Assembly (NCBI GenBank): GCA_003137095.1
Contig: PLET01000071.1
Coordinates: forward strand, 1,455 to 65,454
DNA: 64,000 nucleotides
Direction of reading: 5' to 3'
DNA from: Gammaproteobacteria bacterium
GTDB taxonomy: Bacteria > Pseudomonadota > Gammaproteobacteria > Steroidobacterales > Steroidobacteraceae
Shown here: piece after piece, positions 1 to 64,000 of the stretch
Layout: each line of letters opens with the position of its first letter
Position numbering within the stretch: position 1 is the first letter of the stretch
Made by a program: the position numbers and the translations under genes
Notes under the pieces: model-generated
What the model was told of the DNA's origin: nothing
The model's database searches: none
Seen by the model: the letters and a program-made list of their open reading frames with translations, nothing else

Positions 1-168
1 TTTCTGCATGTCGACGACTTCGCAGCGGCTTACGACCGGATGCGCCGCAACGGTGTTGAGTTCGTCACCGAGCCTCGCGACGAACCTTATGGCCGGGTCG
101 TCGTCTTCCACGATGTGTCCGGGAATCGCTGGGACCTTCTCGGTCCAGTTGCCGACGCGCAGTCCTAA
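1..168 (+). CDS. VOC (glyoxalase/bleomycin-resistance) family protein, C-terminal fragment
   Basis: Frame 1 is open from the window edge to a TAA at 166-168 and encodes FLHVDDFAAAYDRM...VVVFHDVSGNRWDLLGP. This is the usual last beta-strand pattern of vicinal oxygen chelate proteins, in which a conserved D/N-G-N-x-W/L-x-L end follows a 'F.D..GN' strand. The start is outside the window, so the ORF track shows only an out-of-frame shadow here. VOC proteins range from glyoxalases to dioxygenases and antibiotic-binding proteins. The fragment does not reveal the substrate. Confidence 0.75.
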   Translation, partial: FLHVDDFAAAYDRMRRNGVEFVTEPRDEPYGRVVVFHDVSGNRWDLLGPVADAQS

Positions 169-298
169 CCCTCGAAGCGAGCAGGATCAACCAGACCCGT
201 GACTACTGCCGGATTGATCCACTGATGCCGGCAGGCGCTCTCTCTCGCTGGAGAACCGCCGCCGCTTGATTTGAGGCCGTTTTGGATAGCAAGGTCCC

Positions 299-2326
299 AT
301 GGCTGTTCTCAGTAGAGAGCGCGGAGTCCAGGCGGTCGCGCCCTGGGCTTCATATCCTTCGGCTGGTATGACAACTCTCGTTTCGACCACCGCCGAACCG
401 CCGCACGAGGGGTTCGACCCTGCCCTCCTGCAGCAGCTACTGGACGGCAAGTACGCGGCCCTGCGTGACCAGATCCGCGCCGTGCAGTGCCGGCCTGAGT
501 TCGCGCCGGTTCTGGGACTCTCGCGGGACGCGTACCGGGTTCAGGTCATGGAGTGGGCACGCGCGGTGGCGGCTGCCGGGCTCTCGGTGCCTGGGTTTCC
601 GGCGGAATATGGTGGCCAGGGCGATCCGGGCGCGAACGTCGCGGCCTTTGAGACGCTCGGACACGGGGACCTCAGCCTGCTGATCAAGTTCGGAGTTCAG
701 TTCGGGCTCTGGGGTGGGGCGGTCCAGCACCTGGGAACCAAGCTGCATCACGACACCTACCTGCGTGCGATCGGCACACTTGAACTCCCCGGCAGCTTCG
801 CCATGACTGAGTCGGGTCATGGCTCGAACGTTCAGCAGCTGCGTACCACGGCTACCTACGATCCGCAGACGCAGGAGTTCGTGATCGACACCCCTGACGA
901 AGGGGCGCAGAAGGACTACATCGGCAACGCCGCGGTGCATGGGCAGATGGCGGCCGTGTTCGCACAGCTGATCGTGGCCGGCGAGGGCCATGGCGTGCAC
1001 GCGCTGGTGGTCCCGCTGAGGAATAAGAAGGGCAAGCTGCACCCCGGAGTGCAGATCGAAGACGATGGCCAGAAGCTCGGGCTCAACGGTGTCGACAACG
1101 GCAAGATTCGTTTTGACCATGTGCGCGTGCCGCGTGAAGCGCTGCTGAACCGCTACGGCGATGTCTCGCCTGAGGGCGTCTACTCAAGCCCGATCGAGAA
1201 CCCCAACAAGCGCTTCTTCACGATGCTCGGCACGCTTGTCCAGGGCCGCGTATGTGTAGGCGCGGCCGCGGTCAGCGCCGCCAAGAACGCATTGACGATC
1301 GCCGTGCGTTACGGCAACCGCCGCCACCAATTTGGGCCTCCGGATCAGCCGGAGGTGCCGATCCTGGACTACCGCAGTCACCAGCGACGGCTGCTGCCGC
1401 TGCTGGCGCGCACCTATGCCCTGCACTTCGCCCAACAGGAGCTGGCGGCGCGGTTCGATGCCGTGTTCACGGGCCGCGACACAGCCGAGCGCAGCCGGCG
1501 TGAGCTTGAGGCGCTTGCCGCGGGGATGAAGGCGCAGACCACCTGGCACGCGATGGAGACGATCCAAACCGCACGTGAGTGCTGCGGCGGCGCCGGCTAC
1601 ATCGCCGCCAACCGCCTCGGCGAATTGCGCAACGACATGGATGTCTTCACCACCTTCGAGGGCGACAACACGGTGCTCACGTTGCTCTGCGCACGGGCGC
1701 TGTTGACCGGCTACGCGCATGAGGTCGGCGACCTCAACCCGGCTGGACTGGTGACGTTCGTTGCGGCCCAGGCGGTGGAGACTGTCGTCGAGCGGCTCCA
1801 CGCCCGTCAGATAGTGCAGGTCATAGCGGACGCGGTACCGAGTCGCGATGAGAAACGCGATCTGCTGGAGCGCGCCTATCAACAGGAGCTCTTCGAGTGG
1901 CGGGAAGGCCACATCGTCGCCGCCGTAGCCACCCGCTTTCGCCGCAGGCTGTCGCGTGGCGACGACGCCTTCGAGGTATTCCAGGCGGTCGCGGATCACG
2001 CTGCGGCCGCCGCCCGTGCCTACGTCGACAACTTCGCACTGGAAGCGTTCAGCGGCGCCGTCGAAGCGTGTGAAGACCCCCAGGTTCGGGCGGTACTGGG
2101 ACGCCTCTGCGACCTCTACGCGCTCTCCAGCATCGAGGCTGACAAGGGCTTTTTCCAGGAGCACGGGCGTCTGGCTCCCTCGCGAACCAAACAGGTGACA
2201 CGTGAGGTCAACGAGCTCTGCGCCGAGCTCCGCAAGGACGCTGGTCTGCTCGTGGACGCGTTCGGGATCCCGGACGCCGTGCTGGCGGCGCCGATCGGCC
2301 TCCCCACGGTCACGCAAACCACCTGA
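299..2326 (+). CDS. acyl-CoA oxidase/dehydrogenase family protein
   Basis: This 675-residue flavoprotein of the acyl-CoA oxidase (ACOX) branch would carry out the first, 2,3-dehydrogenating step of fatty acid beta-oxidation in the cytoplasm. The FAD/substrate-binding middle domain has MTESGHGSNVQQLRTTATYD near residue 175, followed by a long ACOX-type segment (KKGKLHPGVQIEDDGQK, KLGLNGVDNGKI). The helical part carries GGAGYIAANRLGELRNDMDVFTTFEGDN, whose FEGDN Glu is the expected catalytic base. Length fits ACOX (about 650-700) rather than the usual 380-residue dehydrogenase. The start at 299 has AAGG just upstream. An ATG at 368, which drops 23 poorly conserved-looking residues, is an alternative. 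A thioesterase follows 26 bp downstream, suggesting a lipid-related pair. Confidence 0.85.
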   Translation: MAVLSRERGVQAVAPWASYPSAGMTTLVSTTAEPPHEGFDPALLQQLLDGKYAALRDQIRAVQCRPEFAPVLGLSRDAYRVQVMEWARAVAAAGLSVPGFPAEYGGQGDPGANVAAFETLGHGDLSLLIKFGVQFGLWGGAVQHLGTKLHHDTYLRAIGTLELPGSFAMTESGHGSNVQQLRTTATYDPQTQEFVIDTPDEGAQKDYIGNAAVHGQMAAVFAQLIVAGEGHGVHALVVPLRNKKGKLHPGVQIEDDGQKLGLNGVDNGKIRFDHVRVPREALLNRYGDVSPEGVYSSPIENPNKRFFTMLGTLVQGRVCVGAAAVSAAKNALTIAVRYGNRRHQFGPPDQPEVPILDYRSHQRRLLPLLARTYALHFAQQELAARFDAVFTGRDTAERSRRELEALAAGMKAQTTWHAMETIQTARECCGGAGYIAANRLGELRNDMDVFTTFEGDNTVLTLLCARALLTGYAHEVGDLNPAGLVTFVAAQAVETVVERLHARQIVQVIADAVPSRDEKRDLLERAYQQELFEWREGHIVAAVATRFRRRLSRGDDAFEVFQAVADHAAAAARAYVDNFALEAFSGAVEACEDPQVRAVLGRLCDLYALSSIEADKGFFQEHGRLAPSRTKQVTREVNELCAELRKDAGLLVDAFGIPDAVLAAPIGLPTVTQTT

Positions 2327-2352
2327 CGGTCGCGCCACGTAGATTCCCGTGC

Positions 2353-3183
2353 GTGATGCAGCCCGAAGTCGAACAGCCTGAGATCACCGGTCCACCGGCG
2401 AGCGGCCGGACTTTCAGCTTGGTGCTGCGCCCGCAGCTCGGGGACTGCGCTCCGTCAGGGCGGATGCGGCTCGACGCGCTGGCACGCTGGGCGCAGGACG
2501 TGGCCTACGCGGACATCGAGGATGCCGGGCTCGAGCAGGCCGCGATTTGGGTGGTGCGGCGCACACGCATCAAGGTGCTGAGCTTCCCGCGTTTCGGCGA
2601 GCGCTTTGAGGTCCGGACCTTCGCCAGCGGTCTTGGCCGGATGTGGGCGCAGCGCAGCACGATCCTCACGCGCCTGCCCGCCGAGACCGGCACGCCCGCT
2701 GGCGGGGGTGGCCAGCGGGCCACCCCCGAACCAGAGGCCCCGGTGGTCGAGATCGTCTCGCTCTGGATCCACCTCGATCCGGTCCGCCGTGTCCCCAGCC
2801 TGATCACCCAGGCGGAGATCGATGTTTACGTGCAGGCTGCCGGCGAGGGGCGCTTCCAGCACCGCCTCACGCACCCGCGGCCCGACGCCGACTCGGCCTC
2901 GGCAGCGCCTGAGTGCGACTGGGTGTTCCGCCGGACCGACACCGACCTGGCAGATCACGTCAACAACGCCGCCTACTGGGAGCCGCTCGAGGAGGAGCTG
3001 CTGAGCGCCGAAGCTGATCTGACCGCGGTTGACATCGAGCTCGAATTCCGCACCCCGGCGCAGCCGGGTCCGGTGCGGGTGCTGCGCGACGGCCGCCACC
3101 GCTGGCTCACAGAGCCCGACAGCGGTGAGGTCTACGCCTCGATGCTGCTGAGGAACGCGAGCACGACCTCGGGATCGAACTGA
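2353..3183 (+). CDS. acyl-ACP thioesterase family protein (double hotdog)
   Basis: This 276-residue protein resembles acyl-ACP thioesterases, which release fatty acids from acyl carrier protein. An N-terminal hotdog starts with FSLVLRPQLGDCAPSGRMRLDALARWAQDVA. A second hotdog carries TDTDLADHVNNAAYWEPLEEEL, the family's (N/D)-x-HVNN-x-x-Y catalytic segment. A low-complexity linker near residue 117 (TPAGGGGQRATPEPE) coincides with a perfect DNA inverted repeat at 2703-2728. The gene follows the acyl-CoA oxidase by 26 bp on the same strand. Its last 52 bp overlap the end of the convergent HD-GYP gene. GTG at 2353 and ATG at 2356 are equivalent starts. Confidence 0.78.
   Translation: MMQPEVEQPEITGPPASGRTFSLVLRPQLGDCAPSGRMRLDALARWAQDVAYADIEDAGLEQAAIWVVRRTRIKVLSFPRFGERFEVRTFASGLGRMWAQRSTILTRLPAETGTPAGGGGQRATPEPEAPVVEIVSLWIHLDPVRRVPSLITQAEIDVYVQAAGEGRFQHRLTHPRPDADSASAAPECDWVFRRTDTDLADHVNNAAYWEPLEEELLSAEADLTAVDIELEFRTPAQPGPVRVLRDGRHRWLTEPDSGEVYASMLLRNASTTSGSN
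2703..2728. repeat. perfect intragenic inverted repeat (11-bp stem, 4-nt loop)
   Basis: CGGGGGTGGCC at 2703-2713 pairs perfectly with GGCCACCCCCG at 2718-2728 around AGCG. It lies in the coding region of the thioesterase and produces its glycine/proline linker. The core GGGGGT...ACCCCC resembles the terminator-like hairpin at 4868-4900. It may be an inserted palindromic element or a by-product of G/C-rich codons. Confidence 0.6.
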
Positions 3184-4358
3184 GATCCTGAGCAGCGTGT
3201 CAGCTCGTCGCGCGCGACCGACTTCGGCAAAGCTTTGCGGTAGGGACGGTCCGAAGTCATCGCGTGCCAGGCGTCGCAGATCGCGACGATCCGCGACTCG
3301 ATCGGTATCGCCGTACCGGCCAGGCGGTCGGGGTAGCCGTCGCCGTCCCAGCGCTCGTGCACGCCGCGCACCATCGGGGCGATCTCAGCCAGCATCGGGA
3401 TCCGCTCAAGCAGGGTCGCGCCGATGTCCGAGTGCGCCTGGATTTCGACGTACTCCTCGGGCGTCAGGCTGCTCGGCTTGGTGAGCAGTTCGCTGCGAAT
3501 GCCGATCTTGCCGATGTCGTGCAGCAGTGCCGCGTAGCGCAGACCGCGCCGCTGCCCGCCGTGGATCCCCAGGTAGGTTGCGGTTTTCAGCGCCAGCGTT
3601 GAGACCTCTTCCGCGTGGTCGGCGGTGTAGGTGTCCTTGCTCTCAAGCGCGTCGCAGAGCACGCCTAGCGTGCGGCTGAAGGACTGCTCCATCTCTTCGA
3701 GCAGCACGCAGCGGTACAGCGCGGCGCCGGTCTGGGCCACGATAGCCTCGGCCAGCATCACGTCGTACTCGTCAAAGCTGTGGGTTTCTTCCTGCTCGAG
3801 GTTGAGCACTCCCCAGACGCGTCCGTCGACGTGGATCGGCACGGAGAGCTCGGATCCGGGGTCGCGACGGGCTCCGGCCTCACGTGCGTGGCTGCCGACG
3901 TAGTCAGGGTCGAGCGCGGTGTCGTCGACCAGCGCGAGGATGCCGGTCCGGGCGACACGGCCGTTGACGCCGGAGTCGACCGGTTGCTCCCATGCCAGGA
4001 AGTTCGCGGCGCGTTCGGCCAGACGGCCAGCGCCATCAAGGATCCGCAGGATGCCGTCATCGTCGAGGCGATGGATCACCGCGAGGTAGTAGCCGAAGGC
4101 CGAGTGCAGCTCTCGTACCACGGTCTGGGCGATCTCACGCGGGTCGCGGAGCTCGGTCAGTCTGACGGCCAGGCGGCTGGCTACCTCAAGCCGGCGTGCC
4201 GCCGCGGTTGCGCGCGCGAGCCGCGCCTCGCGATGCGCGAGTGTCTCTGCCTGCAGAAAGATTTCATCGTTTGCGCGGGTATTCCCGCGCGTCAACGGAT
4301 CGAAGTCCCCTTCGTCCGGACTGTCTTTGCCGCGGACGGCTTGGGGGCTGATGCTCAT
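3132..4358 (-). CDS. GAF/HD-GYP domain protein (putative cyclic-di-GMP phosphodiesterase)
   Basis: This 408-residue cytoplasmic protein has an N-terminal helical segment, a GAF domain (about 55-200, ending with VPIHVDGRVWGVLNLEQ) and a C-terminal HD-GYP domain. The latter has HDIGK, HERWDGDGYP and a CDAWHAMTSDRPYR helix. HD-GYP domains hydrolyse cyclic-di-GMP; GAF domains sense small ligands. All core HD-GYP residues appear present, so activity is plausible. The C-terminal end aligns well with the HD-GYP protein at 8363-11119 (RCSGSQFDP), which supports the 52-bp tail overlap with the thioesterase gene as real. No clear ribosome binding site precedes the ATG. Confidence 0.85.
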   Translation of the reverse strand: MSISPQAVRGKDSPDEGDFDPLTRGNTRANDEIFLQAETLAHREARLARATAAARRLEVASRLAVRLTELRDPREIAQTVVRELHSAFGYYLAVIHRLDDDGILRILDGAGRLAERAANFLAWEQPVDSGVNGRVARTGILALVDDTALDPDYVGSHAREAGARRDPGSELSVPIHVDGRVWGVLNLEQEETHSFDEYDVMLAEAIVAQTGAALYRCVLLEEMEQSFSRTLGVLCDALESKDTYTADHAEEVSTLALKTATYLGIHGGQRRGLRYAALLHDIGKIGIRSELLTKPSSLTPEEYVEIQAHSDIGATLLERIPMLAEIAPMVRGVHERWDGDGYPDRLAGTAIPIESRIVAICDAWHAMTSDRPYRKALPKSVARDELTRCSGSQFDPEVVLAFLSSIEA

Positions 4359-4569
4359 GGTTGTACATATATCGGCCCATTGGCCGGTTTTCCTTTAGCA
4401 ATGTGGACTGAATTCACATATGCACAACATGCGACAAGGTCCGTGGTGTCGGCCAGCTACGCTTGAGGTACAAGCTGAGTCCACGAACTCTGTCCAGGTG
4501 GCTAAAGCCAACCCCGGATGGTGTCGAGAAGATGACAACCACAGTACGTCACGTACATGAGGAGGCGGG

Positions 4570-4863
4570 ATGACTCCAGAACGTACCCAAGCCTACAGTC
4601 GTGTTCTGAATACCCTTGACGAGCTCGGGCCGAGCAAGCTGCAGCCCGCGGAGCAGGAGCGCATCCGCTATGCAGCTGACAGTCTCATCTTCTGCGTTGA
4701 CATCCTCGAGGAGGACTCGACGCGGGACTCGCTCGAAGATACGGAGCTGCTCTGCGAGGTTCTCGTGGAGAGCGGTCGCTGGGAGCGGGTTACCGCGGAT
4801 CGGCTGATTGCCGACCTGCGCGCCTGCGGTCCGGCACTTCCGGCGGAACTTCAGGTCGCTTAG
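4570..4863 (+). CDS. small hypothetical protein (97 aa)
   Basis: A very good ribosome binding site (GAGGAGG, ending about 5 nt before the ATG) supports expression. The product is a soluble, acidic, helical 97-residue protein (MTPERTQAYSRVLNTLDELG...) with no motif I recognise, no signal peptide and no membrane segment. It contains a single internal cysteine pair region (LIFC, LLCEVL). It lies in a 570-bp gap between divergent and convergent neighbours, and a strong hairpin starts 5 bp after its stop. Function unknown. Confidence 0.7.
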   Translation: MTPERTQAYSRVLNTLDELGPSKLQPAEQERIRYAADSLIFCVDILEEDSTRDSLEDTELLCEVLVESGRWERVTADRLIADLRACGPALPAELQVA

Positions 4864-4867
4864 CGAA

Positions 4868-4900
4868 CCGGGGGTTGGCCGCATCGCGGTCAACCCCCGG
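4868..4900. terminator. strong bidirectional terminator-like hairpin
   Basis: CCGGGGGTTGGCCGC (4868-4882) pairs along its whole length with GCGGTCAACCCCCGG (4886-4900), leaving a 3-nt loop and one G-T wobble. It sits directly after the small gene's stop and 29 bp before the end of the convergent aldo/keto reductase, as expected for a shared terminator. No T-run follows, which is common in high-GC genomes. Confidence 0.7.
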
Positions 4901-4928
4901 CGAGCCCTCCTAACGCCCTGACCGGCTG

Positions 4929-5861
4929 CTAACCAAGCAGTTGCTCCAAGGCTGCCATGTCGTCAGCGCTCGGGGTCCAGGCTGCCGCAGCCGCGTTCGC
5001 GGCGATCTGCTCAGGCTTGGTCGCACCGGCGATCACGCTCGCCACCGCCGGATGCGTCAGCAGTGCGCCGATCGCGACCTCGCTGAGCGGCACGTCGCGC
5101 TCGGCCGCGTAGGCGCTCAGCGCTTCGACCACGCCCCACTGCTCGGGAGTGGCGATCTGATCGCGATTTGCCAGCCGCGTTCCCTCCGGGGCTGCTTGGC
5201 CGCGCTTGTATTTGCCGGTCAGCAGTCCGGAGGCCAGCGGGAAGTAGGGGATGAAGGCGATGTTGAGCTTCTCGCAGACCGGCAGCACGTCTGCTTCGGC
5301 CCCGCGGGACAACAGGCTGTACTCATTCTGGATCGCCGTGAAGGGGGTGAAGCCGCGCTGCTTTGCGATCGCGTCGGCCTCCTCGATCTGTTGCGCGGAG
5401 AAGTTGGAAGCGCCTATCGCCTTGACGGTGCCGGCCTTGACCAACCCGTCGAGCGCCTCCAGCGTGTCGGCGATCGGTGTGATCCCGTCGGGGCGGTGGT
5501 ACCAGTAGACGTCGATGCTGTCGGTCTGCAGACGGCGCAGCGACTCGTGCACCGCGTGGCGGATGTAATCGCCGGCGCCACGCGGGCCCTTCCAGCCGTC
5601 GCCCAGGTCCATGCCGAATTTGGTGGCCAGAACCACCTCGTCACGGCGGCCCTTGAGCGCTTCGCCCATGAACTCTTCGCTGTGCGTGTTGCCGTAACGG
5701 TCGGCGGTGTCGAGGAAGGTGATGCCCGCGTCGATCGCGGCGTCGAGCACCGCTTTCGTTTGGGACTGGTCGAGGTTTCCGCCGAACTGGTTGCAGCCGA
5801 GGCCGATTACAGATACTGGAATGCCGCTATGTCCCAGCGGCCGAGTGCTCACGTTGGTCAT
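4929..5861 (-). CDS. aldo/keto reductase
   Basis: This 310-residue NAD(P)H-dependent oxidoreductase has the (beta/alpha)8 aldo/keto reductase fold. The N-terminal SVIGLGCNQFGG, the LDTADRYGN segment with the catalytic Asp and Tyr, the ATKFG lysine, and a WYHRPD strand (active-site His) are in the family order. IGASNFSAQQIEEA and the coenzyme segment near the C-terminus also fit. Members reduce aldehydes, ketones and sugars, and the substrate cannot be told here. It stands alone, convergent with the small gene and divergent from gtrA. The ATG at 5861 has only a weak GGACC upstream. Confidence 0.9.
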   Translation of the reverse strand: MTNVSTRPLGHSGIPVSVIGLGCNQFGGNLDQSQTKAVLDAAIDAGITFLDTADRYGNTHSEEFMGEALKGRRDEVVLATKFGMDLGDGWKGPRGAGDYIRHAVHESLRRLQTDSIDVYWYHRPDGITPIADTLEALDGLVKAGTVKAIGASNFSAQQIEEADAIAKQRGFTPFTAIQNEYSLLSRGAEADVLPVCEKLNIAFIPYFPLASGLLTGKYKRGQAAPEGTRLANRDQIATPEQWGVVEALSAYAAERDVPLSEVAIGALLTHPAVASVIAGATKPEQIAANAAAAAWTPSADDMAALEQLLG

Positions 5862-5974
5862 GGTCCGATGATCGCAAACTTGTCTCGCGGTCCCATCCGC
5901 TCACGGCGACGGCGCGTCGCCAACAGCCTCGCCGGACCCCAGGCTTACAGCAAACAAACGGACGCGTTCCTAAA

Positions 5975-6009
5975 GTTCAAAAAGCTAGGTCGTAGTTAGG
6001 CTTTCGAAC
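5975..6009. promoter_or_regulatory. AT-rich imperfect hairpin in divergent intergenic region
   Basis: GTTC-aa-AAAGC (5975-5985) can pair with GCTTT-c-GAAC (6000-6009) across a 14-nt loop. It lies in an unusually AT-rich pocket between the divergent aldo/keto reductase and gtrA. A TATACT (6023-6028) just downstream could be a -10 box for gtrA. No convincing -35 box is seen. Confidence 0.3.
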
Positions 6010-6094
6010 TATTTACCCAAGCTATACTTAACCATTGCTGTAAGGCGACATGCGCCGGGCCGCGAGGAGCGGAATCAGCTAACCCCGTGAACTC

Positions 6095-6661
6095 TTGCTA
6101 CGTGAACGTCAACAGCGCTATCTGAACGCGTCCGCCGCCTTCATCCGCCGCCACCCATGGTGGCTGCGCGTGACGAAGACACCGTTCTCGGCCAAGGTCA
6201 CGAAGTACGCGGTCGGTTCCGTGATCGCGTTTGTCATCAGCACCGTCTTCTTCTACGCCTTCTACCTGGGAGGCGCACACACAGGGGTCTGCTCAGTCGC
6301 CGGGTTCGTCGGCGGAGCCGTTCCGAACTGGATCCTGAACCGTCGCTGGGCCTGGCAGCAGACCGGCCGTCCGCCCGCCAAGCAGCTGATCGCCTACGTG
6401 CTGGTCTCTGGGGTCGTGCTGCTCACGACCACGCAGGCGACTAAGTGGACCAACCACCACGTTGCCAATCACGTCGTCCAGCACTACGGCCTGCGGGGAC
6501 TCGTTGTGACCGCCGCCTACGTGGCGGTGACCGTAGTGCTGTTCTTCGCGAAGTTCGCGGTTTACGAGTTCTGGGTCTTCTCGGAGCGCAGTCGCGTCCG
6601 CGCTGCCTTGCGCTCCCTGATGAATGTCAGAAGGATTGCGCGGGCGAACCGCATTCCGTAG
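6095..6661 (+). CDS. GtrA family membrane protein
   Basis: This 188-residue protein has four predicted membrane helices (KYAVGSVIAFVISTVFFYAF, VCSVAGFVGGAVPNWILNRRWAW, LIAYVLVSGVVLL, LVVTAAYVAVTVVLFFAKFAVYEFWVF). The NWILNRRWAW and FWVF motifs are typical of GtrA. GtrA proteins are thought to move polyprenyl-linked sugars across the inner membrane for wall or surface polysaccharide decoration. The frame opens after an in-frame TAA at 6080, so the TTG at 6095 is the most likely start. A GAGGAG lies about 26 nt upstream. The adjacent family 2 glycosyltransferase is the expected partner, although on the opposite strand and overlapping by 100 bp. Confidence 0.85.
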   Translation: MLRERQQRYLNASAAFIRRHPWWLRVTKTPFSAKVTKYAVGSVIAFVISTVFFYAFYLGGAHTGVCSVAGFVGGAVPNWILNRRWAWQQTGRPPAKQLIAYVLVSGVVLLTTTQATKWTNHHVANHVVQHYGLRGLVVTAAYVAVTVVLFFAKFAVYEFWVFSERSRVRAALRSLMNVRRIARANRIP

Positions 6662-7413
6662 AGCAGGTTCGGACCCTTCTTGGTGAGGGTCGCGCCCTGT
6701 GGCCGGTCGCGCATCGTGGTTGCGACCTCAGAGATCTTGAAGCCGTTCATAGCTGTCGAGATCAGCAGCTCCGAAGTCTGATACTGGATCTGCTCGAGCT
6801 TCACTGTCTGCGTCACGATCGTGCGGAAGGCACGCATGCCTGAAGCCGGGTCGGTGATCCGCTGACGGATCAACGTGCTCATGACGAAGCCGAAGAAGAT
6901 CACTCCGGCGTGGCGCATCGGGTCGGTCGTCAGCTCCGTGCCGAGGCGGCGTGAGCCGTTGACGAAGTCGGCATTACCGGCGAGAATCGGCTCGAGCACA
7001 CGGTCAAACTCGGTCTCGTCGTACTGACCATCGGCGTCGGTGGTGGCGATGTACTCAGCGCCGCGCTTGAACGCGAGCCAGTAGCCGAGCATGAAGATCA
7101 GGCCCTGGCCGCGGTTGTGGGGGACGTCGCAGACCAGCGCGCCTGCGGCACGGGCTTCCTCGGCGGTGCGGTCATCGGAGCCGTCGACTACGACGATCAC
7201 TTCGACGGCCTTGCCGCCGATCTCGCGGGGGATCCCGCGGACAACGGCGCCGACGGTCGGTTCCTCGTTGTAGGCCGGGATAACAACGGCGATTGGCGCG
7301 CCCTCACCGGGAGGGCTGGTGGCGAAGAACTCGCGGACGGGCGCCTGTTCAACCAGCGGACGGGCGAGGATCTCCTCCTCAAGCGTGGTCGCGCCGGGCG
7401 TGGTGGCCGTCAC
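6562..7413 (-). CDS. family 2 glycosyltransferase (DPM/DPG-synthase-like)
   Basis: This 283-residue GT-A enzyme would transfer a sugar from a nucleotide donor to polyprenyl phosphate, supplying the GtrA neighbour. IAVVIPAYNEEPTVGAVVRGIP starts the fold. VIVVVDGSDDRTAEEARAAGA, HNRGQGLIFMLGYW and TTDADGQYDETEFDRVLEPI contain the DxD-type metal site. Helices near residues 160-185 and 255-270 may associate with the membrane. The GTG start overlaps the stop of a 14-codon leader ORF (GTGA). The last 33 codons overlap the 3' end of gtrA on the other strand. Confidence 0.85.
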   Translation of the reverse strand: MTATTPGATTLEEEILARPLVEQAPVREFFATSPPGEGAPIAVVIPAYNEEPTVGAVVRGIPREIGGKAVEVIVVVDGSDDRTAEEARAAGALVCDVPHNRGQGLIFMLGYWLAFKRGAEYIATTDADGQYDETEFDRVLEPILAGNADFVNGSRRLGTELTTDPMRHAGVIFFGFVMSTLIRQRITDPASGMRAFRTIVTQTVKLEQIQYQTSELLISTAMNGFKISEVATTMRDRPQGATLTKKGPNLLYGMRFARAILLTFIRERKAARTRLRSEKTQNS

Positions 7414-7454
7414 AGCTCACGCTCCGCTACTGCTCTCGTCTGTTTGTGACGCAT
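7410..7454 (-). CDS. 14-codon leader ORF translationally coupled to the glycosyltransferase
   Basis: On the minus strand AAAGGAGACCTAA precedes an ATG at 7454, an excellent ribosome binding site with ideal spacing. The ORF reads MRHKQTRAVAEREL and stops in the GTGA that also starts the glycosyltransferase. It is out of frame with that gene (offset 41 nt), so it is not simply an upstream start. It is too short for the ORF track. It could be a coupling peptide or a basic leader. Alternatively, a sequencing indel could have split an N-terminal extension. Confidence 0.45.
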   Translation of the reverse strand: MRHKQTRAVAEREL

Positions 7455-7732
7455 TTAGGTCTCCTTTGCTGATTGGCCGAAGCGGCACGGCGCTGACCGC
7501 TTGCTTGCAGCCCACTCAAACCGGCGCTCCCGACAAGCATCAACGTTGCGCTTCCGACTGGCAATTGCCTCAGCCCGGGCGTGCAGCCGCGTGCCTGCTG
7601 CATACCAGCGCGAAGTGCCATGTTATCGGGCCTTTAGAGAAATCGGGTGTCCCCATCCCTGTTCTTATGGCCGGTGCGAGGGCGCACTCGTCGCTCGCGC
7701 GAGTAACCGCGTCCCAGCCGGGCATGCGCGGG
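7455..7732. other. intergenic stretch with no recognised gene
   Basis: Between the glycosyltransferase leader and the end of the lipoprotein gene there are about 280 bp with no ORF in keeping with family or codon pattern. Apart from the ribosome binding site of the leader ORF (7458-7467) I see no clear promoter, hairpin or RNA gene. It should hold the glycosyltransferase promoter and the end of the lipoprotein transcript. Confidence 0.5.
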
Positions 7733-8257
7733 TTAGCTCAGGCAGGTCGTGATGCCGAGTTTTGTGAACTCGGCTTGGGCCTGGGTGGCTCGGGTGACGG
7801 CCAGTTGCGGCCAGATGGCCAGCTCGTTCATGTCGCGCGCCTTCTCGGCGGCTGCTGCACTCGTGTAGTGCGTCCTGAGTTTCGCCGACACGGTCACGAG
7901 ATCCTGTTCGGTGACCACGATGCTGAGGTAACGCCGGCTCACGTCGTGCATCAACTCCGCCAGGTGCGTCACTGTGGGTGCCAGCGGCGAGGCGGCGGAG
8001 ATGGTCGGCGTCAGCTTCAACAGCCGGGCTTGCAGATTCAGCACGGCGGCGCTGTCGGCGTTGGCAGCCGTGGTCACCGACGCTGCGCCAGCCGGCATGT
8101 TGATCGCTGCCAGCGGCGCGGTCGCGGCACAGACCTTCCGCATCGCCGCGACGAACGCGGTGTCGCCTGTCGGGTCCGGCTTCGGTAATGAGAGGCTGCC
8201 GCAGCCGGCCAATAGGGCGGTGACTATCAGTGCTACGACCGCGGTGGCAAAACGCAT
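7733..8257 (-). CDS. putative lipoprotein of unknown function
   Basis: From the ATG at 8257 the product is 174 residues with a lipoprotein signal peptide, MRFATAVVALIVTALLAGC, whose LLAGC is a clear lipobox. The mature part is helical and alanine-rich with one distal Cys pair (KVCAAT, ITTCLS) that might form a disulfide. It would be anchored outside the cytoplasmic membrane. The longer ORF-track start (8332) places 25 residues before the signal peptide and is unlikely. It is divergent from the GGDEF/HD-GYP gene, with about 105 bp between them. I recognise no domain family. Confidence 0.7.
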   Translation of the reverse strand: MRFATAVVALIVTALLAGCGSLSLPKPDPTGDTAFVAAMRKVCAATAPLAAINMPAGAASVTTAANADSAAVLNLQARLLKLTPTISAASPLAPTVTHLAELMHDVSRRYLSIVVTEQDLVTVSAKLRTHYTSAAAAEKARDMNELAIWPQLAVTRATQAQAEFTKLGITTCLS

Positions 8258-8362
8258 TTCGCGGAGTATGCCCAGACTCGCGCCGGGACGGCTTGGCCGA
8301 GCCACGCGGGCCGTCCCGGAGAGCGATTTCACTCAGCTTGGGTTTCTGCCGATTAAGAGAGG

Positions 8363-11119
8363 ATGAGCGGGAGTCGAATCAGCCAACGGATGGCATGGAT
8401 ATGCCTGGCTATCGCAGTTCCCCTGAGTGTCGCCGCCATGGCGCTCAGCAAGATCGATAGCGCTTGGGACGGCGGCTGGTGGGACGTCGCCTGGACGACC
8501 GCCGCGCTCGCCGCGACCGTCGGGACCGCTGCCGCCGCCGGAGTCGCGCTGCCGGCGAACCGCTTGCGCTGGAAGATCTGGACGGCGGCGTGCGCGTTCT
8601 GGCTCTTCGGCCAGATCGGGTGGAACGTCTTCGGCATCACCGGTTTCCCGACCTCACCCAACGTCGCCGACGCCTGTTGGTGGGCGTTTGCGGTGCTTGT
8701 GATCTTTAGTCTGATCCGTAGCCGCTCGGAGTCGCGGACCGTTCGGCTCGTGACGCTCGTGGAGGTCGTGCCGGTGGTGGCGGCAGCGATCTCACTGAGC
8801 CTGGCCGGCTTGTGGCACGACGCGGCCGTCTCCCCGTTGGCGCTCGCACCCAAGCTCTCCGCGCTCGTCTACCCGGGCGTCTACGTCGCCGCGGCTGTGG
8901 TGATGCTACAGGCGATGGTCAGTGGATCGCTGCGAACAAACCGCACGGCACCGTCAAGGTTCGTGCTCGCGGGCATGGCCGCGGAGGCGGTGGCATTCTC
9001 GCTCTGGAGTACGCAGCTGCTGCTGAACACCTACGTCCCTGGCGCGACGCTGCTAGATCCACTGTTCGTGGTCGGCTTGCTGGCGATCGCCGCCGGCGGC
9101 GTGCTGGCGGCGCGGATCCCGGAAGACGCGGTCGACCTGCACGAGCCGGCGAAACACGGCGGAGCGCTGCCCGCAACGCTGTTCCTGCTGCTATTGGCCG
9201 CCAACGTTGAAGCACAGATAAACCACGCAGCGATCGGGCCCGCTGATGCGCTGCGAATCGGCCTGCTCTGCTCTGGCGCCGCGCTGATCCTGCGTGGAAC
9301 CCTGCTCGAACGCCGCTTGCGGGAGATGCTCGGCCGCGAACGTGAAGCGCTGGCGGTGCTCGGTGAGCGCGAGACCGAGATGGCGCGCTTGAACGCGCAG
9401 CTCGTCGAGGATTCCCGCCGCGACCCGCTCACCGGCATGCGTAACCGCCGCGCGCTCTCGGACGACCTCACCGGCTTGGAAGCGAGCTTCAAGGAGGACG
9501 GAAGAAGGTTCATCCTCGCACTTTGCGACATCGATCACTTCAAGGCTTACAACGACCGTCTGGGACACCTTGCGGGCGACCAGGCATTGCGCGTGATCGC
9601 TGCCACGATCCGCGGCGCGATGCGACCAGGAGACATCGCCTATCGCTTCGGCGGCGAGGAGATGCTGTTGGTGCTTCGTGACCTCGATGAGGCTGAGGCG
9701 GTCACCGCCGCCGAGCGCATCCGCCTGGCAGTACGGGACGCCGCGATCCCGCACCCGGACGGGATCGACGGTGGAGTATCGATCACGATCGGCGTGGCGG
9801 GGGGCGATGGCGACTCGAGTGAAATGCTCGCGCGTGCCGACGCCGCGCTGTACGACGGCAAGCACGCAGGACGCAACCGCGTCGTTGCGGCGGCATCCGA
9901 CGCGCCGTCCTATGCGGCCGGCCGTCGACATCGGGTGGTTGAAGAGGTTGTGCCTCGCCACCTGCTGAGCATGCTCGCGGTTTCCCGCGAGGCCGCGTCT
10001 GGCCACGGCGAACAGTCTGTACTCGAGGCGCTGGCAGCGACGATCCGTTCCGAACTCTCCTTCCAGGTCGTTTCGGTCAACCTGTTGGACAGCGAGCGTC
10101 ACACACTGACCAACAAGGTCGTGCTCGGTGACGACGACTGCCGCGAGAAGCTCTTCGGAATCGTGGCTCCCTCGCAGGAGATCGAGGCGGTCATCGCGAA
10201 CCCTGAATTCCAGCGCCTTGGCGCCGCCTGGGTCCCCGCCGGTTCGCACCAGTGGGAGGGCGAGGAGTGGCTATGGACGCCCCACACGGCGGCGGTGCCG
10301 GGCGCCGACGGCTGGGACCCGGATGATTTCCTGCTGCTGCCGCTGCGCGCTCATGACGGCACGATTCTCGGCACCGTCTCAGTCGATCAGCCGGTCAGCG
10401 GCAGGCGCCCCGACGACGGGCAGCTCGCGCTGCTGATGGCGGTAGCTGATCACGCCGGGCTCGCGGTCGAGCAGAGCCGCCGCGAGGCCGAGCACTCGGA
10501 AGCGGTTCAAGAGCAGTCAACTGAGCTGCGGCTCGCCGCCGTGATGCTGCTGGCCGAGACCTTGGATCTCCGTGACTCCGGCACGGCTCGCCACTCGCGC
10601 ACCGTGGGCGTGCTCGCACGCCAGACCGCTGAAGCCCTTGAGCTGCCACCTGAGCGGGTCGAGCAGATCCACGCTGCCGGGGTGCTGCATGACCTCGGCA
10701 AGCTCGGGATCGCCGACGCGATCCTCTACAAGGCGGGACCGCTCGATGACCATGAGTGGCGTGAGATCCAGCGCCATCCGGAGATCGGCGCTCGAATCCT
10801 TGACCACGCCGGTCTTGGGACGATCGCCCGCTGGGTCCGCTCTCATCACGAGCGACTTGATGGGCACGGCTATCCGGACAAGCTCGACAGCGAACAGATC
10901 CCGCTGGAAGCACGGATCCTCGCCGTCGCCGATGCCTACGAAGCGATGACCGCCGACCGGCCCTATCGGACCGGTACGTCGACCGAGGCGGCCTGCGAAG
11001 AGCTGCTGCGATGCAGCGGCAGTCAGTTCGACCCCGTCGTGGTGGAGGCCTTCATCAGCGCCCTGGCCGCGGCCGGGACCCCAACCTCGGCGTTTGAAGA
11101 CGTGCCGGTCTCCGCCTGA
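8363..11119 (+). CDS. membrane GGDEF-GAF-HD-GYP cyclic-di-GMP signalling protein
   Basis: This 918-residue protein joins both halves of cyclic-di-GMP turnover. About 300 N-terminal residues form seven or eight membrane helices with a short coiled coil after them (ERRLREMLGREREALAVLGERETEM). A GGDEF domain follows (about 345-515) with DPLTGMRNRRAL, CDIDHFKAYND and FGGEEM, a functional-looking active site. Next is a GAF-like domain (530-690), then HD-GYP (715-895) with HDLGK, HHERLDGHGYP and DAYEAMTADRPYR. Both catalytic sites appear intact. It stands alone in its transcription unit. AGAGG abuts the ATG at 8363; the ATG at 8390 is an alternative. Confidence 0.88.
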   Translation: MSGSRISQRMAWICLAIAVPLSVAAMALSKIDSAWDGGWWDVAWTTAALAATVGTAAAAGVALPANRLRWKIWTAACAFWLFGQIGWNVFGITGFPTSPNVADACWWAFAVLVIFSLIRSRSESRTVRLVTLVEVVPVVAAAISLSLAGLWHDAAVSPLALAPKLSALVYPGVYVAAAVVMLQAMVSGSLRTNRTAPSRFVLAGMAAEAVAFSLWSTQLLLNTYVPGATLLDPLFVVGLLAIAAGGVLAARIPEDAVDLHEPAKHGGALPATLFLLLLAANVEAQINHAAIGPADALRIGLLCSGAALILRGTLLERRLREMLGREREALAVLGERETEMARLNAQLVEDSRRDPLTGMRNRRALSDDLTGLEASFKEDGRRFILALCDIDHFKAYNDRLGHLAGDQALRVIAATIRGAMRPGDIAYRFGGEEMLLVLRDLDEAEAVTAAERIRLAVRDAAIPHPDGIDGGVSITIGVAGGDGDSSEMLARADAALYDGKHAGRNRVVAAASDAPSYAAGRRHRVVEEVVPRHLLSMLAVSREAASGHGEQSVLEALAATIRSELSFQVVSVNLLDSERHTLTNKVVLGDDDCREKLFGIVAPSQEIEAVIANPEFQRLGAAWVPAGSHQWEGEEWLWTPHTAAVPGADGWDPDDFLLLPLRAHDGTILGTVSVDQPVSGRRPDDGQLALLMAVADHAGLAVEQSRREAEHSEAVQEQSTELRLAAVMLLAETLDLRDSGTARHSRTVGVLARQTAEALELPPERVEQIHAAGVLHDLGKLGIADAILYKAGPLDDHEWREIQRHPEIGARILDHAGLGTIARWVRSHHERLDGHGYPDKLDSEQIPLEARILAVADAYEAMTADRPYRTGTSTEAACEELLRCSGSQFDPVVVEAFISALAAAGTPTSAFEDVPVSA

Positions 11120-11205
11120 GCGATGCCTAGTAGGAGTGTCCTGCAGCGCCGCAGCTGTTCGTCGTAGCTGTAGAAGGCAATGCAAAACGGCGGAAGCGAG
11201 GCATC

Positions 11206-11961
11206 ATGAAGTACCTACTTTTCATCTGCGCTGACGGTGTCGCGGGAACACCGCAGGACGAGGCGACGGTCCGCGAGGGCATGCCCGGGTGGCTCGACGA
11301 GATGGATCGCCGGGGGATCCGTGTCTACGGGCACGCGCTGAAGCCGGTGGAGACCGCTACGACGGTACGCGTGCGTGGCGGCGAGACGCTGCTCACGGAC
11401 GGTCCCTTCGCCGAGTCCAAAGAGTTCATCGGAGGCTTTGACATTCTCGAGTGTGCGAACCTTGACGACGCCGTGGAGGCGGCTGCGCTGCACCCGCTCT
11501 CCTGGGTTCACAAGATTGAGGTGCGACCGTTTTACGTGGAGGAAATCGGTGGCGAGATGCAGCCGATCGCTCCGATCGAGGACGTCCGGCACGGTCAGCG
11601 GTTCCTGCTGCTGATGTGCCTGGATGGCATTCGCGCAGCGCCGGAGGTGGAGGAGGCCGTTGTCCGTGACAGCATGGCCTGGTACGAGGAACTGAAGGCA
11701 CGCGGCGTGGCCGTCTACGGCGCCCCGCTCAACCACGCGGAAACCGCCACCACCGTCAGGGTTCGCAACGGCGAGACCGTGTTGAGCGACGGTCCGTTCA
11801 CCGAGACCAAGGAGTTCATCGGCGGTTTCACGATCCTCGATTGCGAAGGCCAGGCCGAGGCTGTGGCGCTCGCCGCCAAGCACCCGCTGGCGTCGCATCA
11901 CATGGTCGAGGTGCGTCAGTTCGCTGGCCATGAGCTCGGCGACGGAGCGATCGGCGATTAG
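11206..11961 (+). CDS. tandem YCII/DGPF-domain protein
   Basis: This 251-residue protein is made of two copies of the DGPF (YCII-related) domain. Copy 1 begins MKYLLFICADG and contains LLTDGPFAESKEFIGGFDILEC. Copy 2 begins RFLLLMCLDG and contains VLSDGPFTETKEFIGGFTILDC. The copies share the ETATTVRVR-GET strand. Single-domain relatives of about 120 residues usually sit next to ECF sigma factor genes and have a ferredoxin-like fold of unclear function. No sigma factor lies nearby here. GCGAGG precedes the ATG at a good distance. The stop is 45 bp from the convergent hrpA stop. Confidence 0.82.
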   Translation: MKYLLFICADGVAGTPQDEATVREGMPGWLDEMDRRGIRVYGHALKPVETATTVRVRGGETLLTDGPFAESKEFIGGFDILECANLDDAVEAAALHPLSWVHKIEVRPFYVEEIGGEMQPIAPIEDVRHGQRFLLLMCLDGIRAAPEVEEAVVRDSMAWYEELKARGVAVYGAPLNHAETATTVRVRNGETVLSDGPFTETKEFIGGFTILDCEGQAEAVALAAKHPLASHHMVEVRQFAGHELGDGAIGD

Positions 11962-11994
11962 GAAGGGTTAGAGGGGACAGCATGTCCGCTAGAG

Positions 11995-12023
11995 CTGGCC
12001 GGTCGCCTACCGGCGCCCGGCCA
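11995..12023. terminator. GC-rich hairpin between convergent genes
   Basis: GCCGGT (11998-12003) pairs with ACCGGC (12009-12014), and an outer CTGGCC/GGCCAG pair (11995-12000 and 12018-12023) offers an alternative fold. It covers the hrpA stop codon and lies 34 bp after the DGPF gene, so it could serve both convergent genes. There is no T-run. Confidence 0.35.
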
Positions 12024-15000
12024 GGGCCTCGCGGACGCGCTTGACCGTCGCCCCGGGACGTACATGCGTACCTGGGGACAGCTGTGCCACGCGCAGCTCC
12101 TGGATCAGCCACATGACCTCCCAGCGTCCGGCGGCCTGAGCCTCCAGTGCGTGAATCGTCGCCATCTGCTGGGCGTCGGCGGAGATACGGGTCGGCAGCC
12201 GCTCGAGGCGCTGTCCGCTGGCAAGCAGGTAGCGCTCGACATCGTCAAGTCGCGCGAGTCCGGTCGGCGCCAGCATGCCGGGGTATACGAGGCGCCCGAG
12301 CTGGCGCGCGACATCTTCGCGTGCAGGCGCCAAGGCGGCGCTGGCCGGAAGCATGTCGAGCCGCGCCTGCACGTCTCGCGCAGCCTCAAGGATCCGAGCG
12401 AACGTGAGCACCACGTCGAGCGTCGTGGGTCGCACTTCACCCCGCGTGTGCTCGCGCAGTGCGGTGAACGCCTCCGCGTTCCACGCCGGCCCGCCGCCAC
12501 TTGTGATCAGCGCGTCCAGCGCTGCGTCTGTGGCGTCCTCAAGCACCGCTTCCAGGCTGCCGTGGGGTGCGAAGGTGAGCGCGAGCGTCAGCTGCGGTCC
12601 GAGCTGCCCAGTGACCCAGCGCGCGGGCGACGGGACAGTGAGACGCAACAGTCGCCGCGTGCCGCGAGCCATCACCACCGCCTGTTCACCCGCGGTCTCG
12701 CAGACTTGGATGCCGACGGCGTCGCCTTCATCGACGAGCGCCGGGAAGCCGCGCAAGCCGCCGGGTAGCTCGATCGTGCGCGGCAGCGGATTGGCACCGA
12801 ATTCGGTCATGCCGTGGCGCGCGAATGCCGGTAGGGCGTGCTCCAAGCGCGCCTTCAACGCCGGTCGCAGCTGATCGCGTAACGCGTCGAGAGACCGGCC
12901 CGAGGCGAGCACCGTGCCGTCCTCGTCCTCGATCGAGAAGGTCATTCGCAGGTGCGCGGGAAGATCGTCGAGCGACCAATCGGTGGCGTTGATACGCACT
13001 CCACGCAGCCGTTCAACCGCGCCAGCGAGGACCTCGAGCAGCGGTCCTGAGCGGGGCGTGATCTCAGCAAGCAGCGCGTCGGCGGCGTCGGGGATCGGGA
13101 CCAGGGGCCGGCGCAGCGGCTTTGGCAACGCACGCAGCAGCGTCTCAACGAGCTCTCGGCGGAATGCCGGCACCAGCCACTCGAAGTTCGTCTCTCGCAC
13201 CGCTCCGAGCGCGGCAAGCGGGACGTGGACCGTGACGCCGTCGGCTGCAGAGCCCGGGTCGAAACGGTAGGAGAGCGCGAACTCCAGCGCATCCTGCTTC
13301 CAGCGAGCGGGTCGGTCACGGTCACTGGCCGCGACGTCACCCTCGATCAGTACCTCCATCGGGTACTCGAGCAGCGACGGCTGGGCCTGCCGGGCGGTCT
13401 TCCACCAGCGGTCGAAATCGCGCCCGCTGACGATCTCCTGCGGTATCAGCGCCTCGAAGAACGCCGCCCGCGCCGCCTCGCTGGCCAACAGGTCGCGCCG
13501 GCGTGCACGTGCTTCGAGCGCCTCGACCTCCTCGATACGGCGCTCGTTCTCTGCCATGAACGCGTGTCGCTGGTCCCAGTCGCCCTCCACGAGCCCGCGG
13601 CGGATGAACAGCTCGCGCGCGGCCGCCGGGTCGATCCGTCCATACTGGACGGTTCGACCCCCGACGATCGGCAGGCCGTACAGCGTTACCTGTTCGGTCG
13701 CGACGACAGCGGCCCGGCGGCGGTCCCAGCGCGGCTCGCCGTATGAGCGCTTGACGAGGTGCTCGGCGAGCCCCTCAACCTGCTTGAGGTCGATCGCCGC
13801 GGCTGTTCTGCCCCACAGCCGGGTCGTTTCGACGAGTTCGGCGACCATCACCCAAGTTGGCCCGCGGCGCGCGAGCACCGAGCCAGGAAAGATCGCGAAC
13901 TTCGCGCCGCGCGCGCCGGTGTATTCACGGCTGCCACCGTCCTGCATTCCCAGGTGCGAGAGCAGCCCTGAAAGCAGCGCCGTGTGGATCTCAGGCGCGT
14001 CAGCGGGCGCCTCGTTGAGCGTTACTCCGACCTCGCTCGCCGCATCCTGCAACTGCGAGACGAGGTCCTGCCACTCGCGGATCCGCAGATAGTGCAGAAA
14101 CTCGGCTTTGCAGCGTTTGCGGGCCTGTGAGCGCGAGAGCTCACTTTCCAGCGAGCGCAGGTAGGTCCACAGGTTCAGGTACGCAAGGAAGTCCGACGAG
14201 CGGTCAGCGAAGCGGGCGTGAAGCTGGTCGGCTTGGCCGCGCTGCTCGGCGGGGCGCTCGCGTGGATCCTGGATGGAGAGTGCGGCAGCGATGACGGCCA
14301 CCTCGTGGGCACAGCCGAGCTTGTCTGCCTCCAGCACCATGCGACCGAGACGCGGGTCGATCGGCAGCCGCGCGAGCTTGCGTCCGAGCGGCGTCAGCGG
14401 TTCGGCGGCGTCGGGCTCGAGCGCTCGCAGCTCGTGCAGCAGCGCGACGCCGTCCCGGATCTGGCGGCGATCAGGCGGTTCCAGGAACGGGAACGCCTCG
14501 ATTTCGCCCAGCTCGAACGCGGCCATCTGGAGGATCACGCTCGCGAGGTTCGTTCGCAGCACCTCAGGGTCGGTGAACTCCGGCCGTGCGTTGAAATCGT
14601 CCTCGGAGTAGAGGCGGACGCAAACCCCGTCTGCGAGGCGCCCACAGCGGCCCTTGCGCTGGTCCGCCGATGCGCGCGAGATTGGCTCAACCGGCAGCCG
14701 CTGAACCTTCAACCGAGCGCTGTAGCGGGAGATCCGGGCAACTCCGGTGTCGACGACGCACCGTATCCCGGGCACGGTTACCGACGTTTCGGCAACATTC
14801 GTGGCGAGCACGACGCGGCGCTTGTGGGTCCGGCTGCTGCCGAAGACCTTCTGCTGCTCAGCGGCAGCGAGCCGCGAGTAGAGCGGTAACACCTCGACCT
14901 TCGGCCCAAGGCGCCCGCTGAGCAATTCCGCGGCATCGCGGATCTCGCGTTCACCCGAGAAGAACGCCAGCACGTCACCGTCCCGCTCGTCGAGCAGCTG

Positions 15001-15633
15001 CTCGACCGTGTCGGCCAGCGTGTCGAGCAGTTCCTCGTCTTCTCCCGGTGGTCGGTAGCGGACCTCCACCGAGTAGCTCCGGCCCGAGACCTCGATGATC
15101 GGTGCGCCGCCAAAGTGCTGGCTGAAGCGCTCGGTGTCGATCGTCGCGCTCGTGATGATCAGTTTGAGATCGGGTCGTCGCGGCAGGATGCGATGCAGGC
15201 AACCGAGCAGGAAATCAATGTTGAGCGAGCGCTCGTGAGCCTCATCGACGATCACCGTGTCGTAGCGGCGCAGAAGGGGATCCGAATTCAGTTCCGCGAG
15301 CAGCAAGCCGTCCGTCATGAGCACAAGGCGCGTGGCGCCGGAAACCTGATCGGCGAATCGCACGCGAAATCCCACGGTGCCGCCGACCGTCTGGGACAAT
15401 TCCTCCGCGATGCGCGCGGCCAGGGCTCGCGCGGCCACCCGGCGCGGCTGGGTATGCGCGATCAGACCGCGTGTGCCGCGGCCGATCTCCAGGCAGTACT
15501 GCGGCAGCTGTGTGCTCTTTCCCGAACCCGTCTCGCCGGCGACGATGACCACCCGGTGCTCGCGCAGCGCTGCGATGATGGCATCGCGTTTCGAGGCGAT
15601 CGGCAATCTGGGATCGCGCCTGAATTCATTCAC
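12007..15633 (-). CDS. hrpA: ATP-dependent RNA helicase HrpA-type (DEAH box), probably chimeric
   Basis: This 1208-residue DEAH-box helicase has Walker A GETGSGKST (33-41), DEAH (130-133), the SAT motif (ITSATI) and QRKGRCGR. An HA2/OB region and the long C-terminal DUF3418 region of HrpA follow. HrpA unwinds RNA; E. coli HrpA helps rescue stalled ribosomes and has about 1300 residues. The GTG start overlaps the mazG stop by 8 bp, so translation is probably coupled. The 5' end has the base composition of the right block while most of the gene looks like the left block. The reading frame is intact throughout, but the protein may be an artificial or recombinant fusion of two homologues. Confidence 0.85.
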   Translation of the reverse strand: MNEFRRDPRLPIASKRDAIIAALREHRVVIVAGETGSGKSTQLPQYCLEIGRGTRGLIAHTQPRRVAARALAARIAEELSQTVGGTVGFRVRFADQVSGATRLVLMTDGLLLAELNSDPLLRRYDTVIVDEAHERSLNIDFLLGCLHRILPRRPDLKLIITSATIDTERFSQHFGGAPIIEVSGRSYSVEVRYRPPGEDEELLDTLADTVEQLLDERDGDVLAFFSGEREIRDAAELLSGRLGPKVEVLPLYSRLAAAEQQKVFGSSRTHKRRVVLATNVAETSVTVPGIRCVVDTGVARISRYSARLKVQRLPVEPISRASADQRKGRCGRLADGVCVRLYSEDDFNARPEFTDPEVLRTNLASVILQMAAFELGEIEAFPFLEPPDRRQIRDGVALLHELRALEPDAAEPLTPLGRKLARLPIDPRLGRMVLEADKLGCAHEVAVIAAALSIQDPRERPAEQRGQADQLHARFADRSSDFLAYLNLWTYLRSLESELSRSQARKRCKAEFLHYLRIREWQDLVSQLQDAASEVGVTLNEAPADAPEIHTALLSGLLSHLGMQDGGSREYTGARGAKFAIFPGSVLARRGPTWVMVAELVETTRLWGRTAAAIDLKQVEGLAEHLVKRSYGEPRWDRRRAAVVATEQVTLYGLPIVGGRTVQYGRIDPAAARELFIRRGLVEGDWDQRHAFMAENERRIEEVEALEARARRRDLLASEAARAAFFEALIPQEIVSGRDFDRWWKTARQAQPSLLEYPMEVLIEGDVAASDRDRPARWKQDALEFALSYRFDPGSAADGVTVHVPLAALGAVRETNFEWLVPAFRRELVETLLRALPKPLRRPLVPIPDAADALLAEITPRSGPLLEVLAGAVERLRGVRINATDWSLDDLPAHLRMTFSIEDEDGTVLASGRSLDALRDQLRPALKARLEHALPAFARHGMTEFGANPLPRTIELPGGLRGFPALVDEGDAVGIQVCETAGEQAVVMARGTRRLLRLTVPSPARWVTGQLGPQLTLALTFAPHGSLEAVLEDATDAALDALITSGGGPAWNAEAFTALREHTRGEVRPTTLDVVLTFARILEAARDVQARLDMLPASAALAPAREDVARQLGRLVYPGMLAPTGLARLDDVERYLLASGQRLERLPTRISADAQQMATIHALEAQAAGRWEVMWLIQELRVAQLSPGTHVRPGATVKRVREALAGRR
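14900..15300. other. probable junction between two genomes (inferred)
   Basis: This is my estimate of where the sequence changes character inside hrpA. The helicase motif region (DEAHERSLNIDFLL, around 15200-15250) is conserved enough to supply a shared assembly overlap. AATT occurs once between 12007 and 14900 but four times between 14900 and 15633 and twelve times from there to 18560. Gene content also switches from actinobacterial-looking to gammaproteobacterial. The exact base cannot be placed by eye. Confidence 0.5.
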
Positions 15634-16420
15634 CGCGCTTCATTTCTTGCCAAAGTCTCTCCTGGGCGTCCAGATCCAGGCTCTCGAAGGCAACGCCGCG
15701 CACGGCGGCCAGCGATTCCATGCCGCGAAAGCGGCGTTCGAACTTGGCGTTGGCGGCGCGCAGCGCCGCCTCGGGGTCGACATCGAGTTTGCGCGCCAGA
15801 TTCGCGGCCGCAAACAGCAGGTCGCCGATCTCCTCCAGCAGTGCCTGCGGGTCGGCGTCGCGGCCGGGAGCCGCGGCGGCGCGCACCTCCGCGAGCTCCT
15901 CGGCAACCTTGTCTGCGGCTTGGTTTGCCTGCTCGAAATCGAATCCGGCGCGAGCAGCCCGCTTGCTCAGCTTGCCTGCGCGCATCAGGGCCGGCAGCGC
16001 ACGCGGAACGCCGTCCAGATGACCGGCGAGGGCGCCCTGCGCCGCCGCCCCGCGCTCCTGCGCCTTGATGTCCTCCCAGATCTGCGACTGCTCGTCGGCG
16101 GTGAGCACCTTTCCGCCGCCGAACACATGCGGATGTCGGCGTATCAGCTTCTCGCAGATCGACGCGGCCACGGCCTCGAAATCGAAATAGCCGGCTTCGC
16201 CGGCCATCTGCGCGTGGAACACCACTTGAAACAGCAGGTCACCGAGCTCCTCCTGCAGATGCGGAAAATCCCCGCGTTCGGCGGCGTCGGCGACCTCGTA
16301 GGCTTCCTCGATGGTGTACGGGGCGATGCTCGCGCAGGTCTGTTCACGATCCCAGGGGCAGCCGCCGGCGCCGCGCAGTCGCGCCATGATGGCGAGCAGA
16401 TCCTCGAGGCGGGTGGTCAC
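15626..16420 (-). CDS. mazG: nucleoside triphosphate pyrophosphohydrolase MazG
   Basis: This 264-residue house-cleaning enzyme hydrolyses NTPs to NMP and pyrophosphate. It has the family length (E. coli 263) and two MazG repeats. The first has CPWDREQT, IEEAYEVADA and EELGDLLFQVVFHAQ, the metal-binding EExxE...ExxD pattern. The second has VAEELAEV and EEIGDLLFAAANLARKL. The GTG at 16420 is chosen because it matches the family N-terminus (TTRLEDLLAIMARLRGAGGCPWD). The 451-residue track ORF merely reads upstream in the wrong frame across the Nudix gene. It overlaps the Nudix gene by 4 bp upstream and hrpA by 8 bp downstream, which indicates one operon. Confidence 0.95.
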   Translation of the reverse strand: MTTRLEDLLAIMARLRGAGGCPWDREQTCASIAPYTIEEAYEVADAAERGDFPHLQEELGDLLFQVVFHAQMAGEAGYFDFEAVAASICEKLIRRHPHVFGGGKVLTADEQSQIWEDIKAQERGAAAQGALAGHLDGVPRALPALMRAGKLSKRAARAGFDFEQANQAADKVAEELAEVRAAAAPGRDADPQALLEEIGDLLFAAANLARKLDVDPEAALRAANAKFERRFRGMESLAAVRGVAFESLDLDAQERLWQEMKRGE

Positions 16421-17058
16421 GGGGTCTGCCGTGCCAGCAGCAGCCGCTGCAGGGTCATCAGCATGCCGGCGGTGGCACCCCAGATGTTGCGCTCGCCGTA
16501 GGGGATGTCGACCACCTGCAGACTGACCGGGCCGATCTTGCGGAGCCGCGACTTTTGATTCGCGGCATCGAACAGAAAATCCAGGGGCACCTCGAAGGCA
16601 TCGCGCACCTCGGCTGCATCGAGTTCGAGATGGTAATCGGGGGTCAGGAATCCCACCACCGGAGTCACGCGGAATCCCGTCACGACGAGGTGATCGGGCA
16701 GATAACCCGCGAATTCCACCGCGCCCGGCTCGAGTCCGATCTCCTCCTGTGCCTCGCGCAGCGCAGCCTGCCAGGCATCGGCATCCTGCGGTTCGATGCG
16801 GCCGCCCGGAAAGCTGATCTGGCCGGCATGGTCCTTGAGGGTGGCGGCGCGCTCCGTCAGAAGTACGGTGAAGCCGGATGTGCGTTCGATCAGCGGCACC
16901 AGCACGGCGGCCGGGACGCGCCGCGCCGGCAGCGCCGCCCGCACGATCGCCCGCACGTCGGGCGCCGCCGCCGCCAGCCACTGCATGTCCTCCGACGCCG
17001 TCGACGGCCCCGGCTGCAGCGACTCGCGAATCAGGCTCCTGGAATACCGCGCAATCAT
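16417..17058 (-). CDS. CoA pyrophosphatase-type Nudix hydrolase
   Basis: This 213-residue Nudix hydrolase has the box GGRIEPQDADAWQAALREAQEEIGLE. The preceding LLTERAATLKDHAGQISFPGG matches the signature of the NudL/YeaB group, which cleaves CoA to 4'-phosphopantetheine and 3',5'-ADP. With MazG directly downstream in a 4-bp overlap, it forms a two-enzyme nucleotide-sanitising unit. The ATG at 17058 is followed by a short helical lead-in typical of the group. The fumC stop lies 17 bp downstream of that start on the same strand, so fumC may be transcribed into it. Confidence 0.88.
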   Translation of the reverse strand: MIARYSRSLIRESLQPGPSTASEDMQWLAAAAPDVRAIVRAALPARRVPAAVLVPLIERTSGFTVLLTERAATLKDHAGQISFPGGRIEPQDADAWQAALREAQEEIGLEPGAVEFAGYLPDHLVVTGFRVTPVVGFLTPDYHLELDAAEVRDAFEVPLDFLFDAANQKSRLRKIGPVSLQVVDIPYGERNIWGATAGMLMTLQRLLLARQTP

Positions 17059-17074
17059 CAGGGCATCGCCGCGC

Positions 17075-18472
17075 TCAAGATCCGGAATCCTTGATTCCGC
17101 CCTGCGTCAGCCCCAAAGGATCCAACAGACGGCGCAACTCCGCCACGTCGAGATCGGTCATCTGCGCGGCGACCTCCAGAACGGGCCGCCCCTCGGCATA
17201 GGCCCTCTTGGCAATGGCCGCGCCCTTTTCATAGCCGATGACCGGATTCAATGCCGTGACCAGGATGGGATTGCGCGCGAGCGCAGCGCCCAGACGTTCA
17301 GTGTTCACGCTGAATCCGGCGAGCGCATGCTCGGCAAGGTTGCGCGCACCGATGGCGAGCAGTTCGATGCTCTGCAGAAGATTGTGGGCGATGACCGGCA
17401 GCATGACGTTCAATTGGAAATTGCCGGCCTGCCCCGCAATGGTGATGGCTGCATCATTGCCGATGACCTGCGCTGCGATCATCGCCACCGATTCGGGCAC
17501 GACCGGATTCACCTTGCCCGGCATGATGCTGCTGCCGGGCTGCAGCGCCGGCAGGGCGATCTCGCCGAGACCGGCCAGCGGTCCGCTGTTCATCCAGCGC
17601 AGGTCGTTGGCGATCTTCATGAGGCTGACGCCGACGACCTTGAGCTGTCCCGACAATTCCACCGCGGTATCCTGGCTCGAGAGGGCCTCGAAGTAATTGC
17701 CGCTGGGTACGAAGGCGACACCGGTGTGCGCTGCCAGATGCCGGGCAAATGCCGCACCGAATTGGGGTCGCGCATTGATGCCGGTGCCCACCGCCGTGCC
17801 GCCCTGCGCGAGGGCATGCAGGCGCGGCTGCACGCCGCGCAGACGCTCCCGTCCGGAGTCGATCTGGGCCTTCCAGCCGCCGAGTTCCTGTGCCAAGGTC
17901 AGCGGCATCGCATCCATCAGATGGGTGCGGCCGGTCTTTACCACCCCGGCGAGCGCCGGAATTCTCTGCGCCAGAACCTCGCTCAATCGCGCCAGGGAGG
18001 GCAGCAATTGCTCCTCGAGCAACAGCGCGGCGGCGACGTGGATCGCCGAGGGGATCACGTCGTTGCTGCTCTGGCTCATGTTGACGTGATCGTTCGGATG
18101 CACCGGAGCCGACAAGGCACGGCTCGCCAGGGTCGCGATCACCTCGTTGGCGTTCATATTGCTGCTGGTGCCCGAGCCGGTCTGGAAGACGTCCACGGGA
18201 AATTGCTCATCGTGGCGGCCGTCGGCCACCTCGTCCGCGGCCGCCTGAATGGCCGCGGCCAGCTGCGGCGCCAGATCGTGCAATTCGGCGTTCGCGCCGG
18301 CTGCCGCATGCTTGATCAGACCCAGCGCACGGATGAAGGCCCGCGGCATCCGCAGGCCGCTCGGCGGAAAATTCTGCACCGCGCGCTGCGTCTGCGCGCC
18401 CCACAGCGCCGCCTCCGGCACTTCGAGCGGCCCCAAGCTGTCATGCTCGACGCGATATCCCGGTGTCGTCAT
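17075..18472 (-). CDS. fumC: class II fumarate hydratase
   Basis: This 465-residue TCA-cycle enzyme interconverts fumarate and malate. It carries the superfamily signature GSSIMPGKVNPV, the TGSGTSSNMNANEV substrate loop and the KTGRTHLMDAMPLTL segment with the catalytic His. The ATG at 18472 (MTTPGYRVEHDSLGPLEVP) matches the family N-terminus and has GGAG 9 nt upstream. The ORF-track start adds 28 non-homologous residues and overlaps purB. It is divergent from purB, another member of the same superfamily, across a 74-bp gap that must hold both promoters. Confidence 0.95.
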   Translation of the reverse strand: MTTPGYRVEHDSLGPLEVPEAALWGAQTQRAVQNFPPSGLRMPRAFIRALGLIKHAAAGANAELHDLAPQLAAAIQAAADEVADGRHDEQFPVDVFQTGSGTSSNMNANEVIATLASRALSAPVHPNDHVNMSQSSNDVIPSAIHVAAALLLEEQLLPSLARLSEVLAQRIPALAGVVKTGRTHLMDAMPLTLAQELGGWKAQIDSGRERLRGVQPRLHALAQGGTAVGTGINARPQFGAAFARHLAAHTGVAFVPSGNYFEALSSQDTAVELSGQLKVVGVSLMKIANDLRWMNSGPLAGLGEIALPALQPGSSIMPGKVNPVVPESVAMIAAQVIGNDAAITIAGQAGNFQLNVMLPVIAHNLLQSIELLAIGARNLAEHALAGFSVNTERLGAALARNPILVTALNPVIGYEKGAAIAKRAYAEGRPVLEVAAQMTDLDVAELRRLLDPLGLTQGGIKDSGS

Positions 18473-18546
18473 CGCGCCATCTCCGGTGAATTGAGGTTGA
18501 TTGCGGTAATATTCGGATTCTATCATCCCAGGGGCCAGCCACTTCG

Positions 18547-19917
18547 ATGTCGACACGGGTCTTGGACGCTCTCTCGCCGTTGGACGGTCGCTATGCGGGC
18601 AAGCTCGCCTCGGTGCGCGGCGTGTTCAGCGAGGCCGGATTGATGCGCGAACGGGTGCGTGTGGAATGCGCATGGCTGTTGGCGCTTGCCTCGGGCCCGG
18701 CCGCCGCCGCCCTGGCTCAGCTGCCGCACGAGGCCCGCAGCTGGCTCGCCGCGATGTCGAAAGATCCGGCCGCAACCGATGTCGCCGCCATCAAGGAAAT
18801 CGAGTCGCGCACCAATCACGACGTCAAGGCGGTCGAGTATTGGATCCGCGCGCAATTGACGTTGCGCGGCGCCGCCCCGGCACAGCTCGAATGGGTGCAT
18901 TTCGGCTGCACCTCCGAGGACATCAACAATCTGGCCTACGCCCTCATGCTGAAGGCCGGGCGTGGGCGCATCATACTGCCGGCGCTCGACCGGATCGGCG
19001 CCCTGCTTGATGCGCTGGCGCATCGCCATGCCGCCGTCGGCATGCTCGGGCGCACGCATGGGCAGCCCGCGACGCCCACCACGGTGGGCAAGGAGCTCGC
19101 GAACGTCGCCGCGCGCCTTCATATGCAGCGCAGCGCCATCGACAAAGTGGAGATTTACGGCAAGATCAACGGCGCAGTGGGCAATTTCAACGCGCACGTG
19201 GCGGCGCTTCCCGACATCGACTGGCCGGGCTTCAGCGCGGCCTTCGTCGAGTCCTTCGCCATCCGCTCCAACGCCTACACCACGCAGATCGAGCCACACG
19301 ATTGGATGGCCGAATACTGTCATGCCATCATGCGCGCCGACACCGTGCTGCTGGATTTTGCGCGCGACATGTGGAGCTACATTTCGCTGGGCTATTTCAA
19401 ACAGCGGATCATCGAGGGCGAAGTGGGCTCCTCCACCATGCCGCACAAGGTCAATCCCATCGATTTCGAGAACGCCGAGGGAAACCTGGGGCTCGCCAAC
19501 GCGCTGTTCGCGCATTTCGCCGACAAGCTGCCCGTCTCGCGCTGGCAGCGCGACCTGACCGACTCCACGGTGCTGCGCAATGTCGGAGTGGCGATCGGGC
19601 ACGCCGCCCTAGCCTATCAATCCATTGCAGCGGGCATCGAAAAAATCGATCTCGACGAGGCGCGGCTGCGCGAGGATCTGGACCGGGCGTGGGAGGTGCT
19701 GGGCGAGGCCGTGCAGACCGTCATGCGCGCGCACGGCCTGCCGGATGCCTACGACCGCCTGAAGGCGTTCACCCGCGGCCGCGCGGTGGATCGCGCTGCG
19801 CTGCACGAGTTCATCCTCTCCCTGCAGCTGCCGCCGGCGCAGACGGCACGCCTGCTCGAGATGACACCGGGCAGTTACCTCGGACTCGCGGCGACGCTGG
19901 CGCGCAACAGACCTTGA
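18547..19917 (+). CDS. purB: adenylosuccinate lyase
   Basis: This 456-residue enzyme releases fumarate from adenylosuccinate and SAICAR in purine synthesis. LSPLDGRYAGKL at the N-terminus, GRTHGQPATPTTVGKEL with the catalytic His, and GSSTMPHKVNPIDFENAEGN are diagnostic of the proteobacterial PurB form. A CAGGGG about 11 nt before the ATG may serve as ribosome binding site. Its product fumarate is the substrate of the divergent fumC, a pleasing but possibly accidental pairing. Confidence 0.96.
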   Translation: MSTRVLDALSPLDGRYAGKLASVRGVFSEAGLMRERVRVECAWLLALASGPAAAALAQLPHEARSWLAAMSKDPAATDVAAIKEIESRTNHDVKAVEYWIRAQLTLRGAAPAQLEWVHFGCTSEDINNLAYALMLKAGRGRIILPALDRIGALLDALAHRHAAVGMLGRTHGQPATPTTVGKELANVAARLHMQRSAIDKVEIYGKINGAVGNFNAHVAALPDIDWPGFSAAFVESFAIRSNAYTTQIEPHDWMAEYCHAIMRADTVLLDFARDMWSYISLGYFKQRIIEGEVGSSTMPHKVNPIDFENAEGNLGLANALFAHFADKLPVSRWQRDLTDSTVLRNVGVAIGHAALAYQSIAAGIEKIDLDEARLREDLDRAWEVLGEAVQTVMRAHGLPDAYDRLKAFTRGRAVDRAALHEFILSLQLPPAQTARLLEMTPGSYLGLAATLARNRP

Positions 19918-19956
19918 GCATCGCGAGCGCGACGGGCGTCGCGAAACGTGACACAG

Positions 19957-19972
19957 TTGGTACAGCGCTTGC
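19957..19972 (+). promoter_or_regulatory. sigma-54-like promoter
   Basis: TTGGTACAGCGCTTGC matches the RpoN consensus (TGGCAC-N5-TTGC) at nearly every informative base, with GG and GC exactly 10 nt apart. A start about 12 nt after the GC would give a leader of some 35 nt for the gene at 20018. No enhancer-binding regulator gene lies nearby, so a chance match is possible. Confidence 0.35.
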
Positions 19973-20017
19973 GGCCCTGACGGTAGTATCACGTCGAGAT
20001 TCACACGGCGGGACGCT

Positions 20018-20566
20018 ATGGCGGGAAGTTCGGACGAGCGGTCGAAGGCGGCGGCGGACAATGATCCGGCTGCCGAAGGCCAACCGACGAGTTCCAGGAC
20101 CATATTAAGTACAATGCCGGAGGTGCGCGAGGCCAGCCTCAAGGTGGCCCGGTCGGCGCAGCGGCTGCTGTCGATATTCACGCCGGATCTCGAACCTCTC
20201 ATCTATGGCGAGGACCCGTTTCTCGAAGCCGTCAAGCGCCTGGTACTGGCACGCTCCTATGCAAAGGTGAGGGTGCTGCTCGCCGATCCGTCGCGCGCGA
20301 TGGTCGACAACAACCGCTTTCTCGCGCTCGCGCGCCGTCTGACCAGCTGCATCGACCTGCGCGCGATGAGTCCGGAGTATCCGGCCAGCGCCGGCGCGTT
20401 CATCATCGCCGACGACAAGGCGGTGGTTTACCGGCTGCAGGCCGATCGATGGGACGGCGTGGCGGACATGAACGACCCGGTCGGCGTGCGGCGCTATCTG
20501 AATTTCTTCGACGAGGTGTGGCAGACCAGCATGCAGGAATCCCAGATGCGGCAAATGCTGATGTAG
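20018..20566 (+). CDS. DUF7931-like, phospholipase D-fold-like protein of unknown function
   Basis: This 182-residue protein has a disordered charged N-terminus (to about residue 35) followed by a compact domain: ASLKVARSAQRLLSIFTPDLEPLIY, KVRVLLADPSRAMVDNNRFLALARRLTS and GAFIIADDKAVVYRLQADRWDGVADMNDP. The order resembles the DUF7931 family, which recalls a phospholipase D-like half-domain without the HKD motif. No catalytic His-Lys-Asp set is visible. It lies 35 bp upstream of mnmA and may be transcribed from a sigma-54-like site. Family assignment is from memory; the role is unknown. Confidence 0.65.
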   Translation: MAGSSDERSKAAADNDPAAEGQPTSSRTILSTMPEVREASLKVARSAQRLLSIFTPDLEPLIYGEDPFLEAVKRLVLARSYAKVRVLLADPSRAMVDNNRFLALARRLTSCIDLRAMSPEYPASAGAFIIADDKAVVYRLQADRWDGVADMNDPVGVRRYLNFFDEVWQTSMQESQMRQMLM

Positions 20567-20589
20567 CCGCCGGCCGGTCGCGTCGCCGG

Positions 20590-20595
20590 TATAAT
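20590..20595 (+). promoter_or_regulatory. -10 box TATAAT directly upstream of mnmA
   Basis: A perfect TATAAT lies 6 nt before the mnmA ATG. If used, the transcript would start at or near the start codon (leaderless). No good -35 hexamer lies at 16-18 nt, so support is limited to the -10 match and its placement in the short gap. Confidence 0.35.
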
Positions 20596-20601
20596 CGGCG
20601 C

Positions 20602-21774
20602 ATGTCCCAGCCATCCCCTCCCCTGGCTCGATATCCCGAACCGCAATCGGCGGGCACCGTCATCGTCGGCATCTCCGGCGGCGTCGATTCCGCGGTGGCC
20701 GCGTTGCTGCTGTGCCGGGCCGGCTACACCGTGCAGGGACTGTTCATGTCCAATTGGCAGGATGAGGACGCCTACTGCACGTCCGCCGCCGATTTTCAGG
20801 ACGCGCGCCGGGTGTGCGCTACACTGGGAATTCCGCTACATCGTGCGAACTTTGCCGCTGAATATCGCGAGCGGGTGTTCGCGCATTTTCTCGACGAATA
20901 TGCGGCAGGCCGCACGCCGAATCCGGACGTGCTGTGCAACCGTGAGATCAAATTCGGCGTTTGCCTCGATTATATGCGGCGGCTGGGTGCGGCGTGGATC
21001 GCCACCGGCCATTACGCCCGCATCGAGCATCAAGGCGGTACCCGGCTGCTCAAGGCAGTCGACGGGGCGAAGGACCAGAGCTATTTCCTGCACGCGGTGA
21101 CGCCGCAGGCGCTCGCCCGGACTCTGTTTCCCCTCGGTCGGCTGCACAAGCGCGAAGTGCGCCGGCTGGCCCATGCGGCGGGATTGGCGGTGTTCGACAA
21201 GCCGGACAGCACCGGGATCTGTTTCATCGGCGAGCGGCCTTTCCAGGAATTTCTCGGCCAGTATCTGCCGCCGTCGCCGGGTCCCGTCGAGACCGCGGAC
21301 GGACGCATCATCGGGGAACATCGGGGACTGCCTTTTCACACCCTGGGCCAGCGCTCGGGACTGGGACTCGGCGGGCTGCCCGGCGCCGCGGCGGCGCCCT
21401 GGTACGTCGCCGGCAAGGATGTGGCGCGCAATGCGCTGATCGTCGTGCAGGACCAGAACCACCCGCTGCTGCTGTCGGATGCCTTTGACGTCGCGCAGCT
21501 GCACTGGCTGGGAGATGCGGCGCCGGCCGGCGCGCGGATTGCGTGCGCAGTCAAGACTCGCCACCGCCAGCCCGACCTTGCCTGCCGGTTCATCATGGGA
21601 CACGGCATGCAGGCTCGCATCCTCCTGAACCGGCCGGCGCGGGCGGTGACGCCCGGTCAATACGCCGTGCTCTACGACGGTGAGCGCTGCATCGGCGGCG
21701 GGGTCATCACCGGACGATCCAACTCGGATTTGCCAATCGAATATAATCGCCGATTTGCGGCGGAGGGATCATGA
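20602..21774 (+). CDS. mnmA: tRNA-specific 2-thiouridylase MnmA
   Basis: This 390-residue enzyme thiolates U34 of tRNA Lys, Glu and Gln at the wobble position. [18 protein letters not shown] is the ATP-pyrophosphatase P-loop. [35 protein letters not shown] (first catalytic Cys) and [17 protein letters not shown] (second catalytic Cys) are all present. The ATG at 20602 fits the family; the track ORF begins inside the preceding gene. The stop overlaps the acnA start by 4 bp (ATGA), so the two are co-translated. Confidence 0.96.
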
Positions 21775-24458
21775 CGGACAGTTTCAAGACACGCACGACA
21801 CTCAACGTGGGTGAGCGCACCTATGCCATTCGCGGCCTGGCGGCGCTCGCGGCGCAGCGCGTCGACCGATTGCCGTTTTCGCTGAAGATTCTGCTCGAGA
21901 ACCTGCTGCGCTTCGAGGACGGCGTGAACGTCACCCGGGGCGACATCGAGGCGCTGATCGGCTGGGATCCGAAGGCGTCGCCAAATCACGAAATCGCGTT
22001 CACACCGGCCCGCGTCATCATGCAGGACTTCACCGGCGTGCCGTGCATCGTCGATCTGGCGGCGATGCGCGAGGCCATCACGCGCCTCGGCGGCGACCCG
22101 CAGCGCGTCAATCCGCTGGCCCCCGCCGAACTGGTCATCGATCACTCGGTTCAGGTGGACGAATACGGCGCCGCGGATTCGCTCGCGCACAACAATGAAA
22201 TCGAGTTCGAGCGCAATGGCGAGCGCTACATGTTCCTGCGCTGGGGCCAGACCGCCTTCAGCAATTTCAAGGTCGTGCCGCCGAACACCGGCATCGTGCA
22301 TCAGGTCAACATCGAACACCTGGCACGGGTGATATTCGCCGACAGCGGCCAGGGGACACCCGCCTACCCGGACACGCTCGTCGGCACCGATTCGCACACC
22401 ACCATGGTCAACGCGCTGGGGGTTCTCGGCTGGGGGGTCGGCGGCATCGAAGCCGAGGCGGCGATGCTCGGCCAGCCCGTCACCATGCTGATCCCACAGG
22501 TGATCGGCTTCAAACTCACCGGCGCATTGCCGCCCGGCACCACCGCCACCGATCTCGTGCTGACGGTGACCGAGAAGCTGCGCAAGAAGGGCGTGGTGGA
22601 CAAATTCGTGGAATTCTTCGGCGACGGCCTGAAAGGCCTGCCGCTCGCCGACCGGGCTACCATCGCCAACATGTCGCCGGAATTCGGCTCGACCTGCGCG
22701 ATGTTCCCGATCGACGAGGAAACCATCCGCTATCTCGAACTCACCGGCCGCGCGCCCGAACAAATCGCGCTGGTCGAGGCCTACGCACGGACGCAGGGTC
22801 TGTGGCGCCTCGACGGCGCGCCGGCGGCCGATTACACCGACATCGTCGAGCTCGACCTGGCAACCGTGGAGCCGTCGCTGGCGGGACCCAAGCGGCCGCA
22901 GGACCGCGTGCCGCTGCGCTCCGCGAAGTCCGTCTATCGCGCCGCGGTCAGGAAATTGGCCGAGGAGCGCACCCAGAAGAATCCCGCGGCGGACGGCGCG
23001 GCCACGGTGACGGTCGACGGCAAGAGCTTCGAGGTAAAGGATGGCGCGGTGCTCATCGCGGCCATCACCAGCTGCACCAACACCTCGAATCCGGCCGTGC
23101 TGGTCGCGGCCGGGCTGTTGGCCCGCAATGCCGCGGCGCGCGGTCTCGGCAGCAAGCCCTGGGTGAAGACCTCCCTGGCGCCCGGTTCGCGGGTGGTCAC
23201 GGACTATCTGCAGAAGGCGGGCCTGCTCAAGGATCTGGAGTCGCTCGGCTTTTATACCGTCGGCTACGGCTGTACCACCTGCATCGGCAACTCCGGCCCC
23301 CTGAAGCCGCAGATCTCCGATGCGGTGAAGGCGGCGGACGTCATCGCCGCGTCGGTGCTCTCCGGCAATCGCAATTTCGAAGGACGCGTGCATCCGGAGA
23401 TCAAGATGAATTTCCTGGCGTCGCCGCCCCTGGTCGTCGCCTATGCGCTGGCCGGCAGCCTCGATGTCGACATCACCACCGAACCGCTCGGCGTCGGCAG
23501 GGACGGCAAGCCGGTCTACCTTGCCGACATCTGGCCGAGCGCGCAGGAAGTCGCGAATACCGTGGCGTCGTCGGTGGACGCGGCGATGTTCAAGAAGGAC
23601 TATGCCAACGTATTTCTGGGCGACGCCAATTGGAATGCGATCAAAACGCCCGCCGGCAAGATCTATTCCTGGGACGCCAGATCCACCTACGTCAAGAATC
23701 CCCCCTACTTCGACGGCATGACCATGACCCCGGCCCCGGTTGGCGACATCACGGGAGCGAGGGTCCTCGCCATGCTCGGCGATTCGGTCACCACCGACCA
23801 CATTTCACCGGCGGGCAACATCTCCAAGTCCAGCCCGGCCGCGAAATATCTGCTTGCCCAGGGGGTCCAGGCGGTGAATTTCAATTCATACGGTTCGCGC
23901 CGCGGCAATCACGAAGTGATGATGCGCGGCACGTTCGCCAATATCCGGCTGCGCAACCTGCTGTTGCCGGGCACGGAGGGAGGCGTCACCGTGCACATCC
24001 CGAGCGGCGAAACCCTGTCGATCTTCGACGCCTCGGTCAAGTACAAGGCCGCCGGCACGCCGCTGGTTATTCTCGCCGGCAAGGAATACGGCACGGGCAG
24101 TTCGCGTGATTGGGCCGCCAAGGGAACCATGCTGCTCGGGGTCAAGGCGGTGATTGCCGAGAGTTTCGAGCGCATTCATCGATCCAACTTGATCGGCATG
24201 GGCGTGCTTCCGCTGCAGTTCGCCGAGGGCCAGAGCGCCCACAGCCTCGGTCTTACCGGCCGGGAGACTTTCGATATCCTGGGACTCGCCCGCGGCGCTG
24301 CGAAAACCGTCACGGTGGTCGCCACTGAGGGCGGCGCTTCCCGTAAATTCCAGGTGCGCCTGCGCATCGACACGCCCAAGGAGCTCGATTATTACCAGCA
24401 CGGCGGGATATTGCAGTACGTGCTGCGGCAGCTGGCGCAATCACCCAAGGTGGCTTGA
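21771..24458 (+). CDS. acnA: aconitate hydratase A
   Basis: This 895-residue iron-sulfur enzyme interconverts citrate and isocitrate in the TCA cycle. AcnA/IRP-type features are the N-terminal [30 protein letters not shown], the [27 protein letters not shown] loop, and the cluster cysteines in SCTNTSNPA and [12 protein letters not shown]. The C-terminal swivel domain has [25 protein letters not shown] and [17 protein letters not shown] strong GGAGGG precedes the ATG, which overlaps the mnmA stop. Confidence 0.97.
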
Positions 24459-24466
24459 AGGGCGCC

Positions 24467-25789
24467 TCAGCGCGATGCGCTCTCCACGCTGCCGGCCTCG
24501 ACCAGCACCATGGTGCCCGGATTCAAGTTCCGGCTGATCGCGGCGTTGACCTGGTCGAGCGTCAGGGCGTTGACCGCAGCGGGGAATTGATCCAGCCAGG
24601 TGAGATCATAGCCGCGCTGCAGCGCCGCCATCAGGGAATTGGCGAGCCCCGCCGTGGTCGACAGCCCGACCAGGTAGCTGCCGACGATACCCTGCTTGCG
24701 CTCGCTGAGTTCCTTGTCGGTGACGCCGTTCTTCCACCAGTTCTGCAGTTCGCGGCGCGCTGCGGCCACGCCCTTGTCGAGCAGTGCCGGCGCAAAACTC
24801 GCCGTCAACTCCCAGCCACCGCCGGTGAAACTGTCCTCGGTGACCGTGGCGCCGATGTTGTAGGTCAGCCCTTCCTTGTCGCGCACGGTCGACATCAGGC
24901 GACCCGTGAACCCGCGGCCGAGAATCGCCGTGCCGACGCGCAGCGCCAGGCCGTCGGGATCCTTGTAGCGCAGGCCGGTCGATTGCCCGAGGAATACCGT
25001 CACGCTCGGCTTGTCCGCCAGCGGAACCATGACCTCGCGCGGTCCCGGCGGCGTACCGGCGCCTGACGTGCGGATGAAATCCTCGCCGCCCGTCCAACCG
25101 GCAAAGGACTTCGCCACCGCCGCCAACGCCTGCTTGGTGTCGACGTCGCCGACCAGCAGCAGCGTGAAATGTGCCGGCCCGTAATACTTGGTGTGAAACG
25201 CCTTCACCTCGTCGAGAGTGGCGGACTTGGCCGCAGTCAGGAATTCCGCGGTCGAATGCGGTCGATTCGGACTGTCCGGCGGGTACACCGCGCGTGCGAA
25301 AGCCTCCTGGGCCCGGGATTCGGTGTTGTCCAGGGAGGATTGCAGCTCGCCGATGAATTGCTGTTTGGCCTTGGCGAACTCCTCGGGCAGCAGCGCGGGG
25401 GTGCGCAGTTCGGCGGCGATCAAGCCGACCACCAGCGCCAGGTCCTTCTTCAAGCATTTGGCGCGGATCTCCGCGCTTTGCTCGCCGACCGTCACCGAGA
25501 TCTCCGCGCCGACGCTGTCCAGGGCCTGCGCGATGGCGTACTTGTCCTGGGCGGTGGTGCCGCGATCGAGCAGCAGTCCCGTGAGGGTCGGAATCGCGGC
25601 ATTGTCCGTGCCGGAAAACGCATCGCCCGCCGGCAGCCAGCCCTGGATGACCACCACGTCCTTCACGTCGGTTCGATACGTGATCACGTCGATGCCCGTG
25701 GTGTGCGAACGCTGGGCATGCTCCGCCATACCGGCATGAGCGCCGGCGCTCGCGAGCAGCCACAGCGCCAGTGCGCAGCGGCGGATCAC
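24467..25789 (-). CDS. M16 family peptidase-like protein, non-catalytic partner
   Basis: This 440-residue protein has a signal peptide (MIRRCALALWLLASAGAHAG from the GTG at 25789) and the M16 double-domain fold (GLLLDRGTTAQDKYAIAQALDSVGAEISV; PHSTAEFLTAAKSATLDEVKAFHTKYYGPAHFTLLLVGDVD). It has no HxxEH zinc motif. In two-subunit bacterial M16 systems one chain is catalytic and the other provides an R/Y pair; RGFTGRLMSTVRDKEGLTYNIGA fits the latter. Its GTG overlaps the stop of the catalytic partner by 4 bp (GTGA), which supports equal expression of a periplasmic heterodimer. Confidence 0.85.
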   Translation of the reverse strand: MIRRCALALWLLASAGAHAGMAEHAQRSHTTGIDVITYRTDVKDVVVIQGWLPAGDAFSGTDNAAIPTLTGLLLDRGTTAQDKYAIAQALDSVGAEISVTVGEQSAEIRAKCLKKDLALVVGLIAAELRTPALLPEEFAKAKQQFIGELQSSLDNTESRAQEAFARAVYPPDSPNRPHSTAEFLTAAKSATLDEVKAFHTKYYGPAHFTLLLVGDVDTKQALAAVAKSFAGWTGGEDFIRTSGAGTPPGPREVMVPLADKPSVTVFLGQSTGLRYKDPDGLALRVGTAILGRGFTGRLMSTVRDKEGLTYNIGATVTEDSFTGGGWELTASFAPALLDKGVAAARRELQNWWKNGVTDKELSERKQGIVGSYLVGLSTTAGLANSLMAALQRGYDLTWLDQFPAAVNALTLDQVNAAISRNLNPGTMVLVEAGSVESASR

Positions 25790-27168
25790 GAGCCGTGCTC
25801 CGCCGGTGCAGGCACGGGCACGAACCAGCCGGTCGTGCTCTGGTCTTCGGTGAAATATCGCCGGGCCACGCGCTGCACGTCGGCCGGCGTCACATGTTCC
25901 ACCTTTTTCGGGAAGTCCACGTACAGGGTCCAATCGCCCACCGCAATCCACTCGTTGAGTTCGCCGGCCACGCCGGCCGTCCCGTCGCGCTTGTAGGCGT
26001 CGGCGGCGATGAAGCGCTGCTTGACACTCTCGACCTCCGCTGCGGTCACGCCGGCGGACTTGACCCGCGCCACCTCATCGAGCAGCGCCTTTTCCACCTT
26101 CTCATGCGTGGCGCCGGGCGCTAGCGCGGCATATATCAGGTGCAGCGACAGGTCGCGGTGCAGATCGGTGCCGGCGCCGGCGTTCAGCGCCAGACCCGAA
26201 TCGACCAATGCCCGGTACAGCCTCGCATTCTTGCCTTCGCTCAGAATGGCGTCGAGCATTTCGAGGGCGGGCTGATCCGCATCCCGGCCGTTCGGCACCT
26301 TGTGTGCGATGACCACCGTGCCGAGCTCGCCGGGCCGCTTGACCACGACGCGCCGCGCGCCAAGCTGCGCCGGCTCCTCGGTGTACATCTCCGGTATCGG
26401 CTGCGGCGAGTGCGGATATACGCCGTAGTATTTACCGATCAATCCCAGCGTTTCCGCCGGATCGATGTCGCCCACCACGGTGACAGTTGCGTTGTTCGGC
26501 CAGTAGAACGTGTCATAGAACTCGCGCAGCTTGGCGATCGGCACGTGCTCGATGTCGCTACGCCAGCCGATGGTCGGATGATGATAGGGCAATGCGACGA
26601 AGGCCGCCGCGGTGACCTGCTCCACGAGAACGTTGTCCGGGTCGTTTTTGCCCCGTTCATACTCGTTGCGCACCACGGTCATCTCGGACTGCCGGTCCGA
26701 TTCGCGCAGCCACAGGTGGCGCATCCTGTCGGCTTCGATCGCGATGTAGCCTTCGAGATTCTCGCGGCCGACGGTGGCAAAATAGCTGGTGCGATCATCC
26801 GATGTGTTCGCATTGAATTGTCCCCCGACGCGCTCCAGGAACTGCTTGATGCTGTTGCCCTTGGGGTCGTTGAAGGCTTCGCTGCCCTTGAACATCATGT
26901 GTTCGAGAATGTGGGTGGCGCCGGTCGTGCCGGTGACCTCATTGCGCGAGCCGACGCGGTAGGTGACCTGGAACGTGACCACGGGTGCCGAATGATCCGC
27001 CACCAGCAGCACGCTCAGGCCGTTGTCGTCGAGGCGGTATTCGTCGATCCCGCCCGAGGATCTCACATATGAAAAACCCGCGACCGCAGCGGGCGCGGCA
27101 TGCGCGCCTCCTCCCGCCAGCACGGCGGCGGTCAGGGCGAGGAACAGCATTCGAGTCAGCGTCTTCAA
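25786..27168 (-). CDS. M16 family zinc metallopeptidase, catalytic subunit
   Basis: This 460-residue secreted peptidase has the inverted zinc motif THILEHMMFKG (HxxEH) and the downstream glutamate in EMTVVRNEYERGKNDP. The second half is AILSEGKNARLYRALVDSGLAL. The TTG at 27168 is preferred because it adds LKTLTR, the positive charges needed ahead of the hydrophobic segment MLFLALTAAVLAGGGAHA. It also creates a TTGA overlap with the transglutaminase gene upstream. ATG at 27150 is the alternative. The track ORF of 676 residues reads backward through that gene. The neighbour at 24467-25789 is its presumed partner. Confidence 0.87.
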   Translation of the reverse strand: MKTLTRMLFLALTAAVLAGGGAHAAPAAVAGFSYVRSSGGIDEYRLDDNGLSVLLVADHSAPVVTFQVTYRVGSRNEVTGTTGATHILEHMMFKGSEAFNDPKGNSIKQFLERVGGQFNANTSDDRTSYFATVGRENLEGYIAIEADRMRHLWLRESDRQSEMTVVRNEYERGKNDPDNVLVEQVTAAAFVALPYHHPTIGWRSDIEHVPIAKLREFYDTFYWPNNATVTVVGDIDPAETLGLIGKYYGVYPHSPQPIPEMYTEEPAQLGARRVVVKRPGELGTVVIAHKVPNGRDADQPALEMLDAILSEGKNARLYRALVDSGLALNAGAGTDLHRDLSLHLIYAALAPGATHEKVEKALLDEVARVKSAGVTAAEVESVKQRFIAADAYKRDGTAGVAGELNEWIAVGDWTLYVDFPKKVEHVTPADVQRVARRYFTEDQSTTGWFVPVPAPAEHGS

Positions 27169-27983
27169 GCGGCGACGGCTTGGACTTCGTCGGTCCAGAC
27201 TCTGAAGCTCTGCAGCACGTTGGGCCCGAAGGTCATGCTGATGGCAACGTCCGCGGCATCGCGGCCGCGCGCGATAAGCACGCGGCCGATGCGACGCTGA
27301 TTGTTGCGCGGATCGAAGGTATGCCAGGCACCTCCCAAATAGGCTTCGAACCAGCCCGCGAAGTCCATCGGCGCATCCATCGCGGGTACGCCGATGTCGC
27401 CGAGGTAGCCGGTGCAATATCTGGCGGGGATGTTCAGGCACCGGCACAGGGTGATCGCCAGATGCGCGAAATCGCGGCATACCCCCTGTCTCTCGTTGTA
27501 CGCCTCCCAGGCCGTCTTGGTGACACGCGCATAACGGTAGTGGAATGCCAGATGCCCATGGACGAAATCGCAAATGGCCTGCACGCGGGACCAGCCCGGC
27601 TTGGCGGAGCCGAACAGGCTCCAGGCCGCCGCCGACAGATGCTCGGTCTCGCAATAACGGCTCGGCAGCAGATAGACCAGCGTATCGTCCGGCAGCGCTT
27701 CTACCGGATGCTCGAACGCATAGGGAAAGCTTGGTTCCGCCAGGCCGCTGTCGCGGATGAGCGCATCGGTGCCGATGCGAAATTGCCCGGGCGGCGCGAG
27801 CACGCGGGTGCACCAATTGCCGGTGCCGTCGCGGTACATGGCCAGCGGCGCCGCCGGATCGGTGCGGATGTGGTCAGCTTGGATGAGATCCGAACTGCGG
27901 GTGTAGTGAACGTTCAAATTGAGGATCATGGGTGTGGGTTGCGTAAACCCATACAGCAGTTCATAACCTATTCGGATGAGCAT
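27165..27983 (-). CDS. transglutaminase-like cysteine protease family protein
   Basis: This 272-residue protein has an N-terminal beta-rich domain (LNVHYTRSSDLIQADHIRTDP) and a transglutaminase core. The core has Cys in RQGVCRDFAHLAI, His in GAWHTFDPRNN and the following Asp, so the catalytic triad is present. Such proteins act as peptidases or amide-forming enzymes; substrates are unknown. No signal peptide is evident. The ATG at 27983 is chosen because the upstream part of the ORF lacks family similarity. It leads a three-gene operon with the two M16 genes. Confidence 0.83.
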   Translation of the reverse strand: MLIRIGYELLYGFTQPTPMILNLNVHYTRSSDLIQADHIRTDPAAPLAMYRDGTGNWCTRVLAPPGQFRIGTDALIRDSGLAEPSFPYAFEHPVEALPDDTLVYLLPSRYCETEHLSAAAWSLFGSAKPGWSRVQAICDFVHGHLAFHYRYARVTKTAWEAYNERQGVCRDFAHLAITLCRCLNIPARYCTGYLGDIGVPAMDAPMDFAGWFEAYLGGAWHTFDPRNNQRRIGRVLIARGRDAADVAISMTFGPNVLQSFRVWTDEVQAVAA

Positions 27984-28122
27984 CGGCGAGACTATGCCAC
28001 GGTCGCAGTCCCGGTGTAACGAGCACTGAAGCCGCGGGCGTCGTAGGCATCGTCCTACCGGCGATGCCGATGAATTGCCTGCGGACCCCGGCATCGGGCA
28101 TTCATGTCATTGTTTTATATAT

Positions 28123-28128
28123 TATAAT
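28123..28128 (+). promoter_or_regulatory. -10 box in AT-rich leader of the HAD phosphatase gene
   Basis: TATAAT sits in a run of almost pure A/T (TTTTATATATTATAATTT), rare in this high-GC region. A TTCATG at 28101-28106 gives a 16-nt spacer to a weak -35 match. The predicted transcription start is within a few bases of the ATG at 28137. Confidence 0.45.
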
Positions 28129-28136
28129 TTGCACAT

Positions 28137-28790
28137 ATGCGCTGGGTCGCGATTTTCGATCTCGATGGCACCTTGACTTGGCACGACAGCCTGATGCCCT
28201 TTCTGCGCGGCTATCTGGGCCGCCACCCGGGGAGGCTGCTGCGCCTCTGGCGTCTGCCCATCGCCCTGCTCGTCTATGCCGCGACCGGCCGCGATCGCGG
28301 CCTGTTGAAGTCACGGATCATCCGCATGGTGATGGGCGGCGACACCCGTGCCGCCATCGACACCTGGGCGGACGCCTTCGTGGCAGCGATGCCGGCGCGC
28401 GGCGCGTTCCGCCCCGGCGCGCTGGCCGCTCTGCAGGAGCACGCGCGCGCGGGGGATTTGCTGGTGCTGCTGTCGGCGAGTCCCGATCTGTACGTGCCGC
28501 GAGTCGGCAGGCTGCTGCACTTCGATCATGTCGTGTGTACGGAGGTTGCGTGGCGCGGCGACCGGCTCGACGGGCGGCTCAAGACCGAAAACCGCCGCGG
28601 CGAGGAGAAATCGCGTTGCATCGAACGGCTGCGCGCCGAACACCCCGATATGCCGGTCGTCGCCTACGGCAACAGCGCGTCGGACATCGCCCACATGTCG
28701 CTCGTGGATCGCGCGCTATTGGTCAACGGCACCACCGCCGCCAGGCGCCAGGCCACTGCGGCGGGGATCCCCACGGCGAATTGGACCTGA
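28137..28790 (+). CDS. HAD-IB family phosphatase
   Basis: This 217-residue HAD hydrolase has motif I IFDLDGTLTWHDS, motif II LLSASPDLYVP and motif IV YGNSASDIAHM. The short IB-type cap between residues 15 and 90 (FLRGYLGRHPGRLLRLWRLPIALL) is rich in Arg and aromatic residues. This resembles phosphoserine phosphatase relatives and the PgpC/YfhB group. The partner substrate cannot be decided. It is a single-gene unit with its own AT-rich promoter, convergent with the DAHP synthase gene. Confidence 0.83.
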   Translation: MRWVAIFDLDGTLTWHDSLMPFLRGYLGRHPGRLLRLWRLPIALLVYAATGRDRGLLKSRIIRMVMGGDTRAAIDTWADAFVAAMPARGAFRPGALAALQEHARAGDLLVLLSASPDLYVPRVGRLLHFDHVVCTEVAWRGDRLDGRLKTENRRGEEKSRCIERLRAEHPDMPVVAYGNSASDIAHMSLVDRALLVNGTTAARRQATAAGIPTANWT

Positions 28791-28825
28791 ATCGGCCGCG
28801 GAGGGCGCCCGCGGCGCGGCCCGGT

Positions 28826-29893
28826 TCAGCGCCGCACGCCGAGCAGGGACTGATGCAGTTTGAGCAGCAGCTCCTCGGTGGTCTGCCAGTCGATGCACGG
28901 ATCGGTGATCGAGACCCCGTATTCCAATTGCGTCAGGTCTTTCGGTATGGACTGGTTGCCCGCCTGCAAATGACTCTCGAGCATCAGTCCGACGATCGAT
29001 CGATTGCCGTCCTGGATCTGCGCGACGCAATTTTCGGCGACCGCCGGCTGCAGTCCCGGGTCCTTGTTCGAGTTTCCATGACTGCAATCGATGACGATGT
29101 TCGGGGCGAGGCCCGCCGCGTTCAGTTCCCGTTCGGCGACGGCAACGCTCACCGCATCGTAGTTGACGCGGCCGCCGCCGCCGCGCAGCACGATGTGAGC
29201 ATGAGCATTGCCCCGTGTGCGAAACACCGCCGATTGTCCCTGCTGGGAAATGCCGAGAAAATGATGCGGACGGCGCACCGATTGCAGCGCGTTGATCGAT
29301 GCCGCCAGCGCCCCATCAGTGCCGTTTTTGAACCCCACCGGCGTCGAAAGACCGCTCGCCATCTCGCGGTGGGTCTGCGACTCAGTCGTGCGCGCGCCGA
29401 TGGCGGTCCAGGTGATCAGTTCCGAAAGATACTGCGGCATGATCGGATCGAGGGCCTCGGTGCCGGCCGGCAGTCCGAGTTCGGCGATGTACAGCAGCAG
29501 TTCCCGCGCCAGGTAGATGCCCTTTTCGATGTGGAAGGAGTCGTCCAGGTCCGGGTCGTTTATCAGCCCCTTCCAGCCGACGGTGGTCCGCGGCTTCTCG
29601 AAATACACCCGCATGATGAGGATGAGCGTGGATTCCACCCGCGATGCCAGGTCCCTCAGCCGGTCCGCGTATTCGCGGGCCGCGGCCACGTCATGGATCG
29701 AGCACGGGCCGACGACCACGAACAGCCGCGGATCCTGGCGTTCCAATATGGCGCGCACCAACGCCCGCGACCTGAGAACCGTGTCCGCCGCCGATTCGGT
29801 GAGCGGCATCCTGCGCTTGACCTCGTCGGGGGTCGCCAGCAGGTCGCTCGAGACGACGTTGACATTGTGAAGTTGATCTTGAATGGGCAACAT
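28826..29893 (-). CDS. 3-deoxy-7-phosphoheptulonate synthase, class I
   Basis: This 355-residue enzyme joins phosphoenolpyruvate and erythrose 4-phosphate, the first step of aromatic amino acid synthesis. FVVVGPCSIHDVAAAREYADRL, MRVYFEKPRTTVGWKGLINDPDLD, GARTTESQTHREMASGLSTPVGFKNGTDG and IDCSHGNSNKDP contain the metal and substrate residues of the AroF/G/H type. Which of the three feedback types it is cannot be read safely. The ATG at 29893 is 8 bp after the tryptophan dioxygenase stop, so both are in one transcript. Confidence 0.93.
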   Translation of the reverse strand: MLPIQDQLHNVNVVSSDLLATPDEVKRRMPLTESAADTVLRSRALVRAILERQDPRLFVVVGPCSIHDVAAAREYADRLRDLASRVESTLILIMRVYFEKPRTTVGWKGLINDPDLDDSFHIEKGIYLARELLLYIAELGLPAGTEALDPIMPQYLSELITWTAIGARTTESQTHREMASGLSTPVGFKNGTDGALAASINALQSVRRPHHFLGISQQGQSAVFRTRGNAHAHIVLRGGGGRVNYDAVSVAVAERELNAAGLAPNIVIDCSHGNSNKDPGLQPAVAENCVAQIQDGNRSIVGLMLESHLQAGNQSIPKDLTQLEYGVSITDPCIDWQTTEELLLKLHQSLLGVRR

Positions 29894-29901
29894 CCGCCAG
29901 C

Positions 29902-30759
29902 CTACATGGAAGTTCTGATCGTCCACAGTTCCGGAAAGAACTTCAGCTCGAGCGCCTTGGTCAGATACGAAACCCCGCCGGTTCCGCCGGTGCCGCGCTT
30001 GTAACCGATGATTCGTTCGACGGTCTTGACGTGCGCGAAGCGCCACAGCTGGAATTTGTAATCCAGATCGACCAAGCGTTCGGCCAGTTCGTACAAATCC
30101 CATTCCTTCACCGAGTTGTGATACACGCTGAGCCACGCGGCTGCCACCTGTTTGCTGGCCTGGTACGGCTGGGTGAAATCCCGGTCGATCGCCTCCGCGG
30201 GCACGTCGAGTCCGCGGCGGCTCAGCAGCCGCAACACCTCATCGTACAGGCTGGGCGCGCGCAATGCTCGCTCGAGCTGCTCGTACACCGGCCTGTCCCC
30301 GCGAAACACCTTGATGGTACCGGCGCTCTTGTTGCCGATGAGGAATTCGAGCAGCCGGTATTGCGCGGATTGAAATCCCGATGATTTGCCGAGCGCGTTG
30401 CGGAACGCCGAATAGTCGGACGGTGTGATCGTAGCCAGCACGTCCCAGGACTGCAGGAGCTGCTGCTGGATCGTCGAAACTCGCGCCAGCATCTTGAAGG
30501 TCGGACCTAGATCGTCGCGCCGCACGCAATCCACGGTTGCGTTGAGCTCGTGCAGACACAATTTCATCCAGAGCTCGGACACCTGGTGAATCGTGATGAA
30601 CAACATCTCGTCGTGCTGATACGAGAGGGGGTTCTGAGCGTCGAGCAGCTTGTCCAGCCTCAGATACTGTGCATAGCTCAACGACTCGCTCAGATCCCAA
30701 TGGACCTGCTCGTCGCTCAGATCGACGAACGGCTTTATCGGTGGCGTCACCTCGCTCAT
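29902..30759 (-). CDS. kynA: tryptophan 2,3-dioxygenase
   Basis: This 285-residue haem dioxygenase converts L-tryptophan to N-formylkynurenine. LSYAQYLRLDKLLDAQNPLS, HDEMLFITIHQVSELWMKLCLHEL (distal and proximal haem pocket), QLLQSWDVLATITPSDYSAFRNALGKSSGFQSAQYRLLEFLIGNK and the C-terminal WRFAHVKTVERIIGYKRGTGGTGGVSYL are diagnostic. The usual kynurenine partners (kynB, kynU) are absent. Instead the gene is followed by DAHP synthase. AGGA lies 8 nt before the ATG. Its start is 3 bp from the stop of the upstream metallopeptidase gene. Confidence 0.95.
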   Translation of the reverse strand: MSEVTPPIKPFVDLSDEQVHWDLSESLSYAQYLRLDKLLDAQNPLSYQHDEMLFITIHQVSELWMKLCLHELNATVDCVRRDDLGPTFKMLARVSTIQQQLLQSWDVLATITPSDYSAFRNALGKSSGFQSAQYRLLEFLIGNKSAGTIKVFRGDRPVYEQLERALRAPSLYDEVLRLLSRRGLDVPAEAIDRDFTQPYQASKQVAAAWLSVYHNSVKEWDLYELAERLVDLDYKFQLWRFAHVKTVERIIGYKRGTGGTGGVSYLTKALELKFFPELWTIRTSM

Positions 30760-30761
30760 GG

Positions 30762-31490
30762 TCAATTCCTGAAGACCCACTCCGGGACGGTGCGCCATCC
30801 GGCGAGCAGTTCCGCGTCCAGGCTCTTGTATCCGGGCTCGAGCCGCTCCACCAACCGCCAGAAGTCCGGCGAATGATTCATGTGCCGGGTGTGCGCCAGC
30901 TCGTGCACGAACAGATAGCGGACAACGGCCGCCCGCAGAAATACCAGCGAACAGTTCAAACTCACCGTTCCGCGTGTCGAGCAACTGCCCCAGCGGGTGC
31001 GCTGGCAGCGAATCGCGACCCTCGACACGGGAATGTCCAATTCCTGCGCCAGCCGCAGCAGCGACGGTGTCAGGCGCTCCGCCGCGGCGCGCTTGAGCCA
31101 GCCCTGCAAAAGCCAGCGTGCCTGCCGCTCGTCGGGCGCCTGAACGCGCAGCGTGCCGTCGCTGTCCCGCAGGCTGCGCCGCGCGGCGACGCTCCAGTCG
31201 ACCGCGAATCGCTCGGCGGAGATGCCGAATTCGATGGATTTTGGCACCGGCTCGGCAGCCACAACGAAACTGCGCATGGAGGCGACTTTGCGATCGATCC
31301 ACGGCATGAATCGATGCACGAAGTCGCGCACCGTCCGCGCGCCGACGCCCACGGGAACCACGATCTCCACGCGTCCGCCGACGTGCACCCGGGCCGTCAG
31401 CCGGCGGGCGCGGGAACTGACGCGAACCGCGAAGTCGCCGCTTGAATCGCGGGTTTCAAACAGGGACAACTGCGTGACGTGGGTTTTCAC
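30762..31490 (-). CDS. YgjP/M48-like zinc metallopeptidase domain protein
   Basis: This 242-residue protein has the YgjP-like (DUF45) peptidase pattern: VRYLFVHELAHTRHMNHSPDFW, a zinc HELAH motif with the third His six residues on. It is preceded by RTRWGSCSTRGTVSLNCSLVF, the family's conserved WGSC strand. An N-terminal beta domain (ARRLTARVHVGGRVEIVVPVGVGARTVRDFV) is also typical. No signal peptide is seen, so it is cytoplasmic. Substrates of the family are largely unknown. The GTG at 31490 is taken because the residues upstream do not fit the family. Confidence 0.85.
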   Translation of the reverse strand: MKTHVTQLSLFETRDSSGDFAVRVSSRARRLTARVHVGGRVEIVVPVGVGARTVRDFVHRFMPWIDRKVASMRSFVVAAEPVPKSIEFGISAERFAVDWSVAARRSLRDSDGTLRVQAPDERQARWLLQGWLKRAAAERLTPSLLRLAQELDIPVSRVAIRCQRTRWGSCSTRGTVSLNCSLVFLRAAVVRYLFVHELAHTRHMNHSPDFWRLVERLEPGYKSLDAELLAGWRTVPEWVFRN

Positions 31491-31516
31491 CGCACAGAAT
31501 GATACCAGGTTCGGCG

Positions 31517-32290
31517 TCAGCGCCTCTCGATCGCCGCCAGCTGCAGCTGTGCCGCCCTGAAGTCCGGCGCGGCGATGAGGGATTTCTCCACCCAATTGCG
31601 GGCGCCGAGAAACTCGCCGCGCAACAGCAGCTCCCGGCCGAGCGCGAGGTAGGCCTCCGCATGGCCCCAACCCGGAGCGTCGGCGGCCGTCGCCGGGGAT
31701 CTGTCGAACAGCTCGGCGGCACGCTGCAACTGCGCGAAAGCGCGCTCGTGCTGCGCCGACCCGGGCGGTGAATGCTCGAGGCCATTCATCGCCATCAGCA
31801 GATTGACGCGCGGATTGCTCGGCGAAAGCCGGTAGGCCGCGTCGAGCCGGTCGGCGGCGCGCCCGCGCAGAATCACGGCTTCGAGCCGGCTCGAGTCCGC
31901 CAACTCGCCGTAACAGGCGGACTGCAGCGCCATGGCCTCCGCTGAGGCGTTTGCGCGCCGCGCAGGCTTCAGCTCATCGACGCAGTCCGAAAAGGCTGCA
32001 TCGGCATCACGGGCCGGAGCCCCATCACGGGCCGGAGCCGCATCATGGGCCGCGCGCAGCAGTCTGCCGAGGCGGTACTGCGCATGCGCCAGGTGATAGC
32101 GCAGGGAATCGTCGCTCCTGCCGGCACCCGATCGCGCCTGCAGACCGGAAATCAGGTCCGCCAACTGGTGACGATCCTCGGTGTGGAAGGCATACAGGAT
32201 TTGCGCCTCAATGTCGCCGCCCTGCTGCGCGCCGCCCGGCAGGGCCACAGCCAGCATGACCACGCCGGCGAGAATTGCACGCTCGAACAT
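31517..32290 (-). CDS. secreted TPR-like protein of unknown function
   Basis: From the ATG at 32290, with strong GGGAGAGGG just upstream, this 257-residue protein starts with the signal peptide MFERAILAGVVMLAVALPGGAQQ. It continues as a helical, alanine-rich repeat protein. Helix pairs near the end (GHAEAYLALGRELLLRGEFLGARNWVEKSLI, DFRAAQLQLAAIE) resemble TPR units. A short direct repeat (APARDGAPARDADA) lies near residue 95. It is probably a periplasmic scaffold. No enzymatic motif was found. Confidence 0.72.
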   Translation of the reverse strand: MFERAILAGVVMLAVALPGGAQQGGDIEAQILYAFHTEDRHQLADLISGLQARSGAGRSDDSLRYHLAHAQYRLGRLLRAAHDAAPARDGAPARDADAAFSDCVDELKPARRANASAEAMALQSACYGELADSSRLEAVILRGRAADRLDAAYRLSPSNPRVNLLMAMNGLEHSPPGSAQHERAFAQLQRAAELFDRSPATAADAPGWGHAEAYLALGRELLLRGEFLGARNWVEKSLIAAPDFRAAQLQLAAIERR

Positions 32291-32379
32291 CCCTCTCCCT
32301 GCGCCCAAAGCGTCCGCAGCAGCGCTTACAATGTGCCGAATGAAGATAGCACACTGTCATTGAACGACGATCCCGCCCG

Positions 32380-33192
32380 TTGATCCGCGAACTCGTCGAC
32401 ATCGGCTCGAATTTGACTCATGAGAGTTTCGCGGCGGACCGCGAAGCCGTACTCGCGCGGGCAGTGGCCGCGGGCGTCACCCGGCAGGTGGTGACCGGCG
32501 CCGATCTGCAGGGCTCGGTGGCGGCGGCAAATTTGGCCGGCGAGCATGACGGCATGCTCTGGAGCACCGCCGGAGTGCATCCGCATCATGCCCGCGGCTT
32601 CGACCCCTCGCAAAGAAGCGGCTTCCTCGAGCTGTTGGCGCGTCCGCAGGTGGTCGCCGTGGGCGAGTGCGGCTTGGACTATTACCGGGACCTGTCGCCC
32701 CGCGACGCGCAGCGGCGCGCGTTCCAGGCCCAGCTGGAAATCGCGGTGCAGGCGGCGAAGCCGGTATTCCTGCACCAGCGCGACGCACATGCGGATTTCG
32801 TGGCCATCCTGGCCGATTACGCCGCCGCGCTCGCGGGCGGCGTGGCGCATTGCTTCACGGGGGGCATCGGCGAACTCGAGGCGTATCTTTCACTCGGGTT
32901 GTCCATCGGAATCACCGGCTGGCTGTGCGATGATCGCCGCGCCGGCAGCCTGCGCGAGTCGCTGCCGCGCATTCCCGCGGAGCGGCTGTTGATCGAGACG
33001 GACGCGCCCTACCTGCTGCCGCGAACCCTGGTCCCGGCGCCCCGATCGCGGCGCAACGAGCCGGCGTTTCTACCGCACATCGCGCTGGCGGTGGCCGGCC
33101 GGCGCGGCGTCACGCCGGAGGCGATCGCCGACACCACCACGCGCAACGCGGTGCGGCTGTTCGGTCTCGAGCGCCCCGGGGCGCAGGACTAG
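32380..33192 (+). CDS. tatD: TatD family deoxyribonuclease
   Basis: This 270-residue metal-dependent hydrolase follows E. coli TatD closely. It has DIGSNLTHESFAADREAVLARA in place of the DxHxH of other family members, then WSTAGVHPHHA, VAVGECGLDYYRDLSP, KPVFLHQRDAH, GGVAHCFTGG, LLIETDAPYLLPR and RRNEPAFLPHI. TatD acts as a 3'-5' exonuclease in DNA repair and quality control. An in-frame stop at 32347 leaves TTG at 32380 (or ATT 32359) as the start; no good ribosome binding site is seen. Its TAG shares a CTAG with the stop of the convergent NERD gene. Confidence 0.92.
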   Translation: MIRELVDIGSNLTHESFAADREAVLARAVAAGVTRQVVTGADLQGSVAAANLAGEHDGMLWSTAGVHPHHARGFDPSQRSGFLELLARPQVVAVGECGLDYYRDLSPRDAQRRAFQAQLEIAVQAAKPVFLHQRDAHADFVAILADYAAALAGGVAHCFTGGIGELEAYLSLGLSIGITGWLCDDRRAGSLRESLPRIPAERLLIETDAPYLLPRTLVPAPRSRRNEPAFLPHIALAVAGRRGVTPEAIADTTTRNAVRLFGLERPGAQD

Positions 33193-33788
33193 AGCCTGGT
33201 GAAGGCGTGCGGACTGGGCCGCAGCTGCGAACTGATCCGCGTCCAGGCGGCGCCCATTTTGGCGAACCCGGGGGTCTCCTTGAGGCTGCGGTCAACCACC
33301 GGGAATTCGACCTCCATGCCGTCCAGCATCAGCACCCAGCGTGGAATGCCCTTGGTGAACTTGCCGACGTTGGAGAACAGCAGCCGGCCCTCGACAGGCA
33401 GATCGCCGACCAGCGCCTTGACCGCGGCGATCCGGTCATACAGCGCCGGCTGCGGGTTGTCGAAGGTGTAGCGGCGGCCACGCGCCATGACCGTCCATTC
33501 GCTCATTTGATCGCCGCCGAATATCAATCCGGCGACCCGGCGGGTATCGAGGATCAGAAAGCCGCGCGGCGTCAGCAGCAGGTGATCCACGTGGATGTGG
33601 CCGCCCATCCCGTCGGGTACGAGCACCTGATGCGCCGACTCGAAGGCGATGCGCTCCAGGCGGTTGAGCAGCGAGCGGCGGCGCGCATGGCGCCCGTAGG
33701 CGCGCAGGCCCACATACCCGGCCGCGGCCAACGCGACCGCCGCTGCACCGACCCAGATCCATTTCGGATCGATGTTCGGGTTGCTCAT
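33189..33788 (-). CDS. membrane-anchored NERD-like domain protein
   Basis: This 199-residue protein has one N-terminal membrane helix (WIWVGAAAVALAAAGYVGLRAYG). A domain resembling the nuclease-related domain follows: VLVPDGMGGHIHVDHLLLTPRGFLILDTRRVAGLIFGGDQMSEWTV. The HVDHLLLTPRGFLILDTR strand with an invariant-looking Asp is the family's core. NERD domains are thought to act on DNA, but activity here is unproven. The ATG overlaps the thrC stop (ATGA), so it is the last gene of the thr operon. Confidence 0.75.
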   Translation of the reverse strand: MSNPNIDPKWIWVGAAAVALAAAGYVGLRAYGRHARRRSLLNRLERIAFESAHQVLVPDGMGGHIHVDHLLLTPRGFLILDTRRVAGLIFGGDQMSEWTVMARGRRYTFDNPQPALYDRIAAVKALVGDLPVEGRLLFSNVGKFTKGIPRWVLMLDGMEVEFPVVDRSLKETPGFAKMGAAWTRISSQLRPSPHAFTRL

Positions 33789-35089
33789 TCGAGTGCCGCG
33801 CTGAGCGCCGTCAGCGTCGGCGGCAGATCCTGGAATCTGCGCGGCAGCTGCAGCAGCCGCGCGAGACTCGACGGCACCTCGACCGTGCCGCCGATGAGCG
33901 GCTCGACCACCTCGGGGAACTTGGCCGGATGCGCCGTGGCTGCCAGCACCCACGGCCGGTCGCGCCTGTCCGCCGCCGGCAGGCGGCGGTAGACCTCCGC
34001 CGCGGTGGCCGTATGCGGGCACCAGATGCGTCCAAACTCGGCATAGTCCTCGACGATGCGCCTGCGGATCGCGGCGTCATCGACGCTGTCGGCGGCAAGC
34101 TGCCCGCGCATCTCGTCCACCGTCGGATACAACGCACGCAGGCGCTCCATGTTGCTCGGATTGCCCACGTCCATGGCGGACGCCAGCGTCGCGATGCTGG
34201 CCCGCGGCTGCCACACGCCGGTTTGCAGATAGTCCGGCACGGTGCGGTTGCTGTTGTGCGCGAGCACGATGCGCCCGATTGGAAACCCGAGTGCGCGTGC
34301 CCACACGGCGGCGAACGCATTGCCGAGGTTGCCGGCGGGTATGATGTACGACGCAGGCAGCCGCGTGCGGCGCTCGACCTCCAGGCTCGAGGCAATGTAA
34401 TACACCATCTGCGGCAGCAGCCGCCCGATGTTGATGCTGTTCGCCGAGCTCAAGCGGTGCCGGCTGCTCAGGGATGCATCCACGAAGGCTTCCTTGACCA
34501 GCCGCTGGCAATCGTCGAAGGTGCCCTGGATGCGCAGCGACGTCACGTTCTCGCCCCAGCAGGTCAGCTGCTGTTCCTGGCGCGGACTCACCAGCCCCCG
34601 CGGGTACAGGATGACCACCCGCGCCCAGGGCCGGCGGTAAAATGCCGCGGCCACCGCACCGCCGGTGTCGCCCGAGGTGGCCACCAGGATGGTCAGGCGC
34701 GGCCCGCCGGCCTCCAACCTCTCCAGGCTTTCCGCCAGAAAGCGTGCGCCGAAGTCCTTGAAGGCGGCGGTCGGTCCATGGAACAGCTCCAACACGTGCA
34801 GAGGATCCGGGCTCGCCTCCACCGGCGTGGTCGGCGCCTGCAAATCGAGCGCCGCCTCGACGATCTCGCCGAGCAGGGGCTGCAGCCGGTCACCTTCGAA
34901 GAAGCCGCCGAGCGCGACGCGCGCGATGTCGGGCAGGGAAGTCAGGCCGTCCAACGCATGGGCCTCGACCACAGGCAGCCGCGCCGGCAGGTACAGCCCG
35001 CCATCGGGCGCCAATCCCCCGGCGATCGCCCCGCTCACCGTGACCGGCTGGGCATTGCCCCGCGTACTCATATATTGCAGTTCCGTCAT
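33785..35089 (-). CDS. thrC: threonine synthase
   Basis: This 434-residue PLP enzyme makes threonine from O-phosphohomoserine. MSTRGNAQPVTVSGAIAGGLAPDGGLYLP is the family N-terminus. HGPTAAFKDFGARFLAESL carries the PLP lysine, and ATSGDTGGAVAAAF the phosphate loop. SANSINIGRLLPQMVYY, PAGNLGNAFAA and MDVGNPSNMERL complete the signature. The ATG at 35089 overlaps the thrB stop by one base (TGATG). It lies downstream of thrA and thrB in pathway order. Confidence 0.96.
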   Translation of the reverse strand: MTELQYMSTRGNAQPVTVSGAIAGGLAPDGGLYLPARLPVVEAHALDGLTSLPDIARVALGGFFEGDRLQPLLGEIVEAALDLQAPTTPVEASPDPLHVLELFHGPTAAFKDFGARFLAESLERLEAGGPRLTILVATSGDTGGAVAAAFYRRPWARVVILYPRGLVSPRQEQQLTCWGENVTSLRIQGTFDDCQRLVKEAFVDASLSSRHRLSSANSINIGRLLPQMVYYIASSLEVERRTRLPASYIIPAGNLGNAFAAVWARALGFPIGRIVLAHNSNRTVPDYLQTGVWQPRASIATLASAMDVGNPSNMERLRALYPTVDEMRGQLAADSVDDAAIRRRIVEDYAEFGRIWCPHTATAAEVYRRLPAADRRDRPWVLAATAHPAKFPEVVEPLIGGTVEVPSSLARLLQLPRRFQDLPPTLTALSAALE

Positions 35090-36048
35090 CAGGCCTTCAC
35101 CACTCGGGCGCCGTTGTTCTCGATCGCCGATATCCAATGATCCGATTGCAGGCCGTGGGCGGCGAATGCCGCGATCATCGCACCGCGCACCGCTTCGGCA
35201 TGCTGCACCTGCGCCCAGGCAAACACGGTGGGTCCGGCGCCTGAAATCGAACAGCCCAGCGCACCGGCCGCCAGGGCCGCCTGCTTGACGTCCATGAAGC
35301 CTGGAATGAGGGATTGGCGCTGCGGCTCGATGATCACATCATCAAAGGATTCGCGGATCATCTCCAGATCGTTCGAATAGCAGCCGCTGATGAATCCGGC
35401 GAGATTGGCGGTCTGCCAGACGAAATCGGACCGCGTCACATCCGTCTTGAGGATCGCGCGAGCTTCGCGCGTGCCAAGAAACATGTGCGGATGGGCGAGC
35501 ACGCAGCGCAGCGAGGCCGGCACGGGTATCTGCTTGACGCGCGGATGGTCGATGCCGACAGTCAGCACCAGGCCACCGAACAGACACGGCGCGATGTTGT
35601 CAACGTGCGCAGAACCGCTGGCCACGATCTCACCCTGCATGGCGAACTTGAGAAGCTGCAGCCGCGACACCGGCTCCGGCAGCAGCGCGTTTGCGGCCAC
35701 CACCGCGGCCACTGCCGACGCCGCCGACCCTCCCAGCCCCGAGGCGAGTGGAATGCCCTTGTCGATGTCGAGTTCGAAACCGAATTTCAGGCCGAGCGTG
35801 GCGTGCATCGCCTGCACCGCCCGGCCGGCGGTGTTGCGCTGCGGCTCTACCGGCAGATCCCCCGCGACGCCGCTGATCGACCGGATGCGCACGACCGGCT
35901 CGTCGATGGACCGCAGTCGCACCCGATCTCCCACCGCATCGACCGTGTGGCCCAGGATGTCGAAGCCGATGCCGACGTTGGCGACGGTGGCGGGAGCGAA
36001 TGCGGTGACGTCGGTCAGCACGTTGTTAACATACCCGCTTTCGGTCAT
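35089..36048 (-). CDS. thrB: homoserine kinase (GHMP family)
   Basis: This 319-residue kinase makes O-phosphohomoserine for ThrC. APATVANVGIGFDILGHTVD and GIPLASGLGGSAASAVAAVVAANALL (GHMP ATP loop) and GCSISGAGPTVFAWAQ are the three GHMP motifs. The ATG at 36048 has a weak TTAGG before it and lies 4 bp after the thrA stop. The longer track start reads through thrA in another frame. Confidence 0.96.
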   Translation of the reverse strand: MTESGYVNNVLTDVTAFAPATVANVGIGFDILGHTVDAVGDRVRLRSIDEPVVRIRSISGVAGDLPVEPQRNTAGRAVQAMHATLGLKFGFELDIDKGIPLASGLGGSAASAVAAVVAANALLPEPVSRLQLLKFAMQGEIVASGSAHVDNIAPCLFGGLVLTVGIDHPRVKQIPVPASLRCVLAHPHMFLGTREARAILKTDVTRSDFVWQTANLAGFISGCYSNDLEMIRESFDDVIIEPQRQSLIPGFMDVKQAALAAGALGCSISGAGPTVFAWAQVQHAEAVRGAMIAAFAAHGLQSDHWISAIENNGARVVKA

Positions 36049-36052
36049 GGGC

Positions 36053-38524
36053 CTAAATGTGGGCGCCCAGATAGGCGCACAGTCGCAGCAGATCCGAAAA
36101 CACGCCACCGGCCGTGACCTCCGGACCCGCACCGGGTCCCTGGACGATCAACGGATTGTCGCAGTAGCGGCGCGTCGCGAAGCGCACGACGTTGTCGGTC
36201 AGGGCGATGTTGGCAAACGGATGCTTGCGGTCGAGCCGCGTCAGTCCCACGGTGGCCTTGCCGGCCGCATCGACGCGCCCCACATAGCGCAGTACCTGGT
36301 GGTTGCCGCCGGCGTCGGCGAGCATCGCCGCCATGTCGGCATCGAACTGCGGCAGTCGCTGCATGAATTCGTCGATGCCGCACTTTTCGAGATCCTTGGG
36401 CACGAGTCCTTCGACCTGTACATCGGACATTTCCAAGGTCAGCCCCATTTCGCGCCCGAGGATGATGAGCTTGCGGGCGACATCCATTCCCGACAGATCA
36501 TCACGGGGATCCGGTTCAGTGTAGCCCTTCTGCCTGGCCGAGCGGACGATCGATGAGAACGCCTCGCGGCCGTCGAACACATTGAACAGATACGCCAGGG
36601 TTCCGGAGAAAATACCCTCGATGCTGATGATTTCGTCGCCGGTTTCCCGCAGATCACGCAACGTCTGGATGATCGGCAATCCGGCGCCGACGGTGGCCTC
36701 GTACAGATAATGCGCACCGGCCGCCCGGCTCGCCTCGCGCAGCGCGCGGTAGTAAGGCATCGAGCCGCTGTTGGCCTTCTTGTTGGGGGTCACAACATGA
36801 ATCCCGCGCCGCAGCCACGCATCGTAATGTCCCGCCACCTCGGCGCTCGCCGTGCAGTCGATGATGACCGAATGCGGTATGTAATCGGCCTGCACGTGAT
36901 CGGTGAATTTCACCAGATCGCTGGCCTCGCCCGCCACGCTCAGCTTCTGTGCCCAGTGATCGATGTCGATCGCCGTTGCGTCGAGCAGCATGCGTTTCGA
37001 GCCGAGCACCGCCCGGACGCGCAAATCCACGTTCAGGGCGCGCAGCCGCCCGACCTGCGTCGCCAGCTGCGCCAGCAGGACTCGGCCCACGGTGCCGGGA
37101 CCCACCAGGCCGATCGACAGGGTGTTTGGCGACAGGTAGAAGCCCGCGTGCACGGCGCGCAGCGCCTTGGCGGCGCCCTTCCCGTCGACGACCACCGAAA
37201 TGTTGCGCTCGGAGGCGCCCTGAGCGATGGCCCGCACGTTCACCCCGGCGTCTCCCAGCGAATTGAAGACCTTGGCCGCCACGCCGTGTGCACCCGCCAT
37301 GCCGTCGCCCACCACGGCCAGGATGGAGAGCCCGAGATCAACATCCACGCTTTGAATCTGCCCGTCGCGAAGCTCGGCGTCGAATGCGCGGCGCACCGCC
37401 TCCTCGGCCCGCACCGCCTGCGCCTGCGGAATCGCGAAGCAGATGGAATGCTCGGAGCTGCCCTGCGAAATGACGATCACGGATATGCCGGCATCGCGCA
37501 GCGCGCCGAACAGCCGATGTGCCGTGCCCGGCACGCCGATCATGCCCGCACCCTCGAGGTTCACCATGGCCACCGGATCGATCGTGGTGATGCCCTTGAC
37601 CGTGAGCGCCGAGGTCGGCTGCGCGCAGATCAGCGTTCCCGGCTTCTGCGGCGCGAAGGTGTTGCGGATGTAAATCGGGATGTCGCGCGCGACAGCGGGT
37701 TCCATGGTCTGCGGATGAATAACCTTGGCGCCGAAGTATGCGAGCTCCATCGCCTCGTTGTAGGACAGCTGGTCGATCACCTGGGCGTTCGGCACGAGCC
37801 GCGGATCCGCAGACAGAACCCCATCCACGTCCGTCCAGATATGGATCTCGGCCGCGTTGAGCAAGGCGCCGAAAATCGAACCGGAGAAGTCGCTGCCGTT
37901 GCGGCCGAGGGTGGTCTGGATGCCCTTGGGCGTGGTCGCCACATATCCCGGCAGCACCAGGCGGCCGGTGAAGGGATGCGGCACCAGACTGTACAGGTTG
38001 CGCTCGCTCGACTGCCACTGCACGGCGGGACCGAGCGAACCCCACTCGACCACCACCACCAGGCGCGAATCCACCCAGAGCACCTCGCCCTTGATGCCGG
38101 CGCGTTCGATGAGATACGACGAGAACAGGCGCGTCGACCACAGTTCGCCGAAACCCGCCACCACGTCGCGCACGGATTCCGGCGCCGAGCGGATCAGTCG
38201 CACCGTCTGCAGCATGCCGGCGATGTCGCGGATGTCGCCTTCGAGTTCCGCGCTGAAGGCGGCACGCGCACCCTCCGGCAGCAGGGTGCGCGCCAGATCG
38301 GCGTGCCGCGCCTGGATTGCGTCGAGGGCCGCCGCGAAATCGCCGTGCGGCTTCTCTGCGAGGGACACCAGAGCGAGCAGGTCGTCGGTCACGCCGCGGC
38401 ACGCGGACAGCACCACGGCTTCGCGCGGATTGGCCGATTTCTCGACGATATCCGCCACGCGCTGGAAGCAGCCCGCGTCGGCGACGCTCGAGCCGCCGAA
38501 TTTATGTACGACCCATTTATCCAT
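36053..38524 (-). CDS. thrA: bifunctional aspartokinase/homoserine dehydrogenase
   Basis: This 823-residue enzyme carries out steps 1 and 3 of the aspartate pathway. The kinase half opens with WVVHKFGGSSVADAGCF and has TTLGRNGSDFSGSIFGALLNA. Two ACT-type regulatory segments follow (ISVIVISQGSSEHSICFAIP; NVRAIAQGASERNISVVVD). The dehydrogenase starts at about residue 455 with LSIGLVGPGTVGRVLLAQL and contains VVTPNKKANSGSM and ATVGAGLPIIQTL. Length and fusion match the gammaproteobacterial form. Feedback inhibition by threonine is expected from the ACT domains. The 55-bp gap after ygiQ holds no recognisable attenuator or leader peptide. Confidence 0.97.
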   Translation of the reverse strand: MDKWVVHKFGGSSVADAGCFQRVADIVEKSANPREAVVLSACRGVTDDLLALVSLAEKPHGDFAAALDAIQARHADLARTLLPEGARAAFSAELEGDIRDIAGMLQTVRLIRSAPESVRDVVAGFGELWSTRLFSSYLIERAGIKGEVLWVDSRLVVVVEWGSLGPAVQWQSSERNLYSLVPHPFTGRLVLPGYVATTPKGIQTTLGRNGSDFSGSIFGALLNAAEIHIWTDVDGVLSADPRLVPNAQVIDQLSYNEAMELAYFGAKVIHPQTMEPAVARDIPIYIRNTFAPQKPGTLICAQPTSALTVKGITTIDPVAMVNLEGAGMIGVPGTAHRLFGALRDAGISVIVISQGSSEHSICFAIPQAQAVRAEEAVRRAFDAELRDGQIQSVDVDLGLSILAVVGDGMAGAHGVAAKVFNSLGDAGVNVRAIAQGASERNISVVVDGKGAAKALRAVHAGFYLSPNTLSIGLVGPGTVGRVLLAQLATQVGRLRALNVDLRVRAVLGSKRMLLDATAIDIDHWAQKLSVAGEASDLVKFTDHVQADYIPHSVIIDCTASAEVAGHYDAWLRRGIHVVTPNKKANSGSMPYYRALREASRAAGAHYLYEATVGAGLPIIQTLRDLRETGDEIISIEGIFSGTLAYLFNVFDGREAFSSIVRSARQKGYTEPDPRDDLSGMDVARKLIILGREMGLTLEMSDVQVEGLVPKDLEKCGIDEFMQRLPQFDADMAAMLADAGGNHQVLRYVGRVDAAGKATVGLTRLDRKHPFANIALTDNVVRFATRRYCDNPLIVQGPGAGPEVTAGGVFSDLLRLCAYLGAHI

Positions 38525-38579
38525 GCTTCAGGCGCACGCTCCCAAAAGGCGCAGATTATGCACTATTGAAACCGGACAT

Positions 38580-40685
<2,106 letters not shown>

Positions 40686-40695
40686 CGCCGGGATT

Positions 40696-42183
40696 TCAGC
40701 CGATGTCCACCGGCACGTAGATCTGGGCACCGTCACGCTGGATCAGCAAGGCCAGGCTGTGTCCCGCGCGCGCCACCTCGCGCTTCAGATCCGCCACCGT
40801 CGCCACACCGGCGCCATTGACGCCGAGCACCACATCGCCGGCCTGCACGCCGGCCGCCAGCGCCGGCCCGGTCACGTCCTCCACCACCAGCCGACCGTGG
40901 GTGTGCAGTTCCTGTTGTTCCTCGGGATCGAGCGCACGCACCGCAAGACCGAGTTTGCCGCCGTCGGATTCGCTCTCGTTGCGGGCGGCCTGTGCGGGCT
41001 CGTCCTCCAGCATCACCGTGCGCACCATCACCTCGGTGGCCTTGCGATCGCGCCAGACGCCGAGTCGCGCCTCGCTGCCCGTGGGCAGCGCCGCGATCAC
41101 CGAGGGCAGATCCAGGGAGCGTTGAATGGTCTTGCCGTTGACGCTGGTGATGACATCGCCCGGCTTCAGACCGGCACGCTCGCCGGGGCTCTTCGGTTCC
41201 ACCGCGCTGATCAGGGCACCGTGGGGCGTTCCGAGACCAAAGGTCTGCGCCAGTTGCTGATTGACCTCCTGCACCGCGACGCCGATGCGGCTGCGGCTGA
41301 CCTTGCCGTTGCGCTGCAGCTGCTCCTTGACATTGAGCGCCAGATCGATGGGGATGGCGAAGGACATGCCCATGAAGCCGCCCGTGCGGCTGTAAATCTG
41401 CGAATTGATGCCGATCACCTGGCCGTCCAGATTGAACAGCGGACCGCCGGAATTGCCGGGATTGACGGCGGCGTCGGTCTGGATGAACGGCACGTAGTTC
41501 TCATCCGGCAACGCGCGCGCCGTGGCGCTGATCACGCCGGCGGTCACGCTGTTCTCGAAGCCGAATGGCGAGCCGATCGCCACCACCCACTGGCCGGCCC
41601 GCAGCCGAGCCGGATCGCCGAATCGCACCGCCGGCAGACCGGAGGCGGCGATCTTGATCAAGGCGACGTCGCTGCGCCGGTCGACCCCGATGACCTTGGC
41701 GGCAAACTCGCGCCGGTCGGTCAGCTTGACCGTGACCTCGGCGGCGTCCGCCACCACGTGGGCGTTGGTGAGCACGTAGCCGTCCGCGCTGACGATGAAT
41801 CCGGAGCCGATGCCGCGCGCCGGCGGCGCATGGTCGTTGGGCATTTGATACCGATGGAAGAATTGCGACAGGGGGTCTCCACCCTCGCCCGTTTCGCCGG
41901 CTTCACCGCCTCGTTGCGGCTTTTCCACGACGCTGATATTGACCACCGACGCGCCGTTCTGTTCGACCAGATCGGAGAAATCCGGCAATCCGCCGACATG
42001 GACCTGGGAAGAGGCCGGCACGGGCACGGGCGCCGGCATGGTCGCGGGCGCGGCCGCCAGCGCCGGGGCCGCCCGATTGTCATCGGGTACCGTTCCCGCG
42101 TCGGCATTCGAGCGTTGATGCGCGACCACCACGATCAACACACCCGCCACGGCCGCGAGGGACCAGGTTCTGATGCTTCCCAT
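40696..42183 (-). CDS. Do family serine endopeptidase (DegP/DegQ-like)
   Basis: This 495-residue periplasmic protease-chaperone has a membrane or signal segment ([18 protein letters not shown]) and a Pro/Ala-rich linker. The trypsin-like domain has the triad in [13 protein letters not shown] (His), [10 protein letters not shown] (Asp) and [18 protein letters not shown] (Ser). Two PDZ domains follow (about 290-380 and 410-490: [39 protein letters not shown]). AAAGGA lies before the ATG at a good distance. The gene is divergent from the kinase gene and precedes ygiQ. DegP, DegQ and MucD types cannot be separated safely. Confidence 0.93.
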
Positions 42184-42374
42184 TGAATTACGTCCTTTCA
42201 AAAAAACCACTGCTGAATCAGCCGTAAAGACCGTCGCCCAGGGCCTTTGGTTTCAATTTTCAGGCGCAAATGCGAAGATTGCGCCCAAGTTTAACTGCAA
42301 TTGATCAAATACCGGCAAACCATGGCGCAATCCGCCCTATCCGCCCGATCCGCCCGGCACGCCCGCCCGTTTTG

Positions 42375-43625
42375 ATGAACAGCCCCCGGCTGCTGGTCAT
42401 CGGCTGCGAACCCAAACGCCTCGAATGGCTGACGCACCATATCACCAGTCGCTGGCCCGACGCGCGGGTATGGGCGGCCGCGCCCGCCGAGCCCGCGGCG
42501 CTGATCCGGGAGATCGACGATCGGGAGCCCGATGCGTTGATCTTGCACATCGACTTCGGCACCGAGGCGACGGCCGACGAGGGCATGGAGCGGCTGCGCC
42601 GGCTGCTGCTGCTGCGGGTCGGCCTGTATTGCATCGTGCTCGCCAATCACGGCACGGAACTCTCGGCGGTGCGGGCGCTCAAGGCCGGCGCCAAGGACTA
42701 TCTGCCGCTGGCACGCATCAGCCACGAGGCGCTGCTCGCGGCGGTCGCCGAGGCGGCGGTCAAGCGCTACGAGATCGAACCCGCGGATCGCGCGCTGCTG
42801 CCTGCCGGCGACGACGGCCCCTCCCTGCAGGTGCCGGGTTACGTCATCGTCAAGGAAATTGCCACCAGCAATTTTTCGGCCGTCTACCTCGCCCGCAGCG
42901 AACGGCTGCGCCGCAATGTCGTGCTCAAGGCCATGTCGCTCGGCAACAGCGAGCGGGAGATCGAGGACGCCGAGCGATTTGCGCGCGAATATGAAATCAT
43001 CTCCAGTATCAGGCATCCGGCCATCGCCGAGATCTACGACTTTGGCACCCTGCCCGACCATCTCTACCTGGCCATGGAGTACTTCCCCTGCGGAGATCTG
43101 CGCGATCGCCTGCGAAATCCGCTCAGCATGGACGAAAGCCTGTTTTACCTGCGTTCTATTGCCGCAGCGCTGCGCGGGATCCACGTGTTCGGCGTATTGC
43201 ACCGCGATCTGAAGCCCGCGAACGTGATGCTGCGCGAGGACAACTCCCCCGTGCTCATCGATTTCGGCCTGGCGCGCCGCGCGATGGACAACGGCGAGAT
43301 GACGGGCATCGGCACCGTGCTCGGCTCGCCCTATTACATCAGTCCGGAACAGGCCCAGGGCCATCGGGTCGACGCGCGCACCGACTTGTACAGCTTGGGC
43401 GTGATCTTTTATGAAATGCTCACCGGCCGGAAGCCCTACCAGGGGCGCAGCGCCATCGAGATCATGAAGCAGCATGCCGCCGCGCCCATACCCAGGCTGC
43501 CCGCCCCGCTTGCGGATCAGCAACCGCTCATCGACCGGCTGATGGCGAAGGAGGCGATCTCCCGGTTTGCCTCGGCCGACGAGCTGCTGGCGCAATTGGA
43601 TTCGAAGGCCTCGGCGATCGCTTGA
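42375..43625 (+). CDS. serine/threonine protein kinase with N-terminal degenerate receiver domain
   Basis: This 416-residue cytoplasmic protein starts with a CheY-like fold (PRLLVIGCEPKRLEWLTHHI, EPDALILHIDFG, CIVLANHGTELSAVRALKAGAKDYLPL). That domain lacks the acidic pair, the Thr/Ser and the Lys of a working receiver. From about residue 155 an Hanks-type kinase follows: VVLK, HRDLKPANVML, IDFGLARR, GSPYYISPEQAQG. Its nucleotide loop reads IATSNFSAVYLAR, with every usual glycine replaced, while the other catalytic residues are intact. There is no membrane helix or sensor tail. A CheA-like gene follows 126 bp downstream on the same strand. The ATG at 42375 is the first that gives the receiver N-terminus. 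Confidence 0.87.
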   Translation: MNSPRLLVIGCEPKRLEWLTHHITSRWPDARVWAAAPAEPAALIREIDDREPDALILHIDFGTEATADEGMERLRRLLLLRVGLYCIVLANHGTELSAVRALKAGAKDYLPLARISHEALLAAVAEAAVKRYEIEPADRALLPAGDDGPSLQVPGYVIVKEIATSNFSAVYLARSERLRRNVVLKAMSLGNSEREIEDAERFAREYEIISSIRHPAIAEIYDFGTLPDHLYLAMEYFPCGDLRDRLRNPLSMDESLFYLRSIAAALRGIHVFGVLHRDLKPANVMLREDNSPVLIDFGLARRAMDNGEMTGIGTVLGSPYYISPEQAQGHRVDARTDLYSLGVIFYEMLTGRKPYQGRSAIEIMKQHAAAPIPRLPAPLADQQPLIDRLMAKEAISRFASADELLAQLDSKASAIA

Positions 43626-43751
43626 CATATTGCCGGCGCGGAGCGACCGGCGTCACACTCGTCGGCAACTGCGCGGCGATATGTCATCGCGAATGCCAGG
43701 CTGTGACAGCCGTCAAACTCTATTGCGGCGGCCTTTGGCACTCTGCGATGG

Positions 43752-45368
43752 ATGTTCATCTCAAACAAGCGTCACGAGCGCGAGAAACAGGCCCTGGTCG
43801 CCACCAACAAGGTGCTGACCGAGGCGATTCTCGGCAACATCTCGCAAGGACTGCTGTTTCTCGATTCCAAGGGTAAGATCATGCCGCAGGTGTCGCAGTC
43901 GCTGGCGGCCTTGTTCAGGCGCCGCGATTTCAACAATCTGAGCTTCGAGAAGCTGCTCATGCCGCACGTGACGGCGAAGGTCATGAGCCGCGTGCGCAAT
44001 CACCTGGCCGGCTTGCGCGAATCGGCGTCGCGCGAATCGGATGCCGCCGCCGCCCTCACCGACGTCGAAGTGCGGCTGAAGAACGACGACGGCTCCTTTG
44101 ACCGCGCTCATTTCGCCTTCGAATTCACCTCGCTCGAAGCCGCCGAAGCGGGCATGTGGATGGTCCGGGTGACCGACATCACCGGGCGCGTGCAGCAGGA
44201 ACACGAGCTCGCGGAGTTGCGCGCTCAGCTGCAGACCCACGCCGAGATGCTGCGCAGCATCCTGCGCCTGGGCAGGGCGCGCTTTGCGACGGCATTGCAG
44301 AAGATCGCCGGTGCGATGAAATCGATCAACGAGATCCTCAAGAAACCCGCCCGCGAGGAAGGTGCGTTTCGCCACAAGCTCGAGGAAACCTTGGACGAGG
44401 TGGATCGGATCCGGCGCGCGGGCAAGGCCGTCAAGCTGACGGCGATGGAAAATGCCGCCCGCGATTTCGAGGATGCACTGCATGAATTGGGCAGCCGCCC
44501 CACCCTGAGCGGCAGCGACTTCCTGCCGTTGGCGGTCAAGCTCGACGCGCTGTTCGGTCAATTCGCCATGGTCCGCGCCCTCATGACCACTCCCCGCCCG
44601 GCGCATCGGGCAGTCGAGCGCGAACCCGGCGTGGAGCGCCGGCGATCCCGGGCCGCTGGCGCCTTGGCGGGCGCCCTGAAGATCGACGCCCTGATCGGCG
44701 AGCCCGCCGGCGCGCACTCCGACACGCGCAACACCCAGGCCGGCGGACTGGAGAGCGCGCTCGTCGCCCTGGCCGAGCACATTGCGCTCGAACAGGGCAA
44801 GCACGCGGCCCTCGAATGCGCGGGTCTCGAGCTCGTGCCGCAGCAATACCAGACGCCGCTGAAGAACATTGCGGTGCAGCTCATCCGCAATGCGGTGATT
44901 CACGGCATAGAGACCGCGGAGGAGCGGGCGCGCAGCGGCAAACCCGACCAAGGCACGATGCGCATGGAGTTCACCGCGCTCGAGGATGGCGGTTACGAGC
45001 TGCTGTTCCAGGACGATGGTCGCGGACTGGATCCCGACCATGTACGCCGCACCGCCGTCGAGAAGGGCCTGATCAGTACCGAAGCGGCCGACAAGCTGCG
45101 CGATCGTCAGGCCATCAAACTGATTTTCAAGGCGGGATTCACCACCGCGACGGAATCGGCCGCCGCCGCGGCCCAGGGCACCGGTCTGGCATTCGTGCGC
45201 CGCTACGTGCATCAGGCCGGCGGAAAAATCGCCCTGGCCAGCCTGCAAGGCCACGAAGTGAGATTCAAGGTCTGTCTGCCGCCCATCGAGGCCACGGGCC
45301 ACAGCGGCGTCGCCGGCTCGGACGCGGAGTTGGATGCCGAGGACCCCGACGCCGCCCGCGTCGCCTAG
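43752..45368 (+). CDS. CheA-like histidine kinase-type ATPase with PAS-like N-terminus
   Basis: This 538-residue soluble protein has a PAS-like region (KVLTEAILGNISQGLLFLDSKGKI, about 15-150) and a coiled helix (QQEHELAELRAQLQTHAEML). A four-helix region (165-250) resembles an HPt bundle but has no HxxKG phosphorylation motif that I can see. The HATPase_c domain is of the CheA class, with N-box LIRNAVIHGIETAEERARSGKPDQG, QDDGRGLDPDHVRRTAVEKGLI and TGLAFVRRYVHQAGGKI. No CheW-like domain follows. It shares a CTAG stop with the convergent carboxylase gene. The preceding gene is a receiver-like/Ser-Thr kinase fusion, a likely partner. Confidence 0.8.
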   Translation: MFISNKRHEREKQALVATNKVLTEAILGNISQGLLFLDSKGKIMPQVSQSLAALFRRRDFNNLSFEKLLMPHVTAKVMSRVRNHLAGLRESASRESDAAAALTDVEVRLKNDDGSFDRAHFAFEFTSLEAAEAGMWMVRVTDITGRVQQEHELAELRAQLQTHAEMLRSILRLGRARFATALQKIAGAMKSINEILKKPAREEGAFRHKLEETLDEVDRIRRAGKAVKLTAMENAARDFEDALHELGSRPTLSGSDFLPLAVKLDALFGQFAMVRALMTTPRPAHRAVEREPGVERRRSRAAGALAGALKIDALIGEPAGAHSDTRNTQAGGLESALVALAEHIALEQGKHAALECAGLELVPQQYQTPLKNIAVQLIRNAVIHGIETAEERARSGKPDQGTMRMEFTALEDGGYELLFQDDGRGLDPDHVRRTAVEKGLISTEAADKLRDRQAIKLIFKAGFTTATESAAAAAQGTGLAFVRRYVHQAGGKIALASLQGHEVRFKVCLPPIEATGHSGVAGSDAELDAEDPDAARVA

Positions 45369-47317
45369 CCGCTCAGCTCGATCAGAAAATCGCCTGCGGC
45401 AACCCGCTCGCCCGGGGCGTGCACCACGCGCGCGACCACCCCGCCGCGCGGCGCGGTCAGGGTATGTTCCATTTTCATCGCCTCGACGGTCACGAGCGGC
45501 GCGCCCTCTGCGACCTGTTGACCCACGCGCACATGCACCGCAACCACCGTTCCCGGCAAGGGCGTGCGCAGCGAACCCTCGGCGGCCGGTGCGGCGACCC
45601 CCAATGCATCCTCGGTTAGAGCTTGGATCAGGACCACGTGGCCACCGGGCCGGAACAGGTGCAGCTCCCGGCCGCGTTCCGTCACACGGCTGCGGCGCAA
45701 CCGGCCCGCCACCTCGATGCAGATCGATTCGCCGGTGCGCGCCGCGATGCCGGCGGCATATTCGCATTCGCCAACCCGCGCAATCCAGCCTTCCGCGGCC
45801 CGGCTGAGGGTCACCGTGCGATCGCCGAAGCGCCGCTCGCTGCGGGCCGCGGCGCCGAGCCGCCAGCCGCCGCTGTCCGCCCACAGATCATCCGGTGCGG
45901 CGCCGCTTTGTGCGTGCCACAGGGCCGCCGTGATCAGGTCCAGATCGTCTGCGGCGGGTTCCGCCATCGCCAGGTGCGGGCCGCGGCGCACCAGAAAGTC
46001 GGTGTTGATCGCGCCGGCCAGGAACTCTCCGTCGGCCAGCACGCTCGACAACAGGGCGCGATTGCTGGCGACGCCCGCCAGCTCGATAGCGGCCACCGCC
46101 CGGCCCAGAAGCGCGCAGGCCACGCTGCGCGTTTCCCCCCAGGCGATGACTTTGCCGAGCATCGGATCATAGTAGCTCGACACCTCATCGCCCGCATCCA
46201 CGCCGGCGTCCACGCGTACGCCGTCGGCCGCCGGCCAGCGCAGGTGCGCGATCCGCCCAACGCTCGGCAGATAGTCCCGGGCCGGATCCTCGGCATACAG
46301 CCGCGCTTCGATCGCAGCGCCATGGGCCGCGAGATTCCCGAATGACGCCGGCAGTCGCTCGCCGGCAGCGATGCGCAGCTGCCATTCGACCAGGTCGATG
46401 CCCGTGATGAGTTCGGTCACCGCATGTTCGACCTGCAGGCGCGTATTCATCTCCATGAAATAAAACTGTTGCCCGTCGTCCATCAAAAACTCCACCGTTC
46501 CGGCGCTCGAGTAGTCGACGGCGCGCGCCGTCCTGACCGCAGCCTCGGCCATCGCGGCGCGCACCTCGGGCCGGATCCCGGGCGCCGGCGCCTCTTCGAT
46601 GACTTTCTGGTGGCGCCGCTGGATGGAACAGTCGCGATCGAACAGCGGCAGTACGGTGCCGTGCCGATCCGCCAGGATCTGCACCTCGACGTGGCGCGCA
46701 TGCGGAAAATAACGCTCCAGCAGCAGGCGGCCGTCACCGAACGCGGCGCGCGCCAGACGCTGCGCGGATTCCACCGCGCCGGACACCTGTGCCGCGGATT
46801 CCACCACCTGCATGCCCTTGCCGCCGCCGCCCGCGCTCGCCTTGATGATCAGCGGGAAGCCGATCCGCACCGCCTCGGTGCACAGCCGCCCGATGGATTG
46901 GTCCTCGCCGTGATACCCGGGCGCCCCCGGCACGCCGGCATCCGACATGGCCGACTTTGCGGCGCTCTTCGACCCCATGGCCCGGATCGCCGCTGGCGGC
47001 GGTCCGACGAACGTCAAGCCGGCGTCGATGCAGGCCTGCGCGAAAGCGGCATTTTCGGACAGAAATCCATAACCCGGGTGCACGCAGTCGGCGCCCGCGC
47101 TGCGCGCCACCGCGATGATCCGCGCCGTGTTCAGATAGCTGTCGGCGGCCGGCGCCGCCCCAAGCCAATAGCTCTCGTCGGCCACGCGTACATGCCGCGC
47201 GCCGCGGTCCGCGTCGGAAAACACCGCGATCGAGGTGACGCCCATGCGCTGCGCGGTGCGCATGATGCGGCAGGCGATTTCCCCCCGATTGGCGATCAAC
47301 AGCCGTCGCATGGTCAC
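45365..47317 (-). CDS. biotin-dependent acyl-CoA carboxylase alpha subunit (methylcrotonyl-CoA carboxylase type)
   Basis: This 650-residue protein joins a biotin carboxylase ([65 protein letters not shown]) to a C-terminal biotin carrier domain. The carrier has the lysine in [16 protein letters not shown]. With the beta subunit overlapping upstream and isovaleryl-CoA dehydrogenase nearby, 3-methylcrotonyl-CoA is the likely substrate in leucine breakdown. Geranyl- or propionyl-CoA carboxylases are alternatives. GTG at 47317 overlaps the beta-subunit stop (GTGA), and ATG at 47311 is equally possible. Confidence 0.9.
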
Positions 47318-48927
47318 ATGCGAAACACGCCGAAGCGCGTCGGCACGATGGATTGGCTCTTGGCGAGCTGCAGCGTCATCCCCAACACCCGGCGCGTGTC
47401 CAGCGGATCGATGACACCGTCATCCCAGAGTCGCGCGGACGCGTAATAGGGCTTGCCCTGGCGTTCGAATTGTTCGCGTATCGGGGCTTTCAGCTGTTCT
47501 TCCTGCCCGGCGCTCATGGACTCGCCGGCGCGCAGCATCGCATCGCGCTTGATCGTAGCCAGCACGCTGGCGGCCTGTTCCCCGCCCATCACCGAGGTGC
47601 GTGCGTTCGGCCACTGGAACAGGAATCTGGGGGAGTACGCGCGCCCGCACATGGCGTAGTTGCCGGCACCGAAGCTGCCGCCGATGACCACGGTGTATTT
47701 CGGCACCGACGCGCAGGCGACCGCGGTGACGAGTTTGGCGCCGTCCTTGGCGATGCCCCCGGCCTCGGCCGCCCGTCCCACCATGAAACCGGCGATGTTC
47801 TGCAAAAAAACCAGCGGAAAACCTTCGCGGCAGCAAAGCTCTATGAAGTGCGCACCCTTCAACGCGCTTTCGGAGAACAGAATGCCGTTGTTCGCCAGGA
47901 TCCCGACCGTGGTGCCGTGGATGTCGGCGAAGCCGCAGACCAAGGTCGTGCCGTAGAGGGCCTTGAACTCGTCGAGCCAGGAGCCGTCGACCAGGCGCGC
48001 GATGATCTCGCGCACATCGTAGGGTTTGCGGGAATTCCTCGGAATGATGCCGTACAGGTCGGCCGGATCGGCCGCCGGCTCGCGCGCTCCCCCGGTCAGC
48101 GCCGCCGTGAGCGCCGCCGGCCGGGGCCGCAGCCTTGCCACTGCGCGGCGTGCGAACGCCAGCGCGTGCAGATCGCTTTCGGCGTAATAGTCCGTCACGC
48201 CGGATTGCCGGCAATGCACGTCGGCGCCGCCCAGGGATTCGGCGTCTATCTCCTCGCCCGTCGCCGCCTTGACCAGGGGCGGCCCCCCGAGAAACACCCG
48301 CCCTTGATTGCGCACGATGATGGCGTGATCGGACATGGCCGGTACATACGCGCCGCCGGCGGTGCATGAGCCGTGCACCACCGCGATTTGCGCAATGCCG
48401 CGGGCCGACAGCGTCGCCTGATTGAAGAATATGCGGCCGAAATGCTCCCGATCCGGGAAGACCTCGTCCTGTTTCGGCAGGAACGCCCCGCCGCTTTCCA
48501 CCAGATAGATGCAGGGCAGTTCGTTGTCGGCGGCGATTTCCTGTGCCCGCAGATGCTTCTTGACGGTGAGCGGGTAATACGTGCCGCCCTTGACCGTCGG
48601 ATCATTGGCCACCACCAGGCAGACACGCCCGGCGACGCGGCCGATGCCGGTGACCAGTCCGGCCCCGGGCAGCGCCTCGCCGTACACGTCCTGTGCCGCG
48701 AGCGGCGAGAGCTCCAGAAACGGCGCGCCCGGATCGAGCAGCGCGTCGATGCGCTCGCGTACCAGCAATTTGCCTGCCTGCCGATGCTTGTCGCGCGCCG
48801 CCTGGCTGCCACCCAGGGCATTGTGCTGCAGCGTGGCGCGTAGTTCGGTGACGAGATCCCGCAGATGCGTGCAGTTGTCGGCGAATTCCGCGGACCTGGG
48901 ATCGACCGTCGATGCGAGCTGGGCCAT
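47314..48927 (-). CDS. acyl-CoA carboxylase beta subunit (methylcrotonyl-CoA carboxylase type)
   Basis: This 537-residue carboxyltransferase fits MccB length. [108 protein letters not shown] and [14 protein letters not shown] are typical of the methylcrotonyl-CoA group. The ATG at 48927 fits the family. The track ORF continues backward through the divergent gene. It transfers the carboxyl group from biotin of the neighbouring alpha subunit and starts that operon. Confidence 0.92.
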
Positions 48928-48974
48928 TGTCTTTGTTGGCTCCGGAGTGGCAAAATTGTCGGACAGTCGGATTA

Positions 48975-48989
48975 TCCAACATATTGGGA
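48975..48989. promoter_or_regulatory. candidate operator between mccB and isovaleryl-CoA dehydrogenase
   Basis: TCCAA-CATAT-TGGGA is an inverted repeat with one mismatch in the 72-bp divergent promoter region. It lies 11 bp before the dehydrogenase ATG. A second small repeat, TGTC-G-GACA, lies just upstream. The GntR-type regulator encoded two genes on could bind either. Confidence 0.3.
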
Positions 48990-48999
48990 CGCACTGACA

Positions 49000-50172
49000 A
49001 TGTCCGCATCCGCCTTCCGCGATTTCAATTTCGGCCTCGGCGAGGACCTCGACGCCGTGCGCGATCAGGTGCGCCGTTTCGCGCAGGAGCGCATCGCCCC
49101 GCGTGCCGGTGAGATCGACCGCTCCAATGTGTTTCCGCGCGATTTGTGGCCGGAATTCGGCGCGCTGGGGCTGATGGGCATGACGGTGTCCGCCGCCGAC
49201 GGCGGATCCGGACTGGGTTACCTCGCCCACACCGTGGCCATGGAAGAGATCTCCCGCGCGTCGGCCGCGGTCGCCTTGAGCTACGGCGCGCACTCGAACC
49301 TGTGCATCAACCAGATCGCCCTGAACGCCAGCGCGGAGCAGAAGCAGCAACACCTGCCCAAATTGATCAGCGGCGAGCACGTGGGTGCGCTCGCGATGTC
49401 CGAACCCGGCGCAGGTTCCGACGTCGTATCGATGCAGCTGAGGGCGCACAAGCGCGGCGACCGCTACGTGCTCGACGGACGCAAGATGTGGATCACCAAC
49501 GGTCCCGAGGCCGACGTGCTGGTCGTCTATGCCAAGACCGACCCAGCCGCCGGCGCCCGCGGCATCAGCGCCTTCATCATAGAAAAAGGACTGGCCGGCT
49601 TCAGCGCGGCGCAAAAGCTCGACAAGCTCGGCATGCGCGGGTCGAGCACCAGCGAACTGGTGTTCGACGGCTGCGAGGTGCCCGCCGCCAATTTGTTGGG
49701 CACGGAGAATCATGGCGTCAGCGTGCTGATGCGCGGCCTGGACTACGAGCGCGTGGTGCTCTCCGGCGGCCCGCTCGGCATCATGGCCGCCGCGCTCGAC
49801 GTCGCCGTTCCCTATGTGCGCGAACGCCGGCAATTCGGACAGGCCATCGGCAACTTCGAATTGGTGCAAGGGAAGCTCGCCGACATGTACGCTTCGCTCA
49901 ACGCCTGCCGCAGCTACGCCTATACGGTGGCCGCCGCCTGCGATCGCGGCGAGGCCACCCGCAAGGACGCCGCCGCCTGCATCTTGTTCTGCGCGGAGGC
50001 GGCGACGCGGGCGGCGCTGGACGGGATCCAACTGCTCGGCGGAAACGGCTACATCAACGACTATCCCACCGGACGGCTGCTGCGTGACGCCAAACTCTAC
50101 GAGATCGGCGCCGGCACCTCCGAGATCCGCCGCATGCTGATCGGCCGTGAATTGGTCGCCGAGGCGCCGTGA
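49000..50172 (+). CDS. isovaleryl-CoA dehydrogenase-like acyl-CoA dehydrogenase
   Basis: This 390-residue FAD enzyme would oxidise isovaleryl-CoA to 3-methylcrotonyl-CoA, the step before the carboxylase encoded divergently. Features are [77 protein letters not shown] (the family's catalytic Glu position) and [41 protein letters not shown]. All fit the IVD branch. ATG 49000 matches the family start. The stop overlaps the GntR gene by 4 bp (GTGA). Confidence 0.9.
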
Positions 50173-50921
50173 CGGATCTGTTCGAACCCCTGGACGATCA
50201 TCCCGCCTATCGGCAGGTGGCGAACGCCATCGAGAGAAAAATCGTCGCGCGGGCGCTGCGCACCGGAGATCACCTGCCGTCCGAAACGGATCTTGCGCGG
50301 CAGTTCGGCGTCAACCGCTCCACGGTTCGCGAGGCCATCCGCGAATTGGAGATACAGGGACTGATCGGACGCGGACGCGGCGAGAAGCGCCTGAAGGTCA
50401 CGCGGCCCGAGCCGCAGCGCGTCAGCTCGGATGTCAGCCGTGCCTTGGCGCTGCACGACGTGACCTTTCAGGAGTTGTGGGAGGCCATGATGGCTCTCGA
50501 GCCTGCCGCGGCCGAATACGCCGCCGCCCGCCGCACGCCGGCCGAACTGCAGGCGCTCACCCGTGCCGCCGCCCGATTCAGGCGCGATGCCGGCGATACG
50601 GCGGCCGCCGTCGCGGCGGTGGTGGAATTCTTCACGGCGGTGGCCAAGGCCAGCGGCAATCGGGTGCTGAGCCTGTCACAGGCGCCGCTGAATCTGTTGC
50701 TGGCGCCGGCCCTTACGCAGATGATCGACCGGCTTGCCCAGGCCCGCCGACGCATCCAGGAGGCGCAGGAGCAGATCACCGCGGCCATCAGGCGGAAGGA
50801 CCGCGCCGAGGCGCGAACGTGGATGGAGAAGCACATCCGCGACTTCAAGCGCGGCTTCGATTTGCGCCCTATACTCACAGCGGCCGACGAACCGTCGGGC
50901 AGGCGCAAGGGCGGACGATGA
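50169..50921 (+). CDS. GntR family transcriptional regulator, FadR subfamily
   Basis: This 250-residue protein has an N-terminal winged helix ([58 protein letters not shown]) and a helical FCD-type ligand domain ([40 protein letters not shown]). Such regulators respond to acyl-CoA or carboxylate ligands. It is sandwiched by 4-bp overlaps between isovaleryl-CoA dehydrogenase and a nitroreductase, so it probably controls this operon and perhaps the divergent mccBA genes. The effector is unknown. Confidence 0.9.
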
Positions 50922-51508
50922 GACCGGCATTGGACGATGCTTCTTTGGATCAACTGTTCCGCGCGGCGCGCTCCTACAACCGCTGGGCGCCGGAACTTGT
51001 GCCGGAGAAGACCATCCGCGATTTGTACGAGCTTCTCAAATGGGGACCCACCGCGGTCAACTGCACGCCCGCACGATTCGTGTTCGTGACCGGCGATGAG
51101 GCCAGGTCGAAACTGGTGGGCTGCGTGTCGCCGGGCAACGTGGTCAAAGTACAGACCGCGCCGGTGACGGCGATCATCGGCATGGACGAGAAGTTCGCGG
51201 ACAAGCTGCCGGTGCTGTTTCCGCACATGCCCAATGTGGCCGACCATTTCAAGGATCCCGACCTGGTCCGAACCACCATGATGCGCAACTCATCGCTGCA
51301 GGGCGCGTATCTGCTGTTGGCGGCGCGCGCCCTCGGGCTCGACGGCGGTCCGATGTCGGGCTTCGATCACGCCAAGGTCGATGCAGCATTCTTTTCAGGC
51401 ACGTCGGTGAAGTCCAATTTTCTGTGCGCGCTCGGAATTGGCACGAACGAATTGCTGTATCCGCGCAATCCGCGCCTGCCATTCGAGGAGGCCTGCCGGA
51501 TCGCTTAG
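50918..51508 (+). CDS. nitroreductase family protein, RutE/HadB-like
   Basis: This 196-residue FMN reductase has exactly the RutE length and pattern: LYELLKWGPTAVNCTPARFVFV, APVTAIIGMDEKFADKLPVLFPH, MRNSSLQGAYLLLAARALGLDGGPMSGFD and LPFEEACRIA. RutE reduces malonic semialdehyde in pyrimidine breakdown. No other rut gene is present here, so a different semialdehyde or enoyl substrate from acyl-CoA breakdown is possible. It is the last gene of the three-gene operon, in a 4-bp overlap with the regulator. Confidence 0.87.
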   Translation: MRPALDDASLDQLFRAARSYNRWAPELVPEKTIRDLYELLKWGPTAVNCTPARFVFVTGDEARSKLVGCVSPGNVVKVQTAPVTAIIGMDEKFADKLPVLFPHMPNVADHFKDPDLVRTTMMRNSSLQGAYLLLAARALGLDGGPMSGFDHAKVDAAFFSGTSVKSNFLCALGIGTNELLYPRNPRLPFEEACRIA

Positions 51509-51511
51509 GGG

Positions 51512-51533
51512 GAACCGCAGCGCCGGCTGGTTC
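51512..51533. terminator. hairpin between convergent nitroreductase and cupin genes
   Basis: GAACC (51512-51516) pairs with GGTTC (51529-51533), with an inner AGC/GCT pair. It lies in the 23-bp gap and touches the cupin stop. There is no T-run; it may end transcription from both sides. Confidence 0.35.
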
Positions 51534-51921
51534 AGAGGATCTGTTCGCGCACCGTATCCGATCCGGCCGGGTCGTGCGGAAGGCTGCAGAAGGACACCAT
51601 CACCATCGGCATGCTGCCGGTGTTGCGATAGGCGTGCACCACGCCCGGCGGGATGGTGAAGCGCCAGATCTCGCCTGCGGGCACCTCGATGTCGCGCACG
51701 GCACCCGCCTCCTTGAGGCGCACCAGGCAAGGCCCCACCACCGTCGTCATCTCCATCGCGCCACGGTGAAAATGATTGCCGCGAACCTCGTCCGGCTGGG
51801 TCAACACCACATGCACGTTTCTCTGCGCGGCCAGTTCACGGTCGTTCAGGGGTTCGAACAGACTGCCGCGCGCATCGCGGTGCGTCTTGACCGTCTCGAT
51901 GGCGGTGGACTGCCCGCTCAA
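51532..51921 (-). CDS. cupin protein (CapF C-terminal/WxcM-like)
   Basis: This 129-residue beta-barrel has DARGSLFEPLNDRELAAQRNVHVVLTQPDEVRGNHFHRGAMEMTTVVGPCLVRLK and IPPGVVHAYRNTGSMPMVMVSFC. GNHFHRGAMEM supplies the metal histidines and resembles the cupin half of CapF and sugar-isomerase cupins. The preferred start is TTG at 51921, which overlaps the protease stop as TTGA and gives the natural N-terminus. The track's longer ORF runs back into the protease gene. Its role next to a secreted protease is unclear. Confidence 0.75.
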   Translation of the reverse strand: MSGQSTAIETVKTHRDARGSLFEPLNDRELAAQRNVHVVLTQPDEVRGNHFHRGAMEMTTVVGPCLVRLKEAGAVRDIEVPAGEIWRFTIPPGVVHAYRNTGSMPMVMVSFCSLPHDPAGSDTVREQIL

Positions 51922-54350
51922 TGCAGACGCACCCGCCGCCGGCCGGCCGCGAGCAAGCCGGCGGCGAACAGCAGTTCGGGCCACCCGAGCGCACCGCCGC
52001 CCTTGCTCGGCGCGGTCACCGTGAGGGCGGCGCTGCTGGCGGCGCCATTGCCGCCGGCGGGGGCCGTCGTGAGCGCGCCGGCCGCGAAGGTGCTGGCATA
52101 GGTGCCCGCCGCGGCGCTTTCCACCGGCAGGATGACGCTGCAACTTCTATTGGCCGGGATTATGAAGTCGCTGAGCGCATAGCCGGTGGTGGTGTAGGTC
52201 GCGTTCGAGCCCGTGCCCGCACAGCTGGTGGTAGCCATAGGACTTGCCGCGATGGTCAGTCCGCCCGGCAGCGTTCCGCTGAAATTCGACTGCGTCAGAT
52301 CAAAGCCGTTGGCGTTCGCCAGGGTGATGGTGAGGGTCGAGACCGTGTTCTCGCCGACGCTCGCGGGCGAGAACGACTGGCTCACGGTCGGCGGCGTGGG
52401 CGCGACCGACACGGCCGTGGGACAGGCCGTGGCAGCCGTGGCAGCCGCGGCGCCGGTGGTATTGGTCGGGCTGGTGGTGGCGCTGGTGGAAGTCACGGTG
52501 ATCACGGCGATGCCGGTCGCGCCCAACGAATCGGTGACCCTCAGGGTGACCGTGCCCTGCGACGTGCCCGGAATCACCGTGACCTTCGATGCATTGGTCG
52601 CCGAGCCGAAGGTGATGCCGCCGCCCGCGGCGCTCCACGCAAAGCTCAGGGCACCGCCGCCGCACTGCGGCGTAGAGCCGCCGGCGTCGAATACCGCGCC
52701 GGTTCCGCTCGACACCGCGGCCGGCAGCGACACCAAGACAATCGGCTGCTGCGCGGCCATCACGGCATTCAGGGCATTGACCATGCCGGCGCCGCATTGT
52801 CCGGCCACGCACGCGCACTCGCCGCTGGTCGGATCGGTGGTCGGACAGGTGGGCACTCCGGCGGCGCCCGGCGGAAATGCGGTGGCGCTCGATTCGATGC
52901 GTGCAATCAGCTGGGCGGGTGTGAGATTGGCGTTGACGGCGCGCATCAGCGCAGCGATGCCGGATACGATGGGCGCCGAGAAGCTGGTGCCGAGATTGGT
53001 GTTGGTGTCATCCGTATAGCTGTTGGCCCCCGGCACCGTCGCGCCGAGATTGAAGGTGGTATCGATGGAGCGCAGACAGGCGCCGGATGAATTGATGCAA
53101 TTGCCGGCCGGCGCCGACACGCCCACCTGCGCACCGAAGCTGCTGTAGCCCACCTTGGTGCCCACGTTGCGCAGCCCCGCCACCGCCAGCACGCCGGCGC
53201 AGTCGGCCGGTTCGTCGACCGGGGCGAGCGATCCCGGGTTGCCGCCGTTGCCGGCGGAGGCGACGATGAGCACGCCCTTGGCGAGGATGCTGGCGATCAC
53301 GCCGGGATACGGATCATTGGCATCCGTGCAGGTGCCGGTGCCGCCCAGGCTCAGGTTGATGATGTTGGCCGGATGGGGATTGTCCGGCACTCCCGCGACC
53401 GCAATGCCGGCGGCCCACTGCATGCCGGCGAGGATGTCCGAATCATAGCCGGCGCACTTGCCGAGCGCGCGCACCGGCAATAGCCAGGTGCCCCAGGTCA
53501 TGCCGGCGATGCCGGCGTCATTGTTGGTGATGGCGCCCAACACCCCCATCACGCGCGTGCCGTGCCAGGAGCTGTTGGCGCTGGGGCAGTCGGCGGCCGG
53601 GAACACCGCGGTGTTCTGCTGATCGGCGCTGTCGATCCAATCGCCGGGGTCCGAGGGGTCGGGGTCCCAGCCGTCGCCGTCGTTGGCCGACAAGTAGGTC
53701 CCCAAGGCCGCCCCGGTGGTCGAATTGTAATCCTCTCCCACGAAGTCATAACCCGGCAGCAGCCGCCCGCCGCCGCCCAATCCCGCGCGCAGCAGGTCCG
53801 GGTGATCGAAGCGCACGCCGGTGTCGACGTCGGCGATGACGGTACCGGTGCTGCCGGTAGTGATGTTCCAGGCCGACACGACATCGGTGGCCGCCAGGTC
53901 CATGGTGGACACGCCCTGCACGGTGGCGTTGGGATTCGGCGTCAGCATGTACCACTGGCCGCTCGCGGTGCTGCTCGGCTGGAACAGCGGATCATTCGGC
54001 ACATCGAGCGCATAGCGGCGCTGGTCGACTGCGGCGAGGCTCACCGCCGGATCCGTGCGCAGTGTGGCGAGCGCCGTCAGCACATCGGCGCCGTACAGCG
54101 TCTTTTGCAGGAACAGCACGTGCAGCTTCGCCGCGAACTGGCGGGATTTCGCGAACGCAAGGCCGTGTCGGGCCGCCAGCGCAGCCACATCGGCGGCACC
54201 GGCAGGCGCCCGGAAGCCGACGATCAGGCGATGGGTCTGCGGGCCGATGTCGACCGGATGCGTGCGCACCGAGTTGCGTTCCGCCGCTGCGGCCTGCGCC
54301 GGGCCGGCACCCAGGGCCAGCACCACGAGAATGAATATGACCGCACGCAT
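51918..54350 (-). CDS. secreted S8 (subtilisin-like) protease with C-terminal sorting tail
   Basis: This 810-residue protein has a signal peptide (MRAVIFILVVLALGAGPAQAAAA) and a propeptide (RLIVGFRAPAGAADVAALAARHG). The catalytic domain has the triad in VIADVDTGVRFDHPDL, SSWHGTRVMGVLGA and LGTSFSAPIVSGIAALM. After it come a PKD/Ig-like segment, a Thr/Ala-rich linker and a beta domain (SFSPASVGENTVSTLTITLANANGFDL). The last residues, GGGALGWPELLFAAGLLAAGRRRVR, form a Gly-rich, hydrophobic, Arg-rich tail like GlyGly-CTERM signals processed by rhombosortase. It is divergent from the aldehyde dehydrogenase, with about 290 bp of control region between. Confidence 0.92.
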   Translation of the reverse strand: MRAVIFILVVLALGAGPAQAAAAERNSVRTHPVDIGPQTHRLIVGFRAPAGAADVAALAARHGLAFAKSRQFAAKLHVLFLQKTLYGADVLTALATLRTDPAVSLAAVDQRRYALDVPNDPLFQPSSTASGQWYMLTPNPNATVQGVSTMDLAATDVVSAWNITTGSTGTVIADVDTGVRFDHPDLLRAGLGGGGRLLPGYDFVGEDYNSTTGAALGTYLSANDGDGWDPDPSDPGDWIDSADQQNTAVFPAADCPSANSSWHGTRVMGVLGAITNNDAGIAGMTWGTWLLPVRALGKCAGYDSDILAGMQWAAGIAVAGVPDNPHPANIINLSLGGTGTCTDANDPYPGVIASILAKGVLIVASAGNGGNPGSLAPVDEPADCAGVLAVAGLRNVGTKVGYSSFGAQVGVSAPAGNCINSSGACLRSIDTTFNLGATVPGANSYTDDTNTNLGTSFSAPIVSGIAALMRAVNANLTPAQLIARIESSATAFPPGAAGVPTCPTTDPTSGECACVAGQCGAGMVNALNAVMAAQQPIVLVSLPAAVSSGTGAVFDAGGSTPQCGGGALSFAWSAAGGGITFGSATNASKVTVIPGTSQGTVTLRVTDSLGATGIAVITVTSTSATTSPTNTTGAAAATAATACPTAVSVAPTPPTVSQSFSPASVGENTVSTLTITLANANGFDLTQSNFSGTLPGGLTIAASPMATTSCAGTGSNATYTTTGYALSDFIIPANRSCSVILPVESAAAGTYASTFAAGALTTAPAGGNGAASSAALTVTAPSKGGGALGWPELLFAAGLLAAGRRRVRLH

Positions 54351-54382
54351 TGTCAGATCTCCACGCGGGCATGCACCCGGAG

Positions 54383-54396
54383 CATTGGTACCAATG
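54383..54396. promoter_or_regulatory. perfect 14-bp palindrome upstream of the S8 protease
   Basis: CATTGGTACCAATG reads the same on both strands. It lies 33-46 bp upstream of the protease start codon, suitable for an operator or a dimeric regulator site. On the minus strand a TATACT (complement of AGTATA near 54451) could be the protease -10 box farther upstream. Confidence 0.4.
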
Positions 54397-54469
54397 ACTC
54401 ACCCCATTGCACCAGGCCGTGCGCGGATGGCGACATCGAATCGCGCACAAAGTATAGATAACTATCCAC

Positions 54470-54488
54470 CCGACGGTGGAACCGTCGG
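54470..54488. promoter_or_regulatory. perfect hairpin in the protease/aldehyde dehydrogenase control region
   Basis: CCGACGGT and ACCGTCGG flank a GGA loop. GCCGGC repeats follow directly. It lies between a probable protease promoter and the aldehyde dehydrogenase leader. It may act as an insulating terminator or a regulatory hairpin. Confidence 0.35.
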
Positions 54489-54638
54489 CGGCCGGCGACA
54501 GGCCGGCGCGGTTTCGGTCGGGCGGAACCGGCCGGCGGTTGCGCACCGGTGCCTGCGCTTGGCTCGGCCCGCGCAGCGCCGGCCGCCAGCGGGTAGAATG
54601 CCCGCTTCTTCGTCTTTAACTCTTCCATGAGGCACGCG

Positions 54639-56072
54639 ATGACTTACGACGACCGGCAATTCTACATCGACGGCAGCTGGGTGGATCCTGTCGAACCCAA
54701 GGAGTTCCAGGTGATCAACCCGGCGAACGAAACCGTGGCGGGGGTCATATCCATGGGCGGCTCCAACGACGTCGACCGGGCGGTGGCCGCGGCCCGGCGT
54801 GCCTTCGACGCCTATTCGCGCACCACGCCGGCGGAGCGGCTGGCGCTGCTCGAACGCGTGCTCGCCGCCTATAAGGCGCGCTACGACGAGATCGCCCGGG
54901 CGATTTCCACCGAGATGGGGGCGCCCATCACGCTCGCCCAGGGCGCGCAGACACGGATCGGCGTGGGCCACATCAGCGCCATGATCGACGTTCTGAAGAC
55001 ATTCAAATTCGAAGAGATGCACGGCACGACGCGCCTGGTGCAGGAGCCAGTCGGCGTCTGCGCGCTGATCACGCCGTGGAATTGGCCCATGAACCAGGTC
55101 GCCGCCAAGGTGGTGCCGGCGCTCGCCGCAGGCTGCACCATGGTGCTCAAACCCTCGGAATATGCGCCGTTCAGCGCCATTCTCTGGGCGAAAGTCATGC
55201 ACGAAGCCGGCGTTCCGGCAGGCGTGTTCAATCTGATCAACGGCGACGGCCCGAACGTGGGTGCGCCGCTATCCAGGCATCCCGACATCGACATGGTGTC
55301 GTTCACCGGCTCGACCCGCGCCGGCACCGAAGTGGCGAAGAACGCCGCGGCGTCGGTGAAGCGCGTGCACCAGGAACTCGGCGGCAAATCGCCGAACGTG
55401 TTGCTGGAGGATGCCGATTTCGAACGCGCCGTGAAGCAAAGCGTGCTGCACGTGTTCCAGAATTCCGGCCAATCCTGCAATGCACCGACCCGCATGCTGG
55501 TGCCGGAGGCGAAGCTCGCGGAGGTCGAGGCCATCGCCAGGCGGGTCGCGGAAACGGTGGTGGTCGGCGATCCGGCGTCCCCGAAGACCACGGTGGGTCC
55601 GGTGGTGTCGAAACTGCAGTTCGATCGCGTCGAGGGATTCATCGGCAAGGGCATCGCCGAGGGTGCGCGTCTGATCTGCGGAGGAACCGGACGGCCCGAC
55701 GGCCTGACCAAGGGGTATTTCGTCAAGCCGACGATTTTCTCGCAGGTGCGCAACGACATGACCGTCGCGCGCGAGGAGATTTTCGGTCCGGTGCTGTGCA
55801 TTCTGCCGTATCAGACCGAGGAACAAGCCGTCCAGATCGCCAATGACACGCCGTATGGCCTGGCCGCCTACGTTTGGTCCAAGGACAATGTGCACGCCCG
55901 ACGCGTGGGCAACCGCATCAGGGCCGGACAGGTCGCCTTGAACGGCGCCTCCGGCGACATGAAGACGCCGTTCGGCGGCTTCAAGATGTCCGGCAACGGG
56001 CGCGAATACGGCGAACATGGGTTGCGCGACTTCCTGGAGGTCAAGGCCGTCATTGGTGTGGACGCCGCCTGA
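54639..56072 (+). CDS. aldehyde dehydrogenase family protein
   Basis: This 477-residue NAD(P)-dependent enzyme oxidises aldehydes to acids. FYIDGSWVDPVEPKEFQVINPANE starts the fold. ITPWNWPMNQVAAKVVPALAAGCTMVLKPSEYAP binds the cofactor. VHQELGGKSPNVLLED has the general base, FQNSGQSCNAPTRMLV the catalytic Cys, and EEIFGPVLCILPY is also typical. ATG 54639 is chosen over 54627 because GAGG lies 6 nt before it. Substrate unknown; small aliphatic or semialdehydes are likely. It is followed 14 bp on by an ABC transporter operon. Confidence 0.9.
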   Translation: MTYDDRQFYIDGSWVDPVEPKEFQVINPANETVAGVISMGGSNDVDRAVAAARRAFDAYSRTTPAERLALLERVLAAYKARYDEIARAISTEMGAPITLAQGAQTRIGVGHISAMIDVLKTFKFEEMHGTTRLVQEPVGVCALITPWNWPMNQVAAKVVPALAAGCTMVLKPSEYAPFSAILWAKVMHEAGVPAGVFNLINGDGPNVGAPLSRHPDIDMVSFTGSTRAGTEVAKNAAASVKRVHQELGGKSPNVLLEDADFERAVKQSVLHVFQNSGQSCNAPTRMLVPEAKLAEVEAIARRVAETVVVGDPASPKTTVGPVVSKLQFDRVEGFIGKGIAEGARLICGGTGRPDGLTKGYFVKPTIFSQVRNDMTVAREEIFGPVLCILPYQTEEQAVQIANDTPYGLAAYVWSKDNVHARRVGNRIRAGQVALNGASGDMKTPFGGFKMSGNGREYGEHGLRDFLEVKAVIGVDAA

Positions 56073-56085
56073 AGCGCGGGGCGCG

Positions 56086-56772
56086 GTGACCGACACCCCG
56101 GTTTTGCACATCGAGGGATTGTGCAGGCGCTTTCGCGCGGATCGACCGCCGATACTCGAAGGCATCAACCTCACGCTGCGCCAGGGCGAATATCTGGCGA
56201 TCATGGGCGAATCCGGCGTCGGCAAATCCACCCTCCTGAATCTGTTGGCCGGACTCGATCGGCCCGATGCCGGCCGGGTGGTGCTAGAAGGGGCCGATCT
56301 GTCGGCACTCGATGACGATGCGGCGACGCTGCTCAGGCGGCGTGCGGTGGGATTCGTGTTTCAGGCCTTCCACGTGCTGCCCTATCTGACGGTCGAGCAG
56401 AATGTTGCGCTGCCGCTCGAACTGCTCAGCATGCCGCAGCCGGAGCGCGGCCGGCGTACGGCCGAAATGCTCGACGCGGTGGGCATCGCGGCGCTGGCGA
56501 AACGCCCTGCGCGCGAATTATCGGGCGGCGAGGTGCAGCGCGTTGCCATCGCTCGCGCCCTGGTGCATCGGCCGCGGCTGGTGCTCGCCGATGAGCCGAC
56601 GGGAAACCTCGACCCGCGCAGCGCATCGCAGATCCTGGATCTGCTGCGCGCGCAGATCAAGAGCAGCGCCGGCGCCGGCATTCTCATCACCCATTCGCGC
56701 ACCGCCGCCGAAACGGCCGACCGCATCCTGGTGCTCGACGCCAACGGTCTCGGTCCGCGGGCGTCGGCCTAA
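56086..56772 (+). CDS. ABC transporter ATP-binding protein (LolD/YbbA-type)
   Basis: This 228-residue ATPase has Walker A GESGVGKST, Q-loop FQAFHVLPYLTVEQN, signature ELSGGEVQRVAIARAL, Walker B LVLADEPTGNLD and the H-loop ITHS. It belongs to the MacB/LolD/YbbA group that drives FtsX-like permeases in mechanotransmission. The GTG at 56086 gives the proper N-terminus. Its stop is directly followed by the permease GTG (1 bp apart). Confidence 0.93.
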   Translation: MTDTPVLHIEGLCRRFRADRPPILEGINLTLRQGEYLAIMGESGVGKSTLLNLLAGLDRPDAGRVVLEGADLSALDDDAATLLRRRAVGFVFQAFHVLPYLTVEQNVALPLELLSMPQPERGRRTAEMLDAVGIAALAKRPARELSGGEVQRVAIARALVHRPRLVLADEPTGNLDPRSASQILDLLRAQIKSSAGAGILITHSRTAAETADRILVLDANGLGPRASA

Positions 56773-56773
56773 A

Positions 56774-59299
56774 GTGGCGGCGCGCGGCACCGGCGGGTCA
56801 TTCACGGTCTGGTGGGTGCTGGTCGTGGCACAGCTGCGCGAACAGCCAGTACGGTTGCTGGTCACCGTGCTCGCCATCGCGCTCGGCGTGGCGCTCGGCG
56901 CCGCGGTGTATCTGACCAACACGGCCGCGCTCGCCGAGTTCGGATCGGCGACCAAGCGCCTGTTCGGCGACGCCGATGTGGTGGTACGCGGACCACGCGA
57001 CGGCTATTCCGAGGATTTGTTCGTGCAGCTGGCGCGTGACCCGGCCGTTGCCATGGCAAGCCCGGTGCTCGAACTCGAGGTGGCACTGCCCGGCAGACGC
57101 GACACGCTCAAAGTGCTGGGCCTCGACCCGTTTCGCGCCGCCGCGCTGCAGCCGGCGCTCATCGGCGAGATCGGCGCGCACCTGACCGAACTGCTCGCAG
57201 GCAACGGCATTCTGCTGAGCGACAGCGCCGCCCGCGAGCTCGATCTGCGGCGCGGCGGCACCCTGCCGGTCTCGGTGGGCAGCGGCACCCGGATACTGAA
57301 GGTGCTGGATGTGCTGTCGCCGGCCGCTTATCCGCAGCCCCTCGGCCTGATGGACGTGGCGGCGGCGCAATGGGCCTTCGGCCGGATCGGCCGACTCGAC
57401 CGCATCGATCTGCGCCTGAATCCGGGCGTCGACGCCGAGCGCTACCGCCGCGATCTTGCCGAACGGCTGCCCGCGGGGGTGCTGGCGGTGGCTCCCGAGG
57501 TGGAGCGCGACCGGGCGGTGTCGCTGACGCGGGCCTACCGCCTCAACCTGAACATGCTGGCGCTGGTCGCCCTGCTCACCGGCGCGTTGCTGGTGTTCTC
57601 GACGCAGTCCCTGTCGGTATTGCGCCGGCGGCGCTCCCTCGGCTTGCTGCGTGCACTCGGCGTGACGCGTGGTCAGCTGCAGCGTGCGCTGGTCGGTGAA
57701 GGCGCCGCGCTTGGCGCGCTCGGCGCGCTGCTCGGCGTGGTGCTCGGTACCTTCATGGCCGCGCTGATGCTGCGGCTGCTGAGCGGCGATCTCGGCAACG
57801 GCCAGTTGCGCGTGCTCGGCGTCGCGCTGCATTTGGCGCCGCTGCCCATGCTCGGCTTCTGCGCGATCGGCACGGTGGTTGCCGGGTTCGGCGGCTGGGT
57901 GCCGGCGCGCGCAGCTGCGCTGCAGCCCGCGGCACGCTCACTCAAGGGCGGCGACCAGGACTACACCGTGGGCCATTCCTCCACACTGCTCGGCGTGGCG
58001 CTGCTCAGCGCCGGCGCCGCGCTCGCGTTTCTGCCGCGTCTCGCGGGATTGCCGCTGTTCGGATACGCCTCGGTCGCCGCCCTGCTGTTCGGCGCCGTAC
58101 TGCTGGTGCCTGCACTCACCGCATGGCTGCTGAAGCTGACGCCGCGAAGCGGCCGGGTGGTGCTGGATACCGCCGTCGCGCAGCTTCGGGGAAATGTCGC
58201 CCTGTCGACCCTGAGCCTGGCCTGCATCATCGTCAGTTTCAGCCTGATGGTGGCGATGGCGATCATGGTGTACTCGTTTCGTGATTCCTTCGACCGGTGG
58301 CTCGGCAAGTTGCTGCCGGCAGACATACAACTGCGCGAGCCCGTGGGCAACGACACCGCCTTCCTGTCGGACGGGGACCAGGCCCGGATTGCCGCGGTGG
58401 TCGGCGTGGGAAGGGTCGAATTCCGGCGCACCCGCCAGCTGTACCTCGACCCCGCGCGCGCGCCCGTGACGCTCGTCGCGCGCGATATGCCCGGGCCGCC
58501 TGCGGACAATCTGCCGCTGGTGCAATCCGCACCGCCACAGTTGCAGACCGGCGCATCGGCGGCCTGGATATCGGAAGGCTTTCAGGACCTCTACGGCTAC
58601 CGGATCGGCGATCCCCTCTCGCTGCCCGTGGCGGGACGGCAGGCGCGCTTCGTCATCGCCGGCATCTGGCGCGACTATGCCCGCACCACCGGCGCCGTGG
58701 TGATCACGCGCCGCGCCTATGTGGCGTTGAGCGGTGATCGAAGCGCCACCGAGGGATCGGTCTGGCTCGACGGCCGCGCGTCCGCCGCCGCCGTGGACGC
58801 CGGGATCCGCAGCGCTCTCGCCGGCGGCGGCACGCTCGAGATTTTCGCCAGCACCGCCATTCGTGAGCGCTCGCTGCAGATCTTCGACCGCGCCTTTGCC
58901 ATTACCTACGCCCTGGAGGCCATTGCCGTGCTGATCGGACTCGCCGGCGTCAGCTTCGCGGCCAGCTCGACCGCCCTCGCCCGGCGCGCCGAATTCGGCA
59001 TGCTGCGCCACGTCGGCATGCTGCGCCGTCAAGTCGTCGGCATGCTCGCCGGCGAAGGCATATTGATGAGCCTGTTCGGAGTTGCCTACGGACTGGCCCT
59101 GGGCGCGGTGCTCAGCCTGGTGTTGGTGTACGTGATCAACCGCCAATCATTCAACTGGAGCATCGATCTGGCCGTTCCCTGGTGGCAGCTCGGGCTGCTG
59201 TCGGTGACGCTGGTGCTGGCGGCAGCACTCACGGCGATCTGGAGCGGCCGCGCCGCCATGAGCGCCGAGGCGCTGCGCGCGGTGCGAGAGGACTGGTGA
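56774..59299 (+). CDS. FtsX-like ABC transporter permease (YbbP-type, two FtsX domains)
   Basis: This 841-residue inner-membrane protein has the 10-helix YbbP layout. It has an N-terminal helix (LLVTVLAIALGVALGAAVYL), a periplasmic domain, FtsX helices near 255-410, a middle pair, a second periplasmic domain (550-700) and a C-terminal FtsX set (ALEAIAVLIGLAGVSFAASSTALARRAEFGMLRHVGMLRRQVVGMLAGEGILMS). It pairs with the ATPase before it. The track ORF starts inside the ATPase gene; GTG 56774 is the likely start. The stop overlaps the following gene (GTGA). Probable role: lipid or lipoprotein handling rather than simple solute import. Confidence 0.9.
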   Translation: MAARGTGGSFTVWWVLVVAQLREQPVRLLVTVLAIALGVALGAAVYLTNTAALAEFGSATKRLFGDADVVVRGPRDGYSEDLFVQLARDPAVAMASPVLELEVALPGRRDTLKVLGLDPFRAAALQPALIGEIGAHLTELLAGNGILLSDSAARELDLRRGGTLPVSVGSGTRILKVLDVLSPAAYPQPLGLMDVAAAQWAFGRIGRLDRIDLRLNPGVDAERYRRDLAERLPAGVLAVAPEVERDRAVSLTRAYRLNLNMLALVALLTGALLVFSTQSLSVLRRRRSLGLLRALGVTRGQLQRALVGEGAALGALGALLGVVLGTFMAALMLRLLSGDLGNGQLRVLGVALHLAPLPMLGFCAIGTVVAGFGGWVPARAAALQPAARSLKGGDQDYTVGHSSTLLGVALLSAGAALAFLPRLAGLPLFGYASVAALLFGAVLLVPALTAWLLKLTPRSGRVVLDTAVAQLRGNVALSTLSLACIIVSFSLMVAMAIMVYSFRDSFDRWLGKLLPADIQLREPVGNDTAFLSDGDQARIAAVVGVGRVEFRRTRQLYLDPARAPVTLVARDMPGPPADNLPLVQSAPPQLQTGASAAWISEGFQDLYGYRIGDPLSLPVAGRQARFVIAGIWRDYARTTGAVVITRRAYVALSGDRSATEGSVWLDGRASAAAVDAGIRSALAGGGTLEIFASTAIRERSLQIFDRAFAITYALEAIAVLIGLAGVSFAASSTALARRAEFGMLRHVGMLRRQVVGMLAGEGILMSLFGVAYGLALGAVLSLVLVYVINRQSFNWSIDLAVPWWQLGLLSVTLVLAAALTAIWSGRAAMSAEALRAVREDW

Positions 59300-60462
59300 G
59301 CGCTCGCGCCCTTGCAGGGCTGCTGGGCGCATTCGCGGGTGCGTGGGTCGGCACCGTGGCAGGCGCACCGCTCGGCACACCGGTTGACGTACCGGTCGGC
59401 ACACCGCTCACCGTGCCGGCGGCTGCTGCCGGTGCTGCGCCCGCCGCGAGCGCGCGACGCTATGCCACGGTACTGCCAGGCCACGCGCTCGAGTTTCCAC
59501 GGGACTTCGGCAGCCATCCGCAATTTCGCACCGAGTGGTGGTACGTGACCGGCTGGCTGCAAACCCGGAAGGGCGAATTACTGGGCTTTCAGATCACCTT
59601 CTTTCGGACGCGGCCCGACGTTGACGAAACGAATCCGAGTGCATTCACGCCGCATCAGTTGCTCATCGCGCATTGCGCCGTCAGCGATCCGACGCGCGGG
59701 CGGCTGTGGCAGGATCAGCGGATCCGCCGCGCCGGGCTGGGATTGGCGCAGGCCCGGGAGGGCGACACCGAAGTGTGGATCGATGACTGGCGTCTGCAAC
59801 GCCGCGGTGCGGACTACAGCGCGCGGCTGGCGGCGGATGGGTTCGCTTTGAACCTGACGCTGAGCGCAACCCGTCCGCCCATGGAAAACGGCCAATCGGG
59901 ATTCAGCCGCAAGGGTCCAGCGGCCGAATCCGCGAGTTATTACTACAGCATCCCGCAGATGCAGATCGCCGGCAGCTTGACCCGCGCCGGCAAGACCGAT
60001 CCGGTTGTCGGCACCGCCTGGTTCGATCACGAATGGTCGAGCGATTATCTCGACCCCGGCGCCACCGGCTGGGATTGGATCGGCATCAATCTGGACGACG
60101 GCGGCGCGCTCATGGCCTTTCGCATCCGCGGTGCCGGCGGCGAGACCCGCTGGGCGGGCGGTACGCTCGAACGTCCGGATGGCCGGGTGCGCACTCTGGA
60201 CGCGGCCGACATCGATTTCACGCCGGCGCGCCGCTGGCTGTCACCGCGCACGGGGATCGCCTACCCCGTCGTGTGGCACGTGCGCGCCGGCCCCGAGACC
60301 ATCGATTTGGAGCCGCTGATGGATGACCAGGAGAACGATACGCGCCTCACCACCGGCGCCGTCTATTGGGAGGGTGCGGTGCGGGCCCTGCGCGGCGGGT
60401 TGCCGGTGGGACGCGGCTATCTGGAGCTCACCGGATACGGTGAGCGCCTGCGGATTCGCTGA
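59296..60462 (+). CDS. AttH-like lipocalin-domain protein (CrtC/carotenoid hydratase superfamily)
   Basis: This 388-residue secreted protein has an N-terminal hydrophobic segment (ALAGLLGAFAGAWVGTVAGA) and a Pro/Val/Ala-rich spacer with a GTPVDVPVGTPLTVP repeat. Two lipocalin-like barrels follow: ALEFPRDFGSHPQFRTEWWYVTGWLQ, GTAWFDHEWSSDYLDPGATGWDWIGINLDDG and VYWEGAVRA. FRTEWWYVTG and DHEWSS are the family hallmarks. Genes of this type commonly follow an ABC ATPase and an FtsX permease, as here with a 4-bp overlap. It is presumably the periplasmic partner, with an unknown ligand or activity. Confidence 0.87.
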   Translation: MSARALAGLLGAFAGAWVGTVAGAPLGTPVDVPVGTPLTVPAAAAGAAPAASARRYATVLPGHALEFPRDFGSHPQFRTEWWYVTGWLQTRKGELLGFQITFFRTRPDVDETNPSAFTPHQLLIAHCAVSDPTRGRLWQDQRIRRAGLGLAQAREGDTEVWIDDWRLQRRGADYSARLAADGFALNLTLSATRPPMENGQSGFSRKGPAAESASYYYSIPQMQIAGSLTRAGKTDPVVGTAWFDHEWSSDYLDPGATGWDWIGINLDDGGALMAFRIRGAGGETRWAGGTLERPDGRVRTLDAADIDFTPARRWLSPRTGIAYPVVWHVRAGPETIDLEPLMDDQENDTRLTTGAVYWEGAVRALRGGLPVGRGYLELTGYGERLRIR

Positions 60463-60481
60463 GGCGCCGAACGCGCCGGCC

Positions 60482-61663
60482 TCATCGGATGTTTTCCACG
60501 ATCGCGGCGATGCCTTGTCCGCCGCCGATGCACATGGTGACCAGACCGTAGCGCCCGCCGACGCGGCGCAGTTCATACAGCAATTTGGTCAGAATGATCG
60601 CACCGGTGGCGCCCACCGGATGGCCGAGCGAAATGCCGCTGCCGTTGGGATTGACCTTGGCCGGATCGAGGCCGAGTTCCTGGGTGACGGCGCAGGCCTG
60701 GGCGGCAAAGGCCTCGTTCGACTCGATGACGTCCAGATCCTTCACGGTCAACTGGGCGCGCTCGAGCGCTATGCGTGTGGCGGGCACCGGGCCGATGCCC
60801 ATGAGCGCCGGATCCACACCGGCGTGTCCGTAGGAGACCAGCCGGGCCAGCGGCTTGAAGCCCTGCTCCTGCACCGCCCGCTCGCCGGCGAGAACCACGG
60901 CGGCGGCGCCGTCGTTGATCCCGGAGGCATTGCCCGCGGTGACGGTGCCATCCTTCTGAAAGATCGTCGGCAGTTTCTGCAGATCCGCCAACCGGGTGTC
61001 GCCGCGCACGTGCTCATCGACGGCAAAATGGCTCACCTTGCCGCGCACCTTGATGTCGATCGGCAGGATCTGCTCCTTGAATCGGCCGTCGGCGATGGCA
61101 GCCGCGGCGCGCCGCTGGCTCTCGAGCGCCGCGGCGTCCTGCGTGGCGCGGTCGATGCCGAATCGGACCGCGACGTTCTCCGCGGTGACGCCCATGATGC
61201 CGTTGCCGAATGGATCGGTGAGCGCACCGTTGAGCATGTCGATGAGCACCGAGTCGCCGAGCTTTTTACCCCAGCGCATCGCCGGTGACAGGAAAGGGGC
61301 ACGGCTCATGACTTCGACTCCGCCGCCGACGGCGATGGCATTCTCCCCTAGCTGGATGGTGTTGGCGGCGGACAGCACCGCCTGCAGGCCCGAGCCGCAC
61401 AGCCGGTTGACCGTCATAGCGGGCGTACGATGCGGTATGCCCGCGTTGACCGCCGCCACCCGCGCCACGTACGCGTCCTTGGCTTCCGTTTGGATGACCT
61501 GCCCGAACACCACGTGGCCCACCCGTGCCGGATCCACGCCGGCGCGGGACAGCGCTTCGCGCGTAACCTGCGCGGCCAGATCGGTGGGCGCAATATCCTT
61601 GAGCGAACCGCCGAAGGTGCCGATGGCGGTGCGAACCGCCGAGAGTAGGTAGACATCGGACAT
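60482..61663 (-). CDS. acetyl-CoA C-acyltransferase (thiolase)
   Basis: This 393-residue thiolase has the acyl-binding Cys in VNRLCGSGLQAVLSAAN, NEAFAAQACAVTQELGLDPAKVN, GISLGHPVGATG (active His) and MCIGGGQGIAAI (second Cys). It could cleave 3-ketoacyl-CoA in beta-oxidation or condense acetyl-CoA. With the hydroxyacyl-CoA dehydrogenase upstream, degradation is more likely. CAGGAG precedes the ATG. It is the last gene of the operon entering from the right edge, convergent with the AttH-like gene. Confidence 0.93.
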   Translation of the reverse strand: MSDVYLLSAVRTAIGTFGGSLKDIAPTDLAAQVTREALSRAGVDPARVGHVVFGQVIQTEAKDAYVARVAAVNAGIPHRTPAMTVNRLCGSGLQAVLSAANTIQLGENAIAVGGGVEVMSRAPFLSPAMRWGKKLGDSVLIDMLNGALTDPFGNGIMGVTAENVAVRFGIDRATQDAAALESQRRAAAAIADGRFKEQILPIDIKVRGKVSHFAVDEHVRGDTRLADLQKLPTIFQKDGTVTAGNASGINDGAAAVVLAGERAVQEQGFKPLARLVSYGHAGVDPALMGIGPVPATRIALERAQLTVKDLDVIESNEAFAAQACAVTQELGLDPAKVNPNGSGISLGHPVGATGAIILTKLLYELRRVGGRYGLVTMCIGGGQGIAAIVENIR

Positions 61664-61693
61664 GGTCGACTCCTGATTGGATTGAGCCTCGCC

Positions 61694-62479
61694 TCAGATG
61701 AGCGTCGCGCCGCCGTCCACGACGATGATCTGGCCGGTGATGTGCCCCCCGGCGTCGGAGGCCAGCAGCAGCGCGGCACCCTTCAGGTCATCGGCCGAGC
61801 CGAGCTTGCCGAGCGGCGTACCGGCAATGGCCTCCGCACCGATCTTGCCGAGGGTGGTGGCCGTCATCTTGGTCGGAAAATAGCCGGGTGCGAGTGCATT
61901 GACCCGGATGTTGCGCGGCCCCCATTCGGCGCCGAGCGCCCGCGTCATGTTGACCACCGCGCCCTTGGAGGTGTTGTACGCAATGGTGCCGACGCGGCTC
62001 GGTGGATGCGCCTGCAAGCCCTCGACCGAGGCCACGTTGAGCACCGCACCCTTGCCCTGCGGCAGGAAGAAGCGCTTCGCCGCGGCCTGCGTCAGCATAA
62101 ACAGCGCCGTCACGTTCAAATTGATCACCTTGTCCCAGCCCTCCTGGGGATGATCCTCCGCGGCCGCGCCCCAGGTGGCGCCCGCATTGTTGATCAAAAT
62201 GTCGAGCCGCCCCTCGTGGGCGGCCACCGACTCGATCACGGCGGCCGCGGCGGCCTTCACGCCGAGGTCGGCAGCCAGGGCGCGCGCCGGAACTCCGCGT
62301 GCCGCCAAATGCGCCACCGCGTCGGCCAATTCGCCGTCCTTGCGGGCGACCAACACCAGTGTCGCGCCGAACTCCCCCAAGGCCTCGGCGATCTGCAGAC
62401 CCAGGCCGCGCGAGCCACCGGTCACCAGCGCCACACGGCCGGTCAAATCGAGCAGTTCGTGCAGGGGTCCGGCCCTCAT
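61694..62479 (-). CDS. short-chain dehydrogenase/reductase (SDR)
   Basis: This 261-residue Rossmann-fold oxidoreductase has the cofactor motif [27 protein letters not shown], the catalytic YNTSKGA with Ser upstream (NVASVEG) and [12 protein letters not shown]. It reduces a keto group or oxidises a hydroxyl; within this beta-oxidation operon it may act on a branched or cyclic acyl-CoA or free acid. The ATG overlaps the stop of the hydroxyacyl-CoA dehydrogenase gene (4 bp). Confidence 0.9.
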
Positions 62480-64000
62480 GGATTTGACCGCAGCAACGCG
62501 GCCGGCACCCAGGCCCAGCCATTGCGGCCGGCCGCGAATTCCTCGATGCGCCTAACGACGTTCGCGAATCCCATGCGGGCGGCATAGAACATCGGGCCAC
62601 CGCGTGCCGCCGGAAATCCGTAGCCGAACACACTGACCATGTCCACGTCGACGGCGCGGTAGGCGATTCCCTCCTCGACGATGCGCGCGCCCTCGTTGAC
62701 CAGCGCAAGCACGCAGCGATCGACGATCTGCGCATCGGCGACGGCGCGCCGTGTGATACCGAGCTTGGCGGAATGCGCGAGGATCAGGGCGCTGATCTGC
62801 GGATCCTCCCGGGCGGTGCGGCCGTCGGGGTACAGGTAGAAGCCGGCGCCGGTCTTCTGGCCGAAGCGCCCCATCTCGCATAGCTGGTCGGGAATGGTCG
62901 AATACGGACGGCCGGGCTGCTCGATTGCGCGCCGCTTGCGAATGCTCCAGCCGATGTCCTGGCCGGCCAGATCCATGACCTTCAGCGGTCCCATGGCCAT
63001 GCCCCAATTCTCCAACGCGCCGTCGATCTGCGCTGGCAGTGCGCCCTCCTCGAGCAGGAAATAAGCCTGCCGTAGATACTCCTCGAACATGCGGTTGCCG
63101 ATGAATCCGTCGCATGCCCCGGAAACCACCCCGACCTTGCCGATCGCCTTGGAGAAGGCCATCGACGCGGCCAGCACGCCGGGGTCGGTCCGCCGGCCCC
63201 TCACGATCTCCAGTAGCTTCATGATGTTGGCCGGACTGAAAAAATGCAGGCCCACCACGCGCTCGGGACGCCGCGTGCAGGCGGCTATCACGTCCAGATC
63301 CAGCGTCGAGGTGTTGCTCGCCAGGATGGCCGCGGGTGAGGCGATCCGATCGAGTTCGACGAACACCTGCCGCTTCACGTCCATCGACTCGTAAACCGCC
63401 TCGATGATCAGATCTGCAGCGGCACACGCCTCCAGCGTCGCCGACGGAAACAGCGAATCGATGCGATGCGCGGCGGCGGCAGCGCTCAGGCGTCCCTTGT
63501 CCACGTCGCGCTGAATCGTTTTGCGGATGGTCGCGACCGCCTTGTCGAGGGCCTCGGCGCGCGGTTCGATCAGCGTGACCTTCAGCTCCGAATTCAACAG
63601 CGCGATCGCGATGCCGGTTCCCATCAAGCCGCCGCCGATCACCGCCACCGAATGGATCACGCCCGCCGCCGACGTTTTCGGCCCGGGTATGCGCGCCACC
63701 TCGCGCCGGCCGAAGAACACGTGGCGCAGTCCGAGCGATGCCTCCGAATCGATCAAGCTCTCGAACAGCCGCTTCTCGAGCGCCAGTCCCTCGGCGAAGG
63801 GTCGTGTGCAGGCGGCCTCGACGCAGTCGATGATGAAGGCCGGCGCCTGACTCAGCGAGCGTGCGTCGAGGCCGCGCCGCGCCTGGTCGATTGCCGGCGC
63901 CGGATCACCCGCCGGCAGCCGGTCGCAGGCGCGCTTCGGACCCGCCGCCACCAGTTCTTTGGCCCACGCCGCCGCCTCGGCGCGAAAATCCCCTGTCGCA
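62476..64000 (-). CDS. 3-hydroxyacyl-CoA dehydrogenase (FadB/FadJ-like), 5' end outside window
   Basis: At least 507 residues are visible, and the frame is open to the right edge ([16 protein letters not shown]), so the 63951 start in the track is not the true one. [33 protein letters not shown] binds [36 protein letters not shown] (catalytic His) and [27 protein letters not shown] follow, then the second C-terminal domain ([12 protein letters not shown]). The residues before the NAD domain resemble the linker after a crotonase domain, so the whole is probably a fused enoyl-CoA hydratase/dehydrogenase. It is the first visible gene of the beta-oxidation operon. Confidence 0.9.

What the first reader, a model, noticed from the sequence alone, without database searches (positions are those of the whole stretch)
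12007..15633. Two genomes appear joined inside hrpA
Left of about 14.9 kb the genes look actinobacterial; right of about 15.3 kb they look gammaproteobacterial. By eye AATT occurs about 8 times in the first 14.9 kb but about 16 times in the next 3.7 kb. The switch falls within hrpA, where a conserved helicase core (DEAHERSLNIDFLL) could act as a shared assembly overlap. The hrpA frame stays open, as expected for a join between homologues. An assembly chimera is the simplest reading; homologous recombination or a large transfer is the alternative.
Basis: partly seen in the sequence, partly recalled or inferred. Interest (0 to 1): 0.75.

Follow-up and report, generated by a model that had tools for sequence, protein, structure and literature searches.

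The report
Two bacteria misassembled inside hrpA
The window is an assembly error: a piece of an actinobacterium's genome was glued to a gammaproteobacterium's genome at a 23-letter stretch that both share inside the helicase gene hrpA, so it is not a natural gene fusion or transfer.

Summary
HrpA lies on the minus strand (15633 to 12007). Residues 1-121 are gammaproteobacterial: 71-78% identical to species of the window's own genus, 59-61% to Actinobacteria. Residues 130-1208 are from an actinobacterium of the Solirubrobacterales: 73-79% identical, against 36-40% to gammaproteobacteria.

The join lies within 15248-15270. Those 23 bases are also exactly the last 23 bases of another contig of the same genome bin, C44 (9940 bases), and occur nowhere else in it. 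On C44 the rest of the native gammaproteobacterial hrpA runs off the contig end at that point. C44 plus window 15271 onward gives an unbroken HrpA of 1232 aa, 61-67% identical end to end to same-genus relatives. It also restores the gene order those relatives carry unbroken (uvrC ... aldehyde dehydrogenase - hrpA - mazG - nudix - fumC - purB - mnmA - acnA).

The independent tetranucleotide change point is 15271-15321. The AATT counts (8 against 16) are exact. Contig C3 bases 1-16701, which include window 1-15247, are foreign and should be cut off. Reads were not available; a real recombination is not strictly excluded but would need several coincidences.

The parts
15248..15270 (-). join: 23 bases common to the two source genomes (RRYDTVI plus part of V of HrpA); the misjoin lies somewhere inside them
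   Evidence: Identical to the last 23 bases of contig C44 (9918-9940); these are the only two places in the genome bin, even allowing 2 mismatches. The next base to the left differs.
1..15247 (.). foreign part, from a member of the Solirubrobacterales (Actinobacteria); it reaches the contig's left end 1454 bases outside the window
   Evidence: Tetranucleotide log-odds favour the left composition in every full 1-kb block up to the join. HrpA residues 130-1208 are 73-79% identical to Solirubrobacterales. The acyl-CoA oxidase and YCII proteins match Solirubrobacter or Conexibacter far better than same-genus gammaproteobacteria.
12007..15247 (-). C-terminal part of an actinobacterial hrpA (residues 130-1208)
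   Evidence: L004 79%, L005 76%, L006 74%, L007 73% identical; gammaproteobacterial relatives 36-40%.
15271..15633 (-). N-terminal 121 residues of the native gammaproteobacterial hrpA
   Evidence: 71-78% identical to seven same-genus genomes, 59-61% to Solirubrobacterales.
15626..16480 (-). mazG, nucleoside triphosphate pyrophosphohydrolase, native neighbour of hrpA
   Evidence: NCBIfam PRK09562; lies next to hrpA in same-genus relatives.
15271..64000 (.). native gammaproteobacterial part (mazG, nudix hydrolase, fumC-like, purB, a conserved protein, mnmA, acnA and onward)
   Evidence: Gene order from hrpA to acnA is kept in same-genus genomes G006, G007, G009, G018, G021 and others; genes named; no second composition break inside the window.
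11206..11961 (+). protein with two YCII domains, actinobacterial side
   Evidence: PF03795 twice; 53% identical over residues 1-240 to Conexibacter sp. S30A1 and the L005 genome; only part-length matches in gammaproteobacteria.
299..2326 (+). acyl-CoA oxidase, actinobacterial side
   Evidence: PF22924 and PF01756; 54% identical, E 5e-211, in Solirubrobacter taibaiensis; best in six same-genus gammaproteobacteria is E 1e-9.
8363..11119 (+). GGDEF plus HD-domain signalling protein, actinobacterial side
   Evidence: PF00990 and PF13487; partial matches everywhere, best in Solirubrobacterales.

Best explanation
The window is a chimeric contig of a metagenome-assembled gammaproteobacterial genome. 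The sample also held a member of the Solirubrobacterales. Both carry hrpA, and in the conserved stretch just before the DEAH box their DNA happens to be identical for at least 23 bases. The assembler followed the actinobacterial path into this shared stretch and came out on the gammaproteobacterial path. The true gammaproteobacterial path before that point was left as a separate contig, C44, which ends with the same 23 bases. Shown: the mosaic protein, the shared 23-mer at C44's very end, the intact native gene and gene order when C44 is put before window 15271, and the composition break at the same place. Inferred: that the step took place in an assembly graph rather than in a cell.
For: HrpA 1-121 is gammaproteobacterial and 130-1208 actinobacterial. 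The last 23 bases of C44 equal window 15248-15270, the only two places in the bin. C44 plus window 15271-15633 reads 1232 aa without a stop and is 61-67% identical to seven same-genus HrpA proteins, against about 41% to Solirubrobacterales. Same-genus genomes carry the C44 genes, hrpA, mazG, nudix and purB as one continuous stretch, e.g. L116, L118, L124. Composition change point at 15271-15321. Left-flank genes match Solirubrobacterales. Known actinobacterial and gammaproteobacterial hrpA genes share exact runs of 12-35 bases, several of them at this same YDT[IV]IVDEAHER segment. The genome is a fragmented draft of 129 contigs with 4.06% estimated contamination.
Against: No reads, coverage or assembly graph were available. 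Only one such join was found, and C3's outer ends do not overlap other contigs of the bin, so the assembler's k-mer length could not be inferred. Actinobacterial WhiB regulators are absent from the bin, so there is no broad actinobacterial contamination; this fits a single chimeric contig but does not prove it.
Confidence: 0.97

Rival explanations
1. Real transfer: at least 16.7 kb of actinobacterial DNA entered the gammaproteobacterial chromosome and recombined within hrpA, displacing the native part.
For: The hrpA frame stays open across the join, and a short identical stretch could serve as a recombination site.
Against: The displaced native part (C44) is still in the bin and ends at exactly the last base of the shared stretch. 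Same-genus species carry the unbroken native order. The DNA left of the shared 23 bases is only 49% identical ungapped, too unlike for ordinary homologous recombination. The foreign part shows no mobile-element gene among those identified.
Confidence: 0.02
2. A genuine ancient mosaic hrpA in this lineage, kept beside a truncated native copy.
For: The genome bin holds two hrpA-like pieces.
Against: The second piece is cut by the contig end, not by a stop codon or deletion, and it complements the window's N-terminus exactly. The composition of the left part has not drifted towards the host. None of the same-genus relatives searched shows an actinobacterial-type HrpA.
Confidence: 0.005
3. Ordinary local variation in composition inside one genome.
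For: GC content is about 65-68% on both sides.
Against: Tetranucleotide gain of 666 log units at the join, and opposite taxonomic affinity of the two parts of one protein.
Confidence: 0.005

Closest known systems
Chimeric contigs from metagenome misassembly (described in GUNC, PMC8201837)
   Same: Genomic fragments from two sources wrongly assembled into one contig.
   Different: Here the join can be placed to 23 bases inside one protein-coding gene that stays in frame, and the true partner contig (C44) was identified in the same bin.
ATP-dependent RNA helicase HrpA (TIGR01967)
   Same: Both parents are ordinary HrpA proteins; the chimera still scores 1542 bits against a cut-off of 722.75.
   Different: The window's protein is a computational fusion of two orthologues and is not expected to exist in any cell.

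Membership tests
Chimeric contig (misassembly) | Parts of one contig derive from different organisms | tested here: met
   Split affinity of HrpA and of the flanking genes.
Chimeric contig (misassembly) | Join at a sequence shared by both sources | tested here: met
   23 bases shared between the window and the end of C44.
Chimeric contig (misassembly) | The true continuation exists elsewhere and restores the expected gene and gene order | tested here: met
   C44 plus window 15271 onward gives the intact HrpA and the gene order of relatives.
Chimeric contig (misassembly) | No reads support the join, or depth changes at it | not testable with these tools
   No reads or coverage held.
Horizontal transfer by recombination | Foreign DNA bounded by recipient DNA on both sides, or a mobile element or integration site | tested here: not met
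   The foreign part runs to the contig's left end and none of its identified genes is an integrase or transposase.
HrpA helicase (TIGR01967) | Score over the curated cut-off, full-length match | tested here: met
   1542 bits against 722.75, profile positions 61-1232 of 1284; true of the chimera as it is of both parents.

The most novel reading that the evidence does not exclude
A genuine, recent recombination between an actinobacterial and a gammaproteobacterial chromosome within hrpA, present in part of the population alongside the native arrangement.
Probability: 0.015. Interest if true: 0.7.

Novelty: not a real feature. Interest (0 to 1): 0.08.

Why it matters
It matters only as curation. 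16,701 bases at the left of contig C3 do not belong to this genome and would give false cases of gene transfer and a false fusion protein if left in. C44 should be placed before window 15271. It is also a clean example of how a conserved helicase core can mislead an assembler, and of how to show this without reads.

Tried and rejected
Looked for a third contig starting or ending with the shared 23-mer, which would be the actinobacterial N-terminus: none in the bin. Tried to infer the assembler's k-mer length from overlaps at C3's other two ends: none. C44's left end lies in what looks by eye like a tRNA gene, so it breaks for another reason. Looked for wider actinobacterial contamination with WhiB: none. 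Looked for the left-flank genes beside hrpA in Solirubrobacterales loci: no conserved neighbours, so the donor's gene order could not be checked. The GGDEF-HD protein was too generic to tell the two sides apart strongly. The second composition break near the contig's right end proved to be an insertion-sequence-like stretch outside the window.

Full report
What was claimed.

Observation. hrpA is the minus-strand ORF 15633-12007, 1208 aa, and matches the HrpA model TIGR01967 at 1542 bits. GC content does not show the change, but tetranucleotides do. The best single change point over the whole 78,171-base contig is at window 15321, with 15271 practically as good. The gain is 666 log units, and every full 1-kb block before it favours the left composition.

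Two parents in one protein. The window is bases 1455-65454 of contig C3 of a 4.74-Mb draft genome in 129 contigs. Aligned with homologues, HrpA residues 1-121 are 71-78% identical to seven genomes of the window's own genus and 59-61% to four Solirubrobacterales. Residues 130-1208 are 73-79% identical to those Solirubrobacterales (Conexibacter sp. S30A1 and three metagenome genomes) and 36-40% to the same-genus relatives. In 20-residue steps the preference flips between residues 101-120 and 121-140. Separate searches with the two parts give the same split.

The missing native half. The same genome bin holds another hrpA piece on contig C44 (9940 bases). It is open to the contig's last base. The last 23 bases of C44 are identical to window 15248-15270, and this 23-mer occurs nowhere else in the bin even with two mismatches. 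The base before it differs between the two contigs, and the 300 bases left of it are only 49% identical ungapped. C44's hrpA continued by window 15271-15633 reads 1232 aa without a stop and is 61-67% identical over its length to the same-genus HrpA proteins.

Gene order. In same-genus genomes (for example L116, L118 and L124, from G009, G007 and G021) the order is uvrC, intervening genes, aldehyde dehydrogenase, hrpA, mazG, nudix hydrolase, fumC, purB, a conserved protein, mnmA, acnA, without interruption. C44 carries the first half of this order and the window from 15271 the second. None of the genes in window 1-12000 is found near hrpA in those relatives; the only hits to those genes among the searched loci were weak HD- or GGDEF-domain matches in an actinobacterial locus. 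The acyl-CoA oxidase at 299-2326 is 54% identical (E 5e-211) to one in Solirubrobacter taibaiensis, and the best match in six same-genus genomes is E 1e-9. The two-domain YCII protein at 11206-11961 is 53% identical to full-length proteins in Conexibacter and a second Solirubrobacterales genome, with only partial matches in the same-genus genomes.

How the join arises. Known hrpA genes of these two groups share exact runs of 12-35 bases by chance and protein constraint, several at the YDT[IV]IVDEAHER segment. A de Bruijn-type assembler that enters this stretch from one genome can leave it on the other (general knowledge; misassembly producing chimeric contigs is described as one of the two principal errors in metagenome genomes, though rarer than mis-binning, in PMC8201837). 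That the native contig stops at exactly the end of the shared bases is what such a wrong path leaves behind. Which assembler was used and with what word length is not known.

Alternatives. A real transfer would require that the displaced native DNA still be present, that its contig end by accident at exactly the junction, and that recombination took place between sequences about half identical. The foreign part has no identified mobile-element gene and does not return to host DNA before the contig ends. The bin lacks WhiB, so it is not broadly mixed with actinobacterial contigs.

Verdict. Not a biological feature.

Noticed in passing
G000 contig C3 from about 76550 to 78171 (outside the window); L115 11600-13172: The contig's right end has a second, smaller composition break and holds an integrase-like fragment and an ORF that reads like an IS3-type transposase running off the end; a mobile element probably ends the contig there.
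   Followed up: partly
L113 (G000:C44) 1-60: The left end of C44 looks like part of a tRNA gene by eye, a plausible repeat or attachment site at which assembly stopped; not confirmed with a tRNA finder.
   Followed up: no
L041 (JAJAYQ010000208.1), match 4142-7879: A contig labelled Spirochaetaceae (metagenome genome CAN_BIN15) carries an HrpA 52% identical to the actinobacterial-type protein; possibly another misassigned or contaminated contig.
   Followed up: no
window 17075-18556: The fumarate-hydratase-like protein scores below the curated fumC cut-off (539 against 665) and just over the aspartate ammonia-lyase subfamily cut-off (511.6 against 510), so its name is uncertain.
   Followed up: no
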